Assembly (NCBI RefSeq): GCF_964204865.1
Contig: NC_135256.1
Coordinates: forward strand, 19,807,703 to 19,871,702
Length of the DNA stretch: 64,000 nt
Reading direction: 5' to 3'
DNA from: Styela clava
Lineage: Eukaryota; Chordata; Ascidiacea; Stolidobranchia; Styelidae
Numbering within the stretch: position 1 is the stretch's first letter; each line of letters opens with the position of its first letter. The notes under the pieces are model-generated. The model did not search any database, had not been told where the DNA came from, and saw only the letters and a list, made by a program, of their open reading frames with translations. The translations under genes were made by a program, and so were the position numbers. This document shows positions 1 to 64,000 of the stretch, in pieces.

Positions 1-2307
1 ATAATCATAACATTTGTCTGCTTTGTTGATTTTTCACTTTCTTCAATGTCTGCAAGTAGTAGTATGCTTTAATATGATTTGCAATGCCAAATGATTTTTC
101 ATATCTTCCTTCTGAAAGCTGTTCCTCTGGATTATATCTGTGGCTGCTTGTACAGGTTCTTGTTTGGGGCGTACAGCACTAATAAGTTTCACATAAAAAA
201 GTACTGCTGCCAGAATCAGGAGCATAATAAAGATAGTGGTGGCATTACAGTCACAATTCCTATTATTTACATCAATTTCTTGATGTGGGTATGGTCATCG
301 GTGACATACAGAAATTATATTTACTGAATGGAAATGAATTAACAAATTTCTGGCAGGGTTGTTCGATGTCCCAATTTTGTTTATTCGAAAATCCCATTTT
401 GTTCTTGTTGACTCGTCAGCTGTTTTGACTTATTATGTGATATATTAATTGGACTTAAATTGAATGGGGTTAATAAGTTTTTAAACGACATTTGACTTGA
501 AACTGAGAATGACTGGGACTCAACCGTATGAATATTAATATTAACAAATGGTTTGATTGCCAATTCGTCTTGCATCTGTGGCTTGTTGATTTGCAGACTA
601 TCAACATAAAATTTGATTTTCAAACAGGTCATCTAGAGTAGCGTTTTCCAACCACATAGTAATTTTTCATTTGGGTCGATATATTATTTTGGATTCGGTT
701 TGGTTTAACTTAATAATATTCATAATAACTTACTTCTGATTTTAAAGCGCCGTGCAAAGTCTCGATGGAAGTCCTACAGTCGATTTATGGTTGGTTGGTC
801 GATCATATCGTCATATTGGTGACATAGATTGCATGATTTTTATCTGCTTCTTCATATTTTTTCATCAATATAACATTATAATGGCTGAATTTTATTGATG
901 CGAGAATCTCTGCAATATTTGTCTCATCAAATCTTCGCTGCAAAAACATGGCAACTTTATTTTGTCTGTAATATTTGGAAAAATCAGATTTGAGCAGAAA
1001 ATGTAGACCTTAAAAAAAAAATCTATGGTCTTGGTATATTTATTCTTCTTTGTTAGAATAACGGCGTAGAATGAATTTTAGTTATATTTAGTTTTCTGGT
1101 GTAGTAAAAAATCTGAATCTTCCTATATATTATAGCTTGTATTTTCTTTTTTTTCAAAATATCGACATGCTTGTTTAGCTACTTCTTCCATAGAATTTGT
1201 TTTTGTTCTGGTGTGATTAAATGTAGGGGATAGAGAACAATTTAGTCTGCTCATCCGCTACCTTTTATTATATAATTCACTTTTTAGAAGTTAGACAATG
1301 GAACAAACTTGTTTAAAGATTATTGTGGTTATGTATTTTTGTGAAAAACAATTTTTTTAGAAAATTATTTAACGGAAATTGTTCCAGAGAAATTTAAAAA
1401 TTAAATCTATACTTTATATATTGTGTTGCATCCAGCTCTTTTCATTCTATATTTGACTGATCTAGGCATCCTATCATTCAAAATTTCATTCACTTTTACT
1501 ATTTCCAGCCAACATATTCAAACACATGTTTGGAGCTGTTTTAACATTTTATCAACTCAACAGCATTAGGTTTTGAGTTAGCTGATCACTCAGTGACTGA
1601 AAAAGAAACATATCCACAAATTTCCTACTTCTAAAAAATGCAGAAAATTTATTTAACTTTTGTTTACGTAGCATAATTGCACATAAAAGTTTCAATATTC
1701 TGGGGCGCATTGCATAAACTTTATGTTCCTTCTAGAATATGTTCCAAATAACATTGATTCTTTTTCCATGGGTAGCCTGTATAATGTTTCGTTCTCAATA
1801 AAGATCTTTCTATTAAATAGTAATGTTTGTTAGAGAATCAATAGGATACTGTAGCTTTTTTTAGGGTGGATCTGAACATTTGGGCCAATTGTCATTAAGA
1901 ATCATGCCTTCGTAAAGCTTTGTATGAAAATAGTATGTTGTAGCTTGTTCATTAAATTTGGCAATTACAAGTATGGTCTTGTCAATAAAGTAAAAATACT
2001 ATTCTTTAAGCCTACTTCTTTATATTTGCTTTTCAGTAATGTTGTTATGAAAGAGAACCAATCTTTACAGTTTTATTGATAAAATATCATCAAATATTAG
2101 AATCTAAGAATATGTTAATGGACAAATATTAAGTACTGGTAATGCATATCAATGGATAGTATGTCACTCAAACTCTTTTTTATATAAAATTGTTTGTCTT
2201 TTTATTCCTGTTTTACCAAATAAAAAATATTTATAATATTCAACCAACCACAAAATTGAAAATAAATTATGGTTAATATTTTGTATTTTTTTTAATTTGA
2301 CATTTAG
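1..2307 (-). other. Gene-poor 5' stretch with weak exon-like minus-strand frames
   Basis: I can place no firm gene here. The minus strand has several open stretches that look somewhat protein-like. One (about 43-265) encodes a hydrophobic segment (LLILAAVLFYV) preceded by an NAT glycosylation sequon and followed by a basic/polar tail to a stop, resembling the last exon of a single-pass membrane protein. Others lie at about 381-632, 738-780 (ending at a good GTAAGT donor), 800-976 and 1428-1530. I could not join them in one consistent phase, and AT-rich DNA readily gives open frames of this length. This may be an unrecognised gene, a decayed pseudogene, or the upstream intron of the GRIP-like gene on the plus strand. 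Confidence 0.25.
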
Positions 2308-4284
2308 GAATCAATTATGACAACTAGAAAGTTGGATATTTCTGATGACGTTTTCAGGCAGCATTCTCATTCTACAGCTAATAGTGTCAGTAACTATCCA
2401 CAATCTATGTATCAACCTCGATCTATCAATCAACAATCATATAATGTATCAACTAGCCCAGCTGTCCAACTACACAAGGTGAGATTATACTTGAAACTTG
2501 CTCGATATATATATAAAAAATAGATACTGAAGTTTTCACTGTAACCAGGACTTGGAATTTCAGTCAAAACATTTTGACACTTAGTAACCAGGCAAAATTG
2601 ATAAATTAACCATTGTTGGTTTCAAAGTTGCAGGTTAAAATAACTTCGCCTCAATTTTACGTACATGATAAAGGGAAATTAGGCATGTTATAATATAGTT
2701 TCAGTTTCAGCGTCTATTTTATATTACCTTTTGACTTTAGAATTTTTCGAATAACATTTTGTTTATAGATAACTCTGCAAAAGAATCTTGATTCTGAAGA
2801 TTTTGGGTTTTCACTTTCTGATGGTCAGTTAGAACGTGGAGTTTATGTTCATTCTACAAGATCTGATGGACCAGCTGATAGAGCTGGCATGAGGCCATAT
2901 GACAGGTTATTGCAGGTAAAATAGTAAATTTTTTTGAAGGTATCATTTTTAATGTGTTTAAATTGTGAGCTCTAGATGGATGTGCATCTGAATGATCTAA
3001 TATATTTATTTTTCTCTGGGCTGCCACTCTGTATATACACTTCTTAAAAGTAACTAGAATTATGTCATGTTCCAAAAAATAACACATAGATAGCATTGCG
3101 TATTTAATGAGTTTGAATTTGGAAATGCAGGTTAGTTGAAATGAACAAAGATTTATTTGATTGGTTCTTTTTTTTCCCATGAATTTAAATTAAGGATGTT
3201 TTGGTCATACCGTAAATTGCTCAATTGGATAAATGCTTAAATGAAACTATTTAAATTTATTTCCCAAAGTAAGAATTTAAAATGTAGCATAACATTTTGA
3301 ATCAATTCATGTATTCACTTTTCACCCACACAGCACATGTTGACGATGGTTCTATTTCGGTTAAAGCTTATTAAAAACTTATTTTGAACGGATTTTTCTC
3401 ATTTGTTGCTATGGATACACAGTGGTCAAATTTTCACTAGGGGTTATGAATGATACCATTGCTCGACTTTTATGATCACTTCTACCACAACCTGACAAAA
3501 CTGTAAACAGTGTGGTGCAAAGTGCTACGATAGTCTCATAATTGCAAATTACAATTGAGTAATATAATACCACATATTGTAACTGAAACAATGGAACGAT
3601 TACAGAACAGATCTTGTAATTTAATTCTGCTTTAATATATGAAATCCAATCTACCTTGCGACATAGTCACATTGTTTACTTGATTCTTTCAAGTCTTGTG
3701 TTAACCGCTATCTGCTGGTATTTCGGTCACTGTATATCGGAAGAACCAAATTAGCTTATGTCACATTTTAAGGTTTTGAGAAAATCACATTTTACTGATA
3801 GTTCACGGCTCTAACTGTCAAAAGTAAAATGAACATAACACACTACTAAAATCGAGACTAGTTCAGGTATAGCTTCGAAATACAAAATCAAAATATGGCA
3901 CATTTATAAAAAAATGACATACGCTACTCTGTCTCTATATGATAGTAATGCGCTTAGTATGTCTGTACTCTGTTTAAAAACTTGCAACTCATCTATCAGT
4001 TCAGTACAGTACTAAATATTTTAGTTCACGACTCCAAGCTTGTTTCAAAAAATCTTATATAAAATTTTTATGTACAGGTAAATGGAGTCAGAACAAGAGA
4101 TTTTGATTGTTGTCAAGCTATACCTTTAATAGCGCAAGCTGGAAAGAGAATAGTTCTAGTCATCGCAAGACATCCGCAAAATACTGGAATATCAGTCTCA
4201 TCTCATCCTATGCCATTACTTGCTCCTCCTGTCAATGTACCAAGCACAAGTGCCATGAGATCTGGTGCTTTTGAAACTATGTAG
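2308..4284 (+). CDS. GRIP: GRIP1/GRIP2-like multi-PDZ scaffold protein, C-terminal part (PDZ7)
   Basis: Coding exons are 2308-2478, 2769-2915 and 4078-4284 (stop TAG 4282-4284), all phase 0 with AG/GT borders; the 5' part of the gene lies before the window. Exon 1 encodes a Ser/Gln/Asn-rich linker. Exons 2 and 3 encode one PDZ domain with the hallmarks of GRIP PDZ7: [10 protein letters not shown] (carboxylate-binding region), [20 protein letters not shown], and the strongly diagnostic [14 protein letters not shown] block. GRIP proteins are cytoplasmic multi-PDZ scaffolds that bind AMPA receptor tails, ephrins and kinesin in vertebrates; PDZ7 binds GRASP-1. After the PDZ a ~35-residue Pro/Ser tail ends in FETM. 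The family assignment is by recall of the human sequence and is strong; GRIP1 versus GRIP2 cannot be decided, and an invertebrate would probably have a single pro-orthologue. Confidence 0.9.
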
Positions 4285-7200
4285 ATTGAGGATAGGTTTG
4301 ATTTATACTACATTCTTATTCTTTTTATCAAAATCAGTTGCCTAATAATTGCTTTGAACAATTCTGAATGTTTTGTTGGAAGAAGGAATTTTTTCTTATT
4401 AAAGGTAGTGGAAAATAACTCTTCGAGGGTTTCAACAAGGGCGAATTCTTGAAATTTGAAAAAATAAATTTTGAAGAAATTAGAGAAATATCAATTTTCT
4501 GATCATAGTTTCAAGCAATATTCATCTCCAAAGGATTTCAATAAAAAGTTTAAAAATCAAAAATATGTGTTTTTCCTCATTTTTTTTTAAATAGTTTTGC
4601 CCTTTTTGTTGAAGCCCTCGTCTTGATATTTATTGTGCATGTCCGAACCTGAATTTCTTGTTTTCTGCCTTGCCATTTGTTTCGGTTAAATGAATCTTAT
4701 TTGCGAAAAAAATCATGGTATATTTTGTAAATGATTTGATAGATCAATTGATCAATCAAATGATTTGTCATAAAATGACAAATTTAACAAGAAAAACAAA
4801 TAGTATTTTTAGTATCTAAATTGAAAACACCAATTTTGAATTGTGTTTAAACTAAATTTTTTCTATCAGCATTAGTAATTATTTTCTGTTTGGAAGTCAG
4901 TTGAATCATCCCTTGGTGTACATATTGTAATTCTCAACCCTTGTTCACCAATACAGTGATACCTCAGAAGCCGAAGGACTCGATACTCTGACAATTTGGT
5001 AGTCGACCAAAATTAATTACCATTGTTAGTTTGTTACTCATGGTAAAAAAAGTGTTGGTAGTCGAACATCAATCCTCAACGAATCATATTCACTATATAT
5101 CATATTCAAAACACGGCAGTACATATTTACTAATTACTAAGACATAGTTTTATGAGTTAGAAATCAATGTACTGTTATTATCTAACGAATCATGAGGGTT
5201 AAGTAAGTTTTCGATTATTCCAAACCATCTATAAGAATTTTAAGTTGAATGAAAGTGTAAATAACGTGAACAAGAGTAAAATTTTCCTTTGTTAAACTTT
5301 GAGTCTTGTTCTGTTTTCATATTCATCTTTTCTTGTGTGCTTAATTTATACCTATGAAATATAAGCTCTCACTTGTTTGCTAAATGATATCTGGTGCTCT
5401 GTCATCATATTTATATTCTAACACATTTCTTACAAGTAATTTTCATCATTTTTTATTAACGTCTTGTATTTTGTTATAAAAAAGACAGTATTTTTCCTTC
5501 TTTTACAATGAGATATTGTATTTTTCCACTTTGGTGCTGATTCATTATGTATTTTGAGATATCAGTACAAAATCATGATATATGTCACATCATTATACAT
5601 GTTTTTGTAAGTCACTAGAATCTATGTAGTGTTCAATGTAAGCAACATTTTTTTTCATACCGGGGTCATCCATAAGTAGCCGAAAATGTGTCTTCGTAAT
5701 TACTGGCCGAAATAGCCTAATTGGGAACAAAATATAAGCTGAGCTCAGAACGAAGGATTTGGATTCTGGATTGAAATATGCTTACTGCTATCCCTAATTC
5801 AGTGCTAGCAGAAATAACAAAGTATGTTTCATGCTAAAGCGAGGAATTTGTTTTAAATTTAATCTCAATGGCCAGACTTGGCTATACTTAAGCTTGTGTT
5901 ATCCTTGGCGAAGGCTTAGTCTGATTTTTAAGGTGAAACCTGCAAGTTTTTCAGTATCAGTGGGGATGATTTTTGTCTTTCATACCTTAGCATGGTGTGT
6001 TGTCCTGCACGCTCATGCCCAATTCACCAAGTTATGATGATGGTATGGTCTTTGCGTCCAAAATATCTGCACATTTCGGTCTATCATGCTAACGTATGTA
6101 ATATGACTTTACCACAATTCACTTAACAATATTATTGCTTACTTATTCTTATCTTGCCTTTTTATTGTACTTTATATATTCTTGAATACCTATAGAAGAG
6201 TTGAGAAATTTGTCCTACATTCAGTGCCCCAATACTTTTTTTATTTGTATTTATTAAAACGGACCATTCTCTTGTTATAGGTCGCTATTGATGATTCTGT
6301 AATTAAAGTATTTTTCTAAAACTAATGTAAATACACCATGAAAATACCTGATATTCACCATGGTGCATGCATTTTATGGTACATTATGTACATTGTGTTC
6401 ATTTGATCGATGGTACAACATTATTTTTATCCTTGACATGGATTTACCTACACCTGTCTACCTCCCATGAGCATGGGTCGTTTCTTCTACTCAAATGTTC
6501 TCTTCTGTGCTCTTTAAATGAAAAGTGGGCAATTATTTGCCATTCTGAATTCTGTAATTTTCAGCATCAAGTGCCTTTTTCAATAATAAAATATGTAACA
6601 CTTCATCATATGTATTTACTGGCTAACAACTTACTAACATTTCTATGTAACAGTATACCAGTTTGATAGGATAAATCAATACTTTTTGACAGATGTTAAG
6701 CCGTCTTGCTACAGCATTTCGAGAAAAATTTGAAGTCCTTCAAGCAGAATAATGATACTTTTATTGAAAAGTTAAGGATAGAGCTTAGAAATGGTTCGCC
6801 ACGGCACGTTAGTGTTGCCAAATGCGCCGCGAAAACTAACAGAATTGTGTTTAACGCCACTTGGACGACAACTTCAGGATCCTGTGATCGATACGGCGCT
6901 GCTTTAGAGTAATTGCCGCTGCTTTGAGTTATTATTCATGGTACCATATGGCTTGTCGAATTACTTGATGTAAAAATAAATGCCTATGAGGGGTAAATAA
7001 TGTCACGAATCATTAAATTTTACAATTTGATACTGCAGACACCAACAACTCCCACTAAAATCCAAGGTGAGTGCAACGCGCTTTCTGGGGTTACATTTGA
7101 GTGTCTCATAAATTTCCTGTCTCAGTTGTATGAATCTCTAGCCCATTTGTATGCCTACTCTACCTTCCTACTAAGAATTATATCTACTCTAATCCAGAAC

Positions 7201-7511
7201 AGCATGAATCTCACCTCATATGCCTATATATATCTACCCTGACTCAAAACAATGCTGGATAAGTGAGACAGGTATTCAAAAGACGAGACATCGGTGTTAT
7301 CTTAATAACCTTGGCTAGCTTCTTCCATTAAATTTTATTTGTTGAGATATAAACGTGAAAATAAAGATGTTGACACATAAGCAGTCTACAACATATTAAA
7401 GTAACTCTTCATTACACTAGTTATATATATATAAAAAATTCATTTAATGCAAAATTTCTTGAGGTTGATCAATATCGCAAACTGCATATTCAATCTCAAT
7501 GTCATAATTCT
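4285..7511. other. Intergenic/3' UTR stretch between convergent GRIP-like and RIPOR-like genes
   Basis: This stretch should contain both 3' UTRs, since the two genes converge. On the minus strand an AATAAAA polyadenylation-type hexamer lies near 7333-7340, about 170 bases past the RIPOR stop. Around 4956-5070 the sequence TACAGTGATACCTC followed by repeated TTGGTAGTCGA words resembles one end of a pogo/Tigger-type element; the other end was not found. Open frames of 60-100 codons here show no domain, no codon pattern and no splice context, so I do not call them genes. Confidence 0.5.
4954..5075 (+). mobile_element. Possible pogo/Tigger-like DNA transposon end (fragment)
   Basis: The start TA-CAGTGATACCTC resembles the terminal sequence of Tigger/pogo elements inserted at TA dinucleotides. 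It is followed by two similar words, TTTGGTAGTCGACCA and TTGGTAGTCGAACAT. No matching inverted end was found downstream, so this is at best a truncated copy. The resemblance is from memory. Confidence 0.3.
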
Positions 7512-10500
7512 TTATAATGCCGTTCCCAATCTCATTGCTATTTTCACAGTGTTCTTCCGTATCATTGTTTGAGCGAGTAAAGTAGATGAAGCATGCTCTA
7601 GAGCTAATTTTCCTTCTTCACCTGGAAGTTTTTGTAGTAATTTATCAGAAAGACAATCAGTTTAAATATTAGAACAAAAAGTGTGAGCAAGCTCGCCGAA
7701 ATCGAACTGCGAGAAAGCAATGACAGTGGTGCAATTTTTATCACAAGAAATAATCAAATTTACAGCAATCGAACGGGCTCAAGGTGTCGAGAAAAAATTT
7801 GGAAAATATAAAGGTAACGGCTTTCAATGGTGCACTCGCTTTAACTTGTAAACATTTGAAAGCAATTAGTCTTCAGTTGGCGATTTTCTTGTCACAGCAG
7901 GTACAGCACATGCATTACCAACAAACTTTAGCAAAATGATCCATAGATCCACTTCGTGTTCAATTATTTTTACAATGTTAGAAGTGGTTTATTCCACTAC
8001 TTATCTGCAAGTGACTACTCATTTTTCATGGATGATTTAAAAATCTTTGCCAGCATTATTATTACCCATCTAGAAGTTGAATTAAACGAAAAAAATGGAA
8101 CGTGTCAAAAACGTTCTAAAAAAATATCCTAAAAATAAAATACTTACCAATTGATGTAAGTGCATGAGCTGCTGCTTCTGTTACATCGGCATCGATATCA
8201 CAGTGATATAATTGCATGAGTTGAGGGATGCATTCTTTCCCGCCAAGGAAACCCAAGGCAATGCACGAACTTTGCCTATCTCGTTTGATATTCGATTCCA
8301 ATAATTCCGCATAAGACACTAAAGCCTGACAAAAATGAAAATCAAAATTAGATTTAAAATAATAATATTGAAAACAACATCCTGGTTTAGGTTGCTGATG
8401 TCATATAAATCAGAGTTTTCAAAAAATTATCTGATAAAGAAGGAAGTAGTCTATATATATACAAACATTCCGGTAATACCACATATAGTCATTGTGGGAT
8501 TTCCGTGGTTTATTTCAAAAATTTTGTTGTTTCTCTTTTTATGCTCATGTTTAATTAAGTAAATATTTAATATAGACTTGTTCCGTGCTTGTTTTTGTTT
8601 TTTTTAATTCATCTACAAGGCGACGCTGACTAGATGCCTCATTAATTCTTCCGTTACCTCTCGTCGACTGCAATGATTCGTTTTTGTAATTTGTCACATG
8701 AATTTTATGCCTTTATTTGAGCGCATATCGCGTATTAGTTTTGCAGGACGAAAATAAATATCTGAATCTGAATTCAGTTTTAGAAGTATATTCAATAGCC
8801 TAATCATCAGCTAGGTGTGTCGTTTAGTTAGCCTGTTATACAATAATTCGTGAAGCTCTCATACCTTGTCGCGAAGTGATACATCTTTACCAATATGCAT
8901 GATATGAGCGGCTGCGGCAGCTCTGACCATTTTTTCAGGACTAAGTAGCAAGTGAGATAAAGCACATAAGTTGCTTGTTCTTAACGCAAGAAGAGTTCCA
9001 ACTTTCTTGATTGCAATTAATATCAGATCAGTGTTATCTGATCGAAGAGTTGAAGTTATAAACACTGAAATAATACAAAAAAAAATTAATAATAGTCATA
9101 ATTATAACTTAAAATCACACTAATATAAATTGCTGTTGCAAGCAATCATAAAATAGTGGATAATAAAAAAAATCAGAGCAAAAGATACGAAAGAATCAAA
9201 AATATATTAAGTTACATCCGATGACCACTTTGATTACTAACATGTTCTTGGACATTCAATTCCGCCTTCAATACCGGAATAATTTTTGTCCATTTACTTT
9301 ATTTGTATCATATTTATTATTCAATGTAAATATACTTTATATGTCACAGATGGTATTAATCTACATTCAATATAATTAAAAAAAAACTCACTTTCCAAGG
9401 CAAGTTTGTCAACTGTTTTTGCAAAATCCTCTATTTCACCCTCAGTTGACATTTCTTCAGAGTACAGCAATAATTGAAATATTGTTACCGAATAATCATC
9501 CGTGTTTTGAATATTCAGTCCAATTATTCTTCGTACAAGTTCTGAAAATACTATAGAAGAAGAAATAATCGATGTAGAAAAATTAAAAAAATACTTAACA
9601 CAAGAGGCATGATAGCTTATTACCAGACAGTCAATAAAAGCAGAATAAATCATCGTTACTGACTTACTTTTGTTAACAACATCGGGATGTTTTCTTTTTA
9701 CTTCTCTTCCAAATTCTGATTCAAATTCCAGGCATAATATTTTAGAACTAACACACAACTCTGTTTCTCCATCGCAGCATGATCTCCACAACTCTAATAA
9801 GGTTCTTCTTTTGACAAGGTCCGGAAAATCTTTAAAGAGAATAATTGTTTAAAACCTTAATATAATTTGGAGTAAAGCGGTATAAAAAGAATACGTATAG
9901 ACTCTATAGAGCGAGGAAACAACTTGCGCGTGGATTGTAAGCAAGTCAAACTATATAGATAAAATGTTGATATCATGTATAAGTTAACTAAAAAGAGACG
10001 ACAGATTTGAAAATGAAGAATAGGCGTCTGTACATCTTTAAAATGTACGAAAGATACAATCATACAACACAATATATATACATCATAACCCACAATATTA
10101 CAATTTACAAACGCCCTTTTTACAAAGTAGGCTGGTTCATGTTATACTTTTGATAAACACACTGTAAAATAGGATGCAGGGCATTCATTACATCGGCTTT
10201 CATTTACTCCGATAGTTGCTTATAATTTTTTCCGCATGGTTGTTGCAAATGGCCTTGCTTTAAGTAAACATTCCGGGTTTGTTTATTTTAATAATTTCGG
10301 CTTCGAATCTTCGTTCAGTCAAATCTTCTAGGTAATTAAGTGTAAAAAATTTCTAGACAGCTGGAACTCTTGTTGCATTATGTAACTCTATGTCATCTAA
10401 TTCTTGAGCCTTCACCCCTTTACATTGCAGCAAAAAATACAAATAAAAATTAAATTCCACCTTCTAACTGCATATCGGGATTGCAGCCAACATCCAAAAT

Positions 10501-13500
10501 TTGCTTCAAAATTTTTCCCTGTCGATTTAACTTGTGAACCGCTATCACTTCTTTAATGTTTAGATAACCATACGATCCAACATCCTGGAGTTAAAATTAG
10601 CGAGAATTCAAATAATACAAATATAAATATATATACCTTCATCTATAATAAAAATAAAAAAAAGAATTCATTTCCCGTGGACTGGTAATGTGAGCTCGGT
10701 GTTATTCTAGACTCGCATGATTTGGCGCTCCGGAAGTATTCGTACCAAGATGACGCACAACATGAGCAACCCTACCCTGGTACACATACTATGTTCAGGT
10801 TGTGCGCCATCTTGGTACGAAAACTTCGGGAGCACCCATGATTTTATATATGGTTATCCTCAATTGCTTGAAATTTTTCAACAGTGATGGTTCTACTTTC
10901 AGAAAAGGTGCAACGCCACATGTTGACAAATTACTAATAATGAGAGTATACCCCACGTCCATCAGTGACTTACCTTGAGATATTCAATGATATATTTCAA
11001 ATGACTCGATATTGCTCTGTAAGCGATTTCTTGCTCATCTTTAAATTGAATGACGGCAAACTTCGACAAGACATACCTACAATGAAGAATGAACCATGAT
11101 AAGGTGAGGACGTTCCAGTCAAACTTATATCACACAATGTGAATTTAAAAATATAACTGTTGTGTGATCAATTTTAAATATGCATATTTTAGTAATAACA
11201 AATCAAGTATAAGTAGCCGATAAAAATCCACTAATAAACTATTTGTGAAAAATGTCATTATACATGGCATGTACTCAGCTTACAAAAAGCACGAACATTT
11301 TATTTTAATTGCACTTACTTAGGATCCAATTCATCTGATTCGAATATCCCATCCAGTTGATTTTGTGATTGAATATAAAACAATAATTCATCAAAAATAT
11401 ACCGCTCGTTTGGATTGCAACAATTCTGAAACAGTTATAAAAATTAAAGCAAACATTACATTTTTTTTTATCTGGAACAAAACATATGACCACAAGATTT
11501 GCTTTCGTTTAGCATAGCTAGCCCAAAATATAATATATGATATCAGTGAATATGACGGTTTAATATAGTCAACATCATACTGCAAATGTTGAACGGCAAA
11601 ATAAAATTGGTAGCTACACACCCATGCACCAAATTCTATGACAGAATATTCTTCCGTTCTCTAATGTTTAAAAAAGAATTTTGAAATTATTTTTTACTTT
11701 TCCACGAGTAGCAAAATGTGAAACTCAGCATAGTTATCAATACCTTCAAATTTTCTAATATTTCCAACACCATTGTTTCTAATAGTTGTAACTCGGTGTA
11801 TCTTCCTCTATGATCATCCAGTGAACAATTTAATACCATACAACGACAAAGAGCTTCTGCCCACACATTTTTATCTGTTTCTTCATTTCCATTTACCTAA
11901 TAAAAATTGAAGAACTAAGATGTAATAACTGTAAATTTTAAGGAAGACAACAATTCGCGGCAACGAAATGTATTATGCATATGCATATCGTCCATATTGT
12001 ATTGAGCTCCAAAGCAATGTTCTCTAGTATTTATTATTCTATCGAACTGTATTGAAGCATGTACATTCGTATTTATCGAGTCACGCATTTTCAGGTCATC
12101 AAGTGTAAACCAATGAGAACCCGGTGGCTTATCAAGCAGTGCTATGGTGTCGCAAATTTACAATCTACTCCGACTCTCAACTCGGGTTGAAAAAGTGTTG
12201 ACTCCAACAGCTGTAGGTGAATATAAGTGTAATGCACTTTTTCTCGAGCTTGCTGATAAAATTTCTTGCACGCTTTCGTCGCGCGACCTGTCGCGTTATA
12301 AGATGCTTTTGTACACAAGAATATATACGGCATAATAGAGTCCTTCAAGGCATCGCACCACGAAAGATAATTCTATCATTCACCAGAATCGTTGTCTCAC
12401 ACACTAATTGTACCTCAAATACTCGTAAAATACGGGTTTTGACATTTTGAAATGCCAGTAATAAAATGTAGGGTATCATTCATTTGAAAGTTCTTAGTGT
12501 AATAAAAATGTTAGATATTAATCGTATATTCACCTCTGTTTCCAAGTTTTCAGTATTTTCTGGATCTTTTGACAACATCATTACATGTTTTGCATTTTCA
12601 TGCATTCTTTCAAGAAAAATTTCTTCCAATTTTGCATTTTCTCTCATAATTGAAGTATCATGAGTTGTCTCAGAAGATTCATAATCGTCAAAAGTTGTAT
12701 CTTGAATACTTAAATTTTCAATTTCTTCATTTTCAATACTTTCATCTAAAGTTCTTGAAACGTAGAAATATTAGGTTATTTTTTTGTCGCAAGCCATGTT
12801 AATGATACTATCCCACGTTCTCTTATACTTACTTTGCTTCAGTATTGTCATTGTTATCAGATTTAACAAGATATTTGGTCGGAATCATGTTAAAGTTGAA
12901 TGGTCTGAAAATGTATTCATAAATAAATGAATTGAATGAAGAAATAAATGAAAACTTATTAATGTATATCAAGACTTACATCCATACATGCGAAATATCG
13001 AGCTTCATTTTTTGTTCCTTGTCTAAGGTAACTTCAAACATCTAAAAAATAAAATGAATATAAATGAAAACAGAAATAAGAAAAATTTAGAATCATACCA
13101 GTACTAAAAACAGTAAAAAAGTATTACCCGATTTTCAGAAGATATAAGATTGATAACGTCAATCGTTGCGTTTCCGATGTTCGATAGTTTACCAAATATT
13201 CCAGGTTCCATTATCTACAAGAAAAAAAACAATGTTGCATACTATGTCAAATTTGATGCAAAAGCGTTGTTAAAGAACGACCCAACCAACAATGGTAGTA
13301 CTTAATGTACCTTTATTGCAATGGCATCACAGTTGTTCAGATTCAGGACAATTTCTTTCGGATTCCAATTGACTTCATTCTCTGAGATGACTTGTCCTTT
13401 GAACCGATTTTTCTTGTTGTCATACATAAGCAGTGCTTCGCAATGATCTCCGTTTTTCAGCTTTGTACATTCTTTCATTCCTGACGAGTATCAAAAATAC

Positions 13501-16235
13501 TGAGTGAAAAACGAAACAAGATCAAATCACGACATCATTAAGTTATATTAGTCATATTAAGTCGTAGGACCCAACGATTTAAATTAAAGCAATGAGTTAT
13601 ATACGATAAAATGAGGAGTAAAAATATTTCAGGAAAAAACGTTAAATCTCAAACCTGCAATTCCCAGTCTGAGTTGACCAAACATTGGCGAATCTTCTAC
13701 CTTGGAGCAAGATGAATTCAAAATTAGAAATATTGTCAAAGATAATTCATATGAAGGAAGTGAATTGTTTTACTATAATAATCCTCATAAAAAAACACAG
13801 GGCAAATATAACTTACCAAATGAACGCAAAATATATTTTGATTTAAGAATATGTTAGTAAAGACATGAATTAATACAACATGCTTAAAATTTCAATTTAA
13901 TCGGTACTTACATACACGTCGTCTTCTGTACCGATATCTTCAAATAAACAAAAATAATATTTGTCAGGTTATGTTTAGTGAATGTATTGGTGTTACAATT
14001 AACTTGGCATGTGCAAAATAGTTTCAATATATTTTAAAATAAGCAAATTGAAAAGTATTTGAGTCTGAAAATCAAAAACGAATTTTTGAACATTTAATTT
14101 TTTTCTATCGGGAGATCATTCAAGTCTGCGTTGAATTTGTGTATATTTCAAGTTCATATACATGATCTTTCAAGATTATCCCCGAATAATGTTAATTAGT
14201 AACCACCATTGATATGTTTGACTTACTTTGTGTAGCGGCCGATAAGAAATCTTTGTAAAATTTAATACTTCTAATCAGAATCTCGAGTTTTCGTATTTCT
14301 TCTATCTGTAAAAATTAACAATACTAATTGGTATAGCAAATTATTACGGTTATGGAATTATAGAATATATATATATATATTATTCACGAATAGTCAATAA
14401 TAATTATAATTTCATTCTACTTTATAATAACTAAGTTAATTTGTGTTTAAAGTGGCTTTGATTTGGCTTCAGTCGGCAGTTTGTTACAATCTCACTTTAT
14501 AATTATAATACTAAATTTTGGTTGTACCGTTGGATTATTGAATTGAGCCCCAGGCCTCAGCATCACACTCACGACTGCTCAGGACATTTACTCTGCCTGA
14601 GAGACAGAAGTTTGAATCGCTGAGCGATAATAATAAGCGAGAATTTCTGTGATCCTCGTCATCACAATCTTACTCCACTATAACTAGGAATGTGTAGAAT
14701 TGAATTCACATTTTAACTATTTGACAAATCCAACATCCGTGCTGGTATTCAAGGGTGTTGGTGTTTATAACGAGAAAATCCAAAGCGCAAATTATCAAGA
14801 TGAATCAGATTTTGAAAGTCCACAGTAAACATTTTCATATCTCAACTTATTATAAAAGCTAATTCACCTACAAGCATTATGCTTAGAATCAGGTTTTTGT
14901 GCAAAAGTTCTACAAATTCTTCCTATCTCTATCTCACCCGAAAAAGAGGCCATCGTTCGCTATGCGTATTAGCAAATATATATTTTATTTTCCGTCTTCT
15001 CCGAGATAAATATGTTTTACATATATATCTTCATATTAGAAGAAGTATGCATACACGGGCAATCTGTAATATTAGAAAGAAGATATCTCACGTGTTTTGG
15101 CGTCATACTGCCATCTTTCTTCAATTGGGTCATTGCGTCATTTTTTTGGTCGATGTACTCACTGAAAAATATGAATAAATATATACACGTGAGTTTACCT
15201 CAATTAATGATATATATATTACAAAAAAAATGTATCAATATATATAGCATAATATTACTCGGTGCATAATAGAATTGATTTCCAGAGCTCCGTGGCTGTT
15301 TCTACTTTCGAGTCATTAGATGTGGTGCTTTTACTTCTTCCAGATTTTTTTCTGTGTGAAAAAAACAATATCACGTGAGCTCATGAGAACGGTTATATAT
15401 TCAAATAATATACCGGTGCTATTCGTTTATGTGGAGTCCTGATAAAAAACCTCGTTTGAACAATCGACTTTGGAAACCATTCGAAACCAATTTTTCCGCT
15501 GCGGCATATCAAAAAACTGCAACAACAACATAATTAGGACAAGCGCGGTAATCACTTGCGCGCAACACCCACAAATATTTAAATAAATATTTTCGTCACA
15601 CATTATTGTGATACACAGGGCCCTACAATTCAATAATCATGCCGCAATCGCAAACAATTGTAGAATAGATTAAAACAAACTAATGTTCGGGGGTTTGGTG
15701 TAAGATAAGTTTTGTTGTTGTAAATTAATTTATTAGTCAATCACAGATGCAATTCACTCACTTGTCTTTGTTTCCCGATGACCATTTCATTGATGATTTA
15801 GTTTTTATTTTCTTTGACTTAGTGTTTTTCTGTGGTTTTTCGTTTACTCCGTCAGCGATGAAGTCAACTTCACATCCAACTGCTGGAGTTTTTTCTAATG
15901 AAATAAATATGGGACATGATCATGCATGGTAATGGTTTGGCCATTGCAAAATCAATAAAAAAAACAGCATTTATATTGAACAGAGTTATGGTATGGATTT
16001 TCGTATAACTGATAAATTGTTATTTTCTCTTCGCAATAATTTCATTCCGTGCTCAACGCGAGAATAAGAAAATTGTTTTCATTTATGTAGGCTACCATAA
16101 AGATTACAATCGCCTTCAAAAATTGGAACAACTCTAAAGTAATTACGGCAAATAAACATTCAGTTACTCACCCTTTTCTTTATCTGACTTTTTGCTTTGC
16201 AACCCCTTTTGTGACGATTTATTCGAACTATCCAT
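7512..16235 (-). CDS. RIPOR/FAM65-like Rho-family-interacting cell polarization regulator
   Basis: Twenty-two coding exons join in phase to 815 aa: 16172-16235, 15762-15894, 15259-15351, 15092-15161, 14227-14305, 13912-13937, 13655-13700, 13311-13480, 13128-13214, 12980-13041, 12833-12904, 12534-12753, 11744-11896, 11622-11660, 11319-11425, 10974-11076, 10461-10584, 9668-9829, 9392-9541, 8865-9064, 8148-8325, 7512-7621. Residues ~155-300 match the RIPOR C2-like region: GQLRLGIAGM...LKNGDHCEALL parallels human FARLCPGDQYEIFM, and ISHVWIPFNFN parallels LEITWYPFDVED. A short helix (EEIRKLEILIRSIKFYKDF) parallels the RIPOR N-terminal RRLEFHI helix. Residues ~550-790 are armadillo/HEAT-like: LLELWRSCCD, HPDVV.K.LVRRI and the final SSCIALGFLGGKECI...AHALTSIGEEGKLALEHA match the RIPOR C terminus. 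RIPORs bind RhoA/RhoC and regulate polarity, migration and, for RIPOR2, hair-cell stereocilia. The protein is shorter than human RIPOR2 (~1,068 aa): most of the N-terminal coiled coil and the Ser-rich middle are missing. The start is the first in-frame ATG found; a further 5' exon is possible. Confidence 0.85.
10724..10836. mobile_element. 113-bp palindromic MITE with 8-bp target duplication (family P, copy 1)
   Basis: The ends are inverted repeats: GGCGCTCCGGAAGTATTCGT at the left, and the right end reads GGTGCTCCCGAAGTTTTCGT on the other strand. Pairing continues inward through CCAAGATG-CGCACAAC, so nearly the whole element is one hairpin. It is flanked by perfect direct repeats CATGATTT (10716-10723 and 10837-10844), the 8-bp target duplication typical of hAT insertions. 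It sits in an intron of the RIPOR-like gene. A second copy is at 42530-42639. Confidence 0.85.
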
Positions 16236-17792
16236 ATATTTAAGATTTAGCGCTAATATTATGCAAATCAAATTTAAATTGGTAAGTGCCGGGTCTGGTG
16301 ATTCGGTATTACTTCTTTGTTATTTGGTTTTTATATTACGTTGCAGGCTAACTATCTGCTTTGAATGTATATTATATACTCCCCTCCAAAAACTATACTC
16401 CAGAAACAAATTTTGGGTATAGGCTACGTCTTAAGCGTTTACATTCTATAATTTGTGGACACAAATGTGTCTGGGTCTTTAAGGGAAGAGATTAATGTTA
16501 TGGCTTTTCTACTCAAATGGGACTTTATCGAAAAAGCTTTTGCGAGAGGTACATTCCTTCCTTGTTCAGGTTGATCATTTCTTTGCATTTCCATACCTAT
16601 GGTCCTAAGTTAGTTTTTTGAGCAGAAGTACTGACACCAAATAATTAAATATATATGACATGTAGCCTAGTTCTTTCAAGCCCGTATATTATCATTTCAA
16701 CGCCAATATTCTGTCTACATTTAACCAAGCAGATGGCATTTTATAATCTAACTTCTAATATGATTTAGGGTATTTACTATTTAGAATATATTTTCTGCTG
16801 CCTAAAAATCTCAAACTAGACAAACAGCAGGAGCATGCTTGGTATTTAAATCAACGACTGGTATTACTATAGCAAAAATCTGTCTGTCAAAACATACCCC
16901 CAGGCAATTCTGCATCACGACAAAGTTCGTAAACTTTAATTGTCAGGGAGGTTTTTGAAAGCTCATCGATCGCCGCTATCAGTAAAATTGCGATTGATGT
17001 TATAACATGAAAACGTGTGTGTCCAATAATAGCCTACATAAAAATTTAGCCTATATATTTTTGATTTTCTCGGATTAGTTATTTTTGTAATGGTAGATTT
17101 ATGCCATTTTTGTTTTACTAAAAAAGAGCAATATATATGATTGATATAACGTGAAATATCAAATAATATCATACATTTATTTGGGTGTTTGTAATGTGAC
17201 CCCGTTTCGTAAACTTGGCAATGAATGAGATGCGTGAGCTCGTCCTTTTTTTTCTTCTAGTCAGCGCTCCGGAAGCTATGTGGATCACCCTGTAATGGTG
17301 GGTCTTGATCGTTAGTCGTTGGTCCTGATTGATTGGTTCTCTGACATATTATCATCTTCAACGGAATTCAAACATGCGTCTCGTGGTCGGGGTTTTCGGC
17401 GACCCGGAGAAAAATATCCCCAACCCTCAACCAATGTTCTAAGCGAATCTGTAACATCAGCTCCGAAACAACAAATAATGCTAGTATACAAATCATCGAT
17501 ATGGTCCATTTTTGACAAAAAGTCGGTGCACATAAGCGTGCTCAAATCAATCAATGTCAAATGTGTATGCGTGTGGTTTTAATGTTGCCTAAAAGTTTTC
17601 TACGCAGAATTTCTGGTTCTTCCGTGTGTATGGGTTTTTCTCTCTTCCACAACGAATACGTACCGTACTCGCAATATGACCTTTGACCGGTCTTATGGGG
17701 AAGTCCCTTGCACACGTTTTGTTGGGTGCTCGGAATCATTTTATGTCATTTTATGACGAATTTTATGTTACATACCGTAACGTTATAGAATC
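16236..17792. promoter_or_regulatory. Divergent upstream region between RIPOR-like and UTP15 genes
   Basis: The 1.56 kb between the two start codons must hold both promoters. No TATA box is obvious next to the UTP15 ATG. A more GC-rich stretch at ~17310-17480 keeps long open frames on both strands; the minus one (82 codons, 17312-17560) includes a basic patch RRKPRPRD and could be an extra 5' exon of the RIPOR-like gene, but nothing in it matches the family. A short piece at 17266-17290 (GCGCTCCGGAAGCTATGT) resembles one end of MITE family P. Confidence 0.4.
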
Positions 17793-20700
17793 ATGTCGCA
17801 AAAAGTTCTGAACACATCAAGCAGGTTTAAACGGTTGGATCCCGTGTCTAACGTTCATGAAAGGAAGCTTCTTACTGAAGACGGGTATTACTGGAAAGGA
17901 TTGCAGGTAAGTTAGACATAACTCAGTACAGCAGTAACTAAAACAGTAAAAACAGAACAACTAAATTGAATACTGAAATGTAATTAGTTTTTTATTTCAA
18001 ATTCGTCTGTTGCCAAAAAACGTTATGAATATTTTTTTGAACTAATTTTTTGATTTATAACTAGTTCTGTAGATCTTATTTTTTGCATTTAATTCCAGTT
18101 TCCTGTCACAGTAAAGGAATTTGGAGCAGTTACACACATTGACATTCAACCAACACATCCTCACAACATTGCTGTTTCGTCAGCAACTCGTGTGAGTATT
18201 ATATATTACAGTACAGCAGGGCATACAGATTCCAGGAATAGCTCCATATTAATAGACATCAATTATTACAGCCCCCTTCTTTACAAAACAGTCTGGCCTC
18301 CATATCGACTCGAAATGCCAACTGGTTCTGCGCAATAAACTAAAACAGTGAAAGGAAGTGCAATCTAAAAACGTCTCCATCAGTTTAATTGATCCAATCC
18401 AATTTACTGGAGGAAAAAAATTTTATCTTCGCATTCGAGAGTTTTTAGCAAAAGGATAGGATAGGATTTACATATTTATCCCGGGGGAGAGGAAAGCCGA
18501 TAAGACGGCTTATCCATATGGCGAACCACGGCCTCTCGTCCGGTTACCATTCCAAGTCGGGTATGGGATTAGTTATATTGTTTGTTTTGCGGAAGCATGG
18601 ACTTGGTGGTGGAGGAAGCCGTAACCGACCAGCGGTTACATGAACCACCCAACGACGGCGAGGAGTCCAGCAATGCTCTCGCACATAACCATCCCTGCAT
18701 GGGATTCGAACCTGCGAACCCACGCAGAGTAATTAGAGGTGCGGTGGCGAGCGTATTCCTAACGCTTAGCCCGTTGAGCCACACCGCCGCGCCTAAGAAA
18801 AGAACGCAATTTTGGTCATGTGACGACCGGCGCATGTCACGATCGATTTAAATTGTTTCCGCGACAAGTTTGACGCGATCCGATACATCTGCCTTCGTGC
18901 CAGACGCCCTCATTTCAGATACAAATGAAACAAAAATCATAATGCAATATTATTTTTGAAGACAATCAATCAATAACATTTTGACTGGAACCGTTCATAA
19001 TCTACAAAGAATAACATAGAAGTCAACAGATATTCATTGAATTTGAAATTAAATGAATATGGAAACTTCAATGGCCTAAACTGATAATATTTTCAAATAA
19101 AACTATTTTAAATTATTCCCAAAACCTAAATTACATAAAATTAAATATAATTAATTTCAAATAGATTTAAATGTGAGATTTGTTTTGGACATCTCTGCTA
19201 CATCCCAAGTAGCTTAATTGGGGGTTTGATTTACATGTGCATATTTCCTATTATAGATTCAAGTATATCATCATGAAACAAGTGAAAGAATCAAAACCTT
19301 CTCAAGGTTCCATAACACTGTATATGGTGCAAGTTATCGCAGGGATGGAAAATTAATAATTGCAGGAAACGAAGATTCTAATGCAAGATTATTTGATACA
19401 GAAGGACGTGTTCCTTTGAGAATTTTTAAAGGCCACACAAGGTTAGATAAAATTGAATATAAATTAAAGCTGCCAAAACTAAAATTGAGAAAGTATGACT
19501 ATAGTACGAATGAGTATATCACAGATTTAGCCACATTATCATATTTTTTGTGCTCAAAATCAAGCTGGTGTATTGCAATGATTAAATGTACATTTGTAAT
19601 GAAACTCTTCCTTGGTGCAGTTTGATTTTAATATTAAGTCAGCTTTTTTCCCAATGCATCATGCGTTGTTCTGTTATGAAATTTAAGTTTTAGTTATTCC
19701 TGTTGCAGTATGCTTCACTTTGGTCACCTTTATTTGTATTTAATCATTATTTCATTTTTGTTCTATGTGTTATAAATTGTAATTAGTGTATATTGTCATG
19801 CGATAATAGATTGCATTTGTCTCACTGCATTAGTTACTAGCTGTAAAAAGTATTAGACGGTGGTTCGATCAAGTTTGGCTATATTCAGCAACTATCTGAT
19901 TTTGTTATCTGTTCTTGTGTTTAGATTAAGATGTGCATTTAGTTACTTGAAGGCAGCCCTAATATTGGTAATTATAAATATACTGTTACAACATGTATAA
20001 CCTAAACTATAGTAAAAATCCAATGAGTTTGAAATTTTATGAACCTCTTCTTTAATCTATTTTACAGGCCAGTTCATGTTTCCAAATTTTGCAACAACCT
20101 TACTCATGTTTTTACTGGGGGTGACGACAAAACAGTAAGAGTGTGGGATGTTGCAACAGAAAAATCAATCAACAAATTCTCAGAACACGAGGTAGTTATT
20201 GGTATTTTTGCTCTATATTTCATGTACAAACATTGAAAGTTTTTGAAATCACATTTTCAATCAGTTTTTAATAGGTTTTAACCTTTTTTTCGCTCATCGT
20301 TAAAAAGTTTTTTTTGAAATTCTTTTTTATCCACGGTGTACTATAAGAGTGAAATGCTTTATGTGTCTCGTGCAGCAATTCATGGAAAGCGGCTAAAACA
20401 AGCTGTAGGTTTGTCACCCGTTTCAACAAAAAGATACGACATTTTTTGTGAGGTTGAGAGTCGCTCAGGACCATCGGAAATGAATGGTTGATAAAACTAG
20501 CATTGATACTAAATATATTTTCTTTTACTCAATTTTCTCATATTTTCTCATTAGGACTATATTCGTACCGGAGCCATTTGTAGATCGAGCGCAGATATTA
20601 TTGCAACAGGTATGTTTCAATATTTTTCAATTTTTCACTAGGAATATAGTAAAGCATCTATTGTTATAATTCATTTTTCCTAGATTAAAAGCTTGGCATG

Positions 20701-23700
20701 TTTATGCAATATTTAGTATACTGTATACATATAAAGAAAAAATATAGAAATCAATTATTATGGAAATGCTTATCAAGACCTATAAACAATTTTTAATGTT
20801 ACAAAAAGAAATTTACGAATTTGTTTTTAACCTAGGAACAGGGTGTCATCCTATCCTGAAACCTTGATTACAAATTAGTCTAATTTCAGGTTCTTATGAT
20901 CATCTTGTCAAATTATACGACACAAGAACAAATTCATCTATACTTTCTGTTGATCACGGTCTACCTGTCGAGAGTATTCTTATATATCCTTCTGGAAGTA
21001 TATTGCTTAGCGCAGGTTAGCATTTTTTGCGTAGAATATCATTAGATCACAGATTATATTCATTCTAAATGCATAGTCTTCAATATGCTTTGCAACCAGG
21101 GGAAGTTAAAAGTGCTTTCTAGACAATGGTTGAGTTTAACATATTATTTCCAACAGGACTTTGTAGGCATCTGAGATCGATGTGCGTAGCAGAGTCAATT
21201 TTTCTTTACATAAACAAGAGTCTGGGATATTTGCCGGTGAACGACGAGCACAGGGTTGGGGTTTAATTTTTTCATACTAGGGTCGGGGGGTTCAACTAGG
21301 AGCTCGAAGTTGGAAATGAAATCAAATTATTTGAGTTATACTCGAATAATGCCAAACTGTCTGTTTTTGAATGGTCAGATTCTGTTGGAACATTTCTCAG
21401 TCCTGTCCTGGTTAAGAATCATGATAATCAACATACAAAATCTATAATGCATATAGTATTGCAAAATATTTGATGAATCGATTCATTTCATCAGGTGGAA
21501 ACGTGATTAAAGTCTGGGATATTCTGCAAGGAGGGAAATTGTTGACAAGTTTTAGTCATCATCATAAATCTATAACATGCATGTCATTCAATCACAATTG
21601 TTCAAAAATATTATCAGGATCATTAGACAAGTGAGTCCAATATATTATAGTTTGAAGCGAACAAAATTTTTTAGATGTGTAAAAAATTACTACTTAGACA
21701 TTATATTCTGTATGTTGCTTGGGACTGTTACACGTGAACATTTTGGGGTCAAATGTCACACTTATTCATTTATTTTTTCACTCAATTTATTTATCCTCAT
21801 AGATCTGTTGATCATTTTGCTATTGTTGTTGGTAAAAAATTACCTTTCTCCACAACTAATGTACCAATTGATCTCAAATTTCCAGTACTTACCGTAATAA
21901 AAGATAAGAGAGATGGTTAGAGGGCTATTATTTTTATTTTTTTTTAAATTTTCTCAAGATTCCTATGGGACCCGATATTTCACCAAAGTTTTCGCTTTTA
22001 TATTATATTGCTTGTCCACTGATGTTTTCAGCAAACATAGGCGTTACCGTACCGGTACAGATGTGCCTATATGTTCAAGCATTACTCTGTTCTTATACAT
22101 AACCAACAATTTGGTACATTGTTGTTAACTTCTATAGTTTACAAATGATAGCATTTTCATGATTTAGCCACTGTGGTCATAAGCAGTGTTCCCTCTAAGG
22201 TGTGCGCGTGCACACAGCTTTCAGAGGCTGCGCACGTGCATAGATTTACTGCGCACAGACGTATTTCGATGTAATGTAACAATGTGCTCGTTTGGCAGGT
22301 TGAGAAAGTTTGTTGTTGGCCCACTTATAACCCGGTTGGAACGCCAAAATTTCTTCATTGGTTTTTGCACAAATATTAGTCATTTCCAAAAAAGTGCACA
22401 CACACCAAAATTTCTGCGCACACATACTACGAAAAATTAGAGGGAACATTGGTCATAAGCTATTTATGATGTAGATTTGATGTCTATATTATATATCTGT
22501 GAAGATATCTAGGGATATTCCAGTTTAAAGCAGAAAAAATGTTAATTAAAATTGTTCGAGACCTACTACATGCTTTTGCTGCTAGTTTTTTTATATTTAC
22601 CTTTTCATATTCTCTTCTGTGCAGGCATGTTAAAATATATGATGTTGGTTCATATAATGTTGTTCATAATGTTGATTATCCAGCTCCAATATTAAGCTTG
22701 GCTATATCAGTGAGTACATACCATCAAATTTTATTTTCGTTAAGAGTATCTAGTAGTGTGGCTTTCTTTCATCAGCAGAAAGTACGAAGTTTCGAGTATT
22801 GACCGTTGGTTCATCGACCTAAATGCTAATTCATGAACGTTGAAAACTAAAATGGATTCAAGTCATTATATTGCATAAAGTCGTGTATTACTATTGTTAC
22901 ATCGAAATCAAGGATTTATATATATAAAAAAAACTCTAGATGAAGCACACAATAGAAAAACATGACTTAGTTTCTACTGCATTTTGGTTCTTTGCAAAAC
23001 TCAACAAATCTAGCATGGCTCAATAATAATGGTTTGCCAGCCATGCAAATAGTTATTATGTGACTTTATTTTGATTCAAATATTTTATATGGAATAATCA
23101 GTGTAGATTATTATAATCAGTGTAAACTAACCAAATTGTAATAAATGAACAAATCTTGATATATAGGATAGGATAGGATTCACATATTTATCTCGGGGGA
23201 GAGGAAAGCCGATAAGACGGCTTATCCATATGGCGAGCCACTGCCTCTCGTCCGGTTACCATTTCAAGTCGGGACCAGCGGTTACATGAACCATCCAACA
23301 ACGGCGAGGAGTCCAGCAATCCTCTCGCACATAACCATCCCTGCATGGGATTCGAACCTGCGAACCCACGCAGAGTAATTAGAGGTGCGGTGGCGAGCGT
23401 ATTCCTAATGCTTAGCCCGTTGAGCCACACCGCCGCGCCTGGAATGAAATGTTGTATTTGTCATATGCAAAGTGTTCAAATAAAAGTGCAATTTTTAACC
23501 ATATTGTTACATATTTGATTCAAATGTTTGAAGAATATATATATATATATACATAAGAACCATTCACTTATTGCATAGAATGAAGATAAAACTTTAGCAG
23601 TTGGTATGGTCGATAAGATGCTGTCGATCAGGAAACGAAAAAGTGATAAAACTAAAGAAGTTGATGAATCAAAAATGTCTCTGAGACGGAAAAAACAAGA

Positions 23701-26348
23701 GAGTCTTTATTATATTCGGGGTAAGTCCACCAACGTTCAATGGCATATTGCACACATAAAACATTGAATTGATGAATAGTATTTGGGGACAATTTTGTCT
23801 AGTTTAGAACTGGGTTCATGCAACGAGCACAATTTTGTTTCTATTCTTTTGATTATGTGTAATGGCTGGTTTCTACCATTTGATATTAGTATTTTAAACC
23901 ATCAATAGTTTATTTTATCAAAATTTATAATCAAGGTATTTTCATTATATTAGGAAAAGACTATATGCCGAATGAAGATGATATTGTAATCTATCACAAG
24001 CAAAAAGAGCAATTACCAAAATATGACAAATTCTTTAGAAAATTTCAGCATAGCAAGGCCCTTGATGAAGCCTTACAAGTAAGTTATGTTTTACTATTAG
24101 GATCTCTAGCTTTTTACTCTAATATTACTATGGTTTCAATTTGTTTTGGAATATTCAACAAGCTGCCGTGGCGACTAGTTTTAACTAAATCAGTTTTCGC
24201 TATTGGGATCAATTTTGATTACAGAAACAAAAACTAGAACAAGTCAAAAACTATAAAACTGTTTTTTGATTTAAACGCGGGTTTTGGAAACTATCAAAGA
24301 GAACCCGAAATAGGTCAAATGATTACCACTGTGTTTGATTAAAAAATAGTCTGTGTGGCCGATTCAATTTCAATTAATAAGTCATCGTTTACTTAACTTA
24401 TAGTTAAAATGAATGTGATTATTCTCTGCCATAATTAGTCAAGTACTTGACTTGAGGTTAAGATAAATGTGATGGACCCCTGTCATAATTAGTCAAGTAA
24501 TTGTGAGTAATTACCATTCAACGCAATGTACATTTATGAAATATCTCATGACTTGTGGAAATGCTGATATTTTTTTACTCTTTTACGATTGAAGAAAACA
24601 ACTTGAATAGGAGTTATTTTTGGAGCCAATATCAATTAGTGGCAGTTTTTTGTTTACATATTCTGTTATATGTTGTCTCATATTTTTTTCTCAGCCTCGG
24701 GTGATGCCAGAAGTTACAGTCGCTGTTTTCAAAGAATTAATAAGAAGAGGATGCTTGAAATCTGCCATGGCTGGAAGAACCAATATTAAATTAACAAATT
24801 TATTGAAATTTCTAATAAGGTGATTTGAATTGTTATTTTTGAGACAAGTACTATCATTTGCACGTTTCTTTTAATATTATCCCGAAGTATTTCTAAAATT
24901 CGGTTTTGACTGTTTCTGCAGACAATACTATTATGCTACTATGTGAAATTATTCCAATGTCACTATATCTATATATATATATGTATATATAATATTGTAT
25001 TTCTATGCATTGGTAAGTATGTTGCGAAATTGAGGAATCACAAATGGTCTATCGTTCAATGGGTGATGCAAACAAAAAAGTACCGTACCCATAAATTTTT
25101 AGTAACTTCTATGCAAATGAAGAAAAACTTTTTAACTTTTGAAATTCTGTTTGTGTGTAATTGTACCGAAAAGCATCAGTATCAGTAATCCTTGTCACTT
25201 TGCACAAAGGTTGTGCTCTTCCTATAATATATTCTAAATTACCTGGGTTCTATTTTTTGAAGGGTCACCCTGTACAAACTGCTTCCTGCTTCTTCGACTC
25301 AACTGCGGTTGGATTGGTTAATTTTAGGAAGTGGCCAATTAAATCTAGATTACCTTATTTTACCGTTAGTACCCAGTTACAGAGACTAACTCTCCACTAA
25401 AAAATAAATTTATTTTTAGGAATGTTACTAAAATAAGTTTTACGTCCACACTTCTCGAAGTATCTGATGTATTAGTTGGTAAGTCATTTTTTATGATGAT
25501 TGTTGCTAATTACAGTTACTATCAAACTCCCATGAACTTTGTGGGCCTGAATTCAATCTGAAACTAGGAAACTAATGTTAGGCAATAGGTAGCTTGGAAT
25601 TACCGGATTATAAAATAACGTAGGTTAGTCATGTAGCTCCTTTTTCTCAAATTGTGTTATTGTTTGCTCCAGATGTACTCAAAATGGAGGAAGCTGTAAC
25701 TGACCTGTGAAATAGTTAGCGGCAATCGCCTGCTCATAATTTTTATTAAGAAAAATAGTTTGAAACAGTTTTAAGTCACTTATGCTCAGAAAAACAACTA
25801 CGGTATTAGTGAATTTCATTTAACTAAAATTCTCAGAAAATATAATTTTTTGCGGGATGAAATTATTTCTGGTGGGTGCACTGACATGACAGGAATGTGG
25901 GGTATTCTTGTGCTTCCAACTCTCAGCATAATGTGCTCAATTGCAATTTTGGATAAGTCTAGTCATATTCAATGTCTTCTATGTTATATTAAAAAGAATC
26001 TTCCCGTTTATCAAAGTTGAAATGGTACATGATTGGCAAAAGAATGTGCACATGTATGGTCACACCTAGAAAATCTGATTATTTTGATAAATTATGTTTT
26101 ATTTATTTATTTACATGATTTATGTTTTTCAAGATCTGTATTATCCTGAAATACAAGATCACCCACACTCGGTTAGAATGCTTTTCATCAAACTGCGAGA
26201 CATTGTAAAAAATGAAGCCGAACTACACAGACAAATGTTTTCTCTTGTTGGATGTTTGGATGCATTGCTGGCCACTCATGCAAGGACTGAAAATGACATT
26301 ACTAAACTTACAAACGCCTCAGATCCAATTGAGATTTCTGAAAAATAA
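17793..26348 (+). CDS. UTP15: UTP15, U3 snoRNP-associated WD40 protein (t-UTP subcomplex)
   Basis: Thirteen exons join in phase to 527 aa: 17793-17906, 18099-18191, 19257-19441, 20068-20191, 20555-20609, 20890-21015, 21495-21630, 22625-22709, 23579-23720, 23954-24078, 24695-24819, 25420-25478, 26134-26348 (TAA). Human UTP15 is 518 aa. Recognisable blocks in order: [34 protein letters not shown] repeats with [20 protein letters not shown], and [23 protein letters not shown]; then the UTP15 C-terminal domain with [51 protein letters not shown], and [10 protein letters not shown]. The protein is part of the nucleolar t-UTP/UTP-A complex of the SSU processome, needed for rDNA transcription and early 18S pre-rRNA processing. 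The start ATG is the first in frame and opens a typical short N terminus. Introns host a tRNA-derived SINE (two copies) and a hAT MITE. The assignment rests on near-continuous similarity to the recalled human protein. Confidence 0.97.
18453..18796 (-). mobile_element. tRNA-derived SINE, copy 1 (intron of UTP15)
   Basis: Read on the minus strand, the element starts GGCGCGGCGGTGTGGCTC and carries RNA polymerase III promoter boxes: an A box TGGCTCAACGGG (18770-18781) and a perfect B box GGTTCGAATCC (18702-18712). A body unrelated to tRNA follows, and the 3' end is a short run of ATCCT repeats (seen as AGGATAGGATAGGAT at 18453-18467). The 3' simple-repeat tail and pol III boxes are the standard layout of a tRNA-derived SINE. 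Minus-strand open frames in this region are repeat-derived and are not genes. Confidence 0.85.
22184..22451. mobile_element. 268-bp hAT-type MITE with perfect 8-bp target duplication
   Basis: Terminal inverted repeats are CAGTGTTCCCTCTAA at the left and TTAGAGGGAACATTG at the right. Perfect direct repeats GTCATAAG flank it (22176-22183 and 22452-22459). The termini look like those of many animal hAT/Charlie-type non-autonomous elements. It lies in the UTP15 intron between exons 7 and 8. The internal sequence is GTGCAC/GCGCAC-rich, and the open frames in it have no transposase motif. Confidence 0.92.
23163..23440 (-). mobile_element. tRNA-derived SINE, copy 2 (intron of UTP15)
   Basis: This is the same family and orientation as the copy at 18453-18796: A box 23416-23427, perfect B box GGTTCGAATCC at 23348-23358, and an AGGAT-repeat end at 23163-23178. 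The two copies are nearly identical over most of their length. Copy 2 lacks a ~65-bp segment present in copy 1 (about 18561-18625), so the family has a length variant in its body. Confidence 0.85.
25680..25735 (-). repeat. Degenerate SINE body fragment
   Basis: The sequence GGAGGAAGCTGTAACTGACC resembles GGAGGAAGCCGTAACCGACC in the body of SINE copy 1. No pol III boxes are retained. It sits in the last intron of UTP15. Confidence 0.4.
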
Positions 26349-26657
26349 AAATCTTTTTTAAAGTGTACTACTGCTTCAGGAGGTTATTGAGAATCGTTGA
26401 GAATGAATTCAGCATTCCATAATATTCCAGCATTGCATGTAGAATTGTAGATAGTCCGAACAAATTGAAAAACTATGACTTGTTGGCAACAACTGGCTGT
26501 AATAAGAATTCAAAGTTTTTTGGAAAGCTGACAAAACAACTTCATCCTGTGGTGAGACGTAGCCTTCCGCCCATTCAAGTATGAGAATAGCTGCCCAGTT
26601 ACTTGTGACAGTAAGGCGGACTTCCAATAGCTGTTTCATGTTTTTTACGGGTTAAAC

Positions 26658-27045
26658 CAGGGGTGGACAACATACAACCCGGACCCGGCCCGCGACGAGA
26701 CTTTGACCGCTGACTGTATCCAACCACACTCTATAATGTGGTCCGATACATCATTCCTGAAAGTTGCCGATCGCTCTACTCTCGCCGCACTGTCAGTGCG
26801 AGCTGATGAAATAAACCAATTGCCTTAGTGAACAAACAATTGCGTTAGCACACTTGTTAAACAAACAATACAAGGTTAAAGCAGAGAGCGTTGTAAACAT
26901 TCCCCGCTACTGTTATCAGTTATATTTAGATTCTAAATATAAATAGATTTTAGAAGTTAGATTTTATATAAATCTTTATTACGGCCCACCGAGGATTTCA
27001 TTTTCCCACATCCGGCCCGCCGACTAGAGAAGTTGCCCACCCCTG
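26658..27045. mobile_element. 388-bp hAT-type MITE
   Basis: The left end CAGGGGTGGACAAC pairs with the right end GTTGCCCACCCCTG. It is flanked by direct repeats GGTTAAAC (26650-26657) and GGTTAGAC (27046-27053), 8 bp with one mismatch. Both ends carry GGCCCGC/CCGGCCCG words of the kind found beside hAT termini. There is no transposase open frame, so it is non-autonomous. It lies about 310 bp past the UTP15 stop codon. Confidence 0.85.
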
Positions 27046-28079
27046 GGTTAGACCATACATCAAATGTTACACTATATCTCAAACATATGTGCAATACCCA
27101 TCATCTATTGATATACCACATGGGACCAGTATGTTCCCCAGCTTTTCTTTTTAGGGGGGGTGTTTCGAAATTCAGGGGGTGGTAAATAATTTGCTATTAG
27201 AGATAAAACTAGGATATTTGTATTCTTAAAAAAATGGTATGTATTTAAGAAACGATGTACATGGGGGGCCCCCCAAGTTGATTGACGCGAGCCAAAATCC
27301 ACAGCAAAATGAAATTGTAGGGCCAGAAAAGGGGAGCGAGGAAAAGTGCGCGACGACACGGCTGGGGTTCAGGAGGCGCTTAAGCGCCCTGAGAAAATTT
27401 TGAGAAATAGGCTCTGAGCTTGATTTTAGACATACCTAGCATCGCAGTTTGTTATGTAATGAAATAAATAATTATAATATTTAGCTGATAGAATTCCCGG
27501 GAAATAGATAACAAGTACGGCTTTCAACCGTAAATATATACTACTACGTTTCAACAAGTAATTTGCAACTGATAGTGACTAATGAAGTTACTTGCTAATC
27601 TGGCATAGTATGAATGGCTACTTATGGCTTGTTTTGTTACACATTTCACATTTTTTTGAACATGTTCGTTTGACTTTTGTATGAATTAAGCAATGTACTA
27701 AATTTTGAAAAACGCGCGCCAACTGATCATAATTGCGCATAATGTTGTATTCCTTCAGAACTGAAATATTTTGTTGGTAAGAAGACAAATCGCTGAAGTT
27801 TGATTCTTTTCAATGAAGAAATAAAGACGCTGTCATTCATCTAAAAACGTCTGTTTTCAGTGCCTAGTTTTCGTTTTGTGACATCTTTTAAGCTTTCTTA
27901 ATATACGGCTGATATCTAAAATACTGCAGTGTGTAATCCTAACACCCACACGTATACATAGGATACCGGTATAATTCAATTGTTACGAAATAAACGTGCT
28001 TAAACTGTGATAATGATGTAACAATAGACGTATCTAAAACTCAAAAGGTACCACATGAAGGGTTAAACTATTTCACTCA

Positions 28080-28152
28080 AGTTCGGCGGGCCATTTTAAA
28101 TTGCCACGCGGGCCGTAATTGGCCCGCAGACTGCGGTTCGGAACCCCTCATC
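28080..28152. repeat. hAT-type element end (fragment)
   Basis: GCGGGCCATTTTAAATTGCC, GCGGGCCG and GGTTCGGAACCCCTC are the GGCCCGC-rich words and terminal motif seen in complete hAT copies nearby. The partner end is not evident. Confidence 0.5.
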
Positions 28153-28685
28153 TACACTGATAAATATGCCATAGTCGTTATATTTGAATACAAATATACT
28201 TGAGTTAGGAATTACAGTGTCGAATCGCACCTCAAAATTAGGGGGGGTGTTTGAAATTTTAGGGGGGTGTAGGGAAATCACTGCATGGGACATTTGAAAA
28301 CTTGAACTTCACAAAACAACCAAAATATGCTTCCTCCCTCGGAAGACTGACTGATATGGATGGCTTGTTCAACGGTGAACGTGGGGTAAGTGGGCGCTTG
28401 TCTTGAATCCGTATAAATTTTGCCCACTTTCCCGATTTTTCGTATATTTGTTTCCTGTGCCCTGTATTGCAGGTGGAAGCCTATTTCAGCCCAAAACATC
28501 TACACCTACCGACATCTGCACATACAGATTTTAGCACCTGCATGCTTCGTGGGCGCAAATAACAGCGGGGGCGGTCAATGGCGTGCCTGAAGGAGGGCGG
28601 AAGGGGCAGCAGAATCGAGATGTAGAGTTTGCGTTAATACTCGTTCTTTTCTCGATGTGTTTTTATTTAATTTACAGTTGATGGT

Positions 28686-29478
28686 TTGGCGCACCGTGCT
28701 AAGCGTTAGGAATACGCTCGCCATCGCACCTATGATTACCCTGCATGGGTTTGCAGATCGCAAATCCCATGCGGGGTTAATTATGTCATAGAGCAGGGGT
28801 CGGTAACCTACGGCCCGCGGGCCAGATTCGGCCCGCGGAGTGATATAATCCGGCCCGTGACGCTTCACTGAATTATAGTAACAAATTATAGCTGTTTTGT
28901 CGATTATCTTCTTTACGCAAAAGAATTTACTTGTAGACTAAATTTTATTATAACGTAACAAGTATATAATTCACAATTACTCGTTTAATGAGCCTATAAT
29001 TTAATTATAATTTAGACAAATGGCAACAAAACGCAGAAAAGTTGATGCTAAGTGCAAATGGTTTATTGGCGCAAAAAATATTCAAATGATCAGTCTACGG
29101 GCGCTGCTTAAAATTTAACTTCTGATCTCTGTGATAAAATGTGATTCATCGGTCATCCATTCGAATTTTAACTTTCCAAAAATATGTGCGGCCCGCCAAT
29201 GACTTCCAAATTTAATTTTGGCCCGCGAGCGACAAAAGGTTGCCGACCCCTGTCATAGAGGAATGCTGGACTCTTCGCCTCTACAGGGTGGTTCCACGTA
29301 ATCGCTGACCGGTAGGTAACTCTTCCACATTCATGTCCATGCATCTGAAAACAAATTCTGGCTACTAGTCACATACCCGACATTGACAGGTGACCGGACG
29401 AGAGGCCGTGGTTCGCCACATGATTAGGTCGTCTAATAGACTTTCCTCACCCCGGGATAAATACGTTAATCCTGATTA
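28686..29478 (+). mobile_element. tRNA-derived SINE, copy 3, interrupted by a hAT element
   Basis: This plus-strand copy keeps GTGCTAAGCGTTAGGAATACGCTCGCCA near its 5' end (decayed A and B boxes at ~28690-28780). It resumes after an insertion with GAATGCTGGACTCTTCGCC and ends with the ACCGGACGAGAGGCCGTGGTTCGCCA and CCCCGGGATAAATACG segments and an AATCCTGATT tail. The interruption is the complete 459-bp hAT element at 28794-29252, so the SINE is the older insertion. The pol III B box is mutated (AGATCGCAAATCCC). Confidence 0.8.
28794..29252. mobile_element. 459-bp hAT-type MITE nested in a SINE
   Basis: Termini are CAGGGGTCGGTAACCT and AGGTTGCCGACCCCTG, a near-perfect 16-bp inverted repeat. 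Perfect target duplications TCATAGAG flank it (28786-28793, 29253-29260). The subterminal regions carry GGCCCGCGGGCC and TCCGGCCCG words. A second, truncated copy of the same family lies at 51122-51509. No transposase is encoded. Confidence 0.93.
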
Positions 29479-30044
29479 AAAGCTGACATTATGTGTTTAG
29501 TCTTGTGTGACTGACTGTGGTGATGGCGAGTCAACAATGGATGTTTCCCCGACCATTGACCCCAACATAAATTTTTCTATATTTTACAATTGCAACATTC
29601 TTGGTGCTCATTTTGAGAGTGGTTTTGCGAGTTAGCGCCTTAAACTGGTTGATATGTTTCAAACAATAATTTAAATTAAAACTCAATTTAATTGGTATTT
29701 AAAAGTATCGGTAAAAAGTTTAACCTAGTCTGTCACAGCAATTCCGAGACTAATTTTTGAACGAGTTAATTCAACAACCATGCCAAATCTGTCTGTGTAG
29801 CTGCTAAAATGTCTACTGCTACATCGCTTTTCCGACGTGGAAACGAGGGATGTTTCAAAAAAATGCCTATCATTTTACTGCATCGTTGTTTGAGCTTGGC
29901 TGGGATGTTTTCCAACTATGTGCATGGTATATTGATTATAACTCACAAATTGTGAGTCACAATTGGATACCCAATTGCTAGTTGCGAACGATCTTTTTCA
30001 AAGTTGAAACAAATAAAAACACATTTGAGGTTTATTGTACACGT

Positions 30045-30315
30045 CGGTGTACATAACGATCGTTTCAATCATATTGTTGTTCTTGTTAGTATTATTCTTC
30101 TCTTTCGTCATGATGAAATCGCTTTTCTCTTCGATTACTGGACCAATTGCTTCCAAATTTTCATTGGTTGAAGATTGATTTTTTTGCCAGAAGACTATTA
30201 CTTTCACTTATTTCAAAATTTCTGTGGACTTCAAGAGATTCGTTTTTTATGTATCAGAATAAAAATAGCGACACCTTGTGACGTGTCCATATATTTGAGC
30301 ACATCTCTCTTGTCT
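30045..30315 (+). repeat. Dispersed repeat R, copy 1 (inverted with respect to 34425-34690)
   Basis: About 265 bp, including TCGTTTCAAT, GTTGTTCTTGTT, TTCGTCATGAT, CTGTGGACTTCAAGAGATTCG and AGCGACACCTTGTGACGTGTCC, reappear on the opposite strand at 34425-34690. The homology stops close to CTCTCTTGT at the 30.3-kb end. The element type is unknown. Confidence 0.8.
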
Positions 30316-30384
30316 TTGATTAGCATCAAAAAAAAATTCTTGACGAACGAGTTGAGTGAGCCTGTCGTTCAGACATTTGTTGCT

Positions 30385-30850
30385 GGTGTAGCGAGTACAT
30401 TGGGGTAGTTACTGTGTATTTCAATATTTTCACCACGATTATAAATAGTGCATGTTATTCGCCTGAAACAAGGTCGTAGCTCTAATTCATTTCCTTTATG
30501 ATTTATTTCCCTCGCTCAGTGTTGCTTGTCTTTAACGTTCTTTGTTAGTTAGAAATTTGGTTTCATCACACATACTGTATTGAGGTTTTAGGTGTAATTC
30601 GTTATCTGTTATTTGGATCAATTAGATTGTGCATCTTTTTTTTCAATATAACAACATCGGCATTCAAAATATAAGGGCTATTGACCCTTTCTGGGTGTTA
30701 AAGACAAGCAACACTGAGCGAGAGAAATAAATCATAAAGGAAATGAATTAGAGCTACGACCTTGTTTCAGGCCAATAACATGCACTATTAACATTACGTG
30801 GTGAAAATATGGAAATACACAGTAACTACCACAATGTACTCGCTACCCTG
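30385..30850. repeat. Foldback: ~152-bp inverted repeat arms around a ~160-bp spacer
   Basis: The left arm (30385-30536) and the right arm (30697-30850) are inverted copies. Matching segments include GCGAGTACATTG, GTAGTTACTGTGTATTTC, GCCTGAAACAAGGTCGTAGC and CTCAGTGTTGCTTGTCTTTA. The arms differ by a few substitutions and small indels. A transcript across it would fold into a long hairpin. It begins 70 bp after repeat R copy 1 and may be part of the same element. Confidence 0.88.
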
Positions 30851-31198
30851 GCGAAGTAGCGATTGGGCATAGAAATAAGTGACCTGCTTGATGTTAAAAA
30901 ATTAGTTTGATCTTATCATGTGAGTTTGATGATTTGTTTAATAAAGCAAAGGTTTCTACTTTCTGAGATATTTATTACTAACAGCATAATGATATTGCAA
31001 AAAAAAATGTGATTATTTAAAGTTAGACCAGTATATATATCTAAGATAGTTGAACCACTCCATTCGTGCTTCATTTAGTATTTTATTATTATATATATAC
31101 AAAATGTTAATAGACAATGTACTATATAGATGAAATGGTGTTATATATATTTAAGAATAAGATTTAATGTAAGATTGTAAGAAGTATGTTCTCTAAAT

Positions 31199-32893
31199 CA
31201 GGTCTTCCCAAACTTTCAAGTTCGCGACCCCTTCCAATGTATAAAAATTTTCCGCGGCCCTTGTTCATGTTCAAAATGTTAAATAGTTCGAAATATCATT
31301 CTTGATACTTTATTAGCAGATTTAATTCCCAACTTTTAGAAGGCCTACTCGAGAACTAAAACAAACACACATCTATTCAGATTAACATCGCTTGAATATT
31401 CAGTTAGATGGGTGCGACTTCTTTTTGCTGCATAGCAAGTCCAGCCGTGGCTCAATGTTTGTTAATGTTGTTTCAATGTTGTTAATGCGTGAACTGCATT
31501 ATGTTTTGATCGCCGTCAACGTTAAAAATGAATTACAATTATTCGTCGGCAGTATTATCTTCCGATCGTTTTAATCAAATATCCATTGATTACGTTAAAT
31601 ATATCTTTTCAATATATATTTAGCCTCCAATATTATTTGCCAGGCACAATAAACTGATAAAGTGACAAAACAAAAACAAAGGAGGGTAAATCCTACTTTA
31701 TATATATATATATATCTAATTTCGATGTCGTAAGTAACATATCTATCAGTTAAGGTAAGATTTTTGTAGCACCAGCAAGGTGACGAATAACGATGTCTAG
31801 CTACCGACGTAGTGGTCCTAAATCGGCATTGTTACGATTCACCATCAAATTCGGCATTGTTATGCAAGCACGCCGCTTCTGGGCCGTAGGATCAAAGTCC
31901 GGCATTGTTATGTACGCGCGTCGCTTCTCCGATTCTGTATTCTCCTGAAATCGTGAGCCCATTACAGCCGGATGGCATATATTTAGTAATTATAATTAGT
32001 AATTTTAGTTTATTTATTATCTTGAGAAGAAATTATAATTTAAAAAAAAAACAAATAGTATTATATCTGCGTGGATTATTTCCGCGTGGAATTAGACGGG
32101 ATTGAACTCGAGCGAGTCATATCGATTCATGCGTCATAATAGGAAAATCTACCTTAATACAACCAAATACTCCAAGAATATAAACTATCACATTACGAAA
32201 TGTGCTATGCAGTAGTAGGAAGATATACTATCACATTACGTCTCGTCAGCAGTCGCAGTTATTCGTTAGAGAGTGTCCTCTGGCAAATAGAGAACAAAAA
32301 ATTTGTTCCTAACCATTCAGATGCAAATGATTTAGTGGAATCGGACATTTCTTATGTCGCACAACCTGACGCGAAGACACGACCTGCCCAAACATAACAC
32401 GTCTTCACTATGCGACGGCGTAAGCTATAAGACCTCTTACGGTCTCATTCTGTTGCTATAACAACTAGGAAATCAACGATACCAAACATGCGAGATTGCT
32501 GTTATGATAAAGAATGACGCGTTCGGCAGGAATTGAAAAATGTTGATTGTTTGTTTACAAGCTGATGCTTACTCAAGCATAAGCGTGACGTCGTACGAAT
32601 AATGGTCCAGGAGCGACATCTAGCGTGTATAAAACAAAACAAAGCTTCCAACGAGCCCTGAGTGATGTGTCAGGCGTTATTGGTTAACTAGGAAATTATA
32701 AAGTAAAAAAAAAAAAAAAATTGGGCTTAGATGTACCGGCAGCAATCGGTTGTGTTGCACGCACCTGTTTTAAAATTTGTGTTTCGAATCAAAAGTCTAA
32801 AAAAGTACAATAGATATGGTACTTTGTGTGAAATTGGTGTACTCATGGCGACCTTTAAAATTCGTTGCGCAACCATCAGTTTGGGAAGCCCTG
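31199..32893. mobile_element. 1.7-kb hAT-type element
   Basis: The left terminus is CAGGTCTTCCCAAACT, and the right end reads CAGGGCTTCCCAAACTG on the other strand. Near-perfect target duplications CTCTAAAT (31191-31198) and CTCTAAAG (32894-32901) flank it. It is too short and too broken for an intact transposase. It contains an A-rich run at 32704-32720, three similar phrases with CGGCATTGTTA at ~31823, 31852 and 31902, and a GC-richer middle, which may be a further nested insertion. Confidence 0.75.
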
Positions 32894-33248
32894 CTCTAAA
32901 GTCTAAATAATACAAATTACCATTGAAAACTGTTGAACAGCAGCATGACCAACTGTTAACCATAAAAAATTGGTATTTTGAAACTAATCGTTCGACCACA
33001 GAAGTTAGTCGACTCAAAAAAGTCTAGAGTAATTTATACAAGAACTACAACAGACACTTTTCAAAAATATAATAATGCTGCATAATGCTGCCCTTCACGT
33101 GCAGAGTTATTCGATTATACTTCTCGTTAAAAGTTTCGTTAAAATGTTAGTATATTATGGTAAAGTGCCTGGATGTGTTGCAGTAGTAGTTGATCTTTAA
33201 AAAATATATATAGTAATAATGATGCGCGTGTCCAAACGATGTTTACAG

Positions 33249-36200
33249 TTATTTGTCCAACCATGGGTCTTTGGCCATGTCATCAGCAAGAGGTCTATCT
33301 TCCATCTTGACAAATATCCTTTGCAGAAATTTCTTATAAAAAAAGAATAAATGATGTAAAAATCGCTTCCTCAAATTGAATCCAAAACCTATTGTTTTCA
33401 GAATGTGTGCATGTGTTTATTTATGAATACCTCCAAAAACAACAATATTTTCCGTAATGAACATTATGACGTAGATACAAATAACAACTAATTACAAAGA
33501 TTGATGTGTTCAAACTGCGACCAGCGGACCAAAAGTAGCCCAAACGAAAAAATTGTGCGGCCCACGAAAAAATGCCAATTTCGAATAGTGTGCTGCCCGC
33601 CAAACGAGTTTTTAATTTAGTTCCAGCTGGTACGTGTGAGTAATTCAAATTTTTTTGCGTTATAAAGCCATACTTGAGTCCAATTTATTATCTATATCCA
33701 GTGGTGCGATTCAAATTTTTTGTCAGTCGGTTCTTTCACAAAAGTCATATTTTTCAGCCGGTTCTGTTACAAACATAACATTGACAGTAACCAGTAATGC
33801 TAACCAGTTCGCTGATCTTATAAAATTCCGTGAGACGGTTCTATAGAACCGGTGCGAACCGGCTGAATCCCACAACTGTCTATATCTATAACGTCACAAT
33901 GCTCTAGCACAGGGGCGGGCAAGGTTTTTGAACCAGGGGCCACAAATTTTGCCAACCCAGTCTGGCGGGCCATGTAAGTATGACGTAAAAAGTTACATTT
34001 TATGAACAATATTTACAGTGTTACAAAGCAAATGTGGAAAATAATAAGCCGCGTGCCAAAACTAAGTTTAACCACAATCAAATTCCTTGAGCTATTTTTA
34101 GCTTAAACATACAATTTGGTTTCAGTTTGGTTGTGGCATCATCAGGCGGGTCAGATTGAATTACCCAACGGGCCGGATTTGATCCGCGGGCCATACTTCG
34201 CCCATGTCCGCTGCAGCTTGTGCGAAGCGCTTAACGCATTTCATAAGATCAATACCCAAAACTTTCGTGCCTGCAACTACTAGAAAGTCTATGTCAAATA
34301 GAGGAGCGGACCGCGGTTTCACCCAGTTATTAGTATCTGGCCCTACTGTATTGAAGGTTGCACACCCCCGGTATAGAACATCAGTGCCGCCTGCCACTAC
34401 AATCGATTCATTATCATCATATATGCAACAAGAGAGCTATGCTCAAATATATGAACACGTCACAAGGTGTCGCTATTTTTTATTCTGACACATAAAAAAC
34501 GAATCTCTTGAAGTCCACAGAAATTTTTGAAATAAGTAAAAGTTATAGCATTCTGGTGAAGAAATAAATCTTTAACTACTGAAAATTTCAAAGCAATTGG
34601 TCCAGTATTCGAAGAGACAAGCGATTTTATCATGACGAAGAAAAAAAACAAGAACAACAACATAATATTGAAACGATCTTTATGTCCACTGACGTGTCCA
34701 ATAATATGAGAAAAGAGCTTAAATATACCTTCAAGCCTTCTGGAAGACTATTGTCCCTGTTAACGAGCCCCTTGTGCTCAATTGCGATAATTTTTCCAGG
34801 AAGTAAAAATACTATGAGTAACGGTGATAACTCTCTGAGAAAAGGTGGATAACCCTTTACCATCTCATAAACCGTACATCCGACGCTCCTGGTGGGAATA
34901 AAGTAATTTTTATATGAATGGAAAAATGGGGGTGATTATGATATATATAGCCTATGTAAGCCTATTTTGAACAATGCAATTTATATGAGAAAAAACGATA
35001 TATAAGCCTATATATATATATGACTCCTGGTGACTATATATTTTACAAAATAAACTACACAAATTTATGGAATTAAATCTTGGGATTAGATGTTGGTGAA
35101 AAATTACCTTGTAAAATTTATCCCTATTCTAACGATGATTCACTGAACTCACCAGATATCAGATCTTTTTCCACCGACGTTTCCTCTCATAACCTCAGGG
35201 CTCATATAGCATATTGAACCTAGAAAGGAGAGATATGTGAAGTGCTTCCTGGGTGATTATATTGTTTAAAACTTAAAAAATCTACGGCCACTCACCTGCT
35301 TTAGAATCAGCTTGTTGGATCAGTGTTTCCTGATCGTGAACCTTAGATAATCCCATGTCGGCTGAAACATATTTTCATATATATTTAAAAAAGAAAATTG
35401 GCCTTTTATACAATATTAAAACGTCAATTACGTTCAATGCATAAGCGTGGCCAGGGGGCTTGAGGGACTATACCCTCCAAAATTCAACACTTTTTCAAAT
35501 GCAACTTCAGCAAGATTTGCAGTAAGACGTAAATTCATATGCCTTTACCAACGACATTTTGCTCTAACTTCAACGATTTACTGAAACCGGACGTTTTTTG
35601 GCTTGCTGTCAATAATCCTTTCCCCGAAATGAACCAACCGAGTTAGATGGAAATGCGCGCTTTTATGCCTTGGATAACTTCGACATCAAAGTAGGCTACG
35701 TCTGTTGTCCGATTCTTTGGGATATTGTTAGATATCAGTGGCTACGTTTATCTGCCTTTGTTTGAGAAAAATGCACGACTGAGCGTCGTATTAAGTCATT
35801 ATACAAAAACAATTGTCCCTTCCCCATCCTCAAATTTTGGGCTGGCTACGCTCTTGCTTCAATATCCAGAAATACAGAAAATTTGCAACCGTTTCGGAAG
35901 GATGACAAATATTTTGTCCTCCTACGGTTATTAAAATCGTAGCAGCTGATTCGTAATATTGACTGTGACAACATGTTTGTTAGAGTTTTTTTACTTTCAG
36001 GTTAATGATCGACTACCCTATACATGCAATTTATCCTCACCTAGTTTGGCAGTCCCTTCAGCATCTAGAAGTACATTGCCGCACTTTATGTCGCGATGAA
36101 TCACACCATGTTCGTGTAAATATACCAATCCACACAATATATCACGGGTGTACTGCTTGGCTTTTACTTCAGGTGTTAGTGAATTTGTCTTTTCCATAAC

Positions 36201-39200
36201 ATCAGAGATTGATCCCTGGTATAATTATATAAATAATTATACTTTTGTTTGCTTTAGGTTATATAAAATATTTGGAGCAGCCACTATAATATTACAAATT
36301 TTGCAACTGTCTCTGCTAGGTATGAGACAAAAAATGCTCGTTTCACGTTGAGGACATTTTTAGAACGTTATTAATATATTTATGAATAAACAACTGGTAT
36401 TTCGGATCCAGGTCGAACAGCGACCGGAAATTTTTTTCTAATTGAATTACTCCAAGATGATAGCTTGAAATAATGCTCATTACTAAAAGCATTACAAAGT
36501 GTAACTCAATTGCATCTCTAATTTTTCTGCAAAAATTAGCTTATTGTGGATTTTAATTGTATTGTTAGAAAAGTCCTGGGTTAGGTTAGTTAAATGAGAG
36601 TTGCAAAAATGCTTGATTACAGAAAATGGGCTTTACTTTTCGAAATACACAGCAAGTAGCCTACATAATATATATTCGTATTAACCTGCATTAACTCCAT
36701 GTACATATATATTTTTTCTTTATTTCCTGAACATCCATAAAACTTGACAATATTTTTATGAGTAAGTTTACCCATAAATTTTACTTCATCTCTGAGACAC
36801 TGTTCTTCAATCTATGTTACAATACAAAAATTAGGTTTACAAGTATTCCATTATATACTACGAATCATGACTGAACTGATTATATTCGATATATAATAAT
36901 TATAATAAGTTTGTTTACTCCGGCACGAGGAACTTCTTTTACAGCAAATTCCAAGCCATTTTGATCAACAGCGCAGTATACAGCTCCAAATCCTCCTCTT
37001 CCCAACAGCTGTTTTTGTTTCCATGGATGAGCAATTACTGTAAACATGTGTATTTGACAAATAAAACAGAAAATGATATTAAAAAAAGTAGGAAAAAAAC
37101 AAAACGTAATTCTCTAGAACTATAGTAAGGACTTCAGTTACCTTTGCTTGTTATGCATTGTTAAAAGGTGAGGAGTATTGTGAGTATTCAGACCCGTGTA
37201 TGGCATCTATACTTACCTATTTTGGGTGGTTCTTTTTCGGGCGAATTTCCTGCTCCTGGACGACCTTTCATAGCAACCTCGATAAGTTCCATAAAGAGTA
37301 TTTCAGCTTTCAATTTCTAATAGTACAAAATCAAAAACACAAAAATGTAATAATTATATAGTATCATTTGCCATTCCTCGGTCATCAACTAACTATCCGT
37401 ATACTACCAATTTTGAAAATAAATATTCGAAATATTAAAATTTAATAGCATATAATTTCTAATAGTTTACTAACATTTTCTTTTGGTCAAGTGACTCGAA
37501 CATATTTTGTTGAAAATGCTCGAGTAAGATTAATACCAGAAATAAAACAGATAGCAGTATTGAAATGTTATTATAAAGCCTTTTGCTGACCTTTGCCAAT
37601 TTCATTTTTTCCTCCTCCGTCCCACTAGTACTACTGGATGGTGAATCTATAACTAAACGTGATATTAGGATTGTTATTGTGGAATAAAGATGACATATAT
37701 ATAAAACTTACATACAAGTTTATTCTTTTTGTACGTTTATGCTGACTAAGAGCACTACAACAGCTTAAGTATTTAACCCTCCCATTCTCACATACCCTCC
37801 CAATTTCAAACGACTTAAGGCAGTGCGTCTAGTGCTTGTTCTGACATATCTTTCCCAAAAACATATATATACAGTTCTAGAGTCGCCTGTGGTTGTTCGC
37901 CCCTTTAATTATTAGTTGAGAGCTTGTGCTCAGGCTTTTGGCAAACTTGGATTAAAAACGTTATGGCAAAATTATAATTCAGTGAAGCTAATTGAAAATA
38001 AATATACTTGAAATTGAAAATATATTTATTAAATTTTATCTTGCCCGCCTTATTTTTTCAAAACTTTTTATTTATTTCATTATTGACGTTCCATCCGCGT
38101 ATTTTCAACGTTTTTTTTAAACAAAACATACTTTTACCTTACTATCTGTTATTTATAGCTTATTGTTAACTAGTTATTCTTTAGGTGGGTGCGAGAATTC
38201 TAAAATAGGGGCGCGGCATAAAAAGTTCGAGAACAACTGTTATAATTTTTCACCTTTCTTTAATTTACTCAGTCGAACTTGTTTCATGATGCTATAACAC
38301 GTTTTTTGTGCTTGTTGTCCAGCGATCTTTGTCATTTTCTTTGTAGCAGCTCGAACCGCTTCATCCTGCGTTTATAAATTTAACACAATATTGAAATGGC
38401 AATATTGTAATTGACTTTGATTTATCTTTCAAATATATTCTACAGCAGTGTAGGTCTACTATTCAAGCCAAATTAATATCTTTATCTGTCGTTACGTAGG
38501 AGCACAAAAAATAAAAGGGTAAATCGCAAGGCCCAAACAACATGCATATCACAATGTGGTTGGACCTGCTTATATTTAAGTGTTGTTGTTATATCTGCCA
38601 TCTATTGTGAAGTTTGCATGTATGGAAGTTGTTTAGTTTGTAATACATTTTCGGTATATCCATAAGACTGTACATTGAATATCGCCTGTGACGATAGATA
38701 TTAAGCAACGAAACATCGCCCATCACTGGAAAATTAATAGTGAACTACTAACGTTATCAAGCGACTGCAACTTTGATACTTCCAACACAGCTTTTGCCAC
38801 TGCTTCACACATATTTGCAACGGCAGTCTTTGCAGCCTGAAAATTGAAACACAAATAAAAAAGAGGGACGACTCATTCTAATAAATGAATTCATTAACAA
38901 GAAAACGTCACTCAAGTTCACGGTATATTATTAAATCTATAGATAATAAGACTATGTGGTATAGTATGTTTGCACAACTTGAAAAAATACCTCATACTTA
39001 TCTTCATCTCGGTCTCGTTTTGGAATTACCCCAGCCTAGATAAAAACATGAAAAGTAATATTGGTCATAATCAACCTTCAAAAGTTAACTTGTTACATTT
39101 TAGGCACGTGACAGGTACTGAACTTATTTGTCATTAAAGAATCAAAGATTGTTTGTTTCATTTATATGCTTTAAATCTAATTTGTTCGACTTATATCTGT

Positions 39201-40198
39201 ACAATGTTGTCAATCCACGTTAGTGAAAATTCATGAATAGATTTAATAGCAACAATAATAATAAAGTCTTCATCAATTTCCGCGTGTGAATTCAAAACTT
39301 AACTATAAAATAACAGTTAAATTTAATGTGTCATATTATTCAATCGGACATTGAAAATTGATATCATCTGTGTCGAAGCGGGTATGAGTACTAATATATC
39401 ATATATTTGTCTGTTACAGAATATCTACATACGGATAAAGATTGGCATAGAATATTCGCATATGGAATAGAATTGTGTACTTTATAGACAAATGTCTTTG
39501 TCTCCTTCAGTGTAATCGTTTTATTGCGTTGTTTATGTCATGCGTCACATATACGGAGGCCCCCGCATGTATGACTGCTGCTATACGCAGCGTATTCCCG
39601 ATACGGCTCGGGTATACTGTGGTAATGTAACACTAATCCAAGACAGATCTATCTTACTCTGATCCGTTTTATTGTAGTGGCGTACGAGTAATGATTCATA
39701 TGACAGTTGAATTGCCAAGTTCCAACGAATAGGCTTTTTTAGAAAATGTACCTAAAATATTTTTTAAATTCTTTAGGCAAACCTGATGATTTTCTACACA
39801 GTTCGAAGGTTTCTTATTGTTTCGGCATGCTTTATTGCCTCAGTTGATTTGCGTTTGATTCATTTGCACATAAATAGCATTATTATACTTCTGGGCAATT
39901 TTTATAAAAACATGGGGGCGTTTTGAACGTGGTTAAATTACGAATACTTCAGAAAAGAAATCTAAATTTACGCCTTCTTATACGCCGAGGTAGTAACTAT
40001 AGTTAGCATGAACTAGATAGAATACTAGCAGTAAAACCTCCAAAGCATCATTTTGCATCATATCCGTATAGTATCGATAGGATCGAGAAATTCAAGCATA
40101 CAACAATAAACTACCACGTTTTATACAAAATTGGAATAATTATGCTATCAATGTACAATGTAGACTTCAGGGAATCAAAGGAAGTAGAAACTCACCAT
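33249..40198 (-). CDS. MEKK-like Ser/Thr protein kinase A with unrecognised helical N-terminal domain
   Basis: Thirteen coding exons give 398 aa: 40196-40198 (ATG only), 38991-39035, 38753-38836, 38254-38365, 37591-37646, 37217-37316, 36919-37037, 36686-36811, 36041-36215, 35296-35361, 35153-35219, 34729-34888, 33249-33332 (TAA). Residues ~17-82 form an Ala-rich helical domain with the MCEAVAKAVLEV motif. A Ser/Thr/Glu linker follows, then the KLKAEILFMELIEVAM motif, then the kinase domain (~137-398): GRGGFGAV loop, catalytic FAVK (Lys167), DEVK, HRDIK (Arg256, Asp257), ADMG in place of DFG (275-277), MSPEV. The C-terminal FLQRIFVKMEDRP matches FLRRIFVEARQRPSAEELL of MEKK2/3, so this is a STE11/MAP3K-type kinase expected to phosphorylate MAP2Ks; that role is inferred. 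Genes B and C are paralogues. The last intron (33333-34728) holds a MITE, a hAT fragment and repeat R. Confidence 0.9.
33525..33625. repeat. hAT-type GGCCCGC-rich fragment (intron of kinase A)
   Basis: GCGACCAGCGGACC, GTGCGGCCCACG and GTGCTGCCCGCC are degenerate versions of the subterminal words of the complete hAT copies. No termini or target duplication are visible. Confidence 0.35.
33699..33878. mobile_element. 180-bp hAT-type MITE with perfect target duplication (intron of kinase A)
   Basis: The left end CAGTGGTGCGATTCAAATTT pairs imperfectly with the right end, which reads CAGTTGTGGGATTCAGCCGG on the other strand. Perfect direct repeats TCTATATC lie at 33691-33698 and 33879-33886. Internally, CCGGTTC/GAACCGG words repeat several times. 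Confidence 0.88.
33909..34205. mobile_element. Degenerate hAT-type element (intron of kinase A)
   Basis: The left end CAGGGGCGGGCAAGG, the internal GGCGGGCCATGTAAG and the right-hand GGGCCGGATTTGATCCGCGGGCCA...CGCCCATG follow the plan of the other GGCCCGC-rich hAT copies. No target duplication is recognisable, so the exact ends are uncertain. Confidence 0.55.
34425..34690 (-). repeat. Dispersed repeat R, copy 2 (intron of kinase A)
   Basis: This is the inverted partner of 30045-30315, sharing CACAAGGTGTCGCTATTTTT, CGAATCTCTTGAAGTCCACAG and CAAGAACAACAACAT. The two copies face each other about 4.1 kb apart, one outside and one inside the last intron of kinase A. The minus-strand open frame shared by both copies (containing FCGLQEIRFLC) is short and unlike any protein I know. 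Confidence 0.8.
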
Positions 40199-42043
40199 GT
40201 TATGGTCCAAGACTTAGATTCTTATTGCGAAGAAGCTGCAAAATGTTTCCAAAGTATTTGTTGAAATCTAATTATCTAACGCAGGAGAGAAAACAACGCA
40301 TTCGCGACTATTACATCAAACTGTAAGATTAGGGTAGACAAATTGCAATTTTGTTATATTTCAATATATCACGTAAATACCTGAAATAAGTCTACAATGT
40401 TGTACCAACACATTTCACTACTTATTTCACAGAGAGCGATTCCATAAGATTCAACTTCTGTTTTTCCACTTGTTTGCCGGGTCCGGAACAAGCCGAACGT
40501 CTCAATCGCAAGCGTCACAATTTTCGGTTCCTCTTACACTCAAAACAACAAGAAGTTCTATTTTTATCACAAAGCAGAAGTATGAGCACTACGAAAATGA
40601 CAATAAGCGCATTGATGCGTACCTTTGTTACGGTTGAAAAACAGTAATAAATACTGGAGTAAACCAAATAGATATAACATCGTGATCATCAGAATATCTG
40701 GTTACCAGCTATGATCTACCGAACATACATTAGAAGGTACACACCCTATTCATCTGCCCAATCAGGAAACTTGTTATCAGAAAAAAGAGTTAGTAAATAC
40801 ACCAACATCACAAAAGTAGTTCCTCTTTGGAGTCAAATCGTTAATTACTTGAAGCGTTGCAGAGATACGAGAGTGGGTAATATTTGCTCTGCGCTAACAC
40901 GGAAGTGTGTACTCACTTTTTCAGAGCCTATATTTGCCTTTTTGTATTACTAACCAAATTTGCTGTATTTAAATCTGTGCACACTTGTGTTTTACATACT
41001 CTTCGGCTTTCATTCATTTATACATATGTGCATTTTAACTCATTTATATTGTATGGATAATTACTTGCAAGAATATATCAATTTTGGTATATATTTATGG
41101 CAAATATATGATGCTAGATAGCAACGAACAAATATTTAGACTTGCGCATGAGTAAACTTTATACCTACAGGATTTTCAAGCCGCATTCAGATTTTAACTA
41201 CCATACACAGCTAGAATGTACTTGAGTTGTAATCAAACGAAAAACTTTGCGTTGGCTATAGGTATGAATTCCTGAGAAGAGACGATATGCGTGGGTGCGA
41301 ATGTTTGCGTGTAAGGATCGAATTTCGAGAATAGATTTCAATAGGACTACAATAATAAATTGACTCGTACGTAACGAACAAGGTATCTGAAACCTTCATA
41401 AAGCAGAAGTATTATCTGATGATCAAACGAAGGTTGCAGCAATTGGGCGTTTTTCGGCTTTGCCGAATTTGAAGCAGACGTATGGAGGGATTATACAGCT
41501 GGACATATCGCGTACCGTGTGTAAATAAAATGGGCGACTATGTCAAACATCCCAGTATAGTTCTAACGCCCAACTAGATAGCTTACTTGTCAGTCCGTAA
41601 ATATGAATGTAAAGTGGTCAAGATAATACACGTCATTGAATTTTCTTCATTACAGTGATGGATAAAGATATGGGAGGGCAGACAATCCGCACATTTTAGC
41701 AAGGTTTATTATGGATGACGTGTCTTTTTTGCTAGTTTAGATGCCTCTGTATCTGTATTAGCATATTATGCTTATATATTTTTATACATTGCCTCATACA
41801 AATTTGGCCAGAAAATTGGAAAAATCGTATCACGAATGTCTACGCCAAAAACATGAAAATTTATTACGAATAATAATTAAAATATAAAATGTTCAATCCT
41901 AAAATGTCTTCCTTGATATACAGCTACACCGCAATAAAAATCCCTTTTGATCGTGTAAGATTTTTTTGAATTGCCTTAAAAAGAAGAGTGCATAGGGGAC
42001 CATTATTGAAATACAGCAAAGGAAAAAATCTTGAAACTGAAAG
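40199..42043. promoter_or_regulatory. Head-to-head intergenic region of kinase genes A and B
   Basis: The start codons of A (minus) and B (plus) are 1.85 kb apart, so both promoters and 5' UTRs should lie here. I found no convincing TATA box, repeat or conserved block by eye. An 80-codon plus-strand frame at 40711-40953 has no domain or splice context. Confidence 0.5.
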
Positions 42044-45000
42044 ATGGTAAGCACTTTTCTTTTCGAAATACTAAGATTGTAAATAGGCAACCCGCTAAAA
42101 AATTCGTTTTATTTTTAGGGAAATAAAGCGTCAACGACGGCATCTCCCAGCAAACAAGAAGTACGTAATTACAAATTTTTGATTTCTTAATTTATATTTG
42201 ATATAAAACATTATATAAATCATATAAAAAAAGGATTTCAATTCTTGTAAATAATGTGTGATATGTTCTGATTATTTTCCTTCTGTTCAACTACAGGCAG
42301 CAAAAAAAGCACTTGCTACAATGTGTGAGGCTGTTGCAGATGCTGTCCTAGTGTGTGCTCAATTGGAAGACGAATGGGCTGAGGTTTATATAGTTGTTAT
42401 TATTTTATTGACGTCATGTTTAACCTGTCTATATTCTGAGTTTATTCAGTCTATTGTTCATTAAGTTGTAAGTTCGGCTCCCATGGATTAGGCATCCAAT
42501 TCTATCCACTTTTATTCTTTATAAAAAACGGCGCTCCCGAAGTATGTGCACCAAGATGGCCCACAACTAGTACCCTAACCTGGTACACATACTATGTTCA
42601 GGTTGTGCGCCATCTTGGTGCACATACTTCTGGAAGTCCTTAAAAACTGCTGGATTTCCCTTGGAAATATACCTTTTTGATGATTATTCTCAACACCGTA
42701 ACCTTAAATCTCATAATCATAACACAATACAGCTTTTTGTAATATTTTGATAATATAATGGTGCTTCTACTAAAATGATGTGGATTTGTTCATTCAAGCT
42801 TTTTAGATTTCACGGAAGGGGGACCGAATTTCTATTAACATGTTTTTTTCCTAATTTTTTTTTAAAAGATATAACCCAGTTATTACCATTAATCCAGGAA
42901 AATAACATAAAGTCAGCTGCCAGGGAAGTTTTGAAAATATGTGAGAAACAAGTGACAGGTTCCGCTACCGAACTTATAAAGGCAATCAGGGCAAAAAAAA
43001 TGGAGCAAAGTAAGCGCCCTCGTCATCTTATTTCTATAATATTTTAGAATTATTCGTAAAAAATATTTCTATTTGATCTTGAGTGTGAATGACAATGATA
43101 GTGGTCAATGCAAGTCAGGACTTCCACTTTCAATTGCCAATAAAACAAAATGATGGTAATACAATATGGGAAACCAACCCTACAAAAACTCGAACTTCCA
43201 ATAATCAAGGGTCATGTCCCTAATGTCACATAAAAATTTAATGAAAATTTTAACTATTTATATCATTTACAGTGATGACGAAAGGGCAAGGGCAAGCTGA
43301 AGCATTCAGAAGGGTAAGTTGAATGTGTCCTCGTTGGTTTCCTTATACGAGTATATATATATGTATATATATTTTGAAATGATAAACAACTACGTTTGTT
43401 TTAAATGAAAGAAATTGCAAGCTGACCTATTGTTTTTGGAATTATTGAAAGTTGCTATTGACCAACAATCTGGCGAAGGGTCTTCAAGATCGGGATCACA
43501 ATCTGGAACAAGTAAGTATATGAACGTAATATATCTGTAGACTGAAAACGTGGGGTTTACCGAGAAAAATTTTACATTTTAAACAGCTATTTCACACCCA
43601 TGGAGTAGAAAGGACGATTTGGGAAAAGGAGCGTTTGGTACGGTATACGCAGCAGTTGATAAAAACGGATTGAAATTTGCTGTCAAAGAAGTTCCAAAGG
43701 CCGGGGTATGAGACATATTGATTTAACTTATAATTTTAAAACAGTAACAACAAGCGCGTTTGTTTGCCTTTTAATTTGTATTCTTGTCCAGTTTATTTTC
43801 AAAATATAAACGAATGCTTAGGTGCAGGAAAGCTGCTTAAGAGACGAGGTCAAATTGCTGGGAAAACTATCGCACAAAAATGTGGTCAAATTATACGGCT
43901 GTGCTGGTGATAAGGAAAAATTTTACATGTACATGGAGCTTATGCAGGTAAATCTTTAATCAACAAATGTTATCATCGTTTATTGTAATTCCAAATTTAG
44001 TATTTGCTACAAGTCCCCAAACCTCTGATCGCATGTCATGTCTAGTCACTGACCATTTTAGTGAATTCCGAGTTCGATAACATCTTATTTCTGAGATAAA
44101 GTCATGCTGAATCACTGTAATTATGAGTCACAAGTTGTGTGGCCGGTGTTCAGAGTCAAAACTCGAGTAGACTAATATTCGATTTCATAAACTACAGTGA
44201 AATGAATAATATGAGACTTGAAACTTGATTCTGTGGGTCTCGTGTAGTTTTGTACCTCAAGTGCTTCTAGTGGGCGTAGCATGACAATTTTTTCACATGT
44301 CAAACTCCTAACCTCCACCTGACTATGCCATACAAAAAGTACGCCACTACGATGCCCCATCACGTCATAGAGCTTGCCAAATTATACCTACGATCGCCAA
44401 AATGGCATCTGCGCCGCCGATAACGAACTCGATAAGACAGCGATCTCTCTCATATCGGGATGTTGCGGCGAGAAAACGAGATAAATAGCCTATTCGATTT
44501 CGGGTGATCGTCTACGCGTCTTGGATGACAGCTCGTATAGTTTGGAGGGCCTTATTACGTCACTGTCATGCCACGCCCGTTAGAAGTACTTGAGGTACGA
44601 AACCACACTAGAGCTGATTCTGCAACGTTTACGTGAAGCGTTTTCTCTAACTATTTTTATTCTAATACCAGGGATCCGTAAAGGATAAAATGGAGAAAAG
44701 CGGAAAACCTATACCGCAAAATTTCGCCAAGAAATACACTAAAGATTTATTGCAAGGACTGATCTATCTTCACAAAAGTGACGTCATTCATCGTGATATC
44801 AAATGCGCAAACTTGCTATTAGATGTTAATGAAACAGTGAAATTGGGTAATAAAATCATAATCATCTGTTTTAGGTAGTTTGATTTTAAGGAATTTTTCA
44901 TTAGAAGCAAGCAACGTCTTGTGCATTTACACGAAAGTGGAGGATATTCACTTGTAAATGAATTATGAAGCGCTACGAAAATTATAGAATCATTCAATAT

Positions 45001-46964
45001 GTAGGTACATTGTTCGTCACCTACTTTGTGTTCTTGCTGAATGAAGTATACAGGTCAAACTTCAACGTATCACAACTGGCATAGTATCCACACTGCAAAA
45101 TGTTTTGCGCAATTCAAAAGACAATAAACCTTTGTGATGCTTGCTTTTCAGCGGATATGGGCATCTCAAAAATTCACGATCACGCGACAATGATAAGAAG
45201 TGCAGACGACACCGCAGGTATTGAAAATATGAATTTGTAAATAGTTACATAGCGATGTCACGAGTTATCTCTGCAACGAGGGTGTGTTGACCAAAAAATG
45301 TATATTAAATATTTTTGCAGGAACATTGCCATGGATGAGTCCTGAAGTATTAAGTGGACAGGAAGGGGGCAAACGATCTGATGTTTGGTGAGTAATTCGA
45401 TTTTATAATTATTTGCTTTTTACTGCGAATATGAATAATATTAATTCAGAATATACGTTTTCATGTTGCATTCAACCGTATTTAATGGTTGGTATTCTTG
45501 CGCCAGGCCGTATAATAATCCATGCTGCATTATTTTTCGCAAAATGGCAAAGCAAGCAGATGAATGCCGAACTACTGTTTGCATGCAAATTTTATTTGTG
45601 TTAAAGCAAAAATATTTACTGTACCGTCGACGATTGATACCTGTGAGTGAATGATTAACTTGGTATGGGTGAAACGCTGCTTCATTCTGAGCTACGTTTT
45701 TATCGTAATTTTCAGATGATATGCAAACTTCTACTTGTCAGTCCCTGTAAAATATACTTTGATATATTGAAATGTTAATACTTTCTACTTTCCAACATTT
45801 CCATAGTAAAAGACCGTGAGATGACAGGAATATGAAAGTTTTGAAAAAGGTCTGATGCAATACATGCATTTCTTCTCATTGTATGAGGAGACACTGTCCC
45901 CTACTGCGCTGGTATTGTATGGTTTATTTCCGATACCGTTATCCTGATGCTCATGCTGCGGCGTGTGAATGTGAATTGTAGCATACACTGGCGTCAATGA
46001 AATTTGTGTGCCAAAAAATTTCTTTGAAAATATTTCGCTGCCACTTTTTTCTCAGTTTTGTTAACCTGATCCCGTCTACCGCCGCATCTCCTGACCAACA
46101 CAAATATATATCTGGTAATTTCTTTATACCCATTTACACAGTAGCTCGCATTTGAATACATTTTAATTAAACGTAAAGATTAAAATTATATAGTAGATGT
46201 AGATAGACACTCGAAATTCATCACGTTGCTATATTGCAGGAGCGTTGGCTGTACTGTTTTTGAAATGGTGAAAGCAGCAGCACCATTTCAAGAAGAACTA
46301 CCACCCATATTATTCGCAATTATATTGCCGAAAATGATTCTTGGTCTTGGACACCGAAAACTGGTATCGGATCAAGATGACTTTGGTCCAGCATTACAGG
46401 TGAATGGAAGCGTACATTTTGAAATACATGGTGTATATAAAGTCTGCGATTTAAAATTTACCAATCGACTTGGTAATACATTTTTGTATTTGTATAAAAA
46501 TCCTGTATTAATTGACGAGAACTTCGTCGTGTTCTTTAACCTTTTAGCATGCATTAGTTAATGAGCTGAAAAATAACAGGCAACGATTTTAAATTAGTAA
46601 AATGTAATAGAGATGTACAGGGTAGGCCTATCCACAATGGCGCTGTAGTCTAAGAGAATTAGCAGAGAACGTAATAGAGATGTGGTGTTTTAGTCTAGAA
46701 TGCAATACAACAATTATTGAACGGGTTCTGTGTTTTTTGCCTAACATTTGCCTTTCCAAATATTATTGAACCAAAATAGCAATATGCATAGGTAACACTG
46801 GTATATATATTTAGGGAATTCAATGGCAGTAACATAATTTAAAGTAGTTATAATAAAACAGAGTATTTGTTATATTTTATCAGAGTTTCCTCCTGAAAAT
46901 TTTTGTCAAGATGAACGATCGACCATTTGCTGAGCAGATCGCAGATCATCCGTGGGTGAGATAA
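42044..46964 (+). CDS. MEKK-like Ser/Thr protein kinase B with helical N-terminal domain
   Basis: Thirteen coding exons give 392 aa: 42044-42046 (ATG only), 42119-42160, 42297-42383, 42898-43009, 43273-43313, 43412-43511, 43587-43705, 43822-43947, 44672-44846, 45152-45217, 45321-45387, 46240-46399, 46884-46964 (TAA). Exon 4 is placed at the acceptor before 42898 because the upstream AG at 42868-42869 would give an immediate in-frame stop, and because this choice gives the same 112-nt exon as in A and C. Residues 16-82 are the helical domain (MCEAVADAVL; KQVTGSATELIKAI), 96-111 the KLQADLLFLELLKVAI motif, and ~132-392 the kinase: GKGAFGTV, catalytic FAVK (Lys162), HRDIK (Arg251, Asp252), ADMG in place of DFG (270-272), MSPEV, FLLKIFVKMNDRP. 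Except for DMG, the catalytic set is complete, so it is probably active. An intron carries a hAT MITE (44234-44614) and another a family P MITE (42530-42639). Confidence 0.9.
42530..42639. mobile_element. 110-bp palindromic MITE (family P, copy 2; intron of kinase B)
   Basis: GGCGCTCCCGAAGTATGTGC at the left pairs with GTGCACATACTTCTGGAAGTCC at the right, and the arms include CACCAAGATGG. The flanks TAAAAAAC (42522-42529) and TTAAAAAC (42640-42647) are an 8-bp duplication with one mismatch. It shares ~23 bp, GTACACATACTATGTTCAGG and beyond, exactly with copy 1 at 10724-10836. Confidence 0.85.
44234..44614 (-). mobile_element. 381-bp hAT-type MITE (family T, copy 1; intron of kinase B)
   Basis: Long inverted ends: GTAGTTTTGTACCTCAAGTG at the left and, read on the other strand, GTTTCGTACCTCAAGTACTT at the right. 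Perfect target duplications TGATTCTG lie at 44226-44233 and 44615-44622. The interior matches family T copy 2 (61819-62272) in reverse orientation, e.g. GCGCCGCCGATAACGAACT and TTTCGGGTGATCGTCT. Confidence 0.88.
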
Positions 46965-49692
46965 GCCGAAAGCATGACGTCATCGAATTCAGAAATTGTG
47001 GGCAGAGTTGGAGGTGCCCAATCTGTGTTAATTTAAATTTTTTGATCATTTATTAATAACCCCATACAAATTATAATGCACATAACATATTATTATATTA
47101 ATTGATGTGTCGAATTAATTTTACGTTATTGATAAGAATTGAATGAATATTGTATGTACAGAACTGTCGTATGGTTAAATTCATAGTATTCAACCATATT
47201 TGAGAAGTCGTGTTAAATTCAAAATTATTTTATTATGCACCCTTTTGCTGCATTTTATTTATTGTCGCCGCCAGATTTCCGCAGATTTGGCAAGCAGTAA
47301 GTTGTTTACCAAGTGTTCAGGTTTAATTGAAGAAATTATATGCACATTCAATAGTAGTAAATGTATTTTATTCATATTAAATATTCGCAGTTTCCTGCAA
47401 AAAATATGTGACTCTATGTGTCAGGACATGATCTGACCCTCTATGTCACGATGATGTTCTATTATGTTCATATTTAAACGTTAATTCAATGATTAATTTT
47501 ATCTTCTTTCTTCGAATTCAAATCGTCGTTTCGTTTTTGAAACTTTTCACTGAATATTTGTTATTTGAAGCGCGTGGAATATTTTCACTATTTGTTGCGC
47601 TCAGAATTGCATCATGCTAATGATGAATCCAGTCAATAAACAAGTAGAAAACTTGCATTAGCTGATTCTCTAACCAATGCCAAACAAACTAACCCCAATG
47701 CTATTGTCCAATAAACGAAACAAGCATCATTTAAAAAATTAGTAGCCATGATAAAGCTAACAAAGAATCGTAGATCTCATGTTCAAAAGATTCTGTGCGT
47801 TTCACTAGATTTATTATAATTCTATTCGAGTTACTTATGTTGCATTTAACCCTAATGCACTTTATTAATGTTTATTATTAATGCACTTTCAAATGTCGTG
47901 TTTTCTCCGTAATTTTAATTTTTGTCTCTTAATATCAATATATTGTTTTTGAGCCCCATAATAAATTTATGTAAAGTAAACTAAAATTACTTTATCTAAT
48001 GACTCGGATGTATTTTCTGCTGTATTTTCAGAAAATCGTGTATTGTTTTTCATAGAACGGCTTTCCACAATTTCTCCTGTTAAAACTCAAACATCTCTTG
48101 GACAAATTATAATTCTCACTGATTTACAAAATTATTATTTTTTTTCTTAGCTCAAGTAGATTTTCATTATTCTTTTATCTCTATACATTTGCGCTTGAAT
48201 GTATCCTGTAAAATATAATAATAAATATTACCATAGTAAAACATATTGTAATGGTGCGACGTGCGAGTTAGATAATGGGAATATTCTGAAAAGTTTAGAA
48301 TCAGAATCCATTTATATGTAATAATGGAATTTCAAAACCTTAGAGATTATGCGTGAATTTAATATTTGAGAGTTCAGGGTTGCTTTCGTCATAATGCTGA
48401 ATTCTTGAATCATAAACATACCCAAACATTTGTAGCCTAAAGTCATGGGTTGTTTGCATTGATGAGGTTTAGGTAACCATGCCGAACTGAAGAAAAAAAT
48501 TCTGATTTGTCAATAAAGAATTTACATAAGCATTTCAAATAGAAGTCCGTTAAAAGAAAAAAATCATCTGCGGATGGGTGCTTCAAATTATTAAGATTTT
48601 AAACTATCCATTGGTGAGTTTGAAAAAACAGTCAGACAAAAAGTAATCGCAAGACCGATAGCAATTCACAAATATGAGGTTATAAACATTACAAAATATT
48701 TGTCTAATTTCCGACAAAATGTATTACTTTTGTTTCAACAAAACCAAACCCAGCCTCCAAAATTTTAAGCACCTTGTGGTATATATATGTATTCACAATA
48801 TCCTTAGAACATTTTGTGACAGCCTTATTGAAAATAGTAGAATATCCGTGTCTTCGTTTCTTTACCTCGTTTGCCAAGCAGGTAAAATATGGAAGTTTTG
48901 TTGATTAGGAAAGATGAGTCCAGTTGTAACGTCGTATTTTCATTTATACGAACAAAAGAGCATGAACAATGGACAAGCGAGGAGTACCAAAGTATTTGAA
49001 GTCTGCAATTGGTCGGCGATAGGTTACAAAGAGACGATATTTGCAAAACTGGCGAGTTTTGAAAATAAAGATGACAATACAATAGGTGAAATGTCGCGCG
49101 TAATTTAACGAAACCGAAAAGAGGAATTCACGAAAACAAAATTCACAAGTCATAACAATAATAACACAGATGTGGTGGTACTATTTTCGTATAGTATGTA
49201 AATTTATTGTTTTGATTCCTAGTGAGAAAATATTTGCAGATTTTCTAACCGCCAAGTATATTACATCTTTCTTTTATATATGACAAATGCTATTATCAAC
49301 GGCCGCTAGGCGTTATCGTGTTTGGTCTAACCATGAACGTAGTTAGAGAGATATTGCGAAACCCTCGATCGGGATTCTACCACAGATAATATATACTCAT
49401 TATCCGTTATGTTACTTGTTATCCGAATGATATTATATAGTATTCAAACAAACTCATTTATGAAAACGTTTGTATCTCACATGACTATATAACGGATTCA
49501 TAAATCTTTTTTTAGCCTTTTTTAGTTTTTCCCATCTATGAGGTGTGCGAAACAAACAACTTGCCTAATATAAAGATAATCGGGTAACTTTTTTCTATCG
49601 AACTGATATAAGGTGCTTTATGCTATAAAAGACTTCCTTTCTCCAAAATTCGATTATTTTATCGCCTGTGTCATCTCTGTGATTACAACATC
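46965..49692. other. Intergenic region between kinase genes B and C
   Basis: This holds the 3' UTR of B and the promoter of C. No coding domain, repeat family or RNA gene is recognised. Several 60-85-codon open frames at 48.7-49.15 kb overlap on both strands and lack splice or domain support. Confidence 0.5.
49624..49630 (+). promoter_or_regulatory. TATA box of kinase gene C
   Basis: TATAAAA, in the context GCTATAAAAGAC, lies 63 bases before the ATG at 49693. A start site ~30 bases downstream would give a 5' UTR of roughly 35-40 nt. Confidence 0.6.
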
Positions 49693-52600
49693 ATGGTGAG
49701 TAGCCATATTACTTGCATCTGAGAGCAATAGTTTTAGCATTCACTCAGTGCGTCTCGAATTTTAAATTTTAAGATAATTGAAGGTATGCCAGAAATAGGA
49801 AATAAATTAGTTTCAAGTCGTTTTTAGATCTGTAAAGTATGCCATAAAAATAAATTTAAAATGAAGTGTATATTCTGTTTTATCAATTTTGCTAAATTTA
49901 TTCTGTAAATATTTTCAGGGAGCAAGTGTCACAACAGCAAGAACTAATCAAGCGGTAAAAAGGTTTTTAGGAATTTTTAAAATAAGTTTTATAAAATTGA
50001 CAACTTAGCAAATCGATCGTTGGATCACATATTTCCAACATCTTGAGCTTTTAGTAAGATTGTCTATTAATAAAATAAATATTCAAATGAGTAGGCATAT
50101 GTATATATTTTGTATCGTTCTAGATATATTTGAGTTTTAGAATAGTTTTGATTTCTACATCACAATCCAACCTAAACACTTTATTATCTTACCACAAATT
50201 AACAAGTTGACTATCGCAGATATTGCGACCGAATGCGATGCAATCAAAAATTTTCATTGATTAACTGGTCACTACATCCGCATCATTGTTCAAATGAATT
50301 CATTTAAACTTGCTTGTATCAGTTTTATCTTACTTTCTAGGCAGCAAAGGCATCGCTTGCCAAAATGTGCGAAGCAATCTCTGAAGCTGTTTTGGAGGTG
50401 GCGAAAACCGGAGGACCATTGAATGTTAGTCATGAGATAGTTACATTTATATGAAATAATTAAAGATAATTATGTTTCAACTTGAGCATATTGGATCAAT
50501 ATGATAAGCAATAGTAAAATCATTACTGATTGCTCAGCTGATACAATCCATATACAAATGAAACGATGATGTGGTTAGCTGATCCTATATCCGTAGTAAA
50601 AATATACGAGCGGTCGGGGCCGCAATAGGGAAGTTTTCCTCTCCGTGGGTGGTAAATATGTGATATTATATATATCTTATTAAGTTTAAGCACTTTGTAA
50701 TATGTTGGTGCAATTCAAATTTCCTGTAATCTGATGGCGAGTCAACTAAACGTTACAGGTAACTTTCTATAAGTCTTCTCACACGTGGTAGAATATGCAG
50801 TTTTTGTATTGATTTTCTTCGACCAGACATTTAGAATTCATACTCATATGAAATAATGATATTATACAGGAGCAGCTTGTCGCGATGGCTGCAGCCGATG
50901 TGGCTAAATTGGCCGAGCAACAGGCGGGAAAATCAGCAGCTGAACTGACTAGAATTATCCAGACCCAAAGGCTGAAACAAGGTTTATTTTATTTTTAATA
51001 ACATTATAGATGATTTATACGCAAATGAAATAAAGGCATTTATTCGCAATCCGTTTCACTTCTGCTTTTGAATTTCTACTATATGGCGACCCGAAAAAAG
51101 CGGAATCCAGACCATTTAGACCAGGGGTCGGCAGACTACGGCCGGATCCGGCCCGCGGAGCAATATAATCCGGCACGCGACGCTTCACTGAATTATATTA
51201 ACGAAACAGCTGTATTGACGGTTATATTCTTTACGTGACAGAATTTGTTTTTAGACACTAAATTATACTATAACCTAACAAGTATATAATTCAGAATTAC
51301 GCGTTTAATGAGCCTATAGTTGATTATAATCAGACAAATGGCAACAGAAGGTAAAAAAGTTGATGCTGAGTGCAAATGGTTTAATGACGCAGAAAATATT
51401 CAAATGATCAGTCTTCGCGCACTGCTTGTAATTTAACTGAAATCTGTGTGGAAATATGTGATTCATTGGCCATTCCTTCGGTTTTTAACTTTCTAAAAAT
51501 ATGTGCGTTTTTTCCGTTTTTTTTTTGAGTCATCCTGTATGATTAAATCGTCTTGAATTGCCCCGTTTGTAAGTCATTGAAAGAGATGTTAGTCATCGTC
51601 AAATATTGATTTGCTTTGTTGCAACTCACAAAACTACATTAAAGTTTTTTTCTAGTAAACTGAATCAATACGAGGCTACTTTTATATGCAAATATGTCTT
51701 ATCAAACAACACCGCCGGGAAATAAAAGCTTTGAATTGAAATAAACATTCCGAAGAATGAAATTTTCATTTGGATTGACCAAAGTGCCACGCGATTATAT
51801 CAGCTTCATAAGTACAATAAAATCTAGAGGACAATTTTTACAACCCACGCCCCCAAACTGAAAGCACATACCTCTATTAATGTCGGTGGACATGTTGATA
51901 ACATAGGATAATTTAGTCCCGTGCCCGAGCAATCTCTGACAGATTTTAAAAGGGTGGATTTTTTATTTAACAAGAAAGGGGCCAGTTGTACTTTTTCACG
52001 CTGCTGATATCAGCGAACAAACTATAAGGGCGAATTTAATATGATTTTTATGTCTTTTTTACATTATAGGGCCTACATTCTCATAGATTTTTCAAAAAAT
52101 AAACTAAACTTTTTATATATTCTATCCCCAATATTTTATTACATTGTCATTTTTTTTTCAATTTTAGCGTTGAACTTGAGAGGAAGTCAAGGTTCCAGTG
52201 GTAGTAACAGCAACGGAAGTGATGGATCAAATCAGTTTGTGGAGGTTTGTGAGTTTTGGTTATAATCTCAATTTCTGAATAAAATCGGTTTATTGCTACC
52301 TTGCATGCTATATATTAGTGGTTACTATAAAATGGACAAAATACAACTAAGAAAAATCAAGTAAATAATCAACGTATGCAAAATGTCCAGTGATGTGCAA
52401 ACATTCTAAAACGAAGGCACTTTTAACTTTTGGCAATAGTAGCTTTGGAGAGTAACAGATATACAGCGTATGAACATTTTTCGTAATGTATGTAGGGCCT
52501 ATATCAATATATCATCATCAACATGTGGATAAGTCTAAACTAAGATTTTCTATTAAAATGACCTTTATGATTCAACTAGAAACTTGCAACAGACCTACTG

Positions 52601-55376
52601 TTTCTTGAAATGTTACGAGTTGCGCTCAATCAAGATTCGGATGATGATTCAGATTCCGAAAAAACTGAGAAGCCCCATCGAGGTTAGTAATATTCAATAT
52701 CAAATACTCTTGTAGCATTTTGTTTATTAGATAGCAGGAAAATTCCATTTCCTCAAAAATTAAAGTAAGTTAAAACCACGAGTTCCAAAAATGTTCCACA
52801 AAAGAGAATTAGCCTGAAAATAACGAAAAAATTTGTTTTTTACATTGACAGCATAAGTTACAATTGATCAAACTACAAATTAGTAAATAAATTATAGTTT
52901 TTAACCACTGATAGCAACTCGCACCAACCTTTACTGGCCAATATGTTACAATACGTATGTCAAGGTGGCAAAGAGTAACAAATATCGTGAATACTGACAC
53001 TTCTCCAGAAATCCAGCCTATTTATCATCACTTACCGTATATATATATATATATATTTTTTTTTTCGGTAAAAAATTTATGTTTCTACGTATTACATCAA
53101 CGAATACTTCGACAACCATCGGTGGGAGAATTTAAAATTCTTTTCGATCAATATTAATTTAGAAATCGCTCATCCATGGACCAGGAAGGAAATGCTTGGA
53201 AGAGGTGCCTTTGGAGCTGTGTACGGAGCAGTAGACAAAAATGGATTTGAGTTTGCTGTAAAAGAAGTACCGAAGGATGGAGTGAGTTAAGCTGTAATAT
53301 AATCCATTAATTTTACCAGGTTCTACAGAAGCATTATGACGTTGTTTCAAAATAAGTACCGATAAATTTCTAGATGTAATCAAACTTTAATTGCCCAGCA
53401 GATTTATTGAATATTTTTATGTTATGCTTAAAGAATTCTTTTCAAATAATCAAATAAGGCTGTACTTTAAATATTTATTTTAGGTAGAAGAAAAGTCCCT
53501 TCGCGAAGAAGTGAAAGTGTTGGGAAAACTGTCGCATACAAATATTGTGCAGTTTTACGGGTGTGCTGGAGATAATCAGAAAATCTACATGTATATGGAA
53601 ATAATGCAAGTAAGATAAAATATAATTTTTCGTGTTGTAATCACTCGTCGCGGCATCACAAAAACTTGATAGCCAGTAGAAATCCTTGTATTGTTACGTA
53701 GGGTAAACAAATATTCGATTGTGCAGTTAGACTGAAAATAATGATTCAAATAATTTAATTTAAAATGACCACATCAAAATATTTCCCTAGTCCACAACTG
53801 GAAGGTACATTAGCGTCTGTCGAGGGTTTGTTATATAAAATAATACATGATAAAATTTAATTTCAGGGTTCAATCAAGGACATCATAGACAATTCCGGAA
53901 AATCTATTCCGCAAGGTCAGGCACGTAAATATACCAAGGATCTAGTTCAAGGACTGGTGTATTTGCATCAGAACGGAGTAGTTCACAACGACATCAAGTG
54001 TGCAAACGTTCTTTTGGATTACAACGGAATCGCTAAACTGGGTAAATAAACTTTTACCCTACAAGCCTACACACATAAAACCATTTGTTAGCATTATGAC
54101 CAATCAACAATACGGCAATAGAATGTGTGATATATTTTAATGTTCATCAATTTTAATTTGGCTTGGTACTGGAAAATAGGATTTCCAATTCATTTCCAAA
54201 AAGGGGAAATTCTACAAGCTGGATTAATACTTGGCTAACTGCGACTGTTTCTAGCGCTGACAACAATACGATAAGACAGTTAACGATTTTCGAGAATAGC
54301 CAGAATATTTCAATTTTCTCCGAATATAAACTTTGCAGACTTGCATTTAACCAACAATCATGAATTAATATTTTACCTTATTTTTTTTAGCTGACATGGG
54401 AGTGTCAAAGAAACATGATCAAGAAACCCTGATTAGCTATACCGATGAGCAAGTAGGTAAGTATAAATCATATTTATGCAGTTATTTCAAAAAGAAAATT
54501 GACCTGGTAACCATTCATGACAAAATCTTTTTTCTACCAGGCACTATCGCGTGGATGAGCCCCGAAGTATGCGAAGGACGTGATAGCGGGAAGAGATCAG
54601 ATGTTTGGTAAATATGGTTACATTTGCTATTCTAATTGTTGAGTGCCATAAATGAAAATATCTAATTTGATACAGGAGTATGGGATGTACTGTCTACGAA
54701 ATGCTCAAAGGCAAACCGCCATTTGTTGATCAACTTCCCGCGATTCTTGTATACACTGTTCTACCACAGTTGATAAAGGCACTTGAGCACAGAAAACTGG
54801 TTGGTCGACAAGAAGACTTTTCGATTCCGATCAAGGCAAGTATTTTTTTTGTTAAAATTTTCTATTAAAACACCACAGCTATAAGTGCTCAGTTTGCTGA
54901 TTTATTGTCACATGTACATTTGATGAAAGGGTAGGCTATTTACCGTCTGTTACTTGAAATTGCTGTATATATCGTGGCAACTGACCATTTTTGAACGGTT
55001 CCATTACATTCGAACCCACGACGATTGCACCGGCATACTGTTGCACCTATGAAATTTTTGTTGTTTCACGGATATTTGAACCCTAACCCAGAGGGTTAGG
55101 GCCTAACCCTAACCCTAACCCATGGGTTTAGCACCCTCATATATAGATTGAACCCACGAATATACACTTGGGTTCAAATGTACGGTCACTATTTTAAACA
55201 CACCAGTGTAAACATTGAAGCACTCTTTTTGAAACCTATTATGTAGTGAAATTTAGAATTTAACAAAATTGACACACTTCTCACTTTTTTTAAAGCGGTT
55301 CTTGCTGAGAATATTCGTCAGAATGGAGGACAGGCCACTTTCTGAAAACATTGCTAAAGACGAATGGCTACAATGA
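49693..55376 (+). CDS. MEKK-like kinase C with HND catalytic loop and helical N-terminal domain
   Basis: Thirteen coding exons give 402 aa: 49693-49695 (ATG only), 49919-49954, 50341-50424, 50870-50981, 52168-52244, 52580-52682, 53163-53281, 53484-53609, 53867-54041, 54391-54456, 54541-54607, 54676-54835, 55296-55376 (TGA). The last intron uses a GC donor (GCAAGT). Residues 14-79 are the helical domain (MCEAISEAVLEV; EQQAGKSAAELTRII), followed by a Ser/Gly/Asn linker, the KLATDLLFLEMLRVAL motif, an acidic DSDDDSDSE run, and the kinase (~142-402): GRGAFGAV, catalytic FAVK (Lys172), HNDIK in place of HRDIK (Asn261, Asp262), ADMG (280-282), MSPEV, FLLRIFVRMEDRP. Lys172 and Asp262 are kept, so activity is possible, but loss of the HRD arginine removes the usual contact with a phosphorylated activation loop. 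It could be a non-RD-type constitutive kinase or one with weakened activity. Confidence 0.9.
51122..51509. mobile_element. Truncated hAT-type MITE (same family as 28794-29252; intron of kinase C)
   Basis: It starts CAGGGGTCGGCAGACTACGG and follows the 28794-29252 copy through GCGACGCTTCACTGAATTAT, GTATATAATTCA and GTGCAAATGGTTTA up to AAAATATGTGCG. There the homology stops without the right terminus. Confidence 0.8.
55081..55122. repeat. Interstitial telomeric repeat (TTAGGG)n in the last intron of kinase C
   Basis: The tract reads CCCTAACCC-AGA-GGGTTAGGG and then CCTAACCCTAACCCTAACCC: a head-to-head junction of G-strand and C-strand telomeric repeats, about 42 bp in all. TTAGGG is the ancestral metazoan telomere repeat. 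Confidence 0.85.
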
Positions 55377-56149
55377 AGTCCTGAAATCAGGCAACTGTAC
55401 ATATGCACATATTGAACTGTTTTTCGTGTAGATTTTTACGTATACCGCAGTGGTGCTGAATCACGTTACAGCAGATGGAGATCAACTGAAAACATAAATG
55501 ATTGACTAAAATAGGATTCGAAAGATATGAAAACGACGAATTTCGTTTGGAATTTATCACACGAAGTAGCCTATAAACCCGCTTCAAATAGTAGATCTTC
55601 AAGACGAATAAGTAGGCCTATATTGAATTTATTACCTGAATGTGAAGAACTGGTGGCGATATTCAAGTTCATCCCCTAAGTTTTCTGTTTCACATTCTAA
55701 CACATATATATATTTGATGTGATCACAGATTGAGAGCTTCTTACACAAGAAACAGATTGTTTTCATCATTACTGTTTAAGTTTTATACCTGCTTGACTTA
55801 CACTGAAATTCGTTACCAGATGATTCAGAAGCTATATATATATAAGTTGTAGATAAAGTTACACAGCTTTAGCAATTCATATCAGTAAGCCTGTACCCAA
55901 CTATAACAAAAACTTAGCAAAACGATCAGTCTGGCGTGGGAGATTGTTGTCTACTTTTGAAAAACGTGGAAACGTGGAATAAACGTGAAGAACCACCAAT
56001 GATCGTCAAATTTCTCTCTCTTTCGTAGATAACGACTACTGAACCCCAAGTAGTCCATGCCGACATTCTGGCCACCCCGTGGTGTTTTTATCTGTACTAA
56101 CATGTTATTTCCGATGTAGATACGCGTCGGCATTCCACTTTTCAGTGAT
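55377..56149. other. Downstream flank of kinase C; no gene seen
   Basis: This should include the 3' UTR of C. A minus-strand open frame of 116 codons (55951-56301) runs into the repeat block and matches no family I know. It may be repeat-derived. Confidence 0.4.
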
Positions 56150-56280
56150 GCCATGCAACCTAGGCCTACCCATCCAGGGGTCGGTCGCTTCGCTACCCGC
56201 GAGGGGAAATGTAAAGAAATGTGTTTAGTAAGGTAAAAAGTAGGTGTTTGTTCTGATTTTGTTGGAAGACCCTGGTCGTT

Positions 56281-56312
56281 GCGCCGGACGAATGGCGGCA
56301 TTCGTCCGGCGC
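56281..56312. repeat. Hairpin H1: perfect 14-bp stem, GCGG loop
   Basis: GCGCCGGACGAATG (56281-56294) pairs perfectly with CATTCGTCCGGCGC (56299-56312) around a 4-nt loop GCGG. A C-rich run (GTGCCCCCGA) follows at once. Confidence 0.9.
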
Positions 56313-57473
56313 GGTGCCCCCGACCTTTTTAGTCCATTAAATAGTTTAAATACCAGGTTAGAAACCGATCACCCTCAATGGAAATCAAGTTTTATTAATT
56401 TTAGGGCCCGTGATCACTCAACCGTGACGAATTTTTTTTGACATAAATTAGACCTCAATTAACTTGTATGACCCAGATATGGCCTCTCTACCTATTACCA
56501 TTCTCGAGATATAACGTAAAATCACTGGAGCATGACTGAAGAGTTGGAGGAAAAAAATTCCTTTTAAAATGGATTCAAATAATTTTTCCAAATATGCCCA
56601 TGCTTTCACTTTCTCAATATGTCCTTTCAGAGGCCTGCAATAAGCCAAAATCACTAAAGCGTGACTGGGGAGTAAGAGAACAAAAATTTCTTCAAAAAAA
56701 TGTTAAACTAATTTTTCCAACCATACCTATCTATTTCATTTCTCAATAGCTCCATTTTTAAGTGCGCAACCTTCTTACGCCACTGGAGGGCTATTGGGAG
56801 GGGGAAACACCGATTTTTCAGTAAAGAAAATTTCAAATATTTATACTCTTTGAGAATTAGGCAAATCTTGGCCCAAAATCCCATTCACATGCCTCAGAAT
56901 TGCCTAAAAACAATAGAACCTAAGTGGGCGTGGCTTTGCACGAGTTCTCTCACCACAGAGGGCGTGGGGGCACAGCCCCCACCGCCAAAAAGACTTGGAA
57001 AAATTCCTAATACTCGGGCAAACGCTTTCCGGCCCCGGAAACTTAGCTAAACGGCCTCTAAACCCCTAAATCACTCTCGCGTGACTTGATTGACAGCTGA
57101 TTGACCAATGAACAGCCTCGGGCCACAAAAACCCCGTTTTGACCCCTTTCCTCTGGCCCGATCGTTTCCAAAAATTTTCTGCGTCATGCGGACAGGGATT
57201 CCTGACTAACGTGCTAATCACCTACCTCATCTGCCCTACCCTACATAGTGGAAATGCTCATCAGTCGGTCTCCCACGCATAGAATTTTAACTTCCACCTC
57301 ACGTGCAACGTTTTCTGATTTAGACTGTGCATTCGCACTTTCAGTGCGACAGGTTGCGAGACCATCCAGAATAAACGTCTGCCTGCGGCACACGACGAGG
57401 GGGGCCGCGGGCGCACAAATGGTTGGTTGGGCTCAGGCCGGTTTTGTCTACGACGCTCGGGCCGCCATCCGTT

Positions 57474-57508
57474 GCGTCGGACGGATCGCGGCATGATCCG
57501 ACCGACGC
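57474..57508. repeat. Hairpin H2: 14-bp stem with one mismatch
   Basis: GCGTCGGACGGATC (57474-57487) pairs with GATCCGACCGACGC (57495-57508) except for one A-A mismatch; the loop is GCGGCAT. A GGCCCCCCC run follows. It lies 1,193 bp from H1. Confidence 0.88.
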
Positions 57509-58661
57509 CATCGGCCCCCCCTAACATAAAGAGTTTCAACGGTACGGACTGGAGTATATTTTTATTAATTTTAAGGTCCGTGATCACTCGACCATGACGA
57601 AATTTTATAGGCATAAACTTTACTCCAACTACCTCGTATACCCCAAATACGAGACCCCTATCTATCACCGTTCTCGAGATATGGCCTAAAATCACTGGAC
57701 CGTGACTGAAGGCTGATAGAAAAAAAATTTTGCTGATACGTGATTGGAATAATTTTTCTGATCATGCCCATGCATTTAGATTCTTGATATGACCTCTCAG
57801 AAGCCGGCAAAAGGCCAAAATCACTAGACCGTGACAGAGGCACGGGAGCAAAAAAATTTCTTGAAAAAAGTATTAAACTAAACTTTCTCAACCTACCTAT
57901 GTATTTTTTTTCCTCAATATCTCAAATCTTAAGCGCAACATTCCGAACTCACTGGACCGTTACGGGGAAGGGGAATCCCCAAAGTTGAGGTGGTAATATA
58001 TTCTATTAATTAGTCCCTTCCATAAATAGGCATCACTTTGCCCCAAAACCGATTCCAAAGACTCCTAATCGTCCAAAAACCATATTACCCAAGTGGGCGT
58101 GGCTTTCCACACGTTTTCTCACCACTGGGGGGGCGGGGGCACTTCCCCCACCCCCAAACATGTTTGGAAAAATTCCCAATGCCCGGGCGAACCGTTTCCC
58201 GGCCCGGAAACGCAGCCAAACGGCTTCTAAACCCCAAAATCACTCTTGCGTGACTTGACTGACAGCCCATTGACCAATCAGCAGCTTTGGGCCACTAAAA
58301 GCCAGTTTTGGCCCACTTGCCCTGGCCCGATCGTTCCGAAAAATTTTCTTTGTTAGTTTCCCCCCGTCCCCCATCTTTTGACACCTCGGGCGTGTCTCTA
58401 CCATTTGCGGTTCTCCGAAAACACTCACTACTAGAGCCGTCGCCTATATTACCCACATATCACACACTTGGCCGCCGGCTTTCGATTTCTGTTGCAACTA
58501 TCGTTGCCATATGCACTGACGTGGGCGGAATAGCATCCAGTGGTGATCACAGGTGCGGCCTTTGGCCTCCCAACGAGGGGGAAAAGCGCTAACGCGCAAA
58601 TATATAACGCTTGACGCTTGCTTAAAAACGTAGCACTCGCGTCTCTATCACCGCCGTAAGT

Positions 58662-58696
58662 TGCGCCGATCGAATCGCGGAAATTCGATCGGCGCA
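58662..58696. repeat. Hairpin H3: perfect 14-bp stem
   Basis: TGCGCCGATCGAAT (58662-58675) pairs perfectly with ATTCGATCGGCGCA (58683-58696); the loop CGCGGAA again holds GCGG. ACGCCCCCC follows. It lies ~1,189 bp from H2. Confidence 0.9.
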
Positions 58697-58748
58697 CGCC
58701 CCCCAAATTTGAAATGTTAATCAAGTTTAATCGATATATAGGTATTTT

Positions 58749-59130
58749 ACCACTAGGGGGCGTGTTGAGAACTCCAGTTCTTGAAATAAAGAATGAGTGT
58801 TGTTAGTACAACGTGTCGGCAAGGTTTACAGGTTCTACTAACTACAGAACTCGAGATACAGATTTTTGCGATTTGACCACTAGTGGGAGCTCGGGTGCGA
58901 TAGAGACTTGAAACTAAGAAAGAGTACCACTATTGCTTCTCACTGACCGAGTTTGAAGACTCTATCTATCGCAGAACTCGAGATATAGATTTTTGCGATT
59001 TGACCACTAGTGGGAGCACGGGTGCGGTAGAGTCTCCAAACTAAGAAAGAGTAACACAAAAGCTTTCCACTGACCGACTTTGAAGACTCCATCTATCGCA
59101 GAAGCCGAAATTTAGCGATTTCAATATTTG
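58749..59130 (+). repeat. Tandem repeat of three ~127-bp units
   Basis: Units are 58749-58875 (127 bp), 58876-59002 (127) and 59003-59130 (128), with the start of a fourth at 59131. Each begins ACCAC(T/A)AG(G/T)(G/T)GG. Units 1 and 2 end with GCAGAACTCGAGATA-AGATTTTTGCGATTTG-type sequence; units 2 and 3 are the most alike. The unit start resembles a CTCF-type core, best in unit 1 (CCACTAGGGGGCG). Confidence 0.85.
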
Positions 59131-59692
59131 ACCACAAGGTGGCCGGATCAGTCCCAGATTTTTTTTGAGTGGTTAATTAGTTTAGTTATACACGTTTCCC
59201 AAGTATGAGCCCTGTGCCTACACCGGAACCCTTATTTCCGATAACGACACAGACCAGACTGCCAAAATGGTGTTGCCAGGTTTTAAAAAACTAAGAAATC
59301 CCTTTCTCGTTATCTGGGGCGGGTAGGGGAAACCCCCCCGCCTTGAAAATATTCAAAATAATTTTAGCAAGGTCCCTCTCGCCTTGCGCGGCCCGGTAAC
59401 CCCTGGAAACGGCAAAAAATCAAAGGATTACCTTATATGGAACGCCATGTGACCAACGCATGGAAGGAGAAAGGCACTTTTTGGCTTTCGGGCCGTTTTT
59501 CGGGCCCTTCCCATGGCGGGATCGTTCTGAAAAATTTCTCTGTTTCTGGGGAGACCGTCAGCTCTCTTTAGACACCTCGGGCGAGTCTCTACGACTTGCG
59601 GTTTTCTCCATAATGCTTGTTGCACCCGTTTCGCTAACTTGCAACCCAACCACACTACGCACGTTACACGTGCACCGAAAACGAAGCCGCGA

Positions 59693-59727
59693 TCGCGCCT
59701 GACGGCGCGTTTGTGTGACAAACGGTG
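59693..59727. other. Two adjacent short hairpins at the end of the repeat block
   Basis: GCGCC-TGAC-GGCGC (59695-59708) is followed at once by CGTTTGT-GTG-ACAAACG (about 59709-59725). They lie near the right end of the ~1.17-kb repeats but are not at the homologous position of H1-H3. Confidence 0.55.
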
Positions 59728-59750
59728 CTGCAACATCCAGTTACGAACAG

Positions 59751-61818
59751 AAAAATTGCCATTTTAATGGCGTGGCTGTGGCAATGGTGTTTATAAGCTG
59801 CATAAAAATGCAAGTGATCTGAGTGAATTTTTTTTATAAACTCCTGTAAAATAAAGAAGTGATACTGGCAATGCTTATGCGGGTATACGAAGTGTGAGAA
59901 AATACAAGGCGACCGAAAGTGTCACGAAAATGGTGGGGAAGATGAAAATACAATGTAAGGCCACATAAAACAACTGGTTAGCTTCTGGTCAGGAAAGTTG
60001 CATTTATTCGCGTCCCAAATAATCATCGTCTGATATAACTGTATATATGTATATATATGATTGTGACATTTGAGAAATGGGTATGTTCACGCCAAAGTCG
60101 ATGGCTTTAGCCGACTGGAAAGTGCAACAGTCCAACATTCTCTTGCTATTACATTGTCCATTCAATCTAGGGGCCATCGTTAAGTTATACCGTAGGAATA
60201 AAACATTAGAACAAGCTGTATCGATTAAGCAACTCAAAATTCCTCACCCACCTGTGACAATGTGTCCAGACAGGAGCAAATACGCCCTTCAGCCGAGCCT
60301 CCGAGTAATGGTGTCTGACACCGAGTTTCATGATAGGATGAATATTTTATATGTCATTGTATAAATATTTATTATGACAGATACTATCAAAATTTAGGCG
60401 AGTCGTGGCATAATTCTAAGATATAATCAATATGGTGGGGTGATTATGTTACAGTGAATTGAACCAGTTTCGCCACAAGCCCATTCGCTTTACCGCTTGT
60501 TAGCCTACACCGCACATTTCTATACATCTGAATTGAACTACCAAACGGGAATATAGCTTCGCCGATAATAATTGATTGGTGCAATTTGACTATTAAAGTT
60601 TAACAACAAAAATGCCGATGCCGATCGTTGATTGAGTGGACCGCAATAATTTTGGTGGTAGTTTAACACAAACCTAATTATGGGTTTTGTTTGCTTAAAT
60701 GACATCTTTAATCATGTTATTATGATTTCTTTCATCATTCATGAATCACTGTTATGCTGAATTTGGAGAACTACTGAAAATTCAAAGAGATTGGTCCTGC
60801 AGTTAAGAAGAAAGGCGATTTTTACACAAGAGTAACAAATATTAACAACATAATAACAAATCGATCCATAGGTCTATTTCGTGTCCAATAAATAGCAAAA
60901 AAACAATCACGATGGTGAAGTTTATGTAAATTTGTAAGTTCGGAAACCATCAATTACGTCGAAGCCGTATTGCGGTGAATCAGTTCAGCTTCTGTTGTTT
61001 GGAAGTTTTTTTAATTGGATTTTCCTTAGATTAAAGTTTTTTTTGAATTGAAGCCAAATACCAGCTATACTTTTTATAACATTTTTTATTTGTTGAGATG
61101 AACAACGATCGTGGTTTTCATTTACGGTCAATGAGGCGCAACGATCTTTCTCGTTGCCATGGTAACGTTTTCAACTTAGATTTTCCGTTTCACGTTCAGA
61201 CGTTGTTAAGTTTGCAATTTGGCAATAGTTTGAGTATGTTAAAGGTTTATTAATGAACTTATACTGCATATTGAAGGTGGCCAATTATTTTAGTAAATAC
61301 TGATTACAGAAGAAGGGCAGCGAAATAAACCTAAAATAGGATTAACAGTGCATGAAGCTCAAAATGCTAAAATATTTCAAAATGCATTTTAGCCAAAATG
61401 TACGGTATCCATTCTTTTTAATCACACAGAAGATTTGATTTTATCATGATTGAGAGTACAAGGTACGATAATACATCAATAAAGCAAAAATTGTACAAAA
61501 TTACAGCCTCAGCTACAGTACTACGGTACTGGTACTCTCTCTGTGACATTACAATTGGCCATCTTGTTCGGAGCAGAAAGTGGGGAATCAGTGTCCCCAG
61601 CAGTGATTGCAAAATCGACAATTGTGTATTTGCAAATTTAAGCACTCAATATTTGTATTCTCAAACTAAATGCCATATGACAGATTTCTTTGGCGGACCC
61701 TCCAAAAGTGCTTCGCGGACCCCAGTTTGGGAACCACTGATCTAGTATCTCCCATACATGAGCTAACTGCGAGACAGTAGGCCATCTGGTTGGCTTCTTT
61801 TTTATAGGAACTAAGTTT
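59751..61818. other. Intergenic stretch, no gene recognised
   Basis: AT content returns to the window norm. A 95-codon plus-strand frame at 60077-60364 has no recognisable domain and overlaps a 77-codon frame on the other strand. A hAT terminus (GCGGACCCCAGTTTGGGAACCACTG, about 61715-61740) marks a transposon fragment. Confidence 0.5.
61690..61740. repeat. hAT-type element right end (fragment)
   Basis: GGCGGACCCTCC, GCTTCGCGGACCCC and AGTTTGGGAACCACTG form a typical hAT right terminus. The matching left end (CAGTGGTTCCCAAACT) was not found upstream within 2 kb. Confidence 0.6.
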
Positions 61819-62272
61819 GGGTCTGGTATAGTTTAGTACCACATGTACTTCTAGTTGACCTGGCTCAACAATTTTTGCATATGTCAATCCTAACCCCCAC
61901 TTGACTACGTCACCGAAAAATTACGTCATTTCGACGTCACAGTGGCGTAATAAGGCCCACCGAAGTATGCGGATGCTCGTCCAAAACGCACAGACAATCA
62001 CCCGAAATCGAGCAAGCAATTTCTCTCGTTTTCTCGTCACAACGATCACTATAGGAGAGAGATCGCCGGCTTTAGCAAGTTCGTTATCGGCGGCGCAGAT
62101 GTCATTTCGGGAGATCGTAATTATACTTTGGCAATCCCTATGACGTGATGGTGACGTTGTAGTGACGTAATTTTTGGATTGCATAGTCAGGTGGGGGTTA
62201 GGAATAACATATGCAAAATTCGTTATTCTACGCCCACCGGAAGTACTTGTGGTACTAAACTATACTAGACCC
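61819..62272 (+). mobile_element. 454-bp hAT-type MITE (family T, copy 2) with perfect target duplication
   Basis: Termini GGGTCTGGTATAGTTTAGTA and TACTAAACTATACTAGACCC form a long inverted repeat that extends through CCACATGTACTTC/GAAGTACTTGTGG. Perfect 8-bp duplications CTAAGTTT lie at 61811-61818 and 62273-62280. The interior has many CGTCA/TGACG words. Copy 1 is at 44234-44614 in inverse orientation. Confidence 0.93.
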
Positions 62273-62644
62273 CTAAGTTTTAATGACTAGATGAATAATA
62301 GTCCACCATATATTAATATTAGTAATCTAAGAAGAAACCCATTTAGAAAATGATAAGTTGAGGCATGATAACAATCTAGTTCATTGCATTGTCGATCTTG
62401 AAATTAAATACTAATATTTGGCAAGCACTGAATGCGTGCTATTGTTTTTTCAAAAGCGAGAAAAGAAGAATAGTTTTCTAAGATGTACATCAGCTAATTT
62501 TCAAGCTATTATTTTATACTATTACAGTGTAACTTTAATTTCACAATGATTTTCTGGTCATAGCCATACAACTGATCAAAGCTCTTTTTGTATACTGTTC
62601 TCACACGCTTGTTCTGGAATTTTTCCAACTAACAAGACTGGAAC

Positions 62645-63480
62645 ATGGAGACAGTGTCAAATGGCGAGCCTAATGGTGTCGTTATGAATGAAGATGAAGA
62701 TGTGCCGAAGTCACCTGGTAATTCTGAATTCTGTTGTTATCCTAATTTATAAAATCTACATTTACTAACAGCCAGATACTTTAGCATTCTGCTAATGCTA
62801 TGTACTGATATTAACTGATAAACCAACCATATAAATGCTGTAATTCTTATTTGGAAGATGTTGAATAAAGGTATAGGGTTGGTATAATTTTTTCCACTTT
62901 TTAGACCAAAAATCCCAGACATGGCTTATTTCAGAATTTTTTTTAAAGAAAATTTGTTCTGAGCAAAGTCACTCACTCTAACTCAGAAGTAAATGAGGAA
63001 ACTAATCTGCGAAAAAGTTATTCTCGACCACTGAAATGCAAATAGCTACTGTATCTATATAGAATGATGGCGATGAATTATGCGCCAACAAATGCTGATT
63101 GGCGTGAAACTCAAGGCAGTTTTTCATGTGAAATATTCATGAAAATTGATATGGGACATTGAATTTCACATTTCTGAAGTTGGTTGAAAGACTTCCAGCA
63201 TAAAAACTTTTTGTCCAGAAGAAGGTACACTGACAGTGATAATAATATTAGTGATCGTGTTAACATGGCTACTAGAGAGAAAAATCCTAGCATATTAGCT
63301 CTGGCTTGGGTTGCAATTATCATAATATCTCTAAATTTTTAAGTCATTTGATGAGATGAACGTGTTCAAAGCTATTGTCAAAAAAAATCTCTTCAAAGTA
63401 TTACTTTGTTTTAAATGGTAACTAACCTGAACTTTTATCAACCAGGTTCATCAAATGGAGAGAATCGTCTACATGGATTG
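62645..63480 (+). CDS. 5' end of an unrecognised gene (first two coding exons)
   Basis: Exon 1 (62645-62717) begins ATGGAGACAGTGTC and encodes METVSNGEPNGVV followed by an acidic run (NEDEDVPKSPG). A GTAATT donor follows. Exon 2 (63446-63480) has an AG acceptor, keeps the phase (G+GT) and encodes GSSNGENRLHGL before a GTAAGT donor. The gene must continue beyond 64000, and no further exon is seen in the window. The 37 visible residues are Asn/Gly/Glu-rich and look disordered, so no family can be named. Confidence 0.55.
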
Positions 63481-63754
63481 GTAAGTATCAACTGTTATTT
63501 CAATCTTTTCAATCCTTATCTATTTTTGTAACTATTAACTTGATGAATTTATATAATGTATCTGTATGTTTGATATGATGTATTCATGCTTTCACTCAGA
63601 AGTAGTCTCTGTACACTTCCACTGATACTGTTTTGAAAGGACTGAAATATTTCCGTCTGGCATTGCGTACATGATTATTACACTAAGTGAAGTGATGCTG
63701 ATGGAAGATTGTAGCCAGAGTTATGTAACCTGTAATGCCAATATGCCAAATGCT

Positions 63755-63800
63755 TTAACCCTGTGGTTCTCGAAGGGGGCGCCACGTTGATTTGCTAAGT
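63755..63800. repeat. Possible hAT-type terminus fragment
   Basis: CTGTGGTTCTCGAAGGGGGCGCCA resembles the GTGGTTC(C)CAA-type starts of hAT elements. It lies in an intron of the 3'-most gene. No partner end was seen. Confidence 0.3.
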
Positions 63801-64000
63801 GCACCTCTAAAACTGTTACTTATCCATAGAAGTAGACAATACCTGCTGCAGTTTATATATATCTTGCACCGAGTTTAGCGGACATGAGTGATTTTTTCAT
63901 TATTTCAAAGGAAAATCAGGCAGAGATGAGTAAGAAGAGTTGACCTTTTGCCTTCATTCTTTGGGCCTACATGTTTACAAACCCATTAACGATTACAAAA

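Follow-up and report, generated by a model that had tools for sequence, protein, structure and literature searches.

It is chiefly by their regulatory N-termini that MAP3Ks are told apart; these regions set the signal that is read and the MAP2K that is served. The window analysed here (the whole stretch of 64,000 nucleotides from Styela clava) contains a cluster of kinase genes of this type, and the question that it raises is from which MAP3K these genes descend and what precedes their kinase domain. A MEKK2/3 duplicate without PB1, in which the kinase was kept and another conserved N-terminus is present, would offer a natural test case for the rewiring of MAP3K specificity; the same genome also has a MEKK2/3 that looks intact and a MEK5-like kinase with a PB1 domain. 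Among the papers listed by literature searches, no description of such a PB1-less family derived from MEKK2/3 appeared.

When G1, G2 and G3 were rebuilt from the window sequence, the preliminary description of three 13-exon genes, one on the minus strand and two on the plus strand, was borne out, with the 3-nt first exon, made of the ATG only, counted in (Table 1). All introns of the three genes (n = 36) are GT-AG, except for intron 12 of G3, which is GC-AG. The seven exons of identical length and the matching intron phases that had been described were found in all three genes, where exons 4, 7, 8, 9, 10, 11 and 12 measure 112, 119, 126, 175, 66, 67 and 160 nt, respectively. Identity among the three proteins is 59-62% in the kinase parts and 30-38% in the N-terminal parts, and strong tblastn matches were obtained between the loci. 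Since the similarity is full-length and these matches are strong, a chance resemblance of the loci is excluded. An Rfam scan of the window gave no match at the gathering score. A search of the assembly for COX1, whose mitochondrial code would bear on the assignment to the tunicates, did not find this gene.

Table 1. Positions in the window of G1, G2 and G3 and of their main parts.
Feature	Position	Strand	Details
G1 gene	40198..33249	-	13 coding exons, 400 aa, start MAGVIPK
G1 exon 1	40196..40198	-	ATG only, then GT donor
G1 exon 3	38753..38836	-	segment A (AAKTAVANMCEAVAKAVLEV)
G1 exon 4	38254..38365	-	112 nt, segment B
G1 exon 6	37217..37316	-	hydrophobic segment C (KLKAEILFMELIEVA) and linker
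G1 exons 7-13	33249..37037	-	MEKK2/3-type kinase domain; 119, 126, 175, 66, 67, 160, 84 nt
G2 gene	42044..46964	+	13 coding exons, 392 aa, start MGNKAST, myristoylation-type pattern present
G2 exon 3	42297..42383	+	segment A
G2 exon 4	42898..43009	+	112 nt, segment B
G2 exon 6	43412..43511	+	segment C (KLQADLLFLELLKVAID) and linker
G2 exons 7-13	43587..46964	+	kinase domain
G3 gene	49693..55376	+	13 coding exons, 402 aa, start MGASVTT, myristoylation-type pattern present, GC donor at intron 12
G3 exon 3	50341..50424	+	segment A
G3 exon 4	50870..50981	+	112 nt, segment B
G3 exon 6	52580..52682	+	segment C and linker
G3 exons 7-13	53163..55376	+	kinase domain, HND replacing HRD

The cluster does not hold the whole family, since a fourth paralogue (G4) lies away from it, on contig C10. 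The earlier claim of paralogous kinases multiplied by local duplication was supported for the three genes of the window and was incomplete as to the family. In G4, exon 4 has a length of 115 nt, and a single exon takes the place of exons 6 and 7. No further copies were found in the 376.6-Mb assembly by searches that are insensitive to diverged ones: searches with the N-termini of G1 and G3 did not recover G2 and G4, and therefore diverged copies elsewhere may be overlooked.

The kinase domain was compared with solved structures among the best 60 PDB matches, in which no MEKK1 or MEKK4 kinase is listed. The closest kinase among these matches was MAP3K2 (145.7 bits with G2), followed by ASK1 (111.8), and a profile search of the kinase domain gave the same two at 174.9 and 139.6 bits. 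In the same genome, the C16 locus contains a kinase that is 37-42% identical to those of the cluster. A PB1 domain (PDB 2cu1, E 3.4e-14) is encoded on the strand of this kinase, some 8 kb upstream of it; the PB1 and kinase exons presumably belong to one gene. This PB1 is split by an intron and was found by reading the locus. It is not among the five places that a PB1 family search of the assembly returned, which we take to resemble aPKC, TFG, MEK5 and Par6, plus one fragment without a name. All seven introns of the C16 kinase region have the same phase as those of G1-G3; five are at identical alignment columns, one is within one column and one is just before the kinase. The match of the latter, the first of the seven, is loose, because this intron falls at the alignment edge, 7 vs. 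5 codons before the kinase Trp. G4 shares six of the seven, having lost the intron just before the kinase. The comparison covers one MAP3K gene only, that of C16, and other intron-bearing MAP3Ks might have the same pattern; a MEKK4-like gene on C3, which matches the MEKK2 kinase better than any other genomic hit (42%), lies in one open frame and is therefore unusable as an intron control. In a kinase tree in which five of the twelve fetched kinase loci were used, the C16 kinase was left out and the deep branches were weak, the kinases of G1-G4 formed one clade with a support of 100/100. The intron positions and phases shared with the genome's own MEKK2/3 locus indicate that G1-G4 are very probably duplicates of the animal MEKK2/3 (MAP3K2/3) gene from which PB1 was lost. 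The "MEKK-like" label of the preliminary description was therefore correct as to the MAP3K type and can be sharpened to a most likely MEKK2/3 derivation.

The catalytic Lys, the Asp of HxD and the Asp of DMG are retained in all four kinases. All of them have DMG, whereas the C16 gene has DFG, and all have SPE instead of APE; G3 has HND instead of HRD. Compared with the C16 gene, the C-lobe is longer by seven residues, which follow PPF. The DMG motif, the HND of G3 and this changed alpha-G region would suit scaffolds or weak kinases in which the helices of the N-terminus are the functional part, rather than active MAP3Ks. We consider this unlikely, given the three intact catalytic residues and the fact that CDK8 is active despite DMG. 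Moreover, in the comparison of G2 with G4, the two closest copies and the only pair in which dS is not saturated, dN/dS is 0.16 in the kinase and 0.43 in the N-terminus, so that the kinase is the slower-evolving part, and the latter value shows that the N-terminus is itself under purifying selection. In G1, G2 and G4 at least, the catalytic domain would probably have kept MAP3K activity.

G1-G4 lack PB1 together with the N-terminal sequence that flanks it, and a different N-terminal region precedes the kinase. This region comprises 131-142 residues and consists of two amphipathic segments (A and B), linkers that vary, and a hydrophobic segment (C) that adjoins the kinase. The N-terminal motifs described earlier were all found: MCEA is invariant, as is KL....LF.E...VA in exon 6, and in G4 the AAK motif is degenerate (VKKTLATMCEA). 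Averaged over the family, the hydrophobic profiles of segments A and B have their maximum at 95 degrees, with shuffle P values at 100 degrees of 0.011 and 0.040, respectively, and both segments are predicted to be helical; taken alone, segment B reached P < 0.05 in only one of the four members. For segment C, no amphipathic pattern emerged (P 0.70). A Pfam scan of the N-termini gave no match above the cut-off, with no PB1 and no RING/SWIM-type match of MEKK1. Profile searches of the PDB returned nothing at E ≤ 10 with three N-termini and, with all four, a single match to a designed DARPin (E 1.6), although the library includes the PB1 domains of MEKK2/3, the aN helix of MEKK3 and an 896-residue ASK1 chain (8qgy), none of which was matched. 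The claim that this N-terminus is unlike any known MAP3K regulatory domain therefore held by sequence. Among 50 pattern stretches in viral contigs and 100 in bacterial and archaeal genome contigs, no relative of the N-terminus was confirmed.

The N-terminal region might instead be the old MEKK2/3 N-terminus, that is, the CCM2-binding helix aN and its linker, diverged beyond recognition, with segment A corresponding to aN. Both stand at the start of the protein and are short and helical by pattern, and the C16 locus retains an aN-like stretch (PDB 4yl6, weak, E 0.81); binding of CCM2 by MEKK3 aN is described in PMC4526114. However, local alignments of segment A of the four genes with MEKK3 aN and with the C16 stretch were no better than those of shuffled sequences (P 0.16-0.90), and segment A as the CCM2-binding helix gained no support. 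When the four proteins were compared with the C16 locus by tblastn, only kinase exons were matched below E 1. In addition, PB1 is an alpha/beta domain, whereas the N-terminal region looks helical. Survival of the old N-terminus is thus a distinctly poor prospect. A true relationship with the helical regions of UFL1 or Exo70, gained by exon shuffling, is highly improbable. UFL1 reached 24.5 bits (cut-off 27, E 3.8e-5) and Exo70_C a best E of 3.1e-4, each in two of the four members, as did DUF5685 (E 0.034), but UFL1 and Exo70_C both stay below the curated cut-off, the other matches are scattered over unrelated families, and the PDB profile search was empty save for the designed DARPin. These and the other Pfam families, weak or below the cut-off and found in at most two members, were rejected, and we read the matches to UFL1, Exo70_C and DUF5685 as a likeness of composition between Ala-rich helices. 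Hardly any weight can be given to the N-terminal exons being a separate gene or a prediction artefact, with the kinase transcript beginning elsewhere, as exon order, phases, splice sites and the ATG-only first exon are common to all four loci and the N-terminus was present only alongside these four kinases in three genome searches; the conserved splice sites and phases suggest that all exons of each gene are joined in one transcript.

G2 and G3 begin with MGxxx[STAGCN], which has a chance of about 0.014 in each protein, whereas G1 (MAGVIP) and G4 (MGNSQP) do not. Gly2 with a small residue at position 6 is the PS00008-type pattern of N-myristoylated proteins, and myristoylation of G2 and G3 may be entertained, albeit with some reserve.

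The account that we favour, with a probability of roughly 0.6 for the whole, is that MEKK2/3 duplicates had their PB1 replaced by a helical association module and kept MAP3K activity. PB1 and its flanking N-terminus would have been lost from a MEKK2/3 duplicate, and a different N-terminal region would now sit before the kinase. As PB1 is gone, docking between PB1 domains would no longer deliver the kinase to MEK5. In its stead, the helical region would serve for dimerisation or for the docking of a partner and gather the kinase domains for trans-autophosphorylation, and in G2 and G3 an N-myristoyl membrane tether would assist. That the helices serve association with themselves or with a partner is conceivable, at slightly less than even odds. 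As to function, G1-G4 would most likely form a MAP3K branch that has been rewired, may be tethered to the membrane and has given up PB1 docking to MEK5. A far-reaching version, namely an undescribed MAP3K subfamily that gave up the MEKK2/3 PB1 for a new helical domain capable of self-assembly and tethered to the membrane, and that was thereby uncoupled from MEK5 and wired in this lineage to a different receptor system, appears rather doubtful.

Among known systems, N-myristoylated kinases have the MGxxx[S/T] start in common with G2 and G3, by pattern only; G1 is without the pattern and G4 does not conform to it. ASK1 (MAP3K5) shares the MAP3K fold and is second among the solved kinases listed, 35 bits below MEKK2 by profile, and no ASK chain in the PDB was matched by the N-terminus. 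MEKK2 and MEKK3 (MAP3K2 and MAP3K3) are nearest to the cluster kinases by sequence among the solved structures listed, and they have an FL.RIFV...RP-type C-lobe motif in common with the cluster. Unlike them, G1-G4 carry a different N-terminus, with neither PB1 nor a recognisable CCM2-binding aN helix, and their kinase domain has DMG instead of DFG, a shorter beta3-alphaC loop and a longer alpha-G region.

Gene models of G1, G2 and G3, the three neighbouring MEKK-like kinase genes, were obtained by reading the window and linking exons through splice sites and reading frame. In agreement with the preliminary description, each rebuilt gene has 13 coding exons, and seven of these (exons 4 and 7-12) have lengths common to G1-G3: 112, 119, 126, 175, 66, 67 and 160 nt. 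G1 and G2 lie head-to-head. Introns are GT-AG in 35 of 36 places, the exception being the GC-AG intron 12 of G3. In these genes, as in a fourth paralogue on contig C10 (G4), coding exon 1 is the ATG alone, directly followed by a GT donor. Elsewhere in the window, positions 56001-60000 show a G+C of 0.45-0.47, as compared to 0.36-0.37 in the flanks, and hold several open frames of 111-166 aa.

Positions of the genes and related features (G000, the 376.6-Mb assembly; L, locus read from it)
Feature	Position	Strand	Remarks
G1	window 40198..33249	minus	400 aa
G2	window 42044..46964	plus	392 aa
G3	window 49693..55376	plus	402 aa
G4	C10:9531262-9537002		403 aa; order as in G1-G3
ATG-only exon, G1	window 40196-40198
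ATG-only exon, G2	window 42044-42046
ATG-only exon, G3	window 49693-49695
18-nt remnant in G4	G000:C10:9533037-9533054		L002
C3 kinase frame	G000:C3:8149501-8156000		L006; 1741 aa
C6 PB1 kinase frame	G000:C6:21650001-21653000		L005; 463 aa
Kinase array, C10	G000:C10:4066003-4380025		copy read: L026
Kinase array, C5	G000:C5:2654668-4435071		copy read: L027

When the assembly was searched with the N-terminus of G2, one additional locus was found, that of G4, in which the three conserved N-terminal stretches (segments A, B and C) are in order. The N-termini of G3 and G1 retrieved no more than their own exons and segment A of each other (E 2.57 and 3.16); since G2 and G4 were missed, these searches are insensitive to diverged copies. 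With full-length G3 as query, the C8 and C10 loci gave at least 46% identity and the other kinases about 25-36% (103 of 324 candidates scored). The nearest relative of G4 is G2, with 86% identity and a dN/dS of 0.16 in the kinase, 62% and 0.43 in the N-terminus, and a likeness reaching from some 40 bases before the ATG to about 200 bases past the stop; synonymous sites are saturated in every other pair. Exons 6 and 7 of G4 are fused by an 18-nt in-frame remnant that retains the GT start and AG end, apparently a shrunken intron converted to coding sequence. Repeat-like stretches at window 33910-34208 and 34427-34705, probably mobile elements, have 71-94% matches at several places near G4. Large arrays of single-frame kinase genes also occur on C10 (at least 21 places, one with a stop) and C5 (at least 14 places); for the one copy read per array, the nearest PDB entries are IRE1 kinases.

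The best PDB match of the cluster kinases is MAP3K2 (9p6a), with ASK1 well behind. When the MEKK2 kinase was used as query on the same genome, the top-ranking single hit was on C3, in a long open frame resembling MEKK4 (42% identity to the query, 33% to G3), and the exon pieces of highest identity (53-74%) were on C16. This C16 locus contains a PB1 domain matching that of MAP3K2 (2cu1, E 3.4e-14), a weak match to the N-terminal helix aN of MEKK3 (E 0.81) and, about 8 kb downstream of the PB1 on the same strand, a kinase with 37-42% identity to the cluster (94/255 residues in G1, 97/254 in G2, 106/254 in G3 and 99/254 in G4). Intron phase is shared by the C16 kinase and G1-G3 at seven of seven places. 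Five introns occupy identical columns (phases 0, 1, 1, 2, 0), and one of phase 0 is a column apart within a gapped loop. The phase-1 intron just before the kinase, 7 versus 5 codons ahead of the Trp, is a loose match because it is located at the alignment edge; G4 has lost it and keeps the other six. We regard this agreement as strong evidence that the cluster descends from a MEKK2/3 gene, which sharpens the MEKK-like identity proposed earlier. We consider this origin well supported and put its probability at about 0.9, a value held there because C16 was the sole MAP3K compared for introns. In a small kinase tree built with C16 left out, G1-G4 group as a single clade with 100/100 support and a long stem, and the deeper branching order is weakly supported. 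The C16 kinase has seven exons; the MEKK4-like and MEK5-like kinases are long unbroken frames. The catalytic Lys, HxD Asp and DMG Asp are kept in all four paralogues, with HND replacing HRD in G3 and, in all four, DMG in place of the DFG of C16.

The N-terminus spans 131-142 aa ahead of the kinase HPW. Exon 2 encodes a short variable start, exon 3 segment A, exon 4 segment B, exon 5 a variable linker, and exon 6 segment C with a polar linker. The suggestion that this region is unlike known MAP3K regulatory domains was upheld at the sequence level: no Pfam family scored above cut-off, and against a PDB library including MEKK2/3 PB1 domains, the aN peptide of MEKK3 and an ASK1 chain of 896 residues, a three-sequence profile gave no match up to E 10. 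The profile built from four sequences matched nothing there but a designed DARPin (E 1.6). Below the Pfam cut-off, UFL1 (E 3.8e-5), Exo70_C (E 3.1e-4) and DUF5685 (0.034) each matched two of the four members, and nine further families one member each. Family-mean hydrophobic profiles of segments A and B peak at 95 degrees (shuffle P at 100 degrees 0.011 and 0.040; P < 0.05 in four and one of the four single members, respectively), so these segments are probably amphipathic helices, capable of packing. Segment C is plainly hydrophobic (P 0.70). The starts of G2 (MGNKAST) and G3 (MGASVTT) match a myristoylation-type pattern; those of G4 (MGNSQPT) and G1 (MAGVIPK) do not.

As to function, we infer that G1-G4 most likely form a MAP3K branch that its own helical N-terminus would regulate, either by self-association or via a dedicated partner; some members would also be tethered to the membrane. 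MEKK3 binds CCM2 through its N-terminal helix and PB1 (PMC4526114). The genome of S. clava retains, besides the duplicates, the PB1-bearing MEKK2/3 locus on C16 and a PB1-bearing kinase on C6. The latter resembles MEK5, which the MEKK2/3 family is established to contact by PB1-PB1 pairing; since Pfam and PDB profile searches of the N-termini detected no PB1 in G1-G4, this docking route of their MEKK2/3 relatives should be closed to them.
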